Origin: Pythium myriotylum | Taxonomy: Eukaryota; Oomycota; Peronosporomycetes; Pythiales; Pythiaceae | Length of the DNA: 64,000 nt | Direction: 5' to 3' | Assembly (NCBI GenBank): GCA_023091665.1 | Contig: JALJCQ010000015.1 | Coordinates: 1,364,001 to 1,428,000 of the forward strand | Shown: one piece after another, positions 1 through 64,000 of the stretch | How the letters are laid out: every line of letters starts with the position of its first letter | Position numbering within the stretch: position 1 is the stretch's first letter | Program-made: the position numbers and the translations under genes | Notes under the pieces: model-generated | Databases searched by the model: none | Told to the model about the DNA's origin: nothing | What the model saw: only the letters and a program-made list of their open reading frames with translations

Positions 1-196
1 CTCTGGAATCCGTCGCCTCGCACGAGACTCATCGAGCGCTGCTCAGCCGGGTGTTTGGTCGACAGATCCCATCGTCCAGCTGTCCGCTCGGCTGGAAGCC
101 GCGACTCGGCCAAGTTCAGAGCGTGTCAGCCCCGGATCGCTCACTGTCCGTGAGCCACAACCCAATCTCCCGCGCCGGCGGCACCGCACGCAGCCC

Positions 197-1577
197 ATGA
201 TGCAGAAAGGAGACCCGTTCGAAGAGCTCACGGCGCGCAGTCATCACCTGGCCGACGCCTCGCCGAGCCCACCGGTCGCGAGCACGCTTCTTCCGTCGAC
301 CACCAGGCGCCGCGCCAAGGACAAGCTTCAGCAGTCGCACGCCGACCTCCAGACCAAACGCAAGCGCCACGCCGACGCCGAGCGCGAGCGCATCCACCGC
401 AAGCAGGTACGGTACCCGCTCTCGGTGGGTTCTACTGCAGTCAAACTCACCAGCCTGACTCATCATTTCTCGATGACTGCTCTCTAGTCGGGCGTGGCTC
501 GCATGCGCGACGAGGTGCAACAGCTCGAGCAGCAACTGCATTCGCTTTCGGCGTCCTCGCCACAGACGCTCTCGGTGCTGCCGTGGCACACGCACGTACC
601 TGACGACGGCGCCGTGGCCACAATGGGGCCAATCGCGAAGCGAGAGCTTTACGTGCGTGCGCTCACCGAGTCCGGTTGGCTGCGGCGAGAGAAGGCGTCA
701 CTGCAGGCCAAGCTGGACGACTGTGGACTGCTGCAGACGACGGTCGAGAGCCTGCTCGAGGATCTCATCGACGCGACCACGACGCAGCCGACGCAACCGC
801 AAGCGCGAGAGGACGCGACGCGACACATGTCGTATCGCGACGTGCTCTCGAACGAGTGCTACGAGCTCATGCGAGATCTTGTCAACGAATCCAAGCGATT
901 CACGATTCATGCCGACTCACCGCGCCATGACGTGGTTAACGCGCTTGACTGGTCGGCGCTGTGTCAGCACGATGGTAAGGATGTTCGATTCTCCCTCACC
1001 AAGACCTTCCCCGAGGCCGACCTCGAGGAGCTCGCGTCCAGCGTTTGGCTCACCTTCCACGACCTCGCGGTGTCGCAGAAGATATTCTCCTCACGGCTGC
1101 GACTCGAGGTGCTCCAGCGCATTAGCGATGACGTGCTCATTGTCCGTTGGCAGATCGACTGCCGCAAGGTCGTGCCGTACGTGGGTAATTGCCGCAACCT
1201 TGTCTTCCGATGGAAGACGCCTGACGGCTACTTTGTCGGATGTCGCACTATCGACGACGTCGAGCCTGTGGGAGGGACTCAAAGCAATCCAACGAACGGC
1301 GCCTTCGACCAATTCTACTGGTATGGAAGTTGTCAAATCCGAGAACAATGCTGCTGGTTTGTGCTTACTCGTTGTTGTTTATGTGGACAGGGCCAAGCTT
1401 ACGCAGAGCTCCAGTGGCAACGCATGCCAGGCTACGTTTGCGGGTCGTGTTGGTGTAGGCAACGGGACTTCCGCTTTCGCCCGCTTCTTGTGCACGGAAA
1501 TTCCTATCGCGATTTTCCGATGGGAGAGTATGGTCGTCGGACCACTATTTAACTTCAATGCCACCGGGATGGAGTAG
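197..1577 (+). CDS. START-like family protein A with basic/coiled-coil N-terminus
   Basis: Three exons by eye: 197-406, 488-1320, 1391-1577, giving 409 aa. Intron 1 (407-487) is phase 0 just after the basic stretch; intron 2 (1321-1390) splits a Trp codon in phase 2. Residues about 35-70 are rich in Lys/Arg/Glu (ending ERIHRKQ) and continue after the intron into a short heptad-like coil (MRDEVQQLEQQL). The remaining 300 residues align with the paralogues at 17.3-25.4 kb and 35.1 kb, with shared landmarks: a mid-protein VRFSLTKTF block, a RTIDDVEP-type loop, and a C-terminal FRWESMVVGPLF. The fold resembles a START/polyketide-cyclase-like ligand pocket; that is inference from spacing and the conserved C-terminal helix. 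From memory, Phytophthora annotations label such proteins 'M96 mating-specific protein family'; I cannot verify that here. Role: possible DNA-binding or dimerising regulator with a lipid-type pocket, unproven. Confidence 0.75.
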
Positions 1578-2565
1578 GAACCCCTCTGTAACTAGTACAC
1601 CAAACTATAGACTCACTATCGCATTTGCAGCTGAATGACAGTACGAGAGCTGAAAGTGACGCAATATTTCCGTAGCAAGTGAAATATCCGGTCAAGCAGT
1701 CGACCCCTAAGCTGATGAACTTGACATCCGTGCTGCAAAGACGACAACACTCGACATTTCGGCTGCTCTAGTAGATACAGACCGCTGGTTTGGGGGAACG
1801 GCATTTGATGGGAGGGCTATCCAAGAGTGCGCACACTCGACTTCCGATTGCAGGTCCGAAGATTGACTTGCGTCATGCAGCAGAACGGCGCTGCTTCAAT
1901 GTCTCACAATGACGCCCACCAGCGCAATGATGATTGCAAGACACCAGCTGCTAAATGAAGCGAATCGAATGAGATGCGCTCCAACCCAAATGGTCGCCCG
2001 AAAGCACGGCAATATTTCGAAGCGAGGCCCACTTGGCCCCGTCGAGGTCCGAATCAGAAGTGCGTCAATCCAAAAGCAGCGCAGCACCTCTCCAGTGGTA
2101 AGGAAACCCTACTGGAACGGATGGCACAGTGCCACCCAAAGCCCGAGATATTACTTCGGCAATGTATCTCTCTGGCAATCATCTGCTGGAGTGATCGTCT
2201 CCCAGCAATAACGACACTTCACCCAACATGACATCTCACTGGCGGACCTTATTCACGTGATGACTGAGTGACATCGCTTCGTCAGCACAAAATTTCCCGG
2301 TTTTGTACGCTCATCTAATTGTCTAATTGATTCCTGGGAGATGTAAAGATGCCATGCGTTCCAGAGCCCAGGCTTGACAAGCTTGAGCTGGAGCAACGAA
2401 ATCACACCCATCAAGCGGTGGGTACTGTGATGACTGGATCTCGAAAAAAAACGAGCACGCAGTTCTCGAGACTCATCAGATTCACCAAAAATTTCTAGAA
2501 AAACACAGCAGATTCAGGAACAAGCGTGACTTGATTTAAAGGACTGGCTCAGTGTACAACGCTGA
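1578..2565. other. Intergenic, no gene recognised
   Basis: Nearly 1 kb between gene A and the 3' end of the minus-strand channel gene. Only short open frames occur (up to about 100 codons) with no recognisable domain, no start context and no paralogue in the window. The part near 2440-2560 is A/T-rich and probably holds the 3' untranslated region of the minus-strand channel gene. Confidence 0.5.
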
Positions 2566-5500
2566 TCACTCTTCGAGTCGAAAAGCCTCGACTTGGTCTG
2601 CTGCTTCTTCCACAGAATGCACTTTGGTCGAACGTGCGGACTTGGTTGACCTCGTCTCAGATTTGGACAGCTTTAACACCATGTCTCGAAATCGCATTCG
2701 GCCCGAAGTGCTACCAGCACTGTAAACACGGGACTCGCGTGGTAGAAGATCGGTGGGGCGGTGGTAAGTAACTCCGCTTTCAGTCAAAAGTTGGAGCATT
2801 GGGTCGAGAAGTCCGATCCCGTTAGTCCTCGAGTCACCATCCAACACATCCACGAGCAATGAGCTCCATTGTGTAGCTGCTTTTGATGACGGCAATAATC
2901 TGTTGGGGAATCCTGGTCGGCTGGGCGGTCTTGAACCGATCCAGTCATTTCGCCTCTTGGTAAGAACTTTCTTTACCGCTGCCTTCCATTTCGTGAGTTC
3001 GGTCGTCAAAAGCTTCTCATTTCCACTCAATGCGCGGACTTCGCTCACCACTTCGCTTGCCGCCAAGAACGCCGCCCATAGAAAGTCGTGCGATCGAAGG
3101 GATTCCATCAGCGAGTGACTTGTGAGTGAGAACAAGTCGCAAGCTTTTAAGGCTCTGACTGAGAATGGACTCACCGATACCGTCATCAAGCCCTTCTCGC
3201 CAAACCACTGTCCTTTACGGAAACGAACATGGTCTGCGGGCTGTAATATCCCTCTTGACGAAGTCATCACCAAATGTCCATGAATGACAAAGTACATCGA
3301 GTCGTTAATCACACCCTCTGATATCACCATTTCGCCGCGGGGATATCCTTCAAACCTGAGCTCTCGAGCAATGCAGCGCAAGATAGACTGCATGGTAGTG
3401 TTGTCGCCCCTCAACAGCGGGCCAAACAGCGCACCTGCGAAAGACTGCATAGGGTCCTCTGCGATATGCCGAACTACTTCGGTACGCATGTTGAGAGGGA
3501 GATCTGCAAACACAGTCTCATAGTTGACTCCTGAGTATGTCGACCACAATGTGGATAGATACGCATGTACCCGGTCCCGTAGGGCAGAGCTAACTCGGTA
3601 TCTGGAGAGAAACAGCTCAAGCGTGATGACATTCTTGCGGAAATCCACTTGATTCCTTATAAACGAGATATACAGATTCGCAATTTCACCGATCATGAAC
3701 GCCATCATAAGTACACCTCCGAAGCTCATAGCGATCGAAAATCCTAGATGGCCGACCGTTTCTGGATAGTATGTACGTGCTTTCTTTGCAAAAGCCGTCG
3801 CGGAGTATGCTAGTCCGCGAAGCAGCCGCAGTGTCGCTGTACGTGTATCCGGATTGCCACTGTCGTCATATACGAGTTCCTTGGCAGGTAGCCAAGCCGC
3901 CCACTCCATGCCAAACCCACCGAAGACTGCAAGTGCAAGGTATGCGCAAGCGCACCAGAAAATATAGATAGCACACAACAGCGAGATTGTACCGAACCGA
4001 GCAATCTCGTAAGACACACTGCGACGGTCAATCTCGTTTAAATAGGATTTGAGGTTCACGACTTTTACACACCGAAGGAGGCGAATCCATATCGTAGCCT
4101 CCATTGCAAAAATTGAGAGCACGTAGTCGATCGGCAAGGCAGAGATCAAGTCCCAGAGAAGTCGCTCCCTTTTGTACGTTTCCAGGATGCTTTGCTCGTA
4201 CAGTTCGACAGACAAAGCACTTTCCCGAAGAAGACAGTTGAACCAAATATCGGCGATAAAGGCTATGTCGCTAAAGATATCAAGGACGCGCACGATTATG
4301 CAAACCCCTGTCCACCGCTCCAGCGGATCGACGGAGATTCTATACGGCGCCAGAATTGCGTTGAATACGGTGCAGAATACGATCATGCGAAGCCACAAGA
4401 TATGGAGTTGGCTTTGCGCTTCAACACCACGCTTGAAATTCTCTCGAAAGGCACTTAATCCTCGCGAACGATTTCGATCAAAGGCGACCCGACTGCCTTT
4501 TACAGATATGCCATCGCCGTTGATACTGTCATCTTCATCACGTCTGCTTAGACTGGAACTTACTTCACGAAGAGTTTCCGTCGTCGACCCGTGAATCCGA
4601 TGTTGCTTTTGCTGGACTCTAACGGATTGTATTACTTGCTTCTTCCAGTCTGGGTACAAGTCGAATACGATACTCAGAGAGTGGCGTGAAAGAGAGTATA
4701 GGATACACGATGTTCTCGCTACGACGAACGCGTTTCTTGGTGCATCAGAGAACAAAGCATTCTCACCGAAGAAATCACCTGCTATGAGTTGACTTGCGTT
4801 GCGGAATGTCTTCGGGTCAATATCGTCAGATATCCCACTCGTCGAAACGTTGGACCACGCTGTTGGTCGGCGGGATCTTGACAACTGCATGTCAATTTTT
4901 TTTGCCGTCTGCTGACTCAGGACAGCAAGGACACCAGTGAACACAAAAAACATATCTGTGCCTTCTTCGCCGAATCGATACACGAACTCATCCTTGACCA
5001 CCAACACTTGGCTGAACTGGGCTACGAGCATCCGGGTGATTGCGGGTTCCATACCACTCATGAATGCAACCTTGTGAATCATCTTCTGGAGATTAAGTAA
5101 GCGGATATCTGTGACCAGAGATGGGGGAAGAGATGACTCAATTAGATGCTCTTGGGTGATAGTGTGGTAGCGACGGAAGAAGAAGTAGCCTTTCATCTTC
5201 GCGGACAAATTTACAGGAAGCGTGAAATGACCCAACAGGTGACGGACAGATCCGAGACGAGCATTGAATTCTCGACTATCAGCATCCATCATCTCTATCA
5301 CGTCTGAAAAGTTTCCGATCACGTAAGCAAACAGAAAAAATCCCGTCATCATCGTCATTACGCTGAAGACACATTGCGGGGTCGTCTTCGGAAGTTCGCC
5401 TTGATACGAAGCTGACATGAGCCCGAATGACCAGAAAATTGATGAGAAATATCTCAGCGATTTATCCCCACTTACAAGCTGTTTCCCCAGTAGCCAGTGG

Positions 5501-8500
5501 TTCCAACCGAATGCAATTTCACGCTCGCTCAATCTTGGATCTTTCAGATTGGCAGTCGATAGATGTGAGGCGAAGTCATGGTAGACGCACCCAGATAAAT
5601 GAACAGCAAGGAACGTATAGTAAACGAGCTTCATGATGCGCAACTCGGTGGTCCACTTGAGATACCTTTGTTCCAGCTGCCTAAATTGGCCAGGTACTTT
5701 TAGTAGCCGAACGAGCTTGTTAATGTTGAGAATCTCATATCGCACCGTCTTCAACATCCAATTAACGGCAAACAGAGGAGTTACTGCTACAATGTCAATT
5801 ACAAATGAACGAGAACGCAAATAGCGCTGCCGAATGCGCCTAACTTCCATCACCTTGTTTCCAAACTCGTAGTAACCCATCCGACATCTGACGTAGATAT
5901 CGATGAAAAACGAACACTCGAGAAAGACTGTTACGGAATCGACCAGAACGAAGTGCTCTGGGTCAACGCCAAAGCTTGCGTGGATGAGTATGGTGATCCA
6001 CTGAATTGTCATCGCACAAAACAACCAGGTTTCCCACGCCACGGATCCGACAGAGTCCGGCTCAAGAGGATAAAAAAGCGCAGCCTTCCATCTTGGGATC
6101 GATTCGTCCTTAAGATGAGCTGACACTGCGTCACTTGTAAACCGGGCGAGTTTATTGTCGTGTAACCGTCGCTCCAGTTGTAGCAGACTAGGGGTGATAT
6201 CGCTAAACACCTCGCGGAGTCTGAAAACATCTTGCCGTGACACTCGAATCAGAATGCATCCGCTTGCAGCTATAGCATCTTCTGCATATCGTGTAGCAAT
6301 TTCATCTCCTTCAAGCGCTCTTGTGCCAAAGAATCCTCCAACAGGAACCTTTTTCAAAACAGTGTGACCTTTCTTCAAATGCACACTCCCATGCAGCAAG
6401 AAGTGGAGGCGGTGAGCATTGTCCCCTGCGTGGTACACAAACTCTCCTTGTCCGTATAAGACGAATTGAGCACAATCCACGAATGCGGTTTCTAATTGCG
6501 AGAGAACTGGTCGGACACCACCCAGGAGGGCCAATGATTGAAGAGCTGGGTTGCAAATACTGCGCAAAACTTCTCGCCGATACGCAATAGGAAGCTCGCC
6601 GAGTAAATCCTGCAAATGCGCACCTCGATGGGCCGACCACCAGTAGTCGAGGTAAGAGTTAACACGATGGTGGATCCCCAACGGGGCGTTTTGTCGACGA
6701 AGAAAGAGTTGTATACGCGTTCGCACAGCAACAAATTCTTTTTGCTCGAAAGCGGATGCGGTGAACCGCTTTTGGACATTATCTACCACCATAGCAGTGA
6801 TAATGAATCCGCTGAACATGAAAACCACTGCAATCGCGTATTGGGCATCACTGCTTGGCTCAACGGTTTTGCCAAGTCCAGTTAGCACATTGGTCGCGTA
6901 GTAAAGTGCTCGAAAGTACTGCATAGAAGCAATTATCGCAAGCTCTGAAGATGCTGTCGGTATAAAACTGTTGTGTGCGTTTAGAAATCCTGAACCATTC
7001 TTGGTACGCACGAGTTGAACATCGTCGGTCGGGATCCAGGCGTCTTCATCTTCACTGAACCCTTCCATGAACGTCGTGCTAAAGTATAAGCAAGCGACCA
7101 CGTGGCACAACATCAGAAGTAGTAACCCAAATTGAAGAAGCTTTCGCCTGCTGTTCACGTGGTGTAGTTTCTCGATTTCTCTCAGGTGACCACGCAAATG
7201 CCAGAGACTGCACAAAACTCATTAAAGCCAAGCACCACGACAGGTTGGCTTTGATACGTACCGTAACAGACGAGGTAGTCGTAAACCGCGGATATCTGCA
7301 GCTGATCCGACGGCCCAGTAGGGAAACGCAAACAAAAAGTCGAAGATGAAGTGCTGTTTTAGATACCGCAGCGCACTTTTTTCGGGATCGATGATCTTTT
7401 CTGAATTGACCGTGAATGACAGGTTGAAGTTGATGTAGATGTCGACAACCAGGATCAAGTCCGTGAGAATGTTGAAAATGAATATATACCAAACACGCAA
7501 ATCGATAGCTGGGAAAGCGATCTCGAGCGGGACAAGAATGAAGTCGTAGACAAGAACACTCTTCCAACACATGAGTGTCAACCCATAGTCATACGTGAAA
7601 GGGACTTCTTGCCATCGAAACGTACCTGAAGAACGAGCAACCACCACAGTCGAAATCGAGAATCTGCATCCACGGCGTTCTCAAGGAGTAATCGTGCCAA
7701 TCCCACACGAGGAGCAGCCTTCGCGTGCTGACGCGTGTATTGGTCGTAAAAGAGCTTGACGCTGTCTGCATTCACCCGGGGCCGCACTGACACTGCACGA
7801 CGTAGGCGATTGACCATTGTCTCAGTAGGCGACTTGTCGGTGCTTTCAGCTTTGAGACCTTCGCGTTGATCGTTTCCAACAAAAGACGAATCAGGGACGA
7901 CCGAATTCTTTTTCGTGAAGCTTGAGATAGATTTCTTCACTTCTGCCCTCATTAGACGCAAAACCTGCGATGATAGCGCAGACCCACGTCTTTGTTTGGC
8001 ATGCTTCGAGGTTTGAGGTTTGGTTTCTTTCGTGGTTGTAAGCTGATCAGCATTCGCGATGAGCTCCGTGACAGATCGCCTTATCATAGGCACAAAGTGG
8101 GGGTATCCTTCAAGAACACGCTCGGTGTGGAATCGGGAAAGTTTGTAAAGAATGCTGTACGTCGTCGTCACGACTGTTGCGGAACGACTTCGATCTGAGA
8201 AGAGTGACATTTCTCCGACGAAGTCCCCCTTACGGAGCTCACGGACTTTGAAATGGTCGAGGATGACGTCTAGCACCCCCGAATGAATGATGTACATCGC
8301 GTCACCCTCATCACCCTCACGAAAAACGGTACAATGAGCGGGCATAAACATCACTTCGAGCGAGTTCGTCAGAGCTCGAACAAATTCAGGGCTGCATCCT
8401 GTAAAGACTGGTATTCGTGCCACAGTATCTTTGAGAAGCTCCACTTGCAGGTCTTTTGCAATCGAAGGGCACACCAACTTCATCGCTTCTCGATCATTTG

Positions 8501-9607
8501 ATTCTGCGTCTGTGCTGTACCGCTATTGTTGCGTCAATAGCCGAGATAGGTATTCTAATACCTCACATGCAAACTCACCTTCATGTAGTCAAGCGTTTGA
8601 GCCTGTAATCGTTCTGGAACCTGGTGGAAGGCCATAATGTGTTTAAGCTGATTTATTCTTGCTTCTGCTTCTTCGAGATGGCCGTTCTCACATTTCGAGA
8701 GCATGAAAAACATCACGCATAGGTAGGTGAACACACAAAAACCACACATTGTGATGGCAATGTTCAGTACAAATTCGGGGATCTCACGTGGTAGCTCACC
8801 CTCGTAGAACCCAGTGAGCATACCGAACCCCCAAAAGAGCGACTGGAGGTAGGTGGTTCGTACGGATAAGTGTTCGCCTCCATACTCCGGTCGCTTTGCG
8901 AGCCAGTGGTTATCGTGGTGGTCATCATACCCGAACCAGAACCGAATGCACGCGATGCCGTGCGATAGAAACATTGTACCTCCTATGGTCTTGAAGATCC
9001 TCAGCGCCTCGAAGTACCTCGCGTACACATCGTCTAGATTCGAGAGATACTCGGGCAACCGCTTGAGTCGAAGCAATTTGTGGAACTCGAGATACATATT
9101 GCTGGCCTTATTGGGGTGGTACATGAGTGAGAACGGAAGAATCGCCGCCACGTCGATGGCAAAGTTGGCCGATTTGACGTACTTGAGCATGGCGCGTCGC
9201 GTGTCACGGTGCACGCTGCCGTCCTCGTAGAAGCCTGTGTTAAGCTTGACACCAAAGTCTCCGCAGAAGAGGATTTCGCACACGTAAAAAGCGAGGATCT
9301 CTGGGGACTCGGAGACAGTCGCGTGGGGTTCGAACGTCACGACGAACGGGAGCAGGAAGAGCTCATAGACGATCGCTGCCAGCAAGACCTGGCGCCATAC
9401 TTTGAGGAACGTGGAGTGTGGGTCGAGCGCGCCCTTGACGTCCAGCGCGAGAGTTTCCTTGAGCGCCTGCTGGTGGAGAGCGACCGAGTTGATGACGCTC
9501 GCGCGCGAGACGTCGAGCGACGAGCGCAGCCGCACGAGCGTCGAGGGCGGCGGCACGGGCTCGCTCGGGGCCACGGCGCGCAGCGTCGGCGGTCGCGCGA
9601 GGGTCAT
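2566..9607 (-). CDS. Four-domain cyclic-nucleotide-binding ion channel (minus-strand copy)
   Basis: Four exons: 8579-9607, 7626-8522, 7262-7560, 2566-7207; introns 56, 65 and 54 nt; 2288 aa. It contains four successive units, each with S1-S6, a pore loop and a C-linker/CNBD. Pore loops centre on residues 270 (FYEGELP), about 853 (GLGKTVEP), 1344 (SYQGELP) and 1884 (KKARTYYP). None has the GYG of K+ channels. CNBD signatures: unit I VGEMS...RSAT and unit III FGENA...RNAF keep the Glu and Arg that contact cyclic nucleotide; units II (FGTRA) and IV (FGEKG...SVSPFSV) lack the Arg. The C-terminus (last about 150 residues) is a basic/Ser-rich cytoplasmic tail. Known relatives: CNG/HCN/EAG family; the single-chain four-repeat layout recalls the sea-urchin sperm CNGK channel. 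Predicted plasma or flagellar membrane cation channel. Head-to-head with its paralogue at 9840. The domain calls are secure; ion selectivity is not. Confidence 0.88.
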
Positions 9608-9839
9608 GGGCCTGTCGGGCGTCTCTCATCTTGCCGAAACTGCCCCCGAGCCCAATTTTAGCCACGGGAGACAGAGGGCCAATGGCCGATGAGCTTGCCT
9701 CGACAGCGGAAATGGACACCATCGATGCTCGCTTAGTCGCTCCTCGTAACGGATGCGCTCGGCGCGCTGGAAATAGCCTCGTCGCCGCGTCGCGCTCTTC
9801 TCACATCCGCCGCCGCCCGTCGAGCCCCGTGCGCCGCCC
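9608..9839. promoter_or_regulatory. Shared bidirectional promoter of the channel pair
   Basis: Only 232 bp separate the two ATGs of divergent paralogous channel genes (9607 on -, 9840 on +). Both promoters and 5' leaders must therefore lie here or overlap the other gene's leader. I see no TATA-like element that I would defend. Confidence 0.6.
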
Positions 9840-12800
9840 ATGGGCCAGCGCGATGCGCCGTCTCGCGAGAGTGCCGTGACCGATCGGTCCAAGCGGGCGT
9901 CCCGCGGGCGGATCAACTTCGAAGGCTTCCGCTTCTCGACGACCACCGGCGCCGCGCTGCTCGCAGACGAAGCCGAGAACGCCATCGACCCGAACTCGCT
10001 GCTGCTGCGGCTCTGGTACCACGCGCTGCTCGTGTGCATCCTGCTCGAGGCCTTTGTCCTCCCCTTTTTCGTCGCGTTCAAGCCGAACGCCCCTCACACG
10101 CAGCCCAAAGAGCTCTACGTCGTCATGGGCTGCGAGCTGTTCTTCCTCGTGGACCTCGTCGTCCAAGCCCACACGGGCTACTACGACGACGGCAACATCG
10201 TTCGAGACCGCCGAAAGACGCGCGTGCGCTATCTCAAGTCCAAGTGGATCCTGCTTGACGTGTTCACGCTCGTTCCGTTCTCTTACCTCTTGACAGTTCC
10301 AAGGATGTCAAAGGCTGCAACGGAGATGCACAAATTACTCCGATGGGTCCGGTTGCCAAAGTACATCGCCGTATTGGATGACATGTACGCAAAACAGTTT
10401 GCCGCGGTCAAGATCTTCAAATTGGTGGTCTCCACAATCTATCTCTCGCATTTTGTGGCGTGTATCAGATTCTCGTTCGGCTACAATGAACATCATGACG
10501 ATCACTGGCTTCCGGTCATACCGCACGAGCCACCGCACGTTCTTCGCCAGTATCTGACTGCACTCTTCTGGTCATTCGGACTCCTGTCAGGCCTGTTCGA
10601 GGGCGAGCTACCGACGCGCATTCCTGAGTTTGCCTTCGCGGTTTTCGTCGCGAGCTGTGGCTTCACATTATTCACAACGCTCTGTGCTATGTTCTTCATG
10701 ATATCGAAGTGCGAAAGCGGGGACACCGAAGCAGCAGAGGCCAGAATACATCAGCTCAAGCATTTACTATCGTTCCATCACGTCCCAGTTGATCTACAAA
10801 AGCAAGCTATCGAGTACCTTCAGGTGAGATTGATATGCTTCAGTGATTGGTGGATTAGTCTCTTTAGTTCAATTCGGGTTACGTGCACAGCGATATTACA
10901 CAGACGAGGAATCCAACGATCGGGAGGTGATGAAGCTGGTTTGTCCATCGATCAAACAGGATATTCAAGTCGAGCTGTTGAAGGATACAGTTGCGCGAAT
11001 CCCACTCTTCGAAGGCTGTAGAGAAGATTTTATCGTGGCTGTGACAAGTTTGCTACAATTGATTTCACTTCCCGCTCAAACAACAGTGTTCGAAGCTGGC
11101 GAAGTAGGTGACTCCATGTACATCGTCCAGTCTGGTGTTTTGCATGTCATCATTAGTGGCGTGACAGTTCGCGAAATGCGCAAAGGAACATGCTTTGGTG
11201 AACTCTCCGTATTTCTCGATAGCCCAAGAACCGCTACTATTGTAACGGCTACGTACTCGACCCTGTATAAATTGTCGCGTTTTCATGGAGAAAGGGTGCT
11301 CCAAGGATATCCCGAGTGTGCTGCAACGATATCGGCGAGAATTTCGCTGATGGGCAAAAAGAATAATGGACAGAAACAGTCGATTATTTCATTGAGGAGC
11401 TCTTCTTCGCACTCGCGGTTCGACTTCAAACGAATGGATGCGTCTGCCATCACTGCGAAAATTCGACAACAGGCAAACTCAGTTCCACTATTTGGGTGGT
11501 TCAAGAAGAATAGCTACGTGTTGCCCGGTGTCGCTGACACAGAAGAATCACCAGTAACAACTTCTCCTGATGCCCGCATCGCTGCACTCGATGAGAAAGA
11601 TATGCTGAAGAGCTACTACGACCAGAAACACGCTGAGATGCCCCGAGAAACCGTATCCAATCTTCCATGGCTCGCCAAGCACATTCTTTTCCATAGGTGC
11701 ATCGATGCCCAATCGTCGCGACGAATGTGGTGGTTGTTCCTCATCGACATTGTTCTGACGTATAACTGGGTCATGATTCCACTTCGATTAAGCTTTCCTG
11801 TGTTCAATCGACCAATGTGGTATGTTGATTTTACCAATGTTGTCGCCGATTTGGTGTTACTCGTCGATATCTACCTCAACTTTAACCTTTCGTACACCGA
11901 GAACGCCGAGAAGATCATGGACACTTCCCGTAGTGCCGCTCGTTATTTAAAAGGAGGTTTCATGTTCGACATATTCTGCCTGATGCCGTTCTGGATCCTT
12001 TCAGCTCAAAGTAAAAACTTTAAGGTTCGAATTCTCCGACTTGTGCGGTGCGTGCCTCCATCACCGCTCACTATTCATGGGGATGTCACATTCTATTGCC
12101 TATGTCTAGGTGTCGGGCATGGTTTGATCACTACCAGGAAATCAGTAGCTTTTATCGGCTCACCAATCGCGGTCGACTTGTCATTCTTGGTATATTCTTC
12201 TTCATGCTATATCATATCATCGCTTGCATGCACTTTGGTGTTACGAGTATCGAAGGGTTTAGCTCCGACGATGAGGCTTGGATCCCCAGCGAGGATATCT
12301 ATCTTGTTCAAATCAACAATACGCACTACCTCGGCTATAATCACACGATTTATTCCGTCGATGACCCTGAGCTGAACGTGATTGCCGCGAGACAATATTT
12401 TCGATCACTTTATTATGCCGCAAACGTTCTCGCTGCACTTGGCAAGACCATTGAACCAGAAAGTGATGTTCAGTATGCGATCGCCCTCATATTTATGCTC
12501 GGAGGCTTCTTGATTACTGCCGTCGTCGTTGACATTGTTCAAAAACGCTTCACGGCATCGGCATATGAGCAAAAACAGTTTTATTCTATGAGGACACGGA
12601 TCCAGCTTTTTCTTCGACGTCAGAACGCACCAGACTCAATTTTCCAGCGAGTGAATTCATTCTTAGACTTTTGGTGGTCTTCTCACCGAGGAGCATTCAT
12701 TAGCGAACTTATTGCTGACTTACCTGCAGCAATGAAGCTCCAGATCCTCCACAGCATATGCAATCCTGCCCTCCAAACAATCGGTTTGCTTCCAAATGCT

Positions 12801-15800
12801 CGACCATTCCTAGACAAACTCGAAGATTTTTTTGTCACCAACGTGAAGTTCATTTTGTATGGGCAGGGGGAGGTTGTATATCGACAAGGAGACTACGCGA
12901 ACGGATTGTTTTTCTTGCTGGAAGGTGATGTATGCGTGATTGCAAATGCTGATAATCCTCGAAGTATTCCGCTTGGAGGCTTCTTTGGGTCTGCGGTTTT
13001 ACGAGCCACTGAAACATCGCTTGGCTACGGGGAGCATGTAAGCGCTGCGAAAGGATGCATTCTTTTGTTCATTTCGAGAGATCATCTTCATGGGATGGAT
13101 GAGATATATCCTGGGTTCTCAAGCGAGCTGGCTGCTCTTGAATCCAAGCTCCTCCGAAACAAGCTAATGATCTCGGATCTCCGGGGTTCAACGGGTCGAG
13201 TAAGTGGTAGAATGAGTGGGCGTCGAGGTACTGCTGCTCCTGTTCCAGCTCGACAACGCACAATCTGGTCACGTGTCTTTGGGCCAGCGGAGGTTGCTCT
13301 CGATCCAGACTCAAAGATGATGATGCTTTGGGAAATCTGGCTATTCGTTGCAATGACCATCCAGTGGTTGACAGTGACCATCCAGATTTGCTTTCGAATG
13401 AAGAAGGCGAGGTACATCCAAGCTGATGTTGCGGCAGCCGTCTTGGAAATATCATTTTTTGTCGACATTTACCTTCGCACACGACTTGGATATTACGCAT
13501 TCGGCAACAAAATCATGGACCCGCAAGTGATTCGCCATTCGTACATTCAGTCGCGAACCTTTTTTGTCGACGCTATATCGTTAACACCGTTGTATGCCGT
13601 GAATTGGTTTCGCACCCCGGAACAACGTCTGGATGTCTTGAACGTGAATAAGGTCCTTCGTGTCCTCAAAGTTCCAGCTCAGCTCCGGGCACTAGAGAAT
13701 CGATACTTGAAACGAACAACTGAACTCCGTCTCTTCAAACTCTTCTACTACACTTTTCTGCTAGCACACATGTTTGGATGTATGTGGTTTGATTTCGCGT
13801 CAAACTCCTCCCACATTTTCAACACCTCAATGAATGCAAATACGGAGTTTGGTGACGACTCGTGGCTTCCCCCTGCGTCTCTTGAGTCTGTGGCGCTTAA
13901 TAAGCAGTATTTCGCGTCGTTGTTCTGGTCATTTGGCCTTATGTCAGCTTCAAGTACGGGGGAGCTACCGAAGACTGCCCAGGAGTGTGTATTTGCTGTC
14001 ATCACAATGACATGCGGATTCTTTCTGTTTGCATATGTTGTCGGCAACTTCACTGATATCATTGAGCTTGCCGATGGCGGTAGCCGTGACTTCGTGGAGC
14101 GACTATCTGCAGTGCGCCTGGTCAAGTCTCATTTCGCCTTGCCACGATCAATCTCAGACCAAATCATGACTTACTTCTGTTTTCAACGGTACCACACAAT
14201 CACTCAAGAACGACACCTTGAGCGTTGCCTTCCTCCTTCACTGCTTACTGATATTCGACTCGTTCATCTGAAGCCAATGATTGGAAAGGTTTCATTCTTG
14301 AGTGGAATGGAAGGTTCGGTCACACGAATGCTCGTCTCCCAGTTCCACCAGATGCTAGTTCTACGTGAGGAGTATGTGTGCAAGTATGGTGAGGAAGGAT
14401 TCGACATGTACTTCGTATTCACCGGTGTGCTTGATGTCTTACTTCCCACAGATATGATCACTTCGGAGGAAGTCAGTGATCGCATTACTGGAGGAGGGGG
14501 CCAAGAGGAGACTGAGCCAATCTCTCAGACTGGCGCTTTCGCGAATGAAGATCCATTCGCTGGCCGTTTGAAGAAGGTGAATGAACTCAACTCAGGCAGC
14601 TACTTTGGGGAGAATGGGCTCTTTACCAAAAGTCTACGCAATGCTTATGTTCGGGCATCAACTTCGTGTATCCTGTACAAACTCTCCCGAGACTCACTTG
14701 AACTTGTGTTCGAACGGTATCCACAATGGAAAGAGAAGGTTCTCCGAATAGCAAACTTGCAGCGCGAACAGCAGCGACTCGCGCGAATGTCCGCCGAAGA
14801 ACAAAATCGGCATTCAGATGAGTCAAATGGATCCATGCTCTCTCGAATCGATTTGATCAATCGACGCGCGGAGCGAATGGAGGAGGAAATGCAGATTGTG
14901 CGTCTTCGTCGGATGGACAGCACACAAAGCATCCGGCCACGAGCATCAAAAGCGAGACGAAAGATTGAACAAATCCTTAAAGATCCAGTAATTGTACTCT
15001 GGAGAAGTTTGACTGTCGGAGCTAGTGCGCAGAGTCGAGTACACCGACTTTGGCTTTGGCTGATGATATTCTCCTCGATCTTTATCGCAGCGATCATTCC
15101 GTACCGAATTGCGATCGATCCGCTCTCGCAAATATCGGCATTTGGGGAAGTCATGAAGGCGATCGAAGTCTTTTGCGAAGTGATGTTCGTGCTGGATATT
15201 CGTTTTAGCTGGCGAGTGCAAGAGAGTAAGAGCTCGATGGAGTTATACGAGCAAACATACAGAGTGATGTACACGAAAGAGCGTCTAAAATGGGACATTA
15301 TCGCGAGCTTTCCGCTCGATAGACTCCTGGTCGACTTCACGAGTACACCGTGGCTCCGATTGCTTCGCTGTGCCAAGATCATCAATGTCCCCAAGTACAT
15401 GGAAGAGCTGAATCGACGCAGCGTGTCCACTCAGTTTAATCGTTTTCGCGGATTCGTCTTAATGTACCTCCTTGCAATCTATTGGGCAGGTTGCGCCTAC
15501 CTTGCAATATCAGAAGTGGCCGGTTTTGGAGATGAGTGGAACTCGTGGCGGCCATCCAAGGTACTGGCATTCACTCGAGACGAAATGCCGTCGACAGAGA
15601 CTGTGACTCTTCGATACTTTCGAGGGTTCTTTTTCGGAGTCACCTCCTTCGTCAAGAAAGGAAAGACTTTCACCCCTGACTCGACGCCCCTGAACATTTT
15701 TGCCGTGCTCACTTGCTTTACTGGGATGTTGGTGATGTCGTTTATGATAAGTGAGTTTGCCTCATTGTACATTTCATACATCTGGAACGAAGTCGACTTC

Positions 15801-17015
15801 CGGAAGACACACATTGCAGTGGAGTTGTACCTCGACCGAGTTCGCGTTAGCGACGAGCTCAAGCGTCGGACTCAACGCCTGATGTCATCTCTGTGGTCTT
15901 CGCACTCGGGTGTCAATTACGAGGCAGTATTTCGAGAGCTTCCGCCTTCTATCAAGCGAGCTGCGATTATTTACGTCGTCAAAAAACCACTTCATCTCTT
16001 CACAGGGACCACATTTCGAATGCTCGCATGCGATTCCCGCATAGACCTCGACGAGTTTGCGCAAAAAATTGCTCAGTATCTCAGGTTCGAAGGTTATCCG
16101 CGAGACGAAAATGTCGTCGCCGAAGGAAGCATATCTCGTGCGATGTTTTTCGTAGTACGAGGACACTTGATGATGCAGAGCAAAACGAACGCAGCGGTTG
16201 CACGAACAATCGTTCGACGAGGTCAGTATTTTGGCGATCGCGGGTTGCTCGGCTGTGCCGTCAGTATGATCACAGTCCGTACGATCCGAGCATGCGATTT
16301 GCTATCAATCAGCTCTGAGGACTTTCTCAGTGTTCTGGAAGGAAACTGCTTCTCACACGTAGCGCTCACACTCGTCGCACGTGCTCAATCTGCCCTTGAG
16401 ACCCGTGCTGGCCCCGAGTGTTCACGCCAGGAGATGGAAATTCGTTGGGGCGATGCACTGTTATCCGAGCTTCGAGACTTGAAGAAAAGCAATGATAGAA
16501 GCGCATTCTATAGTGCAAACAATGGTCCGCGATTGTCGAGCGAGCACATTGACAGATTGGCGCACGTCCTCGACACTGCAGCCGACTGCGTGCACGCTTT
16601 CCTCCCATTCCTCTACTTGGTGTTGCCTTTTGACCCATTCGACTGGAACTCGGCAACGAAGAATGCGCAATCGAAGCGACGGATGTCATCACCCGTTCCG
16701 AACGACAAATCGCCAGGACAGGGCACCCACGCGGAGACATCACTGAGTGAGACGGTCCCTTCTGCATTTGAAGCACAGCAAACAGCGGTACAAAGCCCCG
16801 AAGCTCCGTTTGAATCGCCGCGAGATGCCTGCAGAGAGGTCTCGGCCGGACTCGGCTTCTCCGACGTCAACGCTGGTGCGGCACGAGCGACTCGTTCGGA
16901 TGAGATCTCACTTGACAAGCAGGTGGTCGAGACTGTCGACTGGCTCGCCACCACTGAGGACGTCTCATCGCCCAGGCCCGACTCTGCCGCCAAGCCCCTC
17001 GACGCCAGCACCTGA
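9840..17015 (+). CDS. Four-domain cyclic-nucleotide-binding ion channel (plus-strand copy)
   Basis: Three exons: 9840-10823, 10891-12047, 12110-17015; 2348 aa. Introns of 67 and 62 nt sit at the same places and phases as two of the three introns of the minus-strand paralogue. Four S1-S6/CNBD units: pore loops near residue 255 (LFEGELP, Gly codon 10602), 824 (ALGKTIEP, Gly 12441), 1330 (SSTGELP, Gly 13959) and 1897 (VKKGKTFTP, Gly 15660). The residue after the filter Gly is E, K, E, K. CNBD cassettes: unit I CFGELS...PRTAT and unit III YFGENG...LRNAY look competent; unit II (FFGSAV) and unit IV (YFGDRG...VSMITVR) lack the Arg. S4 segments carry few charges (for example KLLRWVRLPKY in unit I), so voltage sensing may be weak. 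The long tail after about residue 2100 is low-complexity, Ser/Pro-rich. Likely cation channel of plasma or flagellar membrane; ligand (cAMP/cGMP) inferred from family. Confidence 0.88.
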
Positions 17016-17304
17016 CGGTTGGCCGCCCCCGTCTTACCCGGAACGCCACTGCCCTGAGCGGATCTTGTCCTCTAGTGGAAGAGGGAGATGGGCGGCGGTG
17101 AAGCTTCAGAAAGTGACGCACGTGACGTGACGGCGACATCTCGATGCCAGATTCGTAATTTCAGCGACACGAATCGCCAGATTTGAACGTCGCCGAGAAA
17201 GCTCGGAGCAGAATGGTGACTGCGCACTGGCCAGTTCCTCTCTCTGCTCGCACTCGGCGACTCTCGCTCTCCCGCGTGCTGCCAGCGTGGCGCCGTCCCA
17301 CGGC
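17016..17304 (+). promoter_or_regulatory. Upstream region of START-like gene B with CACGTG/TGACGT cluster
   Basis: Positions 17114-17131 read GTGACGCACGTGACGTGACG-like, packing a palindromic CACGTG (G-box) and two TGACG half-sites (CRE/bZIP type) into under 20 bp, about 175 bp before the ATG of gene B. These are classic bZIP/bHLH target cores in other eukaryotes; function here is inference. A TGACGTGACG also occurs near 53934 upstream of the ABCA gene. Confidence 0.35.
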
Positions 17305-18657
17305 ATGTCGGACCAATCGGCGGTGACGACCACGTCACCAATTGACTCGGCTTTCGACGCCAGCATGCCGACAGTGCTCGACTTCCTCGACAGCTCCTTC
17401 TTCGCGGACGCCCCGGTCCAAGGCGACGAGGCCACGTCGTCGCCGCAGCCCGGGGTGCCCGCACAGCCGTCCACGCCGCCGCTCAAGCCGACAGCGGGTC
17501 GGCGGCGTGGGAAAGTGCAGTTGGACCCAACAGCCAAGGCGCTCAAGCGAGCGAGGCGGTCGGAGATCGAGCGCAACTCGCGTCTGCGGCGACTGGTGAG
17601 TGGGGCGCGCGTGGTCGTTGGTCGTGAGAAGTTCTAACTCGGCGAGTGGCGTCAGGATGAGCTCTCCCGCATGAGAGAGCAGCTGATGGGGTTGGAGCGC
17701 CAGTACAAACGTTTGGCGGACGAAGAAGGGCTCGAGAAACTCGTGTTCGAGAACGACCACAGCACGAGCGCGCGAATCATTGTAAAGAAGAGTGCCCTGG
17801 ACCAGACTCGCGTTCGAAGAAGACTCGTTTTTATGACGCAGCTGCTGGCGGAAGAGCAAAGTCAACTTCGCAAGTTGCTGCAAGAGCAAGAGCTCTTCCA
17901 GCAAACGGTGCAGTCGGCATGGACATGCGAGCTTAGCGATAACTCAGTGGCCTCGTCTACGTCCACGGAACCGATCGACCCGAGCAAGGAGTGGGTCCAT
18001 CCGTCTCGATGTTTCGCATTTCTTCGTGAGACCTACGAACTCATCACGAAGTTTGACGCGAGCCATCGTTTCGAGACGACGGGGGCGTCGATTATGGGCT
18101 GGACGGACAAACGACGAGTTGACGACAACACTGGCCATCTCCATTACGGGTTTCGGAAGCAGTTTCTGGGTCAGCAAGCCGAAACCTTGCTTACGAGGAC
18201 ATGGGATCTGTTTGTGGATCCAGCCAAGATGTCTCGGTTGCTCGTGGACCCGACTGTTACGACCGAGTACACGACCTTGCAGAAGCTCAACGACGACCTG
18301 CTGCTCATCCGCCGAGACCACACCCATCCGTACGTGCAGATGACGTTCCTGACGGCACACGTGCTGTTTCGGCTGCAGACTCCTCAAGGATATCTGCTCT
18401 GCTTCCGCACTATCCCAATCCCTGAGATCCAGCAAGACCTCAAGCCGCATGAGATGTGGTTCGACATCAACAACTGGACGCTTTTCAACCATATCGTCGA
18501 CGACTGTGGTCAGATCATCGGCTGTGAGGTCGTGGCCGGTGGCTCGCTCAGCGATCCGTCCAAGGTTACGACCAAGCACTGGCTCTTTGAGCTCATCGTG
18601 TCGGTGCTCAAGTGGGAGGCGACCTGCGTGGCGCCGCTGTTCCTCATGTCCTCGTAA
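17305..18657 (+). CDS. START-like family protein B with bZIP-like N-terminus
   Basis: Exons 17305-17595 and 17656-18657; intron of 60 nt, phase 0; 430 aa. The first ATG in frame is 17305 (the GTG 18 nt upstream is ignored). Residues about 60-97 form a basic block (ALKRARRSEIERNSRLRRL) that runs, across the intron, into a coil (DELSRMREQLMGLERQYKRL). A second coil follows near residue 150-190 (EEQSQLRKLLQEQELF). The C-terminal 230 residues share family landmarks: MGWTDKRRVDDN, LTRTWDLF, LLIRRDHTHPYVQ, FRTIPIPE, NNWTLFNH and KWEATCVAPLFL. The family's late intron at the conserved Trp is absent here. First gene of a three-gene plus-strand tandem run (B-C-D). Likely nuclear or cytosolic regulator with a lipid-type pocket; no direct evidence. 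Confidence 0.8.
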
Positions 18658-18863
18658 GTTATGCAGATTCTCACTATTCCACAATTCGTACTATGTTTAG
18701 TTAAATCCCGCTAGGTACGTTGTTCTGAACCTCGCCAGCTGGTGTCCCTCTTAAACATTATCTCTAGGTTCTTCCCTGCGAGAATGCATCCCGTCCCCTT
18801 GATGGCGTCGTCCTCGACAGCTGCTGAGGCGAGCTATTCATCCTTCCGAGCTCCCGAGACGCG

Positions 18864-20510
18864 ATGATGCAGATCGCGGGCGTGCACGCGACGCCGTACG
18901 CGGCGCCGAGCGCCCCGGCGGGCGCAGGGGCCCCGTGGGACGCGGACGACCAGGCGCTGATGGAGCTGCTGCTCATGGAGTCGAACGAGACGGCGTCGCC
19001 CGCGAAGAACGCGGAGCGAAACGCGGCGCACGCGACCATCGACGCCAAGACCAAGACCAAGGCGAAGCTGACGTCGAACGAGAAGAAGGCGCGCCACCGC
19101 GAGGTCGTGCGACGCTCCTACCATCGCAACAAGGTGAGTGAAGCAAAAATGGCGTTGAGTTCACTCTTCATGGGAGGTTGACGCGAGTCTAGGCGACGGT
19201 GAAAGTGCTCCAGGACGAAGTCAAGCAGCTCGAAGACAAGTTCCGCGAACTGACGGCGGGTCGTGGGCCGGTTGATCGCGAGCGCGCAGTGAGCTCTGGC
19301 CTAAACCCGGACGAGCTGGCACGAATCGATGCAATGAAAGAGCAAGTCGCTTCATTGGACGCTACGTCGGAGCAGCTCCGCAAAGAATCAGTCAAACTAC
19401 AAACTGTATTGCTCAGGCACCAAGAGTATGCGCGCGTCGTGCTCGAAGCTTTCGACGACGATCTGATGGAGGAGGTAGGTCCAACTATCCGGATTATACT
19501 CACTCTGGTCACTGGGGACTAATATTCTACGGTGTCTAATCAGAGCACATCCGAGGAAGAAGATGACTCGGTCTCGTCGCTCGCATCATTCAGCCCTTCG
19601 TCTCTTTCCGACAAAGACCAGTCGCCAGTGAAGACTGGTGGTGTGAAGCGCGCTCTCTACGCAGTTCGTCGACCGACGCACGTGGTCGACCTCTCCCAGC
19701 CCGCTCCAATTGCGCGAGACGCTCGTAAAGACATTGGCTTCATCCCACTCACCCCTATCGACACAAAGCTTATTTGCAATTCTACGGTGAACGACATTGT
19801 CAGCTTCACCCTAAGTGGGCGCGCGGTATCCACTGGGGCCCGTGTACTTGGCTGGGAGGATCGACGCCTGATCGATGGATCCGCCGTTCGTTTCTCCCTT
19901 CGCAAACCGTTTAATGCGCGAAGCTCGCTTGATCTCATGGTGAAGACGTGGCAGTGCTTCTCGGATCCGATGTGCACGTACGACAAGTTTCGAGGTCTCA
20001 TGGAGGTACGAACCGTTCGCTGCACATAGTTTTCTGCCTGTTGTGCTGACTTCGACCGTGATTTCCCAGCTTCGCGTATTGCAACGAGTGAACGACGACG
20101 CACTCGTAGCACTTCGCGATACTATCAGCCCAGACAACGACAAAGTTTATCGCTTTGTGTATTTGCTTTTCCGGATGCGGACAACTCGCGGCTTCTTGAT
20201 TGGCGTCAAGTCAATCAACGATCCCAAGTTCATTACTCAGCAGTACAAGCAAAGTTTTACTCGCGACGGCAAAGAGGTCCAGTGGGTCGATTCGAGCGGC
20301 TGGTTTCTGTTCGATCGACAAGGCTATGTCGACCATCAGACGGGTATGGTGGTGGAAACTGGCGCCGAGGTCGAGTACGGTGGCTATATGGACTTCGGCG
20401 ACGCGGCCCACGCCGTCACGCTTGCAATGCAGACGCTTTCGACCGCGCTCAAGTGGGAGAGTCTGATGGTCGGCCCGATCTTCGCTTTGCCACCGTCCTC
20501 CAGCGAGTGA
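18864..20510 (+). CDS. START-like family protein C with basic/coiled-coil N-terminus
   Basis: Four exons, all phase 0: 18864-19133, 19193-19474, 19544-20005, 20070-20510; 484 aa. It is the most intron-rich member. N-terminus is Ala/Pro-rich, then KLTSNEKKARHREVVRRSYHRNK, the intron, then ATVKVLQDEVKQLEDKFREL as the coil. Exon 3 opens with an acidic Ser tract (STSEEEDDSVSSLASF). START-like landmarks: LGWEDRRLIDGSAVRFSLRK, LQRVNDDALVALRD, GFLIGVKSINDP, SSGWFLFD and KWESLMVGPIF. It starts only 206 bp after gene B ends, so its promoter must be very short. Tandem duplicate of its neighbours, though diverged. Confidence 0.78.
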
Positions 20511-20960
20511 AGGTGAGAGGTCTGGCAGAACAGTGAGTGTGATTGAGCCGTCTTGGTGGGAGTAGCGGAGTCTGTATAATTTATTCTGGATTGGATTTCT
20601 TGCTTTGTCGACATTCACTCTGGGTAGTTTCCGTGGTTGAGCTCGTGAGGAGCATTTGGTGAGCCGGTTAGTAGATGCGATCTACGAGCCGACTCTCTCG
20701 AAAAGTTTCTCGACTGATCGCGACGATTTCCTGGATCGTCGCTGTCTGCCAGAGGCGAGAAAGTTCAGGTCTTGGGACAGAAAGCAACGTCTTTGTTGGG
20801 GCCAGTCACGAAGCAAGGACTTGATGGACTCGAGGCGCAGAGAGGTCCATCTGATTCCTCCGCACTGGTTACCATCACTCTGAGGGCTCGTGGAGAAGTG
20901 GGCGGGGCGACCATTTCCCAGTGTCGGTGTCGACGGACAGTCCCGTGCCCCTCGGTCTCG
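20511..20960. other. Intergenic between START-like genes C and D
   Basis: Contains the 3' end of gene C and the promoter and leader of gene D. The frame of gene D stays open about 190 nt upstream of its ATG, but that stretch has no family similarity, so I treat it as untranslated. No other feature is seen. Confidence 0.45.
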
Positions 20961-22224
20961 ATGGACGACGCGCTGCAGCTCACGAGCGACGAGCTCGAGC
21001 TCTTCCTCTCGGCCACGGACGACGCCGCCGTCGCGCGCCCCCAGTCGTCCGATGAGGACAGCGGCGAGGCGGCGACGACCGGCAAGCGCTCGCGACGCAC
21101 CGAGATCGAGCGGCTCTCGCGGCGGCGGCGACAGGCGGCGCTCCGAGCCATGCGCGACGAGGTCAAGACGCTGGAGAAGCAGTTTTCGACGCTCATGGCC
21201 GGCCACGCGCGGCAGCGAGGAGGGGACGAGCGACTGGCGCGACCCAAGGCTCCTGAGACGCTCGATGCCCAGCACGACACGGTCGTTGTTCGAGGCGACG
21301 TGCTCAAGCTTCGCGAGCGCTTCATTGAGTTAACGCTCGAGATCCAGCAACTCGAATGCGAGCAAAAGGAAATCCGCCAAATGCTTCGAGCAAAGCACTT
21401 GCTCGCCTTCTCTCTCCGGTCGCTCGCGAGCTCGTGCGTTGACGACTGGGACGATGGGATTCCCATTCCCATGTTGGACCTCGAATATCACCCTCTCAAG
21501 GCAGAGGAATACTTCAGCATCATGCGAGACGCCTACAAGGAGATGCTCTCGTATGAAGCGATGCTTGCGCGTGATCGTTCGGAAGCTACATGTATGGGCT
21601 GGTTAAACAAGCAGTTTGTGAAGGGTGAGCACGCCTTGACCTCGCTGACGAAGACTCTGCGAGGTCGCCAAGCTGAGGAATTGATGCGAGAGTCATGGGA
21701 TTTGTACTCTAGCGAAGCGAGAATGCGCCAGGTATTCGGCGACTGGAGTAACGGCATTCGGTGTCGGCTACTCTATAAGTTGAACGAAGACGTCCTGGTC
21801 TTCTACAGAACCTTCGAGCGCCGTCACGTCGAGAAGCGGTTTCACTCCATTGTTCTTCTCTACCGAGTGCAAACTGAGGATGAATTTGTCGTTGGCACGC
21901 GCACAATCCCTACACCAGCTCTCCAGGACATGCTCAAGCTTCCGGATAAATGGACTGACATTCGCCTCTGGTACGTGTGTGTGAAAGTGCCTTCACCTCG
22001 ATGTAGTGCAACTTCACCCACGAATTGTGGTGTGCAGGGTTATCTTCAAGCAAATAAAGGCAGCCAGTGGACGTGATACCGATTCTGGGGTCGAGGTGGT
22101 GTTTGGAGTAGCCCATGGCACCCCTCTACCCGTGCCTCTATCGAATTTGTGTATGAATTTCTTCACGTCGGTTCTGCGTTGGGAAGGGTCTATCGCAACG
22201 CCGATGACACTTAAATGGTCGTAA
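20961..22224 (+). CDS. START-like family protein D with bZIP-like N-terminus
   Basis: Exons 20961-21970 and 22038-22224; the 67-nt intron splits a Trp codon in phase 2, exactly as in genes A and F; 398 aa. Start chosen at MDDALQLTSDELELFL because an acidic N-terminus opens several paralogues. The basic region TGKRSRRTEIERLSRRRRQ continues without the early intron into ALRAMRDEVKTLEKQFSTL. START-like part: MGWLNKQFVKGEHALTSLTK, LNEDVLVFYRTFERR, VGTRTIPTP and VLRWEGSIATPMTL. The protein ends soon after the last helix. Tail-to-tail with gene E, 165 bp apart. Confidence 0.78.
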
Positions 22225-22389
22225 GTTTGATTACAACAGTATTGGTTGGCCAGGATGAATTCCGATCCAAGTGCAGACATCGCTTAAATAGATTATATCA
22301 GTCGATACCATCATACACAGTCAACGAGCTCTCCTCGACATTAGTCGAGGCCACTCAAGAGCACACCCACGCCTTCTTCGTATTCTTTG

Positions 22390-23650
22390 TCAGCTGTTGA
22401 AGTTGCTAGCACCAAGAAAAAGTGGAGAGACGAACGAACTCTCGGCCCGTACAAGAGTCATTGCGAGTTCCATCATCCAGCGATTGGCGAAGGCAATCGA
22501 ATTGCTGGAAATGAGACCACTGAAAGAAACACGACAGCCGGTTGGGTCACCCGTAACTGGGTCCTTGATAAAGTCCATATGAGTCCAGTGAAAGTTATTC
22601 ATCCAGCCTCCGTCTCCTTCCATCGCGAGCTGCAGTCCTGGTGCAGGTATCGTGCGAATGCAATGCAGAAATCCTGTCTTCGTCTTTACACGAAACATGA
22701 TGTAGATCGTGTGGAAACGGGTCTCAATTCCTGGGTATTGAACATCGCGCCGGAAGATTGCAATGTCGTCAGTGACTTGCTGAATCAGTTCAACATGAAT
22801 CTTGTTGCTCCAGCCCAACATATTGCGGCACAGTTTCTCGGCAGAGAAATGCATATCCCAGTACACTTCAAAAAGCCACTGTGTATCGCAGTTACGGAAG
22901 CCCTTGGAAAAGCTGAATTGGAGCGTAGACGTGTCCAGATCCACTCGGCGACGGTCTGACCACCCCATGAACTCACGGCCACTGGACACGAAATCCTTGC
23001 TATGGGACAGTTCGTGGATCATTTTCAGCGAATACTTGAGCACGCTGACGCAGTCCTCCACCGACCACTTGTCAAAGTGAGCCTGAGAGAGAGAGTTCCA
23101 GTAATCGATATCAATCTCCCAGGCACTTTTTTTGGGAGGCGCAAACCACGACTTGAACAACTTCTGAGTGATCTCGTGCTCACGCAAGAGCCGCCGGAGT
23201 TGAGCGCCTTGCTGCTCGAGTTCGTTCTTTTCGCGATCTAACACGGCCGTGCGTGCAAGGTGCTCTCGAAGCCTCTCGATGTCCGCCTCGACGCCCTGGG
23301 CGGCTGCGGTGATCGCCGTCGGTGAAGACTCTGGTGCAGTGATCGTAGCGAAATGCTCTAGCACGAGCTCGAGCGTGCGGACCTGTTCATGCATTTGACG
23401 GAGGTTCCCCTACGCAGACCCCAGAAGTACCCAGTGAGTCGCGAGCCAACGAGCTCTCGAGTGGACAGCTTGGGATCGGTACCTGCCGCCGTTGTCGCGA
23501 GGCGCGCTCGCCGGCCGTGCGCTTGGCGCGAAGCAGCAGCTGCGCGAGCTCCTCGTCCTTCTCGAAGCTCGGGTCGTCTCCGTAGAGAAGCAGCTCGATC
23601 TGGTCGAGCTCTTGTGGCGTGAGCGACGCGGCGACCGTCGCGTCCTCCAT
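22390..23650 (-). CDS. START-like family protein E
   Basis: Exons 23483-23650 and 22390-23409; intron 23410-23482 (73 nt), phase 0, at the same place as intron 1 of A, B and C; 395 aa. Start at the ATG of MEDATVAASL; an in-frame extension further upstream exists but is unlike the family. Basic segment RAKRTAGERASRQRRQ, then the coil MHEQVRTLELVLEHF and a second coil ELEQQGAQLRRLLREHE. START-like landmarks: MGWSDRRRVDLDTSTLQFSFSK, QVTDDIAIFRRDVQYPG, IRTIPAPG, NNFHWTHMDF, RAESSFVSPLF. Closest to gene F by eye. The late intron at the FHW Trp, present in F, is missing here. Confidence 0.8.
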
Positions 23651-24141
23651 CGCAGCAGCTCCCTCGGCGTTGGGTTCTCGGATAATGGAGCTCTTCCAGC
23701 GTGTACACGCAATCACTCAAATCAATGAGGACCCGGACGATCCTTTTTAGCCAATAGAAAAGAAGAGCTATCCCCGCTGGAGTGACCAGGAGAGGTACTG
23801 TACATGACCGAAAATCCACTTGATGGGATGGGAGGATCCCATCAGCTTCAGCCAAACCGTCGCGCAGCTACAGTACGAGTCACTCTCGATGGTCCAAAAG
23901 AGCTCCAAACCACCGGCGAAGATGCTTCGAAATCGCGTCACTATTGAAAGGGTCCAAATCAGGTCTCATTGATGGTTTCAGACACGTTGTCTTCGTGCAT
24001 GACGACATTATTACGGATGCACAAAAAGTCTCGTCGTTGGAGATCCACTTGACTTCTCAACTCAGTTCAAACACGCGGAACGATTTGATCCCCCTCGCAA
24101 AGCCTGGAGGGCCCAAGTTCGTGAGGCTTCGGTGTATCCGA
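23651..24141. other. Intergenic between START-like genes E and F
   Basis: Holds the promoter of gene E and the 3' flank of gene F, both on the minus strand. A plus-strand open frame across 23944-24252 overlaps the last exon of F in antisense and looks like a shadow. Nothing else is recognised. Confidence 0.45.
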
Positions 24142-25351
24142 TCACGACTGGATGAGCCTCGGACCTATCATCGTGTTCTCTCCGCGAACGAGCACCATCG
24201 CGAGCTCGAGCATCCACCGGTGCGCGTACTTTGTATTCTCGCTAGACAGTGAACCACAAAACGAGAGCCGACAGCCCGTTAGTTGGCCTTCGCTGTCGGG
24301 AACGTAGTCTATGTGAGTCCTATGGAGTATTCGTCATGATTAGCATCAGCATTTGGCTGCGTTCTTCACAAAAACACTCTCACCAATGAAACTGGTTCAT
24401 CCATGCCGCATCGCCCTCAATAGCACGTTCAATGGACGGGGCGGGGATGGTCCGCATGCATGCCATGAAGCCTTTTGGCGTTCGCTGTCGAAACATCAGG
24501 AGTACTGTGTGGAACCGCGTAGTGATGCCCGAATACTGAGCGTCACGGCGAACAATCACAATGTCGCTGGAGATCTTCTGTAGCACTTCTACGTGCACTT
24601 TTGTACTATAGCCAAGATTGTAACGGCGTAATTTTTCACCGGAGAATTGCATTTCCCAAAACGCTTCAAATAGGACTGCAGGGTCCGTCTGAACAAAACT
24701 TTTCGAAAAGCTGAACTGAAGCCGCGAGGTCTCTTCATCGAGCCGACGGCTGTCACTCCAGCCCATGAACTTGTGGCCCGAGGAAACACGATCGGTGCTA
24801 TCTGAAAATCGCCGAATTGCGTGGAGAGAGTCTTTTACAATTCCTGCGATGCTCTCTCGAGCCCACGGTTCATAAATAGCGTGTGTTATCGTGTTCCACC
24901 CTTCTAACCCATCGTCCCAGTGCGCCCAACGCACTGCCATGGCAGTTCGGACGCGCGACTCCAGCTCTCGTCGGTCTTGCAAGTCCTTCTCAAGCCGTCG
25001 GCGCTCGTTCTTCAGTCGCGCCGTTTCTCTCGCTATCGACAGCGACTGCCGCACAAACAGCCGCATATGGGATTCATCAGCACGATCTGCGCGCCCGTCG
25101 TGATGCTCACACTCTCCAGCGGCTGCACTTGGATCAGCTGGGGACCCGGTCAGCTCAAGTCGCAGGCTTCGCAACACGCTCTCGAGCGTGCGGACGCGAC
25201 CGAGCATCTCACGCTTGCGCTGCTGGCGCTTCCGGCGAGAGCGCCTCTCGATCTCATTGCGCAACGCGCGGCTCGTGGCGCTCTTCACCGGCGCGTCGTC
25301 GCTCTTCGCCAGCTCACTGGAGCTCTTCGCGGGCTCGTCGGAGCTGCTCAT
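24142..25351 (-). CDS. START-like family protein F with bZIP-like N-terminus
   Basis: Exons 24384-25351 and 24142-24319; the 64-nt intron (24320-24383) splits the conserved FHW Trp codon in phase 2; 381 aa. The last exon is short and easily missed: it reads THIDYVPDSEGQLTGCRLSF and ends RGENTMIGPRLIQS, matching the C-terminus of gene E. The first ATG in frame is MSSSDEPAKSS; the open frame upstream starts only with TTG. Basic region RALRNEIERRSRRKRQ, then coil LGRVRTLESVLRSLRLEL. START-like landmarks: MGWSDSRRLDEETSRLQFSFSK, KISSDIVIVRRDAQYSG, MRTIPAPS. It lies directly behind the CAF16-like gene on the same strand. Confidence 0.78.
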
Positions 25352-25510
25352 GAGCCCGGACTTCTTTTGGGGACGCGATTTGTTGAGGTGTCCCTGTGAT
25401 GGGCACAATAATGGTTGAATTACGGAAGTAGACAGATCATTGGGGGATGGTGTTGCAATTAACAGAATGGAGACGAGCAGCTCTATGACAGTGCGCGGCG
25501 CTCTTGGAGC

Positions 25511-26539
25511 TCACTTGCGCAGCGACTCGATCTCGATGCCGCCGAGACGCCCCGACGCGTAGCCGCCCGCGCGGTTCTGCGCGTTCGCGAGAGCGAACTC
25601 GTCGGCGGCCGCGAGCCCGGCCTCCTGCTCGACCCGGTCGTCTTCCGCCAGTTCTTCGCGCAGCCACTGCTCAACGACGCGGTACATCGGGATCGCCGAC
25701 CCATCGGCGCGCGTGGAGCACTCGCGGATAGAACCATTAAAACCGATCGTCCCACGCTTCACGTACACCACGTGGGAAGCCCAGACATCCGTGCCGTCGA
25801 AGATGTGAGTCGCCAGCAACACGGTCGCGCCGCGGCTCTCGGTCTCCTCTTTCAAAAACGCCAACACGTTCTCTCTCGAGATGATGTCGAGCATACCGAG
25901 CACTTCGTCCAAAATAATGAGCTGGGAGGGGCGAATTAGCGCGAGGAAGAGTTGCACGCGGCGGCGCTGGCCATCCGAGAGCCGGTGAAGTCGCCATTTC
26001 GGGTCGATGCGAAGCACGCGCAGCAAATGGTCGCGTCTCTCCGGGTACTCGGCCTGCAGCTTGACCATCATCTCCTCAATGGCAATGTCAGCCGAGTAGG
26101 CCATTGCGTGAGACGCAAACGCGACCGCCCGATGGCCCCAGTCGGCACTCACATACGTGCGCAGCATATTGAGCGTGGTATCGCGGAAACTGTCACGACC
26201 AAACACCAGTGCTGTATCATCGCGAGTGAGATGCTTGCCGGCGATCACGCCGAGCAACGTGCTCTTGCCGGCGCCATTGCCCCCGACGATGAGCACTCGC
26301 TGGCCCGGCTGGATGGTGAGGTTGACTCCTTTGAGCACGCGGTCGTCAACCTCCGCTGCGTCTCCGTTATGGGCTTCGTGCTGCAATTGGTTGAGAAGAT
26401 AGCCACCGACGGAGACCTTAGCGAATGCGAAGTCGAGTCCCGTGAGCTGCACAGGAGGTCCGAGCAGCGCAACGCCGTTCACGACAGCAGGAGGCTGCGC
26501 GGACACGGCGCTTGGAGACGATGGCGATGCGTTGGCCAT
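25511..26539 (-). CDS. CAF16: CAF16-like soluble ABC ATPase
   Basis: Single exon, 342 aa, one ABC nucleotide-binding domain and no membrane segment. Walker A GGNGAGKS at residues 86-93, signature LSDGQ at 187-191, Walker B LIILDE at 207-212, His-loop ATH about 30 residues later. The LSDGQ signature and the sequence LDEVLGMLDIISRENVLAFL are typical of the ABCI/CAF16 group (yeast Caf16, plant ABCI19-21), which in yeast associates with the CCR4-NOT complex; I infer the same class here. The first 20 residues are Ser/Pro/Val and probably disordered. Divergent from the polycystin-like gene with 286 bp between ATGs. Confidence 0.85.
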   Translation of the reverse strand: MANASPSSPSAVSAQPPAVVNGVALLGPPVQLTGLDFAFAKVSVGGYLLNQLQHEAHNGDAAEVDDRVLKGVNLTIQPGQRVLIVGGNGAGKSTLLGVIAGKHLTRDDTALVFGRDSFRDTTLNMLRTYVSADWGHRAVAFASHAMAYSADIAIEEMMVKLQAEYPERRDHLLRVLRIDPKWRLHRLSDGQRRRVQLFLALIRPSQLIILDEVLGMLDIISRENVLAFLKEETESRGATVLLATHIFDGTDVWASHVVYVKRGTIGFNGSIRECSTRADGSAIPMYRVVEQWLREELAEDDRVEQEAGLAAADEFALANAQNRAGGYASGRLGGIEIESLRK

Positions 26540-26825
26540 TGCGGAGACGATGGATTGTGCGAATGGAAGCGAGTGCAGTTGTGATCCGCGTGCAGATCAC
26601 AGGCGAAGACGATTCGCCAACAGATGCAGATGCGATTCGACCCTTGCGTTCTTTGCATCGAGTCCACCTGACTATCGAGCCAACAATGATTGCAATTCAA
26701 ATATGAATTGTAGCTCCCCACACAGTGAACCCATATCAAATTCAAAGGGGTTGAAGCTGTTTCACGCCGCGGCGGTCGTTTCAGTATTCGTGGGGTGTTG
26801 CGAACCAGTTCGAGGCGCACAGGGC
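26540..26825. promoter_or_regulatory. Bidirectional promoter, CAF16-like / polycystin-like
   Basis: 286 bp between divergent ATGs. The frame of the plus-strand gene is open upstream across this whole region and into the ATPase gene, but that extension is Cys/Ser-rich and unlike any channel N-terminus, so it is treated as non-coding. Confidence 0.45.
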
Positions 26826-28928
26826 ATGGGAGCAGAGTCAAAGCTACAGCACGAGCCGCATTTGACGCCGGTGGCCATGGCGCCACCAAGTGCCAAAGTC
26901 TCGAATGGTCCGACAGTGGCCTCCGCTGCGCGGGCGATCGCGTACGACGACGCATTGTTGATACTTCGCCACGATCGTCAGATGAAGCGCGCGTTGCTGG
27001 GCATCCCGTTCCCTATCATATTCTTCTGCATCTTTGTGGCGATGCTCTCCCGCCACATCCCGACGAGTCAGTTGTACGAGCAGGCATACTCGGTTTCGTC
27101 CGTCCTGGACAGCTCGGGGACGGACGCCATCACGGCGGACACGACGATGAAGCTCGAGAATGTTCAAACAATCGGCGACGTCTTCGACTGGCTCATTGAC
27201 ACATTCATTCCCAGTGTGTTTATCACGGAAGACTACAACGGTAACATGCTGACAAAGGACAAGTGGGGACGCATTGCCAACTTCAACAAGGTGCTCGGTG
27301 CCGTGCTCTTCCAGGTCACGCGAGCGCCGATCCACAAGTGCCAAGCCGCTCAGTTCCTGATCGATCTGTACCCTAACTGTTATGATGCTGCTAATGCTAT
27401 CGCAAGTACTTCTCTCATCAGCTTCGACAAGAACGTCACTGAAGCCACAAACCTGATCTCGGAACTGAAGACGAAAGGAGATTGGCTTGACTTCTCCACC
27501 CAGCAGCTCTTGATCACAGTAGTCGCGTACAATGGCGAAATTCAAGGGTACACGGTGTCGAAGCTGCAGCTAGATTTCCACCAAGGTGGATACATTGAAG
27601 TCTCCACGACCACAACACCTACCATCTCGGACCCTTACAAGCACCACGCGGCTATCGTTCTGGACGCACTTGTTGGTGTATGTCTTGCAATCGCACTCCT
27701 TAGACCTCTTGCCCGATTTCTCACAATTCTCAAGTCACCTCGAGCGTGGCGGACGGCTATTCATGAGACCGACTTTGTTAGCATTCTGGGTGGGTTAGCA
27801 TCCAGTGCGTGTACAATTACGTTCTACGCTATCTGGTTCTCAATGGTCCAACTGATGTACGCCAAGGACTTTCGTGACAATCTCGCGCGATTGGTCGTGT
27901 CTGGTAAGGACTTTGATCCAAACTCAAAAGAACGCGATGGTTTAATTGCTGTCACCCACTCACTCGAGAAGGTCGCCAATATGACTACCGCGCTGCGCCT
28001 TGTAGCCATGGCCACGGTGTTCGCGCTGGGTGTTGACATCTTAATGCAGTTCCGCTATCATCCTCGACTCAACATTCTCACGCGCACGATCGCGAACGCT
28101 CTGCATCAGTTTGCTGGCTTCTTCATTGTATTTGTAGTTGTCTTTCTCACGTTCGCCGTCTCTGGTACGGTGCTCTTCGGCGACCGAGTCGAGGCTTTCT
28201 CTACGCTCCCACATACTATGGAATCGTGTGTGAACATGCTTTTTGGGAACTTTGACTACTCGACGATTCAGGACTTGCAAGCGCCAGTGGGCATGTTATA
28301 CTATTGGTTGTACATGATCGTCGTGTGTCTCGTGCTGCTCAACATGATGCTGGCGATCGTGTTGGACTCGTACGCGGAGATGACCCAGGAGTCTGCGCAT
28401 AGTAGATACAACGCTTCGCTTCGTCGTACCCTTCGGAATATTATGTACGATCGCCAGGCCCGGGCTACGCAGCTTCAGAAAGGCCATCGTATGTGTTTCA
28501 AGAAACACAATGACAGCGATAAGGATGAGGCGAGTGACAGTCGACTGAGCGTTGTCTATCGTGGACGCATTGTACCAAACGTATTAGAAAAGGCGCTGAT
28601 TACAAACCAGTTGAGACTCAAGAGCTCAAGTGTTACCAAAGACAGCCTCTTGCAATTGACCGAGTCGATGCTTGTCGACTTGTTTCCCCAAGTAAAGCTT
28701 TCACCCAGCGAGACGCGCGCGACAATTGAATTCCTTCTCTGTGGCTGCCACACGTCGGTGAGTGGAGATATCTCTGTCGCAACCATGATGGCAGAAAATA
28801 CGGCGGACAATTATCTCGACCACTCCAGCTTGAATACGCAAGATCGAGCTGAGCTAACGAATGCACTTAATCGCATGGAAGTGCTCGAGCGCAAGCTCGA
28901 TCTCCTTTTGTTGCAGGCAACGCCGTGA
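26826..28928 (+). CDS. Polycystin-2-like (TRPP) cation channel
   Basis: Single exon, 700 aa from the ATG of MGAESKLQHEP. First membrane span near residues 58-80 (LLGIPFPIIFFCIFVAML), then a large extracellular loop of about 200 residues with Cys residues and an NVT glycosylation site, which is the polycystin/mucolipin 'TOP' domain layout. Five more spans follow (IVLDALVGVCLAIALLRPL; ILGGLASSACTITFYAIWF; TTALRLVAMATVFALGVDI; FAGFFIVFVVVFLTFAVSG; WLYMIVVCLVLLNMMLAIV). The pore helix and filter read CVNMLFGNFDY, close to the LGDFD filter of PKD2 with Asp replaced by Asn. The C-terminus ends in a short coiled coil (NRMEVLERKLDLLLLQ), as in PKD2. Predicted Ca2+/cation channel of flagellum, plasma or endomembrane. 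Its stop lies 25 bp from the end of the convergent neighbour. Confidence 0.85.
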   Translation: MGAESKLQHEPHLTPVAMAPPSAKVSNGPTVASAARAIAYDDALLILRHDRQMKRALLGIPFPIIFFCIFVAMLSRHIPTSQLYEQAYSVSSVLDSSGTDAITADTTMKLENVQTIGDVFDWLIDTFIPSVFITEDYNGNMLTKDKWGRIANFNKVLGAVLFQVTRAPIHKCQAAQFLIDLYPNCYDAANAIASTSLISFDKNVTEATNLISELKTKGDWLDFSTQQLLITVVAYNGEIQGYTVSKLQLDFHQGGYIEVSTTTTPTISDPYKHHAAIVLDALVGVCLAIALLRPLARFLTILKSPRAWRTAIHETDFVSILGGLASSACTITFYAIWFSMVQLMYAKDFRDNLARLVVSGKDFDPNSKERDGLIAVTHSLEKVANMTTALRLVAMATVFALGVDILMQFRYHPRLNILTRTIANALHQFAGFFIVFVVVFLTFAVSGTVLFGDRVEAFSTLPHTMESCVNMLFGNFDYSTIQDLQAPVGMLYYWLYMIVVCLVLLNMMLAIVLDSYAEMTQESAHSRYNASLRRTLRNIMYDRQARATQLQKGHRMCFKKHNDSDKDEASDSRLSVVYRGRIVPNVLEKALITNQLRLKSSSVTKDSLLQLTESMLVDLFPQVKLSPSETRATIEFLLCGCHTSVSGDISVATMMAENTADNYLDHSSLNTQDRAELTNALNRMEVLERKLDLLLLQATP

Positions 28929-28953
28929 CATTCACCAAGATTAGACCACCATG

Positions 28954-31038
28954 TTACTCTACTGTGGCTGCAACGCGATCGTGTGGCTCGTACTCAATCC
29001 TTGAGTCTAGCAGAGTCTTAAACTTCTGATATAAACGAGATATCCGCCGCTTTTCGGCCTGCTCGGGATCCACAAACGCAGATGCAAATCCACTTTGCTC
29101 TTTCTGATGCTTGCTCTTGGTGTTGTCAGGCAATGTCGATGGCAATATTTTCTGAGCCGAGGAAACATTAGACCCGCTATTGTCCTGAGCCAGTTTCTTG
29201 CTGATTACAGACGCTCGAAAAGCGACGCGCTTCAGTTGGGTCCTTGCATGTTCTCGCTTCAGTTTCGCTGAGTGTGAAGGAAGCTCTTGTGCCACAAACA
29301 CGCTAACTTTTTCAATGTGGAGAAACGCCACGGACTCGGACTGGACCCGCACAAATCGGCCTCGACAGTTGGGTGGCGTGATCCATGTGATTGGAGAAAC
29401 GACTCGCTCAGATACAGTGTGGGTGGACACGGAGCTTGCGATTACGTCCTCAAAGTCACGCTCGACACCCGACTTCATCGACACGCAGACATGCAGTGGG
29501 TAAAGACCAACGTTAGGCTGTGGAGCTGGTGCAATCGCTCCGCAGGAGAGCCCTTGCCCAGCCCCGCTTTGGAGAACGCCAACCGCACTGAGTGGTATTG
29601 CGTTTGCCGGAACGTCCACCGCCATCTTTCGGTGTGAAATGTTGCTGTGGCTGCCGCCGAAACTGAATACGTGGCTTGTGTCTTCGCGTAGCCAGATTTT
29701 AACGCTGTGGATGACGTAGTAGTTTCCGAGATCCACTTCCCACCACGGCTGAAACTCCTCTTTCGTGTGGGCTGTCCGAAGAGGTTCAGCTAGCACGGCG
29801 TTGATAGCGTTGAGTCCGAAATTTGTTGATGATTGGCGCGCGCGTTTGTCCACGGCGACATCCAGCAGCAACTCGTCAGAGGACGGCGGGAGCTGGAGAA
29901 ACTCGTGTTCGATTCGATTTCGAATCAGCACTCCAATATCATCCAGTACAGTTTCAACCTGCCCACTCGCATTGTTGAGCGATTCTTTGTCGTCTTCGAA
30001 CGTAAGTATGTCCTGGCACATCAAGCAAACGTTGGCACGGCCGTACAGTGCTGAAGCTGCCGAAAACTTCTTCGAATCTAGCAGAACCATTCCCCACTTT
30101 CGGCGTAGATCGAAGATTCGTTTCATCACAACCACGCCTGGGAGGTTCTGCCGTGTGAAGCGGCGCTCACATAGTGCACACACAGTCCGGGTTGGTACCC
30201 ACGTCAGAGCTCCGTTCTCGTGGCCTTTCTTACTCACAGATAAATACGATGGCGATGACGATGGCCGTATCTTATGTTGTGGTTTCTTTACAGCCACGGA
30301 CTCGTCGTCGATTACCATTGGCAGTGCATTTCGTCGTCTGTCGACAGTCGCACCCGCTGTCGACGGACGTGTGAAGTGTGTAGACGCTGGAGACGGCAGT
30401 GGCTCGAATGTGAGTGTTCGGTCGCCTACCCGCATCGTCACCCAGTCGCCGGTCAAACTAAACTGACGCGTGGCACAGTGAGCTGCTCCAGCGGACATTG
30501 GCCTCGCCAGATCTGCAGTGCGAACCGGGGTAGAGCGACTTGACTGTCCTAAGGGTTGATGATCCTTCACATCCGCCAAGCTTCCTTCACTCTCCACAGC
30601 TTTGGTAGAATACGCCGAAAGTGACAGCGACTCAAGTTTGGACTCCTCCATGGCTTTCTGAAGACATGTGCTGATGGCCTCGACCTTCAGCATTTCATTG
30701 TCTTCCATCCACCAGTCGAGAGAAGAAGGCTCCTCTCCATCTTCGTCATTGAATAAGTTGCCCATGTTCGGGACACATGCTATTTGATCGCAAAGCTCGC
30801 GCGGCAACTGCTGAAATGTCCACTTTGGACCGAGCTTTCGCTGGCAGAGCTCTATCAACGTCGACTTGTCTTCTAGAGACTCACTCTGGTGAGTTGCATG
30901 GGCTTGGATTAGCTCCTGCGCTAGCTTCGTGAAGTACGCATCGAGTTTGTGAGAATGCGGTGGCACAACTGGCATCCGGTCGCCTCGTAAGACCAAATCG
31001 CCGAAGTAGACTGCAATTTCTGTCGCACTCAAACCCAT
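28954..31038 (-). CDS. Cys-cluster and F5/8C (galactose-binding-like) domain protein
   Basis: 694 aa, one exon, starting at the first true ATG (31038). The middle holds a zinc-binding-like pattern of two CxxC pairs (CALCERRF ... CLMCQDIL) about 45 residues apart. After it comes a segment with the hallmarks of an F5/8-type-C or fucolectin-like fold: DKRARQSSTNFG, then FQPWWEVDLGNYYVIHSVKIWL and, 110 residues on, RGRFVRVQSES...LHIEKVSVFV. An acidic tract with two Trp (SLDWWMEDNE) lies near residue 105. There is no signal peptide, so the F5/8C fold would be intracellular, where it usually serves in protein or membrane contacts. The preceding BRO1-like reading frame ends 18 nt upstream in the same frame, so the two may be one gene. 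Confidence 0.7.
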   Translation of the reverse strand: MGLSATEIAVYFGDLVLRGDRMPVVPPHSHKLDAYFTKLAQELIQAHATHQSESLEDKSTLIELCQRKLGPKWTFQQLPRELCDQIACVPNMGNLFNDEDGEEPSSLDWWMEDNEMLKVEAISTCLQKAMEESKLESLSLSAYSTKAVESEGSLADVKDHQPLGQSSRSTPVRTADLARPMSAGAAHCATRQFSLTGDWVTMRVGDRTLTFEPLPSPASTHFTRPSTAGATVDRRRNALPMVIDDESVAVKKPQHKIRPSSSPSYLSVSKKGHENGALTWVPTRTVCALCERRFTRQNLPGVVVMKRIFDLRRKWGMVLLDSKKFSAASALYGRANVCLMCQDILTFEDDKESLNNASGQVETVLDDIGVLIRNRIEHEFLQLPPSSDELLLDVAVDKRARQSSTNFGLNAINAVLAEPLRTAHTKEEFQPWWEVDLGNYYVIHSVKIWLREDTSHVFSFGGSHSNISHRKMAVDVPANAIPLSAVGVLQSGAGQGLSCGAIAPAPQPNVGLYPLHVCVSMKSGVERDFEDVIASSVSTHTVSERVVSPITWITPPNCRGRFVRVQSESVAFLHIEKVSVFVAQELPSHSAKLKREHARTQLKRVAFRASVISKKLAQDNSGSNVSSAQKILPSTLPDNTKSKHQKEQSGFASAFVDPEQAEKRRISRLYQKFKTLLDSRIEYEPHDRVAATVE

Positions 31039-31056
31039 CAACTCAAGGTCCCACGA

Positions 31057-32140
31057 CTATGCGATGGGGACCTGACGCACCTGGGTTGAAGTCCAACTGG
31101 AAAATGGTCTGCTCGTAGCTGTAAAATATGGCTCTCCACCGGATCTCGTAGCTTCGCAAAAGCCATCCCAGCTGCTGCGATAGGCTACACGATACACCAA
31201 ACTTGACTCAGTCCAATCGTGAATTCGTGTTGGTCCCAGATTTTCGTACGCAGAATCGTCCAGTACGGTGGCAATCTCGCCGGCTTCGGTGGCGACTGTG
31301 TATGCATATCGAGAACACACCGCAGCCTGTCGAGCCAGGCGCTCAACGGTCTCGTCCACTAGGAGCAGCTACGCACATGCCCGTTCAGCTGTCTATTGTC
31401 CCTCGACTGATCACAACACTTACCGAGTCGACGCACGCGGCCGCGCGATGGATCTGCGCCAGTCGTGCCAACACGATGCTCTGCGTTGATGTCATTGTCA
31501 TAAACTTCATCGCCGACGCGGCCTGTCGATCTCCAACGCCCCAACGACCAGTGGTGACGCTCGCGATGTTTGCAGCCCTCACAAAATGGAGTGTGCTGCT
31601 GCGCCATGACGACACGGAGGCCGCGACAATCGTCGCGCTCTGCAGCGCGATCCCCTTTTCGACCAGTGTTTCAGCGTGGAGACCGTGCAACTGGCCGAGT
31701 AGCACCAGGACGAGGACGGCGTCTACAGGAACTGCGAATGCGAGCCGCCGCTCCTTGCCGACAAGACGCTCGTTGCGCAGATCGATGTTCCCGAAGCCAA
31801 AAAATAGCGGAGTATACGTCGCTCCAAAAGAGCACTCCATGCCATAAGGCGGAGGGGTGTTGATGAACCGAAGCAACGCGAAAACATAGTTTTTATACTG
31901 TTCACAGAGATCAATGAGCTCGCAATAGTGGGCAGCGGAGGCACTACGGAACTGGGTGATTAGTGGCGTCTCCTGAAGCTTCAGTCGTAGCATTGTGCGC
32001 AGTGTAGCGAACGCATCTGAACCAAAAAATCGTTTGCTTATAGACGCTCGCTCTTCCCGCAGTTCCTCCTCTGATAGTATAGGCAAGTCAAAGAGTGGGA
32101 ACGCTCCGCACCAGAAGCGGCGCATCAGTCGCTGGGTCAT
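31057..32140 (-). CDS. BRO1-domain-like protein
   Basis: Exons 31424-32140 and 31057-31368; 55-nt intron, phase 0; 342 aa. The region LAFAVPVDAVLVLVLLGQLHGLHAETL followed by QSATIVAASVSSWRSSTLHFVR matches the pattern of the BRO1 core (asVLFNLgALhsqlA ... aAgaFqyL), and MECSFGATYTPLFFGF lies where BRO1 proteins have their substrate-side strand. BRO1 domains (ALIX, Rim20, Bro1) bind ESCRT-III and act in endosomal sorting. The protein is short for the family, holding roughly one BRO1 domain. It ends TAG 15 bp before the next ATG in the same frame (see findings), so this 3' end could be wrong. Confidence 0.6.
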
Positions 32141-32443
32141 GCTGTGGTGCCGTGAGGACGAATCGTGACGAGAAAGGGATGGGCATATCTAATTAAGTCG
32201 GCCATTCATAGCGGTGTGAGATGCCAGGAGACTCGATTCGGCAACCGCCGCCGGTGTTGAAGTTGGCGAAGTGAGGTTTCCGAGGTGTGAGTCTCCGAAT
32301 CCACGGAGCTTCAAATCGAGTTGTGACTTCGTGATTCGACCAATTCACCGTGAACGAGGACGACGACGATGGGGGCATGCGTACTGTATGGGCAACTTAG
32401 TCCGATGTATTAGCGATATTGTGCCATCGGACCATTCTTCATA
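32141..32443. other. Intergenic, no feature seen
   Basis: About 300 bp between two minus-strand genes. It should contain the promoter of the BRO1-like gene and the 3' flank of the helical-repeat gene. No further gene or repeat was recognised. Confidence 0.4.
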
Positions 32444-34498
32444 TTATGGAGAACTCATTTCATCCCAAATGGCTAGTAGCACTCCGTTGTACCCCCAAAT
32501 GAGCGGAAAGTCATAATTTTCCGTCGCTGCACATTTTCGAGAACCGATCACGCTTTTAATGGCTCGATGCATGAGAGCGGGGTGACGTAGGCCCCTCGCA
32601 ATCTCCAGCACATCAGTGCATGTCGAGGAGCTCAGCGAGGAGCTGAGAGCGAGCGATGTTGCATGCCAGCATTTGATACAATCAAGAGCGTTAGCCAGCG
32701 CGAGGAGCTTCATTAGGCGATCTAAACTCAGCAGCTTCAGCTCGATGGCTGCTTGCTGTGGACTCAATGGCATCAATCGCATGAGGAGATTGAGTGTTGC
32801 AGCCTCATGGTCGCTCACGTTGACAATGGTGGATGTGCCTTCCAGGCATGAAGGGATACGTCTGCAATACGGTAGCACATTGACGGACTCGGCAACCATA
32901 CGCTCTCCTGCGGCAAGTTTGAAAATGATTTGGCTGGAAGGTGCGACCACCGGATGTGGCAGTGTCGATGCTGCAACGCTAAGCGACATCCGACGAAGAG
33001 TCGAGTTTGAAGAGGAACTGAGACGGAATGTTGAGCTTTTGTCGAGACACATCACCAACATTGCAATCAGACTGGTTGCAAAATCTGAATCAGAACTTTC
33101 GCGCAGTAGTTCGGTCAGGATGCTTAGAGTAATGTTGGAATCAACTTTCTTCACCCCACCACGGACCACGGTGCTCGACTGCGCTAATAGCAGTAGTGAG
33201 AAAAGGATATTTCGCTGGAGTTTACGATTTGTCGATCGTTGTAAGGACGATGCGATGGAGTGAGCATATTGCTGGCCTTCATGATCGAGCTGAGTTACAA
33301 CCCAACTTAACAACTCTCGACTCGGTCGAGCCTCGTTCTTTCGTGTATTGCCCTCTTGAGCTAAAACGGAGTAGGCGATAATAATGCACCCTTGTTCAAT
33401 AAGAACTCGGATCAAGTCTCGGGGTGAAGAGTGCCTCATAACACTGAGGAAAATTTCGTGGGCTGCTGTTCGAATGACCTCAGACGTGTGGCCGAGTAGC
33501 CAGGAAATGCTAATGAGGGATCCACTTAGACGGAGGAGACCAACCAATTCAGACGACACTATTGCGTCGTTGTGAAGAATAGCGCCGAGAAGAACGACAG
33601 CGTGTTCTTGAAGACGCGCTGCGTAACTTGCATCCTCGCCTGTGAGCTCGATGGCTCCAAGAGTGAGACCCAGTAAAGTCTCCGGTCGCTGAGCCAGGGA
33701 GATTGCTACGTCGACGTAGTGTCGTGCGGCGTGCACAAGCGTATTGAATACAAGAAGACAACGCTCATCTGCGAGGTTTCGTTGGAGGGGTTGCTTAGCG
33801 GCTCGACGTGACCGAAGCTTTTCGAGGAGCCATTCGACTAACTTGTTGAAGATTCGAGATTCACATAGGTAGTCTTGTGCGCACACGCTCAGCAAGGTCG
33901 CGTGGTCAGTACCTGACGTAGGTCGCGGCAATATAGCCGTAATTGCCTGCAACGCCGTGCAGGCGATAGCGTCAACTGGAGACTGTGTCAAGTCGACGAG
34001 GAGATCAACGATTCGCACTTGGTCCTTCTCTGCGATACTCCACTTTCGCAACATGCCGAAAAACACTGATCGCAAAGCGACGAGCAGCTGCAATGCCACT
34101 GTCTCGTTTGAATACCACGTTGTCTGTCCATCAGGATCGTCAAGAGCACGTGCGTGGCAGTCGGCCAGCTTGTCGAGCACAAACTCGCGCCACTCGGATT
34201 GCCAGACTCGCTGCCGGACTGCATGTCGCCAGTCGTCTCCACCGCTGCACTCTCCACCTGGCTCAGCGACCATAGCTGCCAGGATGCTTACGACCGCCCG
34301 CACGACGTCCTCGTCGCTGGAGAAGAGCAGCAGTCCCAAGCGTCGCCACGCCCGAGCGCTCATCTCGGCCAGAGCCGTGGCCGTGCCAGCGCGGCGACTG
34401 GGATCCTGCAGTCGCTTCCAGAGCGCCAGCAGCGCGTGTCGCGCCACTCGCTCGTCGCGGCTCTTCCATCCATCGAGCGCGAAGTCTGCGACGACCAT
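32444..34498 (-). CDS. HEAT/ARM-type helical repeat protein with possible C-terminal BTB-like domain
   Basis: Single exon, 684 aa, rich in Leu/Ala and built of amphipathic helices about 40 residues apart (VVRAVVSILAAMVAEP; ETVALQLLVALRSVFF; IACTALQAITAILPRP; EHAVVLLGAILHNDAI; VIRTAAHEIFLSVMRH), as in ARM/HEAT solenoids. The last 180 residues (QIIFKLAAGERMVAESV ... HEAATLNLLMRLMPLS ... LDRLMKLLALANALDCIKCW) resemble a BTB/POZ fold followed by BACK-like helices, a combination seen in ARM-BTB proteins such as plant ABAP1/ARIA. This second call is weaker. No signal peptide or membrane span. Possibly a scaffold or CUL3 adaptor; function not recognised. Confidence 0.6.
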   Translation of the reverse strand: MVVADFALDGWKSRDERVARHALLALWKRLQDPSRRAGTATALAEMSARAWRRLGLLLFSSDEDVVRAVVSILAAMVAEPGGECSGGDDWRHAVRQRVWQSEWREFVLDKLADCHARALDDPDGQTTWYSNETVALQLLVALRSVFFGMLRKWSIAEKDQVRIVDLLVDLTQSPVDAIACTALQAITAILPRPTSGTDHATLLSVCAQDYLCESRIFNKLVEWLLEKLRSRRAAKQPLQRNLADERCLLVFNTLVHAARHYVDVAISLAQRPETLLGLTLGAIELTGEDASYAARLQEHAVVLLGAILHNDAIVSSELVGLLRLSGSLISISWLLGHTSEVIRTAAHEIFLSVMRHSSPRDLIRVLIEQGCIIIAYSVLAQEGNTRKNEARPSRELLSWVVTQLDHEGQQYAHSIASSLQRSTNRKLQRNILFSLLLLAQSSTVVRGGVKKVDSNITLSILTELLRESSDSDFATSLIAMLVMCLDKSSTFRLSSSSNSTLRRMSLSVAASTLPHPVVAPSSQIIFKLAAGERMVAESVNVLPYCRRIPSCLEGTSTIVNVSDHEAATLNLLMRLMPLSPQQAAIELKLLSLDRLMKLLALANALDCIKCWHATSLALSSSLSSSTCTDVLEIARGLRHPALMHRAIKSVIGSRKCAATENYDFPLIWGYNGVLLAIWDEMSSP

Positions 34499-35122
34499 GG
34501 TCGAGGGTATTTTGGACGGTTGGCTTCAGATGGCTCCACCCAGGTTAAGCGCAACATGCGCGCAACATTGCAGAGGACTCGACAGCCTGATTATGCACAA
34601 CTAGACGAAATCTGATTGGTCCGAAAACGGTGGCTGAGACCTCGGCGCGAGAGACGGGCCCGCTGCGCCTGTCGTCCGGGAGATCGGTTGTATCAGTTGC
34701 TGGAGGTCGGCCACGTTGCGCTCCCCGGGGCTCTCTGCGCGTGGCTCTCTGCGCGTGCGCGCCGCGCCGCCCACACGCTTGTGGCCCGCGCGCCTCTCAT
34801 CCTGTGGCTACGACCGAGTCGTCTGTCGTCCGACCTGCTCAAGGTCTATCGAAATTTTGACGCCAGCTGGGGTGCTCGTCATGAGCGCTCTGTTGGTGGG
34901 TGCGACTTGACCCTGCGACAAGTCATAAAACGATGAAAATGATACGGTTCGATTTGTCACATACTATAGAAGCAATCTCGAGAAGAAACTGTCATAACCA
35001 ATATGTCGCTCCTCTCCCCTGGGGTGAGAATTGGCACCCCGAGGGCACTATTCCCATCGCTTGGTCGAGCCAAATCGTTCCTCACCGTCTCTCTCCCCCC
35101 GACGCGAGGGACCCGCCCCAGT
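34499..35122. other. Intergenic between helical-repeat gene and START-like gene G
   Basis: 624 bp between divergent genes. The frame of gene G remains open for 120 nt upstream of its chosen ATG. No RNA gene or repeat recognised; the 34640-34800 part is very G/C-rich. Confidence 0.4.
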
Positions 35123-36523
35123 ATGGACCTGGACGCCATGGACGCATTCCTGCTGAGCGACTCGCTGCCCGCGCCCGCGTTCCCGCCGTCGCCGTCGCCG
35201 CGGCCGCAGAACATCGGCGTCTCGCCGCACGCGCCCTCGCCCTCGCAGCTCCCGCTCGCCTCCTTCCCCAACTCGTTCTCGCCCACGGACGCGCTCCTCA
35301 ACATGGCCTCGGCCTACCGCTCGTCCACCGACGACACGGACACGTCGTTCCGCGACAGCGACTCGGCGCTCGTCGTTCGGAAGCGCACGATCACGCTGGA
35401 CGAAGTCGAGCGCGACGTGCTCCAAAACCACGCCCACCTGAGCGCGGACGCCAAGAAAAAGATGGTCAAGGCCGAGTTCAAGCGGCTCAAACACTGCGAG
35501 ACCGTGCGCCAGTCGCGCGCGCGCAAGAAGAACGAGCGGAAAGACCTCAAGACGGTCAGCGCCGAGCTCGAGGAAGAGCTGAGCGCTAGCCTCACGGAGT
35601 ACCGCCGTCGCCACGAGCACGATTGGAACCACTTCAACGAAGACTCGTGGTGGGACGTGACCTTCAAGAGGTTCGTTCACTCCATCTACGAAGTGCGCAG
35701 TCTCCGAAAAGAGACAAACGATCTGCGAGACCGATTGCTCTACTTTGACACAGTCGGTGAGCAGCTCGAACGCCTGCAGCACGATTTCGCGGTTTCCCGG
35801 GATCTACTCACAACGCGACCGTCCATCGGCACAATCCACTTCAAACCGCTCTCTGCGGACGAAGCGCGCGAGATCATGCTCGACTCACACGAGCAAGCCG
35901 TGTCTTTCTTTCGGAGCATGACGTGGAACCCCAACTCACCACCTCAAGATCAGACCAACGGATGGACGCAGCACCAGCGTATCCAGCCCGACGGACGTGT
36001 CCAGTTCAACTTCACCAAGCGCATTACCACTATCAATGCCGATGACCTCGTGCAGAAAAGTTGGGAAATGTACTGCGACCTGAATCTCTACAAAGGCATT
36101 TACGCTAACGTTCAACGCCTCGAGATCCTCCAACGAATCAACGAAGATACCCTCCTTATCCGCCGCGATCTCCAAGATAGCAGCTCATCACCAATATTCC
36201 GCACGATCTATTTGCTTTTCCGGATTCGCCTCGACAACGGCTACGTAATTTGCTTTCGTTCCCACAACCCGCCCGTGTTCGTGGACGACGACGACGACCC
36301 GAACGTTCAGTGGATGGACATGTTCTACTGGCTGATGGTCCTTGACCCGCCTGCGCCACCGGCGGGTGTGCCTCCTACTTTCGGCTGTGATGTGAGCTTC
36401 GGCGGCAATCTTCTGAATGCAAGGAGCTCACAGCATGCAACTCGATGGAAGTACCAGATTGCGATGGCTCTACTGAGATGGGAGAGCAATGCGGTCGCAC
36501 CGCTCTTCGCAATGCTCGGCTAA
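35123..36523 (+). CDS. START-like family protein G with recognisable bZIP domain
   Basis: Single exon, 466 aa, no family introns. Start at MDLDAMDAFLLSDSLP; 40 in-frame upstream residues begin at another ATG (35003) but are unlike the family. Residues 15-65 are Pro/Ser-rich. The basic region RLKHCETVRQSRARKKNERK is the most bZIP-like of the seven paralogues: it keeps SRxRK, but the invariant Asn eight residues before that Arg is His. The coil LKTVSAELEEELSASL follows, and a second coil lies near residue 200. START-like part: VQFNFTKRITTINADDLVQKSW, RINEDTLLIRRDLQDS, CFRSHNPP, MFYWLMVLD, RWESNAVAPLF. A nuclear, ligand-responsive regulator is plausible; not shown. Confidence 0.8.
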   Translation: MDLDAMDAFLLSDSLPAPAFPPSPSPRPQNIGVSPHAPSPSQLPLASFPNSFSPTDALLNMASAYRSSTDDTDTSFRDSDSALVVRKRTITLDEVERDVLQNHAHLSADAKKKMVKAEFKRLKHCETVRQSRARKKNERKDLKTVSAELEEELSASLTEYRRRHEHDWNHFNEDSWWDVTFKRFVHSIYEVRSLRKETNDLRDRLLYFDTVGEQLERLQHDFAVSRDLLTTRPSIGTIHFKPLSADEAREIMLDSHEQAVSFFRSMTWNPNSPPQDQTNGWTQHQRIQPDGRVQFNFTKRITTINADDLVQKSWEMYCDLNLYKGIYANVQRLEILQRINEDTLLIRRDLQDSSSSPIFRTIYLLFRIRLDNGYVICFRSHNPPVFVDDDDDPNVQWMDMFYWLMVLDPPAPPAGVPPTFGCDVSFGGNLLNARSSQHATRWKYQIAMALLRWESNAVAPLFAMLG

Positions 36524-36907
36524 CAGGGTCTACGATACGGAGTTTAGGAGCGGGATGGTCCCCGTTACTTTATATATTGAGCCAGAGAATCGGCGAAGCC
36601 TCGCAGGACGACCGAATGCTCTATGGCCGCAATCGGGTGGGTTCGGCTCGATTTGTGTTGGTTTCAGGATTCAGTACAATAGCGGAGTGGGTGTGAAAGA
36701 GGGGAGTAAAGTTGATATATATGGCAGACATATGGCCTCTACTCTCATTTTGTATGTTCAGAAGAAAGATACTTCCTCGATCCAGACTATGCGTCGAAAG
36801 GTCAGGTGTTCAGTTCTGTAGCAACGCTCGCGTCTCGTGCTTGCATTGATGTCTCCAAGTCAACCCATTCTCCAATTCTCGTTCTCGAAGCTTAAAGTTT
36901 AACAACA
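36524..36907. other. Intergenic, no feature seen
   Basis: 384 bp between gene G and the secreted-protein gene on the same strand. It should carry the 3' end of one and the promoter of the other. No recognisable gene. Confidence 0.4.
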
Positions 36908-37914
36908 ATGCTGCACCGCAGATCCACCAAGGCATTTGTTGCCGTATTAGTTCTGGTCGCACATCTGGAAATTACCAACACCCAAGTTATCGGTATGCGA
37001 CCACCAGACAGGTCGCTCGCGAAGAGTATGAAGCTCGAACACAATGTACATGAAAATCAGAGCAAGCCACATCGCCGATTTCGTGGTGGTCGAGTTCATC
37101 ATCCGATGTTTGAAGGAAGTGGATGCCCAATCGACTCGGTCTTGTTAGTGAATTCGAGCGACGAGACGACCGTGTCGCTGTCGGCGCTCTTTTCAGAGTT
37201 CCATGTGGAGACAACTCGCGAGACGTTGCGTGATCATCGAACATGCGTAATTACTGTCGCTTTGGAGCCGGAAGAGGTGTGACACAGTGTATTGGAACCT
37301 GCTTTTTGTGTGTTTTGACCACGCCGTTGCGATAGAATATGTCAATCGGAGTCGCCCACGTCGATTTGCGGGGATACGCATACGTTCCAGTTCCAACTAG
37401 AACCACGAGCGTCTCCGATTTGCCGGCTGTTAGAGACTCGAGGGGTCAACAGGCGGCGCACGCAAGTCTCAAAGCTTCATATCACATCACTGGTGCGCAT
37501 CGCGAGAGAATCGCCGACGCGACTTATGCCGCCGGGTTCGACGACAGCTTCTACGAGAGCATGGACGTGAACCCCATTGCGTGGACGCCATGCAAAGAGG
37601 CTCAGCGACCTTGCGGCCACGCTCGTGCCTACGAGTTTCGGATTTTCGCGACAATCACCGCCGCCAAAGCTAACGCAACCGACGAGGACGTCGCAATCGC
37701 AGTTGACAGCAGCGACGCGACGATGGAGAAGGGCCTCTACTATCAACTCACCGCGAGGCCTTGCACCGAGGTACCGGCCTCGGCATCCACACCGCCACTG
37801 AGAGCGACCCCGCAGGACCCACCACAAGGCGCCGGGTCGCATGGCGGCGTGGAAGCAGTTGCCGGCGATGTCTCCTCAGGAGCTCAGGTGTACCCATTTC
37901 CTAGTACCCTCTGA
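36908..37914 (+). CDS. Secreted DUF4360-type protein
   Basis: Exons 36908-37276 and 37336-37914; 59-nt intron, phase 0; 315 aa. The N-terminus is a clear signal peptide (MLHRRSTKAFVAVLVLVAHLEI). The mature protein follows the DUF4360 pattern known from fungal and bacterial secreted proteins: GCPIDSVLLVNSSDETTVSLSAL, FSEFHVET, RTCVITVAL, then after the intron VAHVDLRGYAYVP, SLKASYHITG, AWTPCKEAQRPCG and a final YYQLTARPC. Six Cys fit disulphide pairs at the domain ends. A Pro/Gly/Ser-rich tail of about 45 residues follows the domain. The family has no known function. The exon join is supported because the two halves complete one domain. Confidence 0.75.
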
Positions 37915-38020
37915 TTCGTTGAAAACTTGGAAAGCAATAGAATTTGGCCAATGGAGAATGCGGGAGATGCCGTGACTGCACTCGACGGTCCATCATTGTT
38001 CCCGACTTCCTCCCGTGACC

Positions 38021-39116
38021 ATGGCGATGGTAGGTCGCTGCGCTCGCTTCTCTCCTCTGGCGCTCGCCCCACTCACGCGATGCCCCATAGAAAATCTTCC
38101 GCCGTTTCCCCTCGCAGCACGGCGACTTCATCCACGACATGAGCTTCGACTTCTACGGCACGAGGCTCGCGACGTGCTCCTCGGATCGCAAGATCAAGAT
38201 CTGGGAGCAAGTCGGCGGCGACTGGAAGCTCCAGTACGAGTGGAACGCCCACCAGGCGAGCGTCTGGAAGATCGCGTGGGCTCACCCGGAGTTTGGCCAG
38301 ATCCTCGCGTCCTGCTCCTTCGACCGGACGGTCTGCATCTGGGAGGACCAGGGCGCGCCACTCCTCGGCAGCGCCAGCAGCAGCCGAGAGAACTGGCGCA
38401 GTCAGGCGCAGCTCGTGGACTCGCGCGAGTCGGTCCACGACGTCAAGTTCGCGCCGCGGCACCTCGGGCTTCGTCTGGTGAGCGCTGAGGTAGAATCCTT
38501 CCTCCGTCTCGCATCTTGCTGATTTGGAGTTGGTGGACAGGCGACAGCGTCGGAGGACGGCTTCGTGCGCATGTACGAGGCGATTGACGTGATGAACTTG
38601 GCGCACTGGCCGCTTCAGGAGGAGTTCCTTGCCGACAAGGACGGCGTGACGTGCATCTCGTGGAACCAATCGCGCTTCGACGCGCCCATGATCGTCGCAG
38701 GCGGCAACAGCAACGTGGTCAAGGTATGGGGCTACAACAACAACTATCGCCGGTGGCAGGTCGTGGCCGAGTTGCAGGGTCATGAGGACGCCATCCATGA
38801 CGTCTGCTGGGCTCCCAACATGGGTCGCTCCTATCACCTCGTCGCGACCGCTAGCAAGGACAGGACTGTGCGGATCTGGAAGCTCAAGATGCAAGACACG
38901 CTGCAGTGCGATGTCGAAGAGGTGGCGCTCAAGCACCACCACGACTCGGAGGTGTGGCGTGTCGAATGGAACATCACGGGCACGATGCTGGCATCGAGCG
39001 GCGATGACGGCACGGTGAGGCTCTGGAAGAGCGACCATGAAGGAAACTGGGTCTGTCTTAACACGATCTGCGGGGATCTCGGAGTGCTCTCTCCGAGCGA
39101 GTTCAAAGGATTGTAA
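38021..39116 (+). CDS. SEH1: Nucleoporin SEH1 (WD40 repeat protein)
   Basis: Exons 38021-38029, 38091-38477, 38541-39116; 323 aa, introns phase 0. The first coding exon is only nine bases (Met-Ala-Met before GTAGGT), inferred from the splice sites; the second starts KIFRRFPSQHGDFIHDMSFD. WD repeats are obvious: YGTRLATCSSDRKIKIWE, GQILASCSFDRTVCIWED, LRLATASEDGFVRMYEA, HLVATASKDRTVRIWK, TMLASSGDDGTVRLWKS. The phrase RLATASEDGFVRMYEAIDVMNLAHW is diagnostic of SEH1, which serves both the Y-complex of the nuclear pore and the GATOR2/SEACAT complex. Length is as expected. Its stop lies 32 bp from the stop of convergent EFHB. Confidence 0.88.
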
Positions 39117-39148
39117 TCGAAATAGGTACTGAGTTTCATTGATGATCT

Positions 39149-40543
39149 TTACAGCCGCTCCAGTCGCGCTCGCCATGACTCGAGCGCAGACTGTCCCGAC
39201 TCCTCCGCTTCCAGGTATTCGTTTAGCGCGTCGCGGAACTCGGCGATACTCACCCAGCCATTGGGTGTGTATTTGCCGCTAGTGGCTGCGTCCTTCCACA
39301 TAAGCGCAAAGTGATCCTCCGGTAACTGGTAGCCGATCTGCTGGAACAGCGCGCGAACGAATTGGCGGTCGCGTGGCTGAGAGAACTCATCATCGCGGAT
39401 TCCGCTCGTCGCAAACTCCTCCGGATATAGCAGCTCTTTGCTGCTCGAGTCGTCTCCGTAGTTCTGCGCATCCGCGATCGATCTACGTGCCGGTAGAGGA
39501 ATGTCGCTTCGCACGCTTGGAACTCCGAAGCTGCGCGTCTCGGCACTCGTGTTTTTCCAGCCGTAGTTTACCGCACGCCCCAAGTCACGATCCGGTTGCT
39601 GCTCCTCTTCGCTGTAACGTCCCTGGATGCACTCACGGGCCGACTCGTGCTCTTTAGTCGGTTTAAAGCCAAAGACATGGTCGGGAGGCAACTGCGTCGC
39701 ACAGGCCCCGAGATGGCGAGGCCGGCCGAGGTGGTCGAACATGCTGCGCATGTCCTCGACTTGCTTCGCGGTAACCACGGGTCTCGTAACTGACTCGTCC
39801 ATCTCAGGATTCAAGCAATTGGCTGCCCCAACGCCGTCGGATCCCGGTGCAATGCTTTTATTGCCGAAGCGATACTTGGTTGGGTCGATCTTGGTGGCAT
39901 CCCATGCGTACTGACGATTCTTCTGTTCGCCTGGCGCTAGAGACCCATGAGAGCGCTTGTACAAGTCTTCGTCCTGTTTGTTGTTGAGCACCGTCGACGG
40001 ATAGAGTAGTTCTTTGGCCGACTCCCCAAATGTGCCACTGATCCCGAACACAAATTCCGGCCTCTGCATCTGCGGCGGAAGCACATGGCCTCGCGAGTAC
40101 GACTTGCCGAGCGGCTCGCGTTTATGGCTCGCGTAGTTGGACTCGAGACGCTGCTGGTTGAAGCGCTGGAAGTCGGTCATCGCCGCGGAGTTTGTGATCA
40201 CGTCTCCAACATGTTGCGAGCTTGTCGTGGTCACGCCGAACTTGGTGAGCGGGTCGACATTCTTGAGATCGTTGATGAGCCCCGGGTGTGCGATGCGCGA
40301 GCCCGGCTCGGCGAAGTACGACTTGCGGAAACGACGCACTTCCTCGGGCGTCGCTGGCCGCGTCTCGAATGTCAGACACGCGGCTGCGTTCTCGGCGTCG
40401 CGGCCGTCGACGACCTTCCCTGCGATCTGCAATCTCACTGCGTGAGCCATTGCAAGGATTCCGCGTGACAACGCGTGACTCACCCGCGGCGGCGTGCTTG
40501 ATCGGCTCATAGCTGCGTCAGTCTGTCTGCAAAACGCAGGCAT
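39149..40543 (-). CDS. EFHB: EFHB / CFAP21 axonemal protein
   Basis: Single exon, 464 aa. Matches the EF-hand domain-containing family member B pattern: repeated short blocks with TFETRPATPEEVRRFRKSYFAEPG, LTKFGVTTTSSQHVGDVI, KEPLGKSYSRGHVLP, FVFGISGTFGESAKELLYP and KYRFGNKSIAPGSDGVG, then a C-terminal EF-hand-like region (RALFQQIGYQLPEDHFALMWKD ... GWVSIAEFRDALNEYL) whose loop looks incomplete. EFHB (CFAP21) is a microtubule inner protein of ciliary doublets, so the organism builds a motile flagellum. An in-frame Met lies 11 residues in. Divergent from PIBF1/CEP90 with 139 bp between ATGs, consistent with shared control of flagellar genes. Confidence 0.8.
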   Translation of the reverse strand: MPAFCRQTDAAMSRSSTPPRVSHALSRGILAMAHAVRLQIAGKVVDGRDAENAAACLTFETRPATPEEVRRFRKSYFAEPGSRIAHPGLINDLKNVDPLTKFGVTTTSSQHVGDVITNSAAMTDFQRFNQQRLESNYASHKREPLGKSYSRGHVLPPQMQRPEFVFGISGTFGESAKELLYPSTVLNNKQDEDLYKRSHGSLAPGEQKNRQYAWDATKIDPTKYRFGNKSIAPGSDGVGAANCLNPEMDESVTRPVVTAKQVEDMRSMFDHLGRPRHLGACATQLPPDHVFGFKPTKEHESARECIQGRYSEEEQQPDRDLGRAVNYGWKNTSAETRSFGVPSVRSDIPLPARRSIADAQNYGDDSSSKELLYPEEFATSGIRDDEFSQPRDRQFVRALFQQIGYQLPEDHFALMWKDAATSGKYTPNGWVSIAEFRDALNEYLEAEESGQSALESWRARLERL

Positions 40544-40682
40544 GGTGTCGCTTCATGATCGGCATCTGACCTGGTCAAAATTAGCGCCATGGGCGATCTC
40601 CCGAACTAGAGTGGCACACAAGAGTCGAGGCGCACGGCCGTTCGCAGAAAGATCGAAGAGGTGGTATCAATCGAAGGAGCGA
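40544..40682. promoter_or_regulatory. Bidirectional promoter of EFHB and PIBF1/CEP90
   Basis: 139 bp separate the ATGs of two divergent genes that both encode ciliary proteins. No RFX X-box-like pair of half-sites is visible to me, so regulation is inferred from arrangement only. Confidence 0.5.
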
Positions 40683-43494
40683 ATGAGTCGGCGGCGTGAA
40701 GGCCTCGAGCTCCCTAGCGCTCGCAACTCCCGACGCGCGATCGCCCGCGACACGCGTGACATCGAGTCCAACTTCCGCCAACTCGCGGCCCAGCTAGGCC
40801 TCTCGCAGCAGCTGCAGAGCCTCGCAGGCGAGACCTCGGAGGATCGCGACGATGTGGACGAGGAGGATGCCGCGTACGACGACCAGTTCGCCGACGATGA
40901 CCCGCCAGCAGACTCGCCGCTCACACCCCTGCGCTCCGATTACTCGGCAAGCGAGAGCCTCTCGAGCGACTTGTCCCTACCGCGGTCATTTGGCAACTAC
41001 GACGTCATGCGTTCACGCAAACCGCCGTTCGACGACGAGCTACAGCGCCGCACCCAGCTCAACACAGAGCGCAACACCGGCGCTGCCGCCAGTGACATGA
41101 TGCGCAAATTCTACGAGGCCCAAGTGGATAAGATCCGCGCTCAAGTAGCTGTCCTTACTCAGGCTCAACAGCAGCTCGAGACGACGCTGCACGGTGAGCG
41201 GCAGCACTGGGTACAGAAGCAACAGCAGTTGGAGGTTTGTGAAAGGATTCGATTTTGGATCTTGGATTGCCATAGTAACATGAGTTACATTGCAGAAAAC
41301 GCTAATCGAAGAGCGCGCCGAGTCACAAAAGGTGAACGAGCGGCTGAAATCAGACATTCAACAACTCCAGCAGCGACTACGAATGGAGAAGACTCACATG
41401 GCGGACCTCCACATTTCAGACGCACTAGCAGAGCAACTATCTAGACAAGACGAAGGCGAGCTGTCAGTGAAAGAGTTTATTCAGCTTCAGGTACATCGTA
41501 AGCTGCGTCACTTGGAGAGCGAATTGTTGGGTGCGAGACAAGAGATTGAATCGAGTCAGGCTATCTGTGCCCAGTACAAATCACAAATCGCACATTCTGC
41601 TGACGAGGTTGCGCACTTTGTACGTGCCTCGGAAGCGAAAGATCTCAGGTTGCAACATGAGCTGGATCTTTCCGAGGCCAGTCGAAAGGAGCTCGAGACC
41701 CAGCTGGCAAGCGTGTGCACCGAGCTCAACATTGTGAAGGAGGCCGAGGCTAAGCGTCAGGCTAACAACAATAGGTCACCACCGACTGTAGACGTATATG
41801 CAGAGAATGAGAAACTCAAGAGCGAACTTCAACTGATTAGTGACAGGCTCGCAGTGAACGCGGAGAAAAACGAGGACATGCGTGGCCAAGTTGACGAACT
41901 GCAGCAACAAGTTTTGCTGCTCAAGGCTGATAAAGCGTTCTTGGAAGACGCGAAGAGGCAGCTTGAAGACCATGAAATGCGGTTAATGGCAAGCAACAAG
42001 GAGCTGCAAAGGAGGATTGACCTGGCAGCCACTGCTCAAAGTGCAAGTTCTCGCGAGTTGCAGCAAGTGCAAGAAGAAACGAGGCTAGCATTTGAGAAAC
42101 AACTAGCCTCAGAAATCGACAAATTCATGGAGATATCAAAGCGTGAAATCGATATGATTCGAACCAATAGTCAAACGGTGTACGAGCGAGAAAATCGTCT
42201 CCTAAAGGAGGCTCGCGACGATGCACTCAAGCAAGTAGATATGCTGCAGTCAAAACTGCTCTCCGTTCAGACCTCCCTCGAGGAGAAGGTGCTCGAAATG
42301 AGCCGATTGGAGAGCAATCACACGTCAACCTTGTCCACACTCAAGAATGATCTGAAGATGAAGACGTTCGAGATGAACCAACTTGGACTCGCCCTCGAGG
42401 AACGATCATCTGAGGTCCGCAATGCCAGGCTCGAGATAGAAATGCTTCAGCAGAAGGTGCGATGTAGACCAAATTTATTTAATATTGGTTCCGCTTACAC
42501 TGTTGTAGTTAGAAGTCCACAAAGAAGAGTTCTCTCGTCTCGAATCAACGTCAGCAATGCAAATCGTGCAATTAGAGGCGTCGCTAGATGTCGAGGTAAC
42601 CGAATTTGCCTTGGTTCTCCCATCAGGAATATAACTGATGTCTCGAGTTTTAGCGACGGAAAATCGACGAGTATGAGCGTCTAGAAGTCGACCTTGATGA
42701 GGCAATATTACAAACGGGGGAGATTGCTGGTCGTCAAAATCCAGATAACGGATTATCTGGATCAGAGGAACTCTCAGTAATGGCAACATTTGGAGCTATC
42801 CCGAGTTCCAATAAAAGACGGGTAAACTCTTCGCTGAGCGCAATATCCAATTTCTATCTGACGCTTGCTTGATCAGTTCTATCAGAGCGTACAGCTTGCT
42901 CAGCGCGTGGTCAAGAGTCAGAAACAGGTCATCGATCTTCAACGTCAGCTCGATGAATGCATCGGAGACAAGCGTGAACTAGCTTGCGAAGTTGCCGACT
43001 TGAAGAGGCAACTTGCGAATCTTCATCAACCTCAGTCATATCTAGTGAGTTTGAATTGTTCCCTTGAACTGACGGTTATGCTTCAACTAATAGTTTCCTA
43101 TCGCGATCAGATCGATAAGCTTGGGGACAAGGACAGAGACCTCCAGAAGCTCAAACTTCGCAACGATCAACTCTCAGAGGAACTCTCCAGATTACGCGGC
43201 GAGTATCAGCACGCTGTTTCTGCGAAGATGGCTTTACAATCGCAGCTTCAGCAGGTGCTTGCTGGCAGAGCAGAACTCGACGGACTCAAGCGTACTGTCC
43301 AATCGCTTCGCTCGAAGATCGTCGCTGTTGAAGAAGCACCTCCGAATTCCGAATCCGCTCCCACCATGCTCAAGAACCCACCCTCTCCACATCTGATGAC
43401 GCAAATGATCCGCCCACCGACGCCACAGACGAGCGACGAGAAGACTCGACCAGAGGCGTCGCCGCCCAAATGGTACATCAAGTTGCGATCCTGA
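40683..43494 (+). CDS. PIBF1: PIBF1 / CEP90 centriolar coiled-coil protein
   Basis: Five exons, all phase 0: 40683-41234, 41296-42456, 42509-42595, 42654-42821, 42877-43494; 861 aa. After an acidic N-terminus the protein is almost wholly coiled coil. Diagnostic parts: RKIDEYERLEVDLDEAI (exon 4), then after a short loop FYQSVQLAQRVVKSQKQVID, QLANLHQPQSYL and YRDQIDKLGDKDRDLQKL, in the order seen in vertebrate PIBF1/CEP90; it ends PKWYIKLRS. CEP90 works at centriolar satellites and distal appendages and is needed for cilium assembly. Exons 3 and 4 are small (29 and 56 codons) and lie in regions that look non-coding at first sight. A GTGAGT at 43045 precedes 49 in-frame bases that may be a cryptic or mis-set intron (see findings). 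Confidence 0.8.
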
Positions 43495-43616
43495 ACTGAA
43501 TCAAGATGGCTACATAACCGCGATGTAGTGACATAAGTGCGAACTGTATACCTCCGCCAAAGTACGACTGTAGCTCTCTGTGGTCGATAGAAACGGCGCG
43601 AATTCCACCGTCGACA

Positions 43617-44786
43617 ATGGCGCACTCCATGACGGCGGCGGCGGCGCTGCGCGGCCGTGGCACGTCGCAGCTGAAGCACGCGCTCGGCTCCGTGACCGCC
43701 AACTCGCGCGTGCTCTCGGGGATCCAGCCCACCGGGGTGCCGCACTTGGGCAACTACTGCGGCGCGATCTCCAAGTGGGTCGACCTCCAGGACGCAGTCG
43801 ACGAGGACACCACGACGCTGCAGTCCCGACGTTCGCGACTCTACGCCGTCGTGGACCAGCACGCGATTACGGCGCCGTACGATGCGAAAGAAATGCCGGG
43901 AAAAGTACGCTCGATGGTCGCGGCCTTGCTCGCGGCGGGCCTGGATCCCAATCGGAACGTGCTCTTCAAGCAGTCGGACGTGCATTTCCACACAGAACTG
44001 GCGTGGTACCTGAGCTGCATCACCCCGATCGGGTGGCTCAACCGCATGACGCAATACAAGCAGAAGGCCCAGGCGCAGCAAATGGAGAGCGGACTCGGAC
44101 TGCTCGCGTACCCAGTGCTCATGGCCTCCGACATCCTCATCTACAAGGCTACTCACATACCCGTGGGGGAAGACCAGCTGCAGCACCTTGAGCTGACGCG
44201 GGACATTGCAGCGACGTTCAACTCACGCTTTGGCAGCAATGTTCTGCTCAAGCCAGCGCCGGTCGCAAACGAGAACCAGGAGTCACTGTATCGCATCATG
44301 AGCTTGCGTACTCCTACGTCCAAGATGAGCAAAAGCGACCCATCGCCCAAGAGCCGCATTGATCTCACTGACACAGGTTCTCAAGTGCGCAAAAAAATCA
44401 TGGGAGCGACCACCGACTCTTTCGAAGGCATCTGGTACGACAAGGAGGAGCGTCCGGGCATCTCCAACTTGCTTTCGATCTTCAGTGCCGTGACCGATCA
44501 GCCAGTGGAAGATCTTGTCTCACAATACGCGAACTATGCCACGGGAGAGTTCAAGCGCGAGGTCGCCAGCGCCGTTGTCGCCAAGTAAGTCATGTCTCTA
44601 CCGGGGCTTTGTGTTTTCTGTTGGCTAATCACCATCTCATTCAGGATCTGCCCGATCGGGGACCGCATCCGCGACTACGAGAGTGATCCTGCCTTCCTCG
44701 ACTCGGTGCTCGCTGAAGGCGCTGAGCGAGCGAACGAGCTTGCCGCCGAGACGATGAAAGAAGTCAAGAACGCCATGGGTCTCTGA
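43617..44786 (+). CDS. Tryptophanyl-tRNA synthetase, bacterial/mitochondrial type
   Basis: Exons 43617-44584 and 44645-44786; intron 60 nt splits a Lys codon (phase 2); 369 aa. Class I signatures: the HIGH-equivalent PHLGN near residues 42-46 within SGIQPTGVPHLGNYCGAI, and KMSKS near residue 236 (TSKMSKSDPS). The remaining sequence (DQHAITAPYD, HTELAWYLSCITPIGWLNRM, GLLAYPVLMASDILIYKA, PVGEDQLQHLELTRD) is typical bacterial-type TrpRS. The first 30 residues precede the catalytic core, are Ala/Arg/Ser-rich and fit a mitochondrial presequence. It charges tRNA-Trp, probably in mitochondria. Convergent with OPA3; 39 bp between stops. Confidence 0.92.
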
Positions 44787-44825
44787 ATAGACAATATGTG
44801 TGGCTGGTGCATTCTGACTAGTAGC

Positions 44826-45544
44826 TCACCGGAAGAGTCCAGCAACGGAGCTGTACGTGGAGGACCACAGCCCGCTCCATCCTCCAGCCGCTTGGCTGCC
44901 ACTGCTGTCGGAACTCTCCACAGTCGTGTCGCTCAGAGCACTGTCGCTACTGTCCTTACGTCTAAGTGGCGGAGGCGTGAGAACCGTGGTAACCGTTCCG
45001 TTCTCCGCGAGGTCTATCCGCTGGTTCATGTCGCTTTCCAAGATGCGGCCCAACACCGCGAGCTGTGCCTCAAGCCAGATCACTTTCTCCTCCAGCTCCT
45101 CGAAGCGACGCTCTGTTGCCTGCCAATTCCAACTCGTTAGCCACCGCGCGCCTACCGACTGGTTCGCCTCGCACCCACCTCTTCAAGGCGGCGCTTCTTC
45201 TCGGCATCCTGGATCTCTTTCTCCTTGGACTTGACCGCAGACCGCTGGTACTCGAAGCTGGCGACGCCCACGGCGACACTGAAGATGATGAGCTCGCCGA
45301 TCAGGTCTGCGCCTTTCTCGACCGCCTGGTCCGCCGGCAGGTCTTTGATCGTGTAGTTGGAGATGCCGCGGTAGCCCATGTGGAAGCGGAAGAGCGCGCG
45401 GTGCTGCGCCTGTCCGAGCGAGAGGCAGACGGCGTTGAGCGACGGCACCGTCTTGGAGCGCGTCTTGACCACTTTGGCCAGCGGCTTGGTCAGCGTGCGC
45501 ACGATGAGCCCGCCGAGCTTGATCATCGGCAGCGGCAGCACCAT
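44826..45544 (-). CDS. OPA3: OPA3-like mitochondrial protein
   Basis: Exons 45179-45544 and 44826-45119; 59-nt intron, phase 0; 219 aa. Starts MVLPLPMIKLGGLIVRTLTKPLAKVVK, the conserved OPA3 N-terminus. Further landmarks are AQHRALFRFHMGYRG, GELIIFSVAVGVASFEY and, across the intron, DAEKKRRLEE|ATERRFEELEEKVIWLEAQL, the family's coiled coil. The last 60 residues are Ser-rich and variable. OPA3 proteins reside in mitochondria (outer or inner membrane) and affect mitochondrial shape and lipid metabolism. The frame is open above the ATG to 45592, but those residues lie before the conserved start. Confidence 0.9.
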
Positions 45545-45710
45545 CGCGGCCACGAGGACGCCAGGATTCCGCCTCGCAACGAGCCACAGCAAGATGTGAC
45601 ACGCCTCGAGAGAGTGACACTACACAAAATACGAGCCTCTCAAGAGACAAACCACGGCATCGACTATTGATTCAACTTGGTCTGCTTGGCATCCCAGCAA
45701 CGAGGGGGTG

Positions 45711-47201
45711 CTATCGCGTAGGGTCCGGCACGAGCACGACCACGCCGTCGCTAGAGCCGGCCGAGCCAGCCGCAGCTCCGTTCGCCGCCTGCTGCTTTTT
45801 CATTTGGAGCATTCGCTCGCGCATGCTCAGCTTCGGCAGCCCGCTCTTGGCACCTGCCGCCTTTTTCTCTTCCGATGCCTTGAGCAGATCCAGCTGAGCT
45901 GTGCCCTCGAGCTTCGACTTGACTTTCGCCGTGAATTCCTCCTCCTGATGAAATCAATGTCAGTGAGTTCTTTTCCGACTCCCATAGGAGCCCAATGCGC
46001 AAACTCACCCCGAGCACCCGACGCACGTACTGCAGCGCCCTCCGCGTCACAGTCTTACACTCCACGACACGACAGTTCAACAAAGCGCTCATCTCGCCCA
46101 CAAAGCTATCGTGTGTGGTTAGAACAAACGTCTTCAGCAGAGACTTGTCCATCTTGCCGATACACTTTTGGGTGTACAGACCAGCCTGGCGATGCAACAA
46201 ACAGCGTCGGGTGAGTATTACCGCACCTCATTCGCGGTTGTCAAACTAACGCACCGCGTTGACGATTTGAGAGTTTTTCTCGACCGTGCTTGGACGCAAT
46301 AACTCGGCTAACAAAACTTCGCGCGGGTTGGTCTCCACACACGTAGTCAGGACATCGTGTGCGAGTTCGCGAATAAACTGCTTCTCGCTCGCAGCCCGCT
46401 GCAAAAGCACAGGGATGATATCGGCTGCATAGACCCATCGTTAGATTTGGCAAACGAAGAACTGGAAAGAAAGTGAACTGCGAACCCACCATAAAACTTC
46501 TCCCCATCTTGTTTGGTCGCGACAACGAGGTCCTGAATGCACAACAATGCATTGCGCACCATCGCAGACCTGAGATTCATTGCCGCTGGGCACACCAAAT
46601 CGGCTACGACAGAGCGAGACGCGAGGACCTCGTTCAATCGTTCCTGGTGGTGGATCGCAAGTCGCCGAAGCGAGTCAATCGCGGCATATTCCTTCGCCCA
46701 TGACAGCTCAGCGTTCGCTTCGTCGTTGTCAGCGACCTTGGCGCTGACGATTTGCTGAATGACTGCAACTTCATCGTCTGCGTTATTCGCTGGTGTGAAC
46801 TCGGCGCTCTTGAGCACTGTGACTACGAAGAGCTCTCCATCAGGCGCTCCGTCGTGCTGCAACTCTTCTTGCGAGATCGTGAGCGTCGCGATAGTGCCGA
46901 CCACCGGAGTCGCCTGCGCCGAGTCCTTCATCGGTACTGGCGCGGTCGCTTCGGCTGGCGTGCTTGTCGTCACCTCGCGCGCGTTGGTGGACGTCGCCTG
47001 GCTCTCCGCGTCGGCATTGGTCTCGTTTCCAGCCGTCGAGTCGCTGGTGCTGCTGCTGAATCGACGGCGCTTGGGCGTGGGCAGTCCGTTCTGGAAGGCC
47101 GCGTGCTCTTCGATGCGCGCGGCGTCGTCCTGCGAGGACATGCGGCGGAGCGCGCCGCGCGTGAGCCGCGTGGAGGGCGTGGAGGGCGCCTCGACCGCCA
47201 T
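45711..47201 (-). CDS. TOG/HEAT-domain (CLASP/TOGARAM-like) protein
   Basis: Four exons: 46490-47201, 46255-46424, 46009-46185, 45711-45944; 430 aa. Introns of 65, 69 and 64 nt. Residues 1-150 are disordered and Ser/Thr/Ala-rich with a short basic KRRRF. From about residue 170 a TOG-like alpha-solenoid runs SWAKEYAAIDSLRRLAIHH, NLRSAMVRNALLCIQDLV, FYADIIPVLLQRAASEKQFIRELAHDVL and KTFVLTTHDSFVGEM. The phrase W...AIDSLRRLAIHH plus ALxxIQDL is the CLASP-N/TOGARAM signature; single-TOG ciliary proteins of this type bind tubulin. The C-terminus is a basic helix (MRERMLQMKKQQ). The upstream open frame to 47399 begins only with TTG, so I start at the ATG in CCCATGGCG. Confidence 0.72.
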
Positions 47202-47688
47202 GGGCGCGGCACAGCCGAGCAGGCGCCGCTTGGAGAGCCACGCGCGCGCGCGACGCCACGCGATGCTGGCCCACGCCGTGGTTGCGGAGAGACGCGCGAC
47301 GCGGGCGAGAGCGCGCGATGCTTCGCTGGTCTGGGCGTTCAGACCGGAGCTCGCGCCAACATTCCGCTCGTTCCGTCGAGAAGGGCCGGCGACCGACAAT
47401 CCAAACTGTTTCGTCGCCCACGGTACGCTACGCCCCCATACAAACGACGAGACAAACTGCGCCGAAGAACGTGGGAACAGCCTGGACCTCTACGCTTCGA
47501 TCGAACTAGAGTGGTCGGCGCTTCTGCAGCAGCAAATCTCCCTATCGTAACCTCTACAAACGCATTCGTCACAAGCCCTCCTCCGTTTGAAAGGCAACCA
47601 TCATGGCGAATGTCATAAAGTGTACAATATGCAATGCGATCTTCATTCATGTACAGTAGGTAGGAATCCTCCGCTAGATCTATCGAGC
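47202..47688. other. Region between TOG gene and ABCA gene
   Basis: Holds the promoter of the TOG gene and the 3' flank of the ABCA gene, both transcribed leftward. The 80 bp next to the ABCA stop (47609-47688) are duplicated at 60889-60967, suggesting they belong to the transcribed 3' untranslated region. Confidence 0.5.
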
Positions 47689-50600
47689 TCATGCAGTCGT
47701 CGTTGGGGCCATCATGCCGCGCGCCACGCCTTGCTCCTCCGCCTGCTGGCTCGCGAACTGGTTGAAGATCTGCTCCAGCGTCGTCTGCGACACACTGTAC
47801 TCGCGGATGTGCATCGACGTCTTCACGCGCTCGATGCGCTCGAACACCTTCGACAGCTTCAGCTGCTCGTTCGACCCGCGGAGCTTGAACCGGCAAAAGT
47901 CGTTCTGTCGCTCCATCACCACCACGTTCTTGTGGCCGAACGACTTCGACAGGAACTCGGACAGCGCGTCGAAACGACGCTCCTCCACGAGCCACGAGCA
48001 GAACGCCGGCGCGCGGATGAACCCATCGCGCTCCAACGCCGCCGCCAGACTGTACCCCGTCGGGTGCGACGCTGTGATCCGCTCGGCATACTCGCGCGAA
48101 CCGAACGCGTGGCACTTGTCTTCTAGCTCCATCTGCGTCACGAAAGTTGAGCGGTTGTCATCGAACCCGCCAAACAGCTCCTGCGACAACGTCGCCAACT
48201 CCTCGGCGTCTGGCGCCGTCATCTTCACATCGAACACCAGACCGTCGCCAAAACGGTTCTTCAGGTGCTGCACGCTGCCCAAGCAACGCATGCGGCCGCC
48301 CACCATGATACCCACACGCGAGCACAGCGCCTCCGACTCCTCCATGCTGTGCGTCGTCAGCACGATCGTCGCCGACTTGCTGCGCGTCGAGATACCCGCG
48401 ATCACATCCCACATGAAACGCCGCGACACGGGGTCCATGCCAGTCGACGGCTCATCCAAGAAGATGATCTGCGGGTTGCCGATCATCGCGATCGCCACCG
48501 ACAGCTTTCGCTTGTTGCCACCCGACAGACTGCCTGCCAGCTTGTGCTCGAACTGCGCCAGGTTCAGCTGGTGGATCTTGCCCGTCACCACGTTGTCCAG
48601 GTCGGCACGAGAGATACCCTTGATGCGAGCAAACAGCTCCAGGTGCTCACGCACCGTCAGCAGCTCAAACAGCGCGTCGAACTGAGGGCAGTACCCAATC
48701 TGCCGACGCACGTCCATCTGCTGCGTCAAGATGTCGAACCCACTCAGCGTCGCCGTGCCGGAGCTCGGCACCACGTCGCCCGTCAGCATCTTCATCGTCG
48801 TTGTTTTGCCCGCACCGTTGATACCCAGGAATCCGAAGCAGTCGCCGCGCTTCAGTCCAAACGACAAGTCACGCACGGCCACCTTGCCTCCCTTGTACAT
48901 CTTGCGGAGTCGTTTTAGCACCACGGCCTCGCCGTCAGCAGCGCCGCTCAGCACGCGCTCCGCCTCGCGAGCCACGTCAGCATCTTCTTCGTACTGTTCT
49001 TGCTCGACGCTGTGGTCGCCAGAGGTCATATCCTTGATCTTGGGGAATGTCATCGCGAAGTCGATGCCGACGGCGAGTATGCTAAACACAATCGCAAACA
49101 CCAGCAAGTAGGCCAGCTCGAAGCCCATGAGATCCCCGCTGAACGGACTGTTGATGGTCTTATCGGTGTCCAAGATGGACGTGATGTCGTTCATGGTAAG
49201 ACTGAGCAGCCCGTTACCCAAGTCAAAAAGAGGTGAGAGGCGCCAGATGAAGACGAGATACTTGTTCACATCCTTTGTCGAATCGATTTGATCGAGCACG
49301 AAGGACACGACCATGAGCACGACACCGATGATGAAGTTAATCATGATCGTGTAGGTCTGCGACGAAGCGTGCTCCTTGAAAAGGTATGACATACAGTACG
49401 TGAACGGGCAGATCGCCAATCCGAAGAGCACGAAGAGCAAGATGACTGCTGCAAAGGTCGAGTCCGCGCAAGTCGAACAGTCTTTGCCTGTAAACGACGA
49501 CACGTTGAACAACTGGATCATGGCGAGGGCGGCGACGCATGGCACAATGTACATAATCAAATCCCAGATGTAGTTGGAGAGCCAGAATGCGGCGAGTGAG
49601 ACACCGGAGACGAGTTGTTGGTGCTTTGCGTTGTGCTCAGCTTGCTTCTCTTTGACGAGGAAGACGACTATAGAAGCGGGGAAGAAGGTGAAGGCGATCA
49701 CAATGAAGAGACAAGCCGAAAAGGACATGAACGAGCTGAACAAAGCCTTGCTCGACGCCGACAGCGGAAGGGGGTGGTTGTTCACCTTCAGCGTGAAGCT
49801 GCTTGCGTCTCCGGACGTCGCGTTCGAGGCAAAGAATCGGTACAGGGCCTGGTCGGCCAGAGCCTTGAAGATGGGAGCGCCGTGAGCTGCCGTCGTGTTC
49901 ACGAAGATATTGTAACCGAGGATGTTCTGGCTGCTGTCGCCGTGGATCAAGTATGCGCCGACTTGGTCTTCCACCATTGCGTGGTCGTTCTTGCCATACC
50001 CACGATTGTAGAGCTCCATCCCCAGACTAAGGGCAAAGTGCTTGGACTCGGATGTGTTGTCAGCTGGAATCGTGTATGGGACACCAAACACGGTCGGGTT
50101 GGTTGAATCAAGAAGGGATAGAGCTTCCCGCCCAATTTGCTCAATCTTGGCCCCGCTGTAGGTTTTAACCATCGAACTACACCAGGCGTCGCCATCCGCA
50201 GCACACACAAACGGGGTCGGACTCTGGTCGCTCATCGGGAAGTCTGCCGTGTTTAGCTCAAGCTTCGGGTCGCTGCTTGCAAGATTGGCTCCCTTGAGGA
50301 GAGCAAGACCCGCCAAGAGCAGCAAAACTGGAAGGAAAGTGCTGAAAATGAGCATACGTCGATCACGCTTGGCGATTCGGAATCGCTTCAGAAGTAGAGC
50401 GTGGAGATGGGACGAGAACATGCTTCCTTCTTTGCCGCGAATCTCCTCGTTACGGTCCTCAGAAGCCAACAGGTATGGACTAGGATCGTCCGAAAGGACT
50501 TCACGGGCATTCTTGTTCAATGTGTGCTGGTTCTCCTCGTCGCTAGCCTCAGCCACCTTGATGAACACCTCCTCCAACGTCGTCACCGACACACCATACG

Positions 50601-53583
50601 AAAGCACTCCCAGCTGCGATAGACGATGATCCAGCTCGCTGAACATCGTCGCGAAGATGTACGAGCTCTCCAGAGGCAACTGGAACGCGATCTCGCTGCC
50701 CACGTTGCTCAACACATTCACGTTCGGAACAAACGACTTGATGAGCTGGATCACCTCGTTGTCATTGCACGCCTTGTCGTCCTTCACCACCGTCAAGTTG
50801 TACCCAGCGCCGTATCGGTTCTTCAAGAACAAAGAAGAGCCGCAGCAACGAAGCTCGCCCTCCGACATGATCGCAATACGGTCGCCCAAGATGTCGGCCT
50901 CGTCCATGAAGTGCGTCGTCAGCACCATCACACGATCGTTGCGGTTGTTCAACAGAATCTCCCACGTGCTGCGACGACTGTATGGGTCCATACCAGACGT
51001 CGGTTCATCCAAGAACACCAGTGAACTATCGCCAAGAAGAGATATCGCCACCGACAGTTTACGCTTCATGCCACCCGACAACTCGGACGACTTCACATGG
51101 CGCTTCTCCGTCAAACCAACCTCGCGAATCTGCTTGTCGACGATGTCTTTCACCTCGCCCTTCTTGTACCCCTTGATGCATGCAAACAAAATCAGGTGCT
51201 CTTCCACAGTCAGCTCCCCAAACAGCACATCGTGCTGGAAGCAGATACCCAACGACTCGCGGATCTCGTCCATGTCTTCTGTGAACGAGAGACCCTTGAA
51301 CGTGGCTGTGCCTGACGTAGGAGCGATCATTCCCGTGAGCATCGAGATCAACGTCGTCTTGCCTGCACCGTTGTGACCGAGCAAACACGTGATCTGGTCC
51401 CTGTACATGGTCAGATCCAGTCCTTTCACAGCGACCTTCTCGCCGCCTGGCACGGAGAAGACCTTGCGGATGCGTTGGACCACAAGTGCCTCGCCATTTC
51501 GCTCTTGCTCGCGGAATTCGGCGCCGACAGGCTCGATTACAGCGCCATTCACATCCACAGCCACCAGTCCACCGTCAAGAGGCTCGGTGGGGGCAGCAAC
51601 GTGGCGAGCTCTGCGGCTTCGCCAATAGGACGGTGACACTGGGAAGTACCACGGAAGAGTCGTACCGTAGTCTTTCGGGACAACCTTCTCGAAGTACAGT
51701 CCAAGCAGGGTGTAGATGATTGTGTCGATGACGAAAAACATCAGTGTCGTGCTGAAGCGGAAGTTCTCGTTCAACGTGCTGATGTTGGAGAACGTGACTC
51801 CTTGACCCGTGGCTTCAAGGTTAGCGACGACTGTGACTCCAAGTGACAACGCAACCGGCGAAAGCAGACACCCCATAGCTTTCGTGTTCTCTGCGGTCTG
51901 CTCTGAGAAGGATGTCGACACGAAGTACATGACGAAGAACAAAATCATGCCAACGAATGAGCCTGAGCGAGCCTTGCTGAAGATGGTGCTGATCATGTAT
52001 GCGAAAGCCAGCACACTGAGTCCAAAGAGGTAGAAGAAGAGGAACATGACGATCACGGAGCTGTTGGCGAACAAGCCAACGAGGCCACCGAGGGTCTGGA
52101 TGATGGCGCCGATGAACAGAATCAGTCCGTACGTGATAAACCACGAGATCACGATAGCCTTCTCCTTCACGCCGAGAATCTTCATAAACTCACGCATACG
52201 CGACTCCTTCTCTTGGATGAAGACCACAAGCACGCGGGAAAGGCAGTAGAGGTAAGACAAGATGAACACGATCGCGAAAACATCCTTGATGCTGTCGTAG
52301 AAGCTTGAGCTCACGAAGGCATCGATCGGGAACGGTGCGACAGCGCTTCCTAGGTACGGCTGGGGCGCCTGGCGAAGAGGTCTGAGCAGCGCCGCAGTCG
52401 TCGTGGCAGGAGCACTAGCAAGTGCCTGGGTCAGTGAGGACACGTTGAGACTGCTCAGTGCCAACTTGATGCGAGCGTCGTCATCGAGAGAATCCAAAAA
52501 TCGCGTGTCCAGTTCATCAGACGACGGCGCAGTCGACCGAGTGTTCTGGCAGGTGCCTGTCGTGGTCTTAGAGGCAGCATTCCACGTCGGCATGCAAGTG
52601 ACGAAGCGAGTAACAAGGGTCTGTAACGCCATAAACCCATTCACGGCGTAGCTGGAGTAATACTCCACTTGGATCTTCTTCTGGAACGCCGAGAACGCCG
52701 CCGGATCTCCGTTCGTGCGTGGCACAGCGCCAGAGTCAGCATCGAAGTCGCGAGTTGAGTTCATGCGGATCGTGTACTCGATCGACGTGAACTTTCCAAC
52801 GTCAGAGTCGCTCGGTGACTGATCAAACACAAGAGCAGCGTAAATCCGAGGGTTGTTGATATCACCACCGTATCCGTCGCTCTTGACGTAGGTCTGCAGG
52901 GCGTCGGCCGAATCGAAAAACACCACGCTGTCACGTAGCGAAGGGATTGCCGGTGCGGATGAACCGTTCGTGAGGGCGATGCGCGGGTACCACAAATCCA
53001 TGGTCTGCATGAAGTACTCTCGGGTGAAAGTCGTGTCTGGGGCGATGGCGATCTTGTATGGGACCACTTTGCCGGCACAGACATCCGGTACCTTGTTGGG
53101 AGACGATGCGTTCGTGCTGACTTGTCCGAGCACCGTGACGCCGCGCGTACAGGCTGCAAGGTCGCTGTCCGACAGTTCGAACAATTTGAGGCCGTCCTTC
53201 ATCGACTGCAAGCCGAGCGTGGCTAGTATGCCTGTGAGCGATGTCTCGTGCATGTAGAACTTGGGGATGACGGTGAGAAGCGGCGAGGTGAGAAAGCTGC
53301 CGCTAGTCTGGAATAGATCGTAGGACGTGCCATCACCGGAGGTGTCGCTCCAGCCGGACGACACGTCGACGCTGTCGGTCTGGTTCTTGAGCACGCTGAG
53401 CATTAGCACGAAGATGAAGGGGATCGCGACCTCGAGCAGCGTCGCGACCGGGTGGCGTTTCTTGAGGACCCAGTTCTTCCACAGCAGCGTGCGCACGAAC
53501 ATGAACGTGGTTCGCCGCGCCGACAACGGCTGTGGGGCGCCCGCGACCTTGGCCAGCTTGCTGGCGGTCGTGGGCGTCGACAT
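47689..53583 (-). CDS. ABCA-type full ABC transporter
   Basis: Single exon, 1964 aa, with the ABCA order TMD1-NBD1-TMD2-NBD2. First span near residue 45 (LLEVAIPFIFVLMLSVL), a 350-residue extracytosolic loop, then five spans around residues 430-640. NBD1: Walker A GHNGAGKTT near 734, signature LSGGMKRKLS near 836, Walker B LVFLDEPTSGMDP near 855. The second half repeats this, with spans near 1105 and 1310-1500 and NBD2 Walker A GINGAGKTT near 1588, signature LSGGNKRKLS near 1686, FLDEPSTGMDP 20 residues later. Both ATPase sites look intact. ABCA proteins move lipids across or out of membranes. A 119-bp copy of this gene's 3' end exists at 60889-61007. Confidence 0.93.
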   Translation of the reverse strand: MSTPTTASKLAKVAGAPQPLSARRTTFMFVRTLLWKNWVLKKRHPVATLLEVAIPFIFVLMLSVLKNQTDSVDVSSGWSDTSGDGTSYDLFQTSGSFLTSPLLTVIPKFYMHETSLTGILATLGLQSMKDGLKLFELSDSDLAACTRGVTVLGQVSTNASSPNKVPDVCAGKVVPYKIAIAPDTTFTREYFMQTMDLWYPRIALTNGSSAPAIPSLRDSVVFFDSADALQTYVKSDGYGGDINNPRIYAALVFDQSPSDSDVGKFTSIEYTIRMNSTRDFDADSGAVPRTNGDPAAFSAFQKKIQVEYYSSYAVNGFMALQTLVTRFVTCMPTWNAASKTTTGTCQNTRSTAPSSDELDTRFLDSLDDDARIKLALSSLNVSSLTQALASAPATTTAALLRPLRQAPQPYLGSAVAPFPIDAFVSSSFYDSIKDVFAIVFILSYLYCLSRVLVVFIQEKESRMREFMKILGVKEKAIVISWFITYGLILFIGAIIQTLGGLVGLFANSSVIVMFLFFYLFGLSVLAFAYMISTIFSKARSGSFVGMILFFVMYFVSTSFSEQTAENTKAMGCLLSPVALSLGVTVVANLEATGQGVTFSNISTLNENFRFSTTLMFFVIDTIIYTLLGLYFEKVVPKDYGTTLPWYFPVSPSYWRSRRARHVAAPTEPLDGGLVAVDVNGAVIEPVGAEFREQERNGEALVVQRIRKVFSVPGGEKVAVKGLDLTMYRDQITCLLGHNGAGKTTLISMLTGMIAPTSGTATFKGLSFTEDMDEIRESLGICFQHDVLFGELTVEEHLILFACIKGYKKGEVKDIVDKQIREVGLTEKRHVKSSELSGGMKRKLSVAISLLGDSSLVFLDEPTSGMDPYSRRSTWEILLNNRNDRVMVLTTHFMDEADILGDRIAIMSEGELRCCGSSLFLKNRYGAGYNLTVVKDDKACNDNEVIQLIKSFVPNVNVLSNVGSEIAFQLPLESSYIFATMFSELDHRLSQLGVLSYGVSVTTLEEVFIKVAEASDEENQHTLNKNAREVLSDDPSPYLLASEDRNEEIRGKEGSMFSSHLHALLLKRFRIAKRDRRMLIFSTFLPVLLLLAGLALLKGANLASSDPKLELNTADFPMSDQSPTPFVCAADGDAWCSSMVKTYSGAKIEQIGREALSLLDSTNPTVFGVPYTIPADNTSESKHFALSLGMELYNRGYGKNDHAMVEDQVGAYLIHGDSSQNILGYNIFVNTTAAHGAPIFKALADQALYRFFASNATSGDASSFTLKVNNHPLPLSASSKALFSSFMSFSACLFIVIAFTFFPASIVVFLVKEKQAEHNAKHQQLVSGVSLAAFWLSNYIWDLIMYIVPCVAALAMIQLFNVSSFTGKDCSTCADSTFAAVILLFVLFGLAICPFTYCMSYLFKEHASSQTYTIMINFIIGVVLMVVSFVLDQIDSTKDVNKYLVFIWRLSPLFDLGNGLLSLTMNDITSILDTDKTINSPFSGDLMGFELAYLLVFAIVFSILAVGIDFAMTFPKIKDMTSGDHSVEQEQYEEDADVAREAERVLSGAADGEAVVLKRLRKMYKGGKVAVRDLSFGLKRGDCFGFLGINGAGKTTTMKMLTGDVVPSSGTATLSGFDILTQQMDVRRQIGYCPQFDALFELLTVREHLELFARIKGISRADLDNVVTGKIHQLNLAQFEHKLAGSLSGGNKRKLSVAIAMIGNPQIIFLDEPSTGMDPVSRRFMWDVIAGISTRSKSATIVLTTHSMEESEALCSRVGIMVGGRMRCLGSVQHLKNRFGDGLVFDVKMTAPDAEELATLSQELFGGFDDNRSTFVTQMELEDKCHAFGSREYAERITASHPTGYSLAAALERDGFIRAPAFCSWLVEERRFDALSEFLSKSFGHKNVVVMERQNDFCRFKLRGSNEQLKLSKVFERIERVKTSMHIREYSVSQTTLEQIFNQFASQQAEEQGVARGMMAPTTTA

Positions 53584-54512
53584 TGTCGTTGGGACCTCGT
53601 GGGTTGGCTGCGGAATTGGAAATGAGTAGGTTGAGTCATAAATCGTCGCGGACTCGTCCAGGCGCGGAGCGAGGCGGCATCTTCAGCATCCGAACGTCAG
53701 GGGGTTGGGGAGAGGTGTTAAAATGAGGTCATTGGCTGAAACCACCCGATTACGCGTCGAAACGTACCCGCATCTAGGACGAATCGCCACCGATGAGTCC
53801 ACGCTGAAAGATGTTAGAACCGGTAACTACAGGTGATATCGCGCCATCGACTACCCGCGTCTGTCCTCCGAGCAGCTCCGAAGCGGCCATTTGGGTCTCT
53901 CAAATCAGCACTCGCCAGACGCGACACGCGCGTGACGTGACGCTCCGCGAGTGAAAGTTGCGCAACGAGACGGCAAGGAAGACGCGAACTTAACGTCTCA
54001 GCGTGGCCGGCTCGCCGTCGGGTGGGGCGTTCAGTCACCCGATAAGATTCTCCTCGTGGTGTCCCATGATTAAACAACCACTCGGCCCTCGCGCCGACCT
54101 CACTGAACCGCCACACGCGACGAACTTAACGTCGAGTGTCCTACGCGATCACGCGCGATATGGTCGCGAGTCGGTGATTACCGCAATGGTGGACTCGTTG
54201 AAAATGGACTGGCTCTGCACACTTCATGTGCCAGTGTAGCCATGTGGAGGAAGCCCACTGAAGAGCGCATGTCTCATTCGACCCATCAACTCGGATTAGC
54301 GCCGCGTGTGGAGCGTGGAAATCGCCCTGCTTCTGTTCCCTTGCTGCACTAGCTTTGAAGTTGACGCACGGCAGCTATTACAGTAGCTGCTGCGTGACAC
54401 AACACAAAGGTCGCGAAGTAATCGCCGTGGACGCTTCACGAGCTTCATATCGCGATCCACCCAGAGGTCGTTGTGGGTGTCGCCAGGAATGCGACCTGCA
54501 TGGTTCCAGATA
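53584..54512. other. ABCA promoter region and spacer up to the MULE
   Basis: 929 bp without a convincing gene. A 13-bp direct repeat CGAACTTAACGTC occurs near 53986 and 54121, and TGACGTGACG near 53934. The last nine bases (54504-54512, TTCCAGATA) are the left copy of the MULE target-site duplication. Confidence 0.5.
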
Positions 54513-54600
54513 GGGGAAATTGCTAATCGGTACCCTAAGTTAACGGGAATTTGCGAATCAGTTCCCTGTGGTTTGCACAGTTGCAAATCGGTACGTGGGT
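54513..54600 (+). repeat. MULE left terminal inverted repeat with internal sub-repeats
   Basis: Starts GGGGAAATTGCTAATCGG at 54513. Inside it a roughly 31-bp unit recurs three times: TTGCTAATCGGTACCCT (54521), TTGCGAATCAGTTCCCT (about 54552) and TTGCAAATCGGTACGTGG (about 54583). Such iterated units at a terminus may be transposase binding sites. Confidence 0.8.
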
Positions 54601-54799
54601 AACTGATACAGTACCGGTTTGAGACGGTACTTTGAACAATTGAGAGAAGCTAACTAACATCAGTTAATTTGGATTGCGCGATGGTGTATAAAATGGCGGC
54701 AAGTGTGATGGGATCATATCACAATCAAATACCCATGTATGATTGGATAAAATGTAACGTTTGAGTGAGTCAATTGTGGATTGTGAGTTCAGAGGCATG

Positions 54800-55500
54800 A
54801 CACTGCATGATCGGCTCACGCGCCAGTCCAACAGCGACGGGCTCGTTCCTCAGTTTCAAGGTCTTCTCGGTCAGACTCATGAACCAGCCAATACTCTGCC
54901 TCCTGTCAGCTCATTCACGAGAGTGCTTGTTTTTGAAGCAAGTTCCAAAGGCAATCCCGGCCATGGGGGCACAGGAGCGACCACCGTACAAGTCACAAGT
55001 GCGGGATCCAGCTCCGAGGTCCTTTGGAGTTCTGCGGTCTGTCTCACAGACCTCACCACCGCCATCAACCAAGCAGCCTACCGTGGACTCCTGGAAGAAC
55101 TCCAACCCGCACACGCACATCACAACGGCTGGCGCGACCTCACGGTCATCGGAACCAACAGGATCATACCCCGGCAGCTCCGTGAGTATCGGCCGCCACA
55201 GGCTGTCCTCCCACCAAGCGACGTCTCGCCGATATGGCTGGGGTCCCTCATTGGTATCACTAAGCGAGGGCTCACAACGCCATGGCCGCGACGCTGGCCA
55301 CCCATATGACGGACACTGCCCTCTCGAGTCAAGTCCGTCAAGTCCGTCACCCCAGCGGCAAGCCCTACCGTGCAGACCTGCCCCAGCTTGCCGCTTCCGA
55401 ATTACACCCCTGGCTCTTCAGCCGTGTTGACCCACAGTAAGCTCTGGAATGCACAGAGCTCCAGCTATTAGGGTGCCTTTCTCAATAGACTTCATCATCA
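54800..55500 (+). pseudogene. LINE-like RNase H fragment inside the MULE
   Basis: Translated in two frames (shift near 55290) this region parallels the RNase H part of the copy at 61.5-63.0 kb: LLGQTHEPANTLPP, RVLVFEASSKGNPGHGGTGA, VLWSSAVCL, LTVIGTNRIIPRQLREYRPPQ and, near the end, AASELHPWLFSRVDP. It ends in the same terminus, CTCAATAGACTTCATC at 55481. The first catalytic Asp is replaced (FEASSKGN instead of a DGGS-type motif) and the second also (IGTN for GDS). It is either a LINE insertion into the MULE or captured sequence. Confidence 0.7.
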
Positions 55501-56478
55501 TCATTGCGTGGTGGCGGTCGTTGTGGCGGTACATACAATTCAATAGTTTACCCAGCGACGCCGCAAGGAAAGCGCATACAATGCGAACACCCACAAAAAC
55601 CTCTTGATCTTGGGAAAATCGAACTGCTCGTCCATAACAAAAGGCACATGGGTGACTAAAAGCGTGAAGGTAGCAGATCCAACAACAGCGTACTGCATGT
55701 ACTTGTTTGAGAGCAAACCGACGAAAACATGATTCGTGAAGCTGCGAGAAGTGTATGCCCGCAGCATCCCCATAGTAGTGATGTCGCTGCGTCGTTTACG
55801 TCTCGTGTTGCTCCTATCACCATCTTGATCTTTTTTCTTCTAATGAAGGGTCGCTTTCTAACTGTGATGGCGACTGATCACAGTTGCCGCGAAATGCACC
55901 AATTCGACATTCGACATACAAAGGTCAAGTGTTTTGGTTTTGTCACACTCTACATTTCTGTAAGTGTGATCGAATTCAATCACACTCCAGTTCTAAAGTC
56001 TACCAGCAAATCACAGTCACAGCAGATGTAATGGTTTATCCATCGCTGCGTTATGCTCGTGTTGAGGGTTCAATTCCTGCAAAGGACTTGGTTTATCCCG
56101 CTTCATGCCGTAAGATTCGGTACACATACGTCCGCCAAAGACCGTTCCGTACTCCCTTGTGCTCGTCAGACTCGCCTGAACCGCGTAGCAAGCCCGTGGA
56201 GTCAGGTCTTAGGTTAGGTACGGGGATCATCCTCCAATGTGGTACGGTGGCAACTTGAATGGGAGAAAAAGGACACGAGAATCCAGTAGAAGCACAAGAA
56301 AAATATCGTTTTGCTTGTTTAGTTTAGAATGTAAGTTTTATGCACGTATGTTGAAGTGGAGTGGTTCCTGGGCCGGACTCTGTACTGCTCCCACGGCCCA
56401 TCAGCGCTCGTTCAAATCTTGTAGACCAGCAAGTCAGTGAAGTCCGTCACTTTGATCATTCTTTGCGCACTTACCGAG
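55501..56478. other. MULE interior without recognisable gene
   Basis: About 1 kb between the LINE fragment and the 3' end of the MULE transposase frame. Only short unrelated open frames; no domain recognised. Confidence 0.4.
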
Positions 56479-58473
56479 TCATAGAATTGGTTCTGGGTTC
56501 ACTATGCGATCCAGTGACCACATCGAGCAAGAGACATCTTCCACGTCATCAGCTTCAACTTCCTCGCCTCGATCGTCATCAACTTCAACTTCAACTTCCC
56601 CAACACGGTCGACGTGTTCTCCATTTCCAAGATTCCCGTGACCTTCAACGTTGACCGTGGCTGCTCGTGTAGTATAGGTGTCTTGTTGAGTTGATATTGG
56701 TGTTGCTGATGCATTCGAGGTGGCCTTCACTAACTCGCGCTGTCGACTGCGCCTGTCACACGTTCTGATGTTGTGACCCCTCTCTCCGCATTTCGAACAA
56801 ATCACAGGGGACTCGGCCCTCGGTATCTCGCCGCGCGATCGGATCCGCACTATCTTTGGTCGGCCAGCCGTTCTATACGAGACTGGTGGAAGTGTGACTC
56901 CGTCTTTTTTGCACTCGCTGACGTCAATGGGTACAATGTACGGTTGAAGAGCTTGAGATACAGTCCTGTGCCTGTACAAATGTGAGACGTGCTTCAGGAA
57001 CTGAAAACGCCGTTGGAGACAGACAGCCATTGCATGGACACATGGGTACCGAAGTTCTTGCCACACCTTGCAGCTGCATTCCTGCTTTTCAAGGTCGACG
57101 ACCCGAAATATACCGATCTTACGTTGCACCTCGAAGAGATTGCCGTTTCCCGGAACGACTAATCGTCCCCTTGCAGATGGTTGGATCTTCTTGAGCTCCG
57201 TCTCTAGCCAAGGGACAACTTCAAGCTCTTCAGCAACAGCGAATCAATCGCGTAGCTTTCCCATCCTCTCCATAGTTCTACGCGTCACATGAACGAACAC
57301 TGCAAAGTGGGCAAGCTGACTGTCCTTTCCGATCCAGTTGTTCATAGACTCGGCGGCGTTCGATGTGACGATGCCGAATCTTGGAACCGGAAACTGCGCA
57401 GTAACCCACTTCGACATGTCCGTGTCAACCAAATACGCACGCACACCGGAATGTAGCCCGTCGATCACAGAGAGGCAATCTTCGACCTCCTCTGCAACGG
57501 CTGCTTTGGCGAGAGCGTGGATCTCTTTGCTCATTTTGACGTGGAACTTGCTCTGAACGTTCCGCTTGATGTGGACAGAGCAGTAGGAGTGATGGGCATC
57601 AGGGAGTTGGACCTGAACCGCTGGAATGAGTCCTTTTTCTCGGTCGCTGACGACCACAAGCTGAGCAACAGACTTGAGATGGGGCATGCCCTCGATTGCA
57701 GCTTCAAGGAACCAGCTCCAATCCAGGCCGTTCTCTTCACGGTTTGAAATTCCGAAGCCCGCAATAAGAATGTCAAAGTTTCCAGTGACGACCGAAGCCA
57801 CATACAACGTTCCTTTAGCTTTCGTCTTCAGATGACACGCGTCGAGAGCAAGTACAGGAAGCGTATATTGGATGACCGTGTCGAAGGCTCCGTGTACAAC
57901 ACAGGCGCGGCTGAAGTGGTTCTGTTCGTCACGTTCGAACCTGGTCGCCGTACCGGCGTTGCACGCCCTTAGACGATCCAACCAGTCACTGATGAGCATA
58001 TAGCTGTCCTTTCCGTGTAGCGTCGCGGCTTCAAGGACCGCTCTTCGGGCTCTCCACACCATGTGACCTGAGACATCGAGGCTGTGCTCCTTGAGTAAAT
58101 GTCGCTTCAGCTCAGATGTAGATGCTCTGTTCTCGGTCAGCTCCATGTGTTTCTTTACAATCGGAAAGATGACACTGAGAGACACAGTTGATGTATTGCG
58201 TTTTCTGTGACGATTTTTCTCGACAAAAACCATAGAGTGTTTGTCGATCAGCTTGGTGATGTACACCTCACTCTCGTCCTTTTTCTTGTTCGCGAGGAGG
58301 AGGAACGGGCAGTCAACGTGTTCAGAGCAGAGAACCTTCAGTCGCCGCTTGGAATCCGTTGGCTTCACGTTCCCACACCCAATTGAAGCGAAGTGTCTGT
58401 TAACTGCCAAGCGGAGAAGAGACATGGAGTCGAATGCCTTTCCCTCAGCTAGTTCTTCGCTGGAGACTTCCAT
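56479..58473 (-). pseudogene. MULE transposase, broken by one in-frame stop
   Basis: A frame of 664 codons is continuous except for TGA at 57244-57246 (codon 410). Before it: an N-terminal FLYWCH/WRKY-like zinc region (LRLAVNRHFASIGCGN, CSEHVDCPFLL), then the MULE transposase core VLALDACHLKTKAKGTLYVA, ENGLDWSWFLEAA, LVVVSDREKGL, AESMNNWIG, giving Asp, Asp and a late Glu for catalysis. After the stop the same frame continues to a SWIM zinc finger (CSCKVWQELRYPCVH) and a CCHC knuckle (CSKCGERGHNIRTC), ending in an acidic tail. The two halves together are a typical MULE transposase length. One nonsense change seems to be the only lesion; readthrough cannot be excluded. Confidence 0.88.
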
Positions 58474-58550
58474 GGTGCTGGTAGAGTCTCCTGTGTTATG
58501 GTGCGTGCGACCGACTCGTCGTTGAAGTTCTTCCTACCCAATGCAACGTA

Positions 58551-58675
58551 TTGGACCAGTATAGTGCATGGCCCCAGTTTAGTGCACGGTGAGAGGTTAG
58601 AGCCAATCACGCTACGGAATTGGTCCATTTGGCGCGTGTGATTGGTTCGTCATTTTTGGACCAGTTTTGGGCACG
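58551..58675 (+). repeat. Subterminal repeats of the pogo-like element
   Basis: Three related motifs in direct orientation: TTGGACCAGTATAGTGCA (58551), CCAGTTTAGTGCACGG (58574) and TTGGACCAGTTTTGGGCACG (58656). A further copy lies inverted near the right end (60219-60239, reading on the minus strand TTGGGGGACCACTTTTGTGC). They probably form transposase binding sites. Confidence 0.65.
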
Positions 58676-58761
58676 ACAGAATCAATTTTCGCAACACAAT
58701 ATCAAATTCCAAAGATATGTGGTTGTGAGTGACAGTCTTGTGGTGTGAGGCCCAGATCAAC

Positions 58762-60210
58762 ATGGGGAAGCCTCGCGGTCGATACACACAGCTCGAGCTC
58801 CGTGATGCCCTCAATCGGGTCAGTTCCGGTGAGAAACATGCTCACGTCGCGGCGACGTCGCCCGTCAGTTTGCGTGCTTTGTTTAAGAAGAAGAAAGAGC
58901 TTGAACAGAGTGGCAATCTGTCGGGCAAACGGCGTGGCACGAAGCCAGTGATTCCGGACGAGATCGAACGAGACATCGTGGAGTGGGTTGCGGCTATGCA
59001 GCGTGCTGGAATGCCTCCAACAAGAAGGGAGGTAATCCACCGTGCAAACGAGATCAAGCGACGCATCGAATCCGTGCCTACACGTTCGGTCGCAACCAGC
59101 CAGCCACTTACATCAGGTTGGTACAAGCGCTTTCGAGGTCGTCACCCCGAGCTCGCTAGCCGTCGAGCTCAGCCACTCGCCCGTGTTTGTCGTGCCGTCG
59201 ACACCGACCTGGTGTACACGTTGTTCGGCACTCTTGCCAAGCTCGTAATTGAGTGTGGCATTGGTCCAGCTCGCATGTTCAACATGGACGAGACATCGTT
59301 TTCTCCGGACACCACGAGTAAGGTGGTTCTTGCGATGCGAGGATCGCCAAATGTGTGGACAAAGGAGATGAAAGCCAGCTTTCACATGACGATAGTGGCA
59401 GGCATCAGTGCGTCTGGATTCGCGATCGCACCTATGATCATCGTACCAGGCAAGCGAGTGCTCAAGACTGACCTCGCGGCGTTGTCTATCCCGAACACCT
59501 GTCTTACTGGAGTCCCCAAGGGCTTCAGCAACCAAGATGTGTTCAAGCTGTGGCTGCGCCATTTTCAGCAAGACCTTGTCCGTCACCGAGTCGAATTCCC
59601 GGTCATCCTCGTGCTCGACAACAGCTCGACACACGTCACACCAGGTACTGCTTTATGTTCACATTTTCAAATTGTGTCTGACTTTGAACGTGAACATGCA
59701 TTTGTAGAGTCTGTCGATATGTGCATCGACCTCGGAATCCTGCTGGTCGCTCTCCCGCCAAACGCAACGCACCTGTTCCAACCGCTCGATGTTGCAGTGT
59801 TCAGAGCATTCAAAGGCAATGTTCGAGACGCGTTGGAGCGTTTGATGTTCACCACGGATGCGTGTACGGTCACCAAGCGTGACGCCATCGTAATTGGCTC
59901 CAAGGCATACAAGAGTGCCATCATCGACAGTCCAACCAGCGCTGTGAGTGGCTTTGCGACAACGGGCATATACCCGCCCAGTCTACCCAGGATGCTCAGT
60001 CGTCTCAAGCTGTCGAAATCGGGTGGGGTGCGCGGGGAAATCAGGACAGCTTCATGGCTGAAGAGAAAGCAGGTCGAGGTGAGAGAAGAAGTCCTTTTGC
60101 TGCCCCCTGACCCCAGCGACAGTTCGAAAAGGGCAGCAAAGAAGCGGCTGACAGTAGACATCGCTGGTAGACTCGTCACGAAAGAATTGCTGCAGCAATC
60201 GGTTGTCTAA
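58762..60210 (+). CDS. pogo-like DDE transposase
   Basis: Exons 58762-59644 and 59708-60210; 461 aa. The 63-nt intron (GTACTG...TTTGTAG) is a multiple of three with no stop, so the frame also reads through; splicing restores DNSSTHVTPESVDMC, the usual sequence around the second Asp. Start MGKPRGRYTQLELRDAL gives a helix-turn-helix of pogo/CENP-B type; a second (REVIHRANEIKRRIES ... GWYKRFRGRHPEL) follows. Catalytic triad candidates: Asp in FNMDETSF, Asp in ILVLDNSSTH, Asp in HLFQPLDVAVF. The frame is undamaged. C-terminus is basic. Outside coding, only ends of about 200 bp and 230 bp remain to the termini. Confidence 0.88.
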   Translation: MGKPRGRYTQLELRDALNRVSSGEKHAHVAATSPVSLRALFKKKKELEQSGNLSGKRRGTKPVIPDEIERDIVEWVAAMQRAGMPPTRREVIHRANEIKRRIESVPTRSVATSQPLTSGWYKRFRGRHPELASRRAQPLARVCRAVDTDLVYTLFGTLAKLVIECGIGPARMFNMDETSFSPDTTSKVVLAMRGSPNVWTKEMKASFHMTIVAGISASGFAIAPMIIVPGKRVLKTDLAALSIPNTCLTGVPKGFSNQDVFKLWLRHFQQDLVRHRVEFPVILVLDNSSTHVTPGTALCSHFQIVSDFEREHAFVESVDMCIDLGILLVALPPNATHLFQPLDVAVFRAFKGNVRDALERLMFTTDACTVTKRDAIVIGSKAYKSAIIDSPTSAVSGFATTGIYPPSLPRMLSRLKLSKSGGVRGEIRTASWLKRKQVEVREEVLLLPPDPSDSSKRAAKKRLTVDIAGRLVTKELLQQSVV

Positions 60211-60491
60211 TACATCGTGCACAAAAGTGGTCCCCCAATAATTGAGCCTTGGTACGTCCAATTTTCGATGAGCTGTAACTATGAACGAAATGAAGATGGA
60301 ACAAACTGGCAGGTGTTCTGGCAATGACCGATATCCGTAGATTCTACCAATCACCATCTCTTGAGGCAGATCGAAGAACTCTGATTGGGCGAAAGGATTT
60401 CCCAACCATCCTCAGATCGTGCACTCTACTGGTCCAATACGTTACCCATTATTAGATCCGGATGTAGCCATCTCACCCGCCAAAAATGTCT

Positions 60492-60576
60492 AAGGTACCA
60501 AATTGTAATTACAAAGTTTCAAGGGTACTGATTAGCAATGGTTAACCATTTTAGGGTACCGATTAGCAATTTCCCC
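60492..60576 (-). repeat. MULE right terminal inverted repeat
   Basis: Inverse of the left end: the outer 26 bp (60551-60576) match perfectly, and inner parts such as TGGTTAACCATTGCTAATCAG on the minus strand match the left second sub-repeat with several changes. Followed at once by the target duplication TTCCAGATA. Confidence 0.85.
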
Positions 60577-60888
60577 TTCCAGATACACGCCATGGGACAC
60601 CACAGTGCGTTGAACTCGCGTGGAAGGACAGTTATCCACCACGAATCCTGCCACGAAATGCAAGAAACAGGGATCGCGTCCAGTACAAACCAGAGGCGGC
60701 GGCTCGACTGCAGACCCACAATAGGCACAGCTGTTGCCCACCCACCTCATCATAGCTTAGGGTAGCTCAAACAGCAGCAAAGAGCAGAGCTCCATCGGAC
60801 TGCTGGGTCTGTGGAACGCCAGTCGCATCTGCAAGACGAGCGACGATTTTAATCCTCACTCGAGTCGTTAAAACAATCAAACCAACAC

Positions 60889-61007
60889 AAATGTCAAAAA
60901 GTACAAAATGCAATGCGATTTTCATCCATGTACAGTAGCTATGTATCCTCCGCTAGATCTATCGAGCTCATGCAGTCGTTGTTGGGGCCATCGTGCCGCG
61001 CACCACG
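60889..61007 (-). pseudogene. Duplicated fragment of the ABCA gene 3' end
   Basis: About 119 bp match 47609-47726 with few changes: the last dozen codons (reading ...APTTTA and stop on the minus strand), a perfect run around CTCCGCTAGATCTATCGAGC, and about 80 bp of downstream flank. The match stops near where the ABCA transcript would be expected to end. On its other side it touches the truncated end of a LINE-like copy. Confidence 0.85.
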
Positions 61008-61009
61008 TC

Positions 61010-61530
61010 ACGCCTCGCATGTACTTTAGTAGCGATCAGCTCGTAGTGCTATAGTCGGGTATCAGGGGTCAACCTGGTAGAGAAGCCAGGGGTGGAGGTC
61101 GGAAGCGATGAGCTGGGACAGGTCGGCGTGGCTCAGCCTGCTTGCTGATGCCTTCTTCCTTCGCGAGATTAATGAGCGAGTCCGCCATGCGATTATGCGC
61201 TCGAAGGCGATGAACACATCCGTGTGCGTCGAGCTGATCGACGAGAGCTCTCGCCTGACGGTGCCGGGAGAGAGTGTGGGGTTCTTGGGTGGACGGTGGG
61301 ATCGTAGCTGCCAGAGGATCAAGCCACTTGCGCCGATTATGGAAAGACCCCGCCAGTGGTTGTCTTTGGCGGCTTGGAGCCTGGTGGATGAGGCCGGTGT
61401 ATTCCACAACGGTGTTGGTCGTTGTGGGCTCTGAGAGGCTCGTAGCACACTCCACAGGACATAACAAAGGGTGTGCTACGATCACGACTGACTCGGATCC
61501 TCCAGGGCCGGGGTTGCCTCGGGAACTTCC
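61010..61530 (-). pseudogene. LINE-like RNase H fragment, minus strand
   Basis: Reversed copy of the RNase H end of the same family as at 61.5-63.0 kb, with frame shifts: SSRGNPGPGGSES near 61510, then LSEPTTTNTVVEYTGLI, LSIIGASGLILWQLRSHRPPKNP, and LRAHNRMADSLINLAKE. It ends LIASDLHPWLLYQVDP and a flank like GCTGATCGCTACTAAAGTAC, which matches 62960-62980 but breaks off before the family's CAATAGAC terminus. Confidence 0.75.
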
Positions 61531-63010
61531 ATCAAAGAGCAGGAGCGTCCCAACGTAGCTCGCTCAAGTTCGCTCCGCATCCAATTCTCAGTCCAGTGCT
61601 CCCCCTGTCGGGCGCTTCGCAGCTCCACTCGCGCGAAAAGATTCGAGAGCTCCTCGCAAAGGCCAGAGTTCAGCGGGCACAAGATGAGCTCGCCGCACGA
61701 GCTGACCAAGCACGGAGTACATCCACGAAGTTTGCGGATGCAATCGAAGACGTCACGTGGGCTGCCATTCACAGACTTCCCAACAGCACGAGTCGACAGT
61801 GTTTGACTTTCCTGCGCGTCAAAGGACAGTGGCTATCAGGCTGGAATCACTTCAACAGCCGACGGGGCTGCCCTCACTGTGTCGCCGCTGGGACCAGCGG
61901 CGGTTCAGTCTATCACATCGTCTGGACCTGCAACGGGGCAGCGCGGCTTTGGGCACGGATCAGGGATCTCTTCGCGCGGCTTGGCTTATGGCGACAACAC
62001 GATCAGGCGTCTCAAACTGAATTCCTTACGGCAGTCTTCAGCCTCCGGCTTCCACGAGTACCGCACAAAGTCTGGGAACAACCCTCCCTCAGCAAGTGTC
62101 AACCGCACGATGACGACGACGCAAGAGGAGGTCTCTACCTGGTCCTACAAGCGGTTTGGCAGCAGTTGGTCTTGGAGACTTTTGTCGTCATTACTCCGTG
62201 GCGCAATGGAGCCGCCGATCCGCAGCGAGCATGGTCACCCACGACCGCCAACGCAATCCACCGTGCCAGGTGCCAACAAGTCCTGGAGACCCTTTGCGTC
62301 AAGTTCGCCAGACGCACGGATCTTCCGCCCTACGCGAGCAACTTAGTTAATGAGATCCAAGGTCTTCTCCGAGGTCCTTCTGATCAGCCAGCTCTCCCAC
62401 CTCTTCCCAACGAACCGACCCGAGCCCTCTACTTTGCTGGAGGTACCCGAGGCAACCCGGGACCCGGCGGAGCAGGGTCGGTCGTGATCAACCTTGACCG
62501 GACAAAGAACACCCCAACAGTCCTGTGGAGTGCTGCGACGCGCCTCTCAGAGCCGACAACGACCAACACCTTTGCGGAATACACCGGCCTGATCACCGGG
62601 CTCCAAGTCGCTAAAGAGAACCACTGGGTTAGTCTTTCCATCATCGGCGCCAGTGAATTGATTCTCCGGCAGCTACGTGACCATCGTCCACCCAAGAACC
62701 CCACCCTCCTATCCCTGTATCGTCAAGCGAGAACTCTAGCGGACCAGCTCGACGTACGAGAATGGAACCACCACCTTCGAGCGCACAACCGTATGGCAAG
62801 CTTGCTCGCCAACCTCGCGGGGGAGGACAACAATACCCACGTCTTCCATCCAACAAGCAGGCCGGGACACGCCGACCTGCCCCAGCTCATCGCATCCGAA
62901 CTCCATCCCTGGCTTCTCCGCCAGGTTGACCCCCGAACGGCCGACCCTATTACTGCGAGCTGATAGCTATTAGAGTACGTAAATCGAAACTCAATAGACT
63001 CCGCCTTCTC
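61531..63010 (+). pseudogene. 5'-truncated LINE-like element: zinc finger plus RNase H
   Basis: An open frame of nearly 500 codons ends at 62963. It holds a zf-RVT-type segment (SRRGCPHCVAAGTSGGSVYHIVWTC), then after about 230 residues an RNase H fold: RALYFAGGTRGNPGPGGAG, FAEYTGLITGL, SIIGASELILRQLRDHRPPKNP, LRAHNRMASLLANLA. The reverse transcriptase that should precede it is missing. Three of the expected catalytic acids are altered (Asp to Ala in AGGTRGN, Asp to Ala in GASE, Asp to Ser in RMAS), so despite the long frame the RNase H should be inactive. The 3' flank reaches CAATAGACTCCGCC at 62993 and a CT-rich run. Confidence 0.78.
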
Positions 63011-63099
63011 TCTCTCTATCAAAGAGCAGGAGCCGGGTTAGTCAGGTGGGAGAGGCGGTTGGTCAAGGGGGCCGCGGAGGAGGCTTTGAATCTCATCAA

Positions 63100-63590
63100 C
63101 TAGGCTGCTTGGATAGAATACGCGCGGGTGAACGTGACCAAGTAACCAGGCCGAATATCTGGGCCTCATCACCGGCCTCAGGGCTGCATCCGCTTATCGA
63201 TGGGCGGTCGAAGTCGTCGGAGACAGCGCGCTCATCCTGTCGCAGATCCAGCGATACCGGCCTCCGCGCAACTCCACCATTACGGTTCTACGGCTCACGG
63301 ATGCCCTTTCTAGGGTATCCGTGAGCTAGAGGTGACGGAGTGGCTTAACCACCACCTACGGCGTATAACAAAATGGCCGACCAAACGCTGCGAACACCGC
63401 CATGATTAGCCAAGCCAGGATCCAAGGAAGGCACACCAACCAACGTGCCCACCGCCGGAAGCTCGACGAGTTTCTCACCTCCGACTTCCAGGAAGGGCAA
63501 ACTCGCCACATCCTCCGCCATCTGAAGCGGTAGCAAACAAGGTAGTTACACCCGGCGACAGGATTCATTAACTTGCGATCCAATAGACCT
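63100..63590 (+). pseudogene. Second RNase H fragment of a LINE-like element
   Basis: From about 63140: AEYLGLITGLRAASAYRWAVEVVGDSALILSQIQRYRPP, then a broken stretch and, in another frame, AYNKMADQT near 63368. Here the second catalytic Asp (GDS) and the last one (MAD) are kept, unlike the neighbouring copy, so it is a different subfamily or an older, less altered lineage. It ends with CAATAGACCTCACC at 63581, the terminus seen at 55483 and 62993. Confidence 0.65.
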
Positions 63591-64000
63591 CACCTTCAAA
63601 GTCAAAGTCAAGGGTTGCTTGCATAGGAGGGAAGATCCGTACGTCTGGCGAACTTGTAGCAAAGGGTCTCGAGGACTTGTTGGTACTTGTTGGTGTGGAC
63701 TGCGTTGGCGGTCTTTGATGATCACTCCCGCTCCGGATCCGCGGATCCGTTGCGCCACGGAGTAATGACGACAAAAGTCTCCAAGACCAACTCCTGCCAA
63801 TCCGTTTGTAGGACCAGGTAGAGACCTCCTCTTGTGTCGTCGTCGTCGTGTGGTTGGCACTTGTTGACTGAGGGTTGTTCCCAGACCTTGTGCGGTACTC
63901 GTGGAAACCGGAGGCTGAAGACTGCCGTAACGAATTCAGTTTTGAAGCCTTATCGAGTTATCGTATAAGCCAAGCCGCGCGAAGAGATCCCTGATCCGTG
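63591..64000 (-). pseudogene. LINE-like fragment, minus strand, cut by window end
   Basis: Reverse-oriented copy of the part lying at 61980-62330 in the 61.5-kb element: the codons around DDDARGGLYLVLQAVWQQLVLETFVVI and the stretch before RNase H are recognisable. It continues past base 64000. No intact frame. Confidence 0.65.

What the first reader, a model, noticed from the sequence alone, without database searches (positions are those of the whole stretch)
2566..17015. Four-domain CNBD channels whose filter ring alternates E-K-E-K or E-K-E-R
Directly seen: the residue after the filter Gly in units I-IV is E, K, E, K in the plus copy (codons at 10605, 12444, 13962, 15663) and E, K, E, R in the minus copy (8795, 6868, 5395, 3775); in the last unit of the minus copy the Gly itself is Ala. 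No unit has GYG. Known: vertebrate CNG channels have a Glu at this place in each subunit; sea-urchin CNGK is four-repeat but K+-type; Nav uses DEKA, Cav EEEE. An alternating acid/base ring in a CNG-type single-chain channel is not one I know. It might conduct Na+ selectively, an anion, or act as a non-conducting sensor.
Basis: partly seen in the sequence, partly recalled or inferred. Interest (0 to 1): 0.9.

Follow-up and report, generated by a model that had tools for sequence, protein, structure and literature searches.

The report
Oomycete channels with charge-balanced ion filters
Water moulds carry a large family of single-chain ion channels with four cyclic-nucleotide-binding repeats, not found described in our literature searches, whose ion filter mixes acidic residues from two repeats with basic residues from the other two, so what these channels let through, if anything, cannot be read from a known channel.

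Summary
In detail: all eight codons are as stated and both genes splice into intact four-repeat 6TM-CNBD proteins. The pattern is a family trait. Of rows with all four sites aligned, 73 of 86 outside Saprolegniales are acid-base-acid-base; 0 of 21 in Saprolegniales are. AlphaFold models put the residues in the loop between pore helix and S6; unit I is closest to CNGA1/CNGA3 entries.

Refinements: (1) The glutamates of I/III lie two residues further along the loop than the Lys/Arg of II/IV, yet behave as partners: II+10 and III+12 reversed charge together twice, the only one of 19,526 similarly variable column pairs to do so. (2) At the innermost CNG filter position (+7) there is exactly one Lys/Arg in 82 of 82 rows outside Saprolegniales (unit IV) and in 17 of 22 within (unit I). 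(3) Units I/III and II/IV are sister pairs. (4) CNBDs I/III keep ligand residues; II/IV do not.

Best reading: a cyclic-nucleotide-gated monovalent-cation channel with Ca2+ binding abolished by the filter bases. A non-conducting sensor is the main rival; an anion pore is unlikely. No physiology was tested.

The parts
9840..17015 (+). Plus gene, four-repeat CNBD channel, 2,348 aa; exons 9840-10823, 10891-12047, 12110-17015 (stop included)
   Evidence: splice model (introns 10824-10890, 12048-12109, GT..AG); Pfam hits; 60% identical P. oligandrum relative
2566..9607 (-). Minus gene, four-repeat CNBD channel, 2,288 aa; exons 9607-8579, 8522-7626, 7560-7262, 7207-2566 (stop included)
   Evidence: splice model (introns 8578-8523, 7625-7561, 7261-7208); Pfam hits
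9608..9839 (.). 232-bp intergenic stretch shared by the divergent pair (shared promoter region is inferred)
   Evidence: plus-clade and minus-clade relatives share contigs in other assemblies
9984..11319 (+). Plus unit I (6TM + C-linker + CNBD with canonical phosphate cassette)
11701..13118 (+). Plus unit II (CNBD degenerate)
13299..14729 (+). Plus unit III (CNBD canonical)
15027..16352 (+). Plus unit IV (CNBD lacks the phosphate Arg)
10584..10613 (+). Plus unit I filter +5..+14, LSGLFEGELP; E+10 and E+12
   Evidence: filter loop in model
12429..12458 (+). Plus unit II filter LAALGKTIEP; K+10, E+13
   Evidence: filter loop in model
13941..13970 (+). Plus unit III filter MSASSTGELP; E+12
   Evidence: filter loop in model
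15648..15677 (+). Plus unit IV filter FVKKGKTFTP; K+7, K+8, K+10
   Evidence: filter loop in model
8789..8818 (-). Minus unit I filter LTGFYEGELP
6856..6885 (-). Minus unit II filter LTGLGKTVEP
5389..5418 (-). Minus unit III filter MSASYQGELP
3763..3792 (-). Minus unit IV filter FAKKARTYYP (Ala in place of Gly at +9)

Best explanation
Each gene encodes a whole pseudo-tetrameric pore in one chain. Shown by sequence and models: four CNG-type repeats arranged as two sister pairs (I/III acidic filter and intact CNBD; II/IV basic filter and degenerate CNBD); the charges sit in the selectivity-filter loop; the filter is near charge-neutral and more conserved than the mean of each unit. Inferred: cyclic nucleotide binding to CNBDs I and III opens a CNG-like S6 gate. 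The filter passes monovalent cations (Na+, perhaps K+) but neither binds nor admits Ca2+, because Lys/Arg replace two of the four CNG glutamates and a Lys sits where CNGA1 T362 forms the inner Ca2+ site. A II-III salt bridge holds the outer ring. It would work in analogy to the single filter Lys of Nav (DEKA) and NALCN, reached independently. Likely setting: sporangia and zoospores.
Against: No electrophysiology exists here. Three clustered bases in unit IV (+7, +8, +10) are more positive charge than in any characterised cation filter I know of (recalled). In unit II the filter (0.70) is less conserved than its own pore helix (0.74) and S6 (0.78). In Saprolegniales most of the charges vary. 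The models lack the fourth pore loop in one assembly and no coordinates could be measured, so side-chain direction is unknown. Unit II has mostly Thr at gate position +34, and unit I mostly Cys at +38. A prior study cited in PMC5322657 found no change of cAMP or cGMP levels during zoosporogenesis. S4 segments shown carry few regular charges, so voltage gating looks weak.
Confidence: 0.48

Rival explanations
1. Non-conducting cyclic-nucleotide sensor: the filter Lys residues act as tethered cations and the salt bridge seals the pore; the protein signals by conformational change.
For: Three Lys/Arg in unit IV plus one in II in the narrowest part of the pore; no conducting filter of this superfamily that I know looks like this (recalled); intact CNBDs I and III.
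Against: The filter is more conserved than the mean of each unit, and S6 gate and hinge positions are kept; charge tends to be compensated when it changes; a sealed pore would not obviously need balance.
Confidence: 0.28
2. Anion-permeable pore: basic residues of II and IV select anions, the acids only fix the bases by salt bridges.
For: Net filter charge in rows outside Saprolegniales is 0 in 48 of 82 and +1 or +2 in 5 of 82, not strongly negative; Lys at the inner site.
Against: Net charge is not positive overall (mean -0.29); conserved acids D+39 and E+40 on inner S6; no pore of the voltage-gated superfamily is known to me to be anion-selective (recalled).
Confidence: 0.1
3. The charged residues do not face the pore: they are structural salt bridges behind the filter and the backbone carbonyls alone set selectivity, giving an ordinary non-selective CNG-like channel.
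For: E and K are two residues out of register; the II+10/III+12 swap is what a buried bridge would show too; models give no side-chain direction.
Against: In CNGA3 the +10 Glu side chain projects into the lumen (PMC10761061); +7 carries exactly one Lys/Arg whose domain differs between the groups, hard to explain by separate buried bridges.
Confidence: 0.12

Closest known systems
Animal CNG channels (CNGA/CNGB, TAX-4)
   Different: One chain holds four unlike units; TIGE absent in every unit of the two window proteins; bases in two units; Lys at the T362 position; two CNBDs degenerate.
CNGK (sea urchin, zebrafish, choanoflagellate)
   Same: Four 6TM-CNBD repeats in one chain; repeats 1/3 and 2/4 more alike (PMC7576140 passages); in ApCNGK only the third CNBD works (PMC4749565 passages).
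   Different: CNGK has GYG/GFG K+ filters; here no GYG in the window proteins.
[quoted passage not shown]
   Same: Oomycete, tandem CNBD; the own genome has two such genes (L012, L013).
   Different: Two repeats and TVGYG-type filters; in the tree their repeats lie apart from units I-IV.
Four-domain Nav / NALCN / oomycete FVCC with Lys in the filter
   Same: Single-chain pseudo-tetramer with a filter Lys whose domain differs between lineages (DKEA v DEKA, EKEE v EEKE; PMC6259924 passages; oomycete DDKD and AGKE, PMC5824947 passages).
   Different: Those are not CNBD channels and have one base among acids or small residues; here up to four bases balanced by acids in a CNG-type loop.

Membership tests
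Animal CNG channel | 6TM + C-linker + CNBD with CNG-type pore-loop length | tested here: met
Animal CNG channel | TIGE (CNGA) or TIGG (CNGB) filter | tested here: not met
   filters; none of the four units of either window protein has it
Animal CNG channel | Opening by cAMP/cGMP | not testable with these tools
   Cassette residues: unit I Glu 109/110, Arg 105/110; III Glu 142/143, Arg 141/142; II Glu 0/130, Arg 1/131; IV Glu 116/136 (17 Asp), Arg 3/135 (P0144 left out)
CNGK | Four 6TM-CNBD repeats in one chain | tested here: met
CNGK | GYG/GFG K+ filter in the repeats | tested here: not met
CNGK | Grouping with metazoan/choanoflagellate CNGK in a tree | not tested
   no CNGK sequence was fetched
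Oomycete two-repeat tandem CNBD channel | Two repeats with TVGYG-like filters | tested here: not met
   four repeats, no GYG; L012/L013 repeats lie apart in the tree
Nav/Cav/NALCN (FVCC) | Four 6TM domains without CNBD | tested here: not met
   PF00027 in all four units (three stretches in the last exon and one in an earlier exon of each gene); absence of CNBDs in FVCC is recalled
Nav/NALCN-like working principle | One Lys in an otherwise acidic or small filter ring | tested here: inconclusive
   +7 ring of G-A-A-K type: exactly one Lys/Arg in 82 of 82 and 17 of 22 rows, but neighbours at +7 are small, not acidic, and +8/+10 add bases

The most novel reading that the evidence does not exclude
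A new selectivity principle in the voltage-gated superfamily: a zwitterionic filter in which reciprocal Glu-Lys/Arg bridges between neighbouring repeats, plus one inner Lys that sits in different domains in different oomycete groups, either form a salt-bridge latch that opens with cyclic nucleotide or make the pore anion-permeable.
Probability: 0.2. Interest if true: 0.95.

Novelty: new variant of a known kind. Interest (0 to 1): 0.76.

Why it matters
The 2020 survey of CNBD channels found filters TVGY/FG-like, with metazoan CNG the only clade-level exception in its data set (PMC7576140 passages). This family breaks that rule. It offers natural mutants (charge swaps, a Lys in different domains, neutralised sites) to test how a filter of mixed charge selects ions. 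It may also give oomycetes a channel that their hosts lack; hosts were not searched here.

Tried and rejected
Considered and rejected: (a) pseudogenes or a mis-spliced artefact: both genes are open over about 2,300 codons, share two intron positions and have many relatives. (b) A gapped alignment error creating E/K: the stretch from +0 to +30 is exactly 31 residues in 113, 132, 141 and 130 rows for units I-IV; 2, 7, 5 and 11 further rows had another length and were left out of the column counts. (c) Descent from the GYG two-repeat channels of the same genome: their repeats lie together, apart from units I-IV (long branches noted, root at midpoint). (d) A generic relatedness artefact behind the II/III covariation: tested against 19,526 pairs of columns of units II-IV with 10-18 charge changes. 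Shared changes were 6, five of them compensating, or 5, four of them compensating, depending on how parsimony ties are broken; the two full swaps stand in both. By compensating changes alone four pairs score higher, and eight pairs share six or more changes. (e) Lys relocation as chance: of 106 offsets scanned, 15 have a base conserved in some unit; one besides +7 (offset -7, start of the pore helix) has it in different units in the two groups. So relocation is rare but not unique.

Rows dropped or not counted: 'Saprolegniales' means the 23 rows named Achlya, Thraustotheca, Saprolegnia or Aphanomyces (Aphanomyces and Thraustotheca checked; Achlya and Saprolegnia recalled). The other group includes many rows without an organism name, assigned by their place outside that set. 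P0144 (another family) was left out of the pattern counts. One search listed 120 of 123 hits. The 33 later proteins P0145-P0177 were read but not added to the 86/21 counts; P0160, P0164, P0165, P0168, P0169, P0170 and P0172 depart from the pattern at a site they hold. The own-genome copies L009-L011 were not in the counts either. P0141 was left out of the outgroup and of the Saprolegniales columns.

Led nowhere: promoter scan of the intergenic region (bacterial consensus only).

Full report
What is there. The window is from an oomycete genome (58.7 Mb, 55 contigs), Pythium-like by nearest named relatives of the plus last exon (Pythium oligandrum 60%, P. insidiosum 58%). Two genes lie head to head with 232 bp between start codons. 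Spliced, they give intact proteins of 2,348 aa (plus) and 2,288 aa (minus). The first and last introns of the minus gene sit at the positions of the plus gene's two introns (read). Each protein has four 6TM-CNBD units.

Register. I counted from the aromatic residue in the pore helix (+0). The stretch to the S6 Gly at +30 is 31 residues without gaps in 113, 132, 141 and 130 rows for units I-IV, with Pro at +14 in all but one of these. The same spacing occurs in TAX-4 (alignment). CNGA1 T362, I363, G364 and E365 (PMC12375067, passages) are then +7 to +10. The basic residues of II and IV fall on the CNG Glu place (+10). The glutamates of I and III after Gly are at +12. Unit I also has an acid at +10 in all 113 rows (108 E, 5 D). 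Unit IV has Lys at +7 in 112 of 130 rows and at +8 in 107 of 130. Unit II has Glu at +13 in 126 of 132 rows.

Family. Three searches gave 182 proteins; every listed row that names an organism names an oomycete (Phytophthora, Nothophytophthora, Pythium, Globisporangium, Lagenidium, Achlya, Thraustotheca, Saprolegnia, Aphanomyces). P0144 and P0178-P0182 are weak matches from other families. Of rows with all four sites, 73 of 86 outside Saprolegniales (the two window genes included) are acid-base-acid-base, and 0 of 21 in Saprolegniales are, where two are acid-base-acid-neutral. After dereplication at 80% identity, 53 rows remain; 25 of the 35 complete ones keep it. The own genome has at least five members: the window pair, L009 (E-L-E-R), L010 (E-K-E-R) and L011 (D-Q-A-K). 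It also has two-repeat channels with GYG/GFG filters (L012, L013), so the architectures coexist.

Origin. A tree of 87 units separates {I, III} from {II, IV} with 100/99 support (the tool warned of long branches). With units of other CNBD channels from the same genome and from P0144 added, I+III (100/99) and II+IV (99/98) remain groups (midpoint root, four long outgroup rows). So the four-repeat protein probably arose by duplication of a two-repeat one, and the alternation follows from that: odd units acidic with intact CNBDs, even units basic with degenerate CNBDs (cassette counts).

Do the charges interact? In a FastTree of 145 rows built without the pore columns, II K to E coincides with III E to K on two separate branches (P0028+P0030; P0086 against its sister P0088), and P0024 has neither charge while its sister P0017 has both. 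By parsimony, II+10 and III+12 change together on 6 of 287 branches (15 and 13 changes; hypergeometric p 9.6e-6, 36 pairs of sites examined). With another tie rule it is 5. Against 19,526 pairs of comparably variable columns this is the only pair with two full opposite swaps. I read this as contact between neighbouring loops II and III, in spite of the two-residue offset.

The inner Lys. At +7, where CNGA1 T362 forms the inner ion site, all 82 complete rows outside Saprolegniales have exactly one Lys/Arg, the Lys of unit IV; two of them also have a His in III. In Saprolegniales 17 of 22 have exactly one Lys/Arg, in unit I (19 of 22 if His is counted). The base thus sits at opposite ends of the chain in the two groups, reminiscent of DKEA and DEKA in Nav1 and of EKEE and EEKE in NALCN (PMC6259924, passages). 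Net charge of the filter segment is 0 in 48 of 82 and -1 in 27 of 82 rows outside Saprolegniales, mean -1.95 in 21 Saprolegniales rows.

Function. The filter is more conserved than the mean of its unit in all four units, though in unit II it is below the pore helix and S6; S6 keeps CNG-like gate positions in I, III and IV and has conserved inner acids in II and IV. I therefore favour a cation pore that lacks Ca2+ binding, gated by CNBDs I and III; this is inference. Expression context: in P. infestans cyclic-nucleotide-related genes, CNG channels among them, are nearly all expressed mostly in sporangia and zoospores (PMC5322657, section 11); which of them belong to this family was not checked.

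Pair. The pair looks old; orientation elsewhere was not seen.

Literature. Searches of an open-licence library gave listings in which I saw no description of four-repeat CNBD channels in oomycetes or of this filter; most subscription papers are not held. PMC7576140 (abstract, passages, section 5) reports two-repeat oomycete forms with TVGYG. PMC4820453 (passages) counts up to 25 CNGA1 homologues in P. infestans. PMC5824947, PMC6259924, PMC4749565, PMC12223298, PMC12375067 and PMC10761061 were read as passages only; of PMC5322657 passages and section 11.

Noticed in passing
L014 (G000:C18:884500-894400), P0144, P0178: A second oomycete protein family with at least two, in P0144 and L014 three or more, CNBD-channel repeats and partly K+-type filters (GVGYGD in L014; TVGFGD, DCFGD, VCYGD in P0144); a possible oomycete counterpart of CNGK.
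   Followed up: partly
L012 and L013 (G000:C13): Two two-repeat CNBD channels with GYGD/GFGD filters in the same genome, matching the published tandem type.
   Followed up: partly
window 26442-28925 (+): Polycystin-type channel (PKD_channel, Ion_trans) about 9 kb from the pair.
   Followed up: no
window 39152-40543 (-): EFHB C-terminal EF-hand plus CFAP77 match: a likely flagellar protein gene in the same window.
   Followed up: no
window 47692-53583 (-): 1,964-aa single open frame with ABC_tran, ABC2_membrane_3 and R1_ABCA1 hits: an ABCA-type transporter.
   Followed up: no
window 57247-58473 (-): MULE/Mutator transposase open frame.
   Followed up: no
offset -7 from the pore-helix aromatic, units III/IV: A second base conserved in different units in the two groups: unit IV outside Saprolegniales, unit III within.
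   Followed up: no
G000:C29:267118-510398: A cluster of 20 matches to PF00211 (guanylate cyclase domain), all over the family cut-off, on one contig of the own genome.
   Followed up: no
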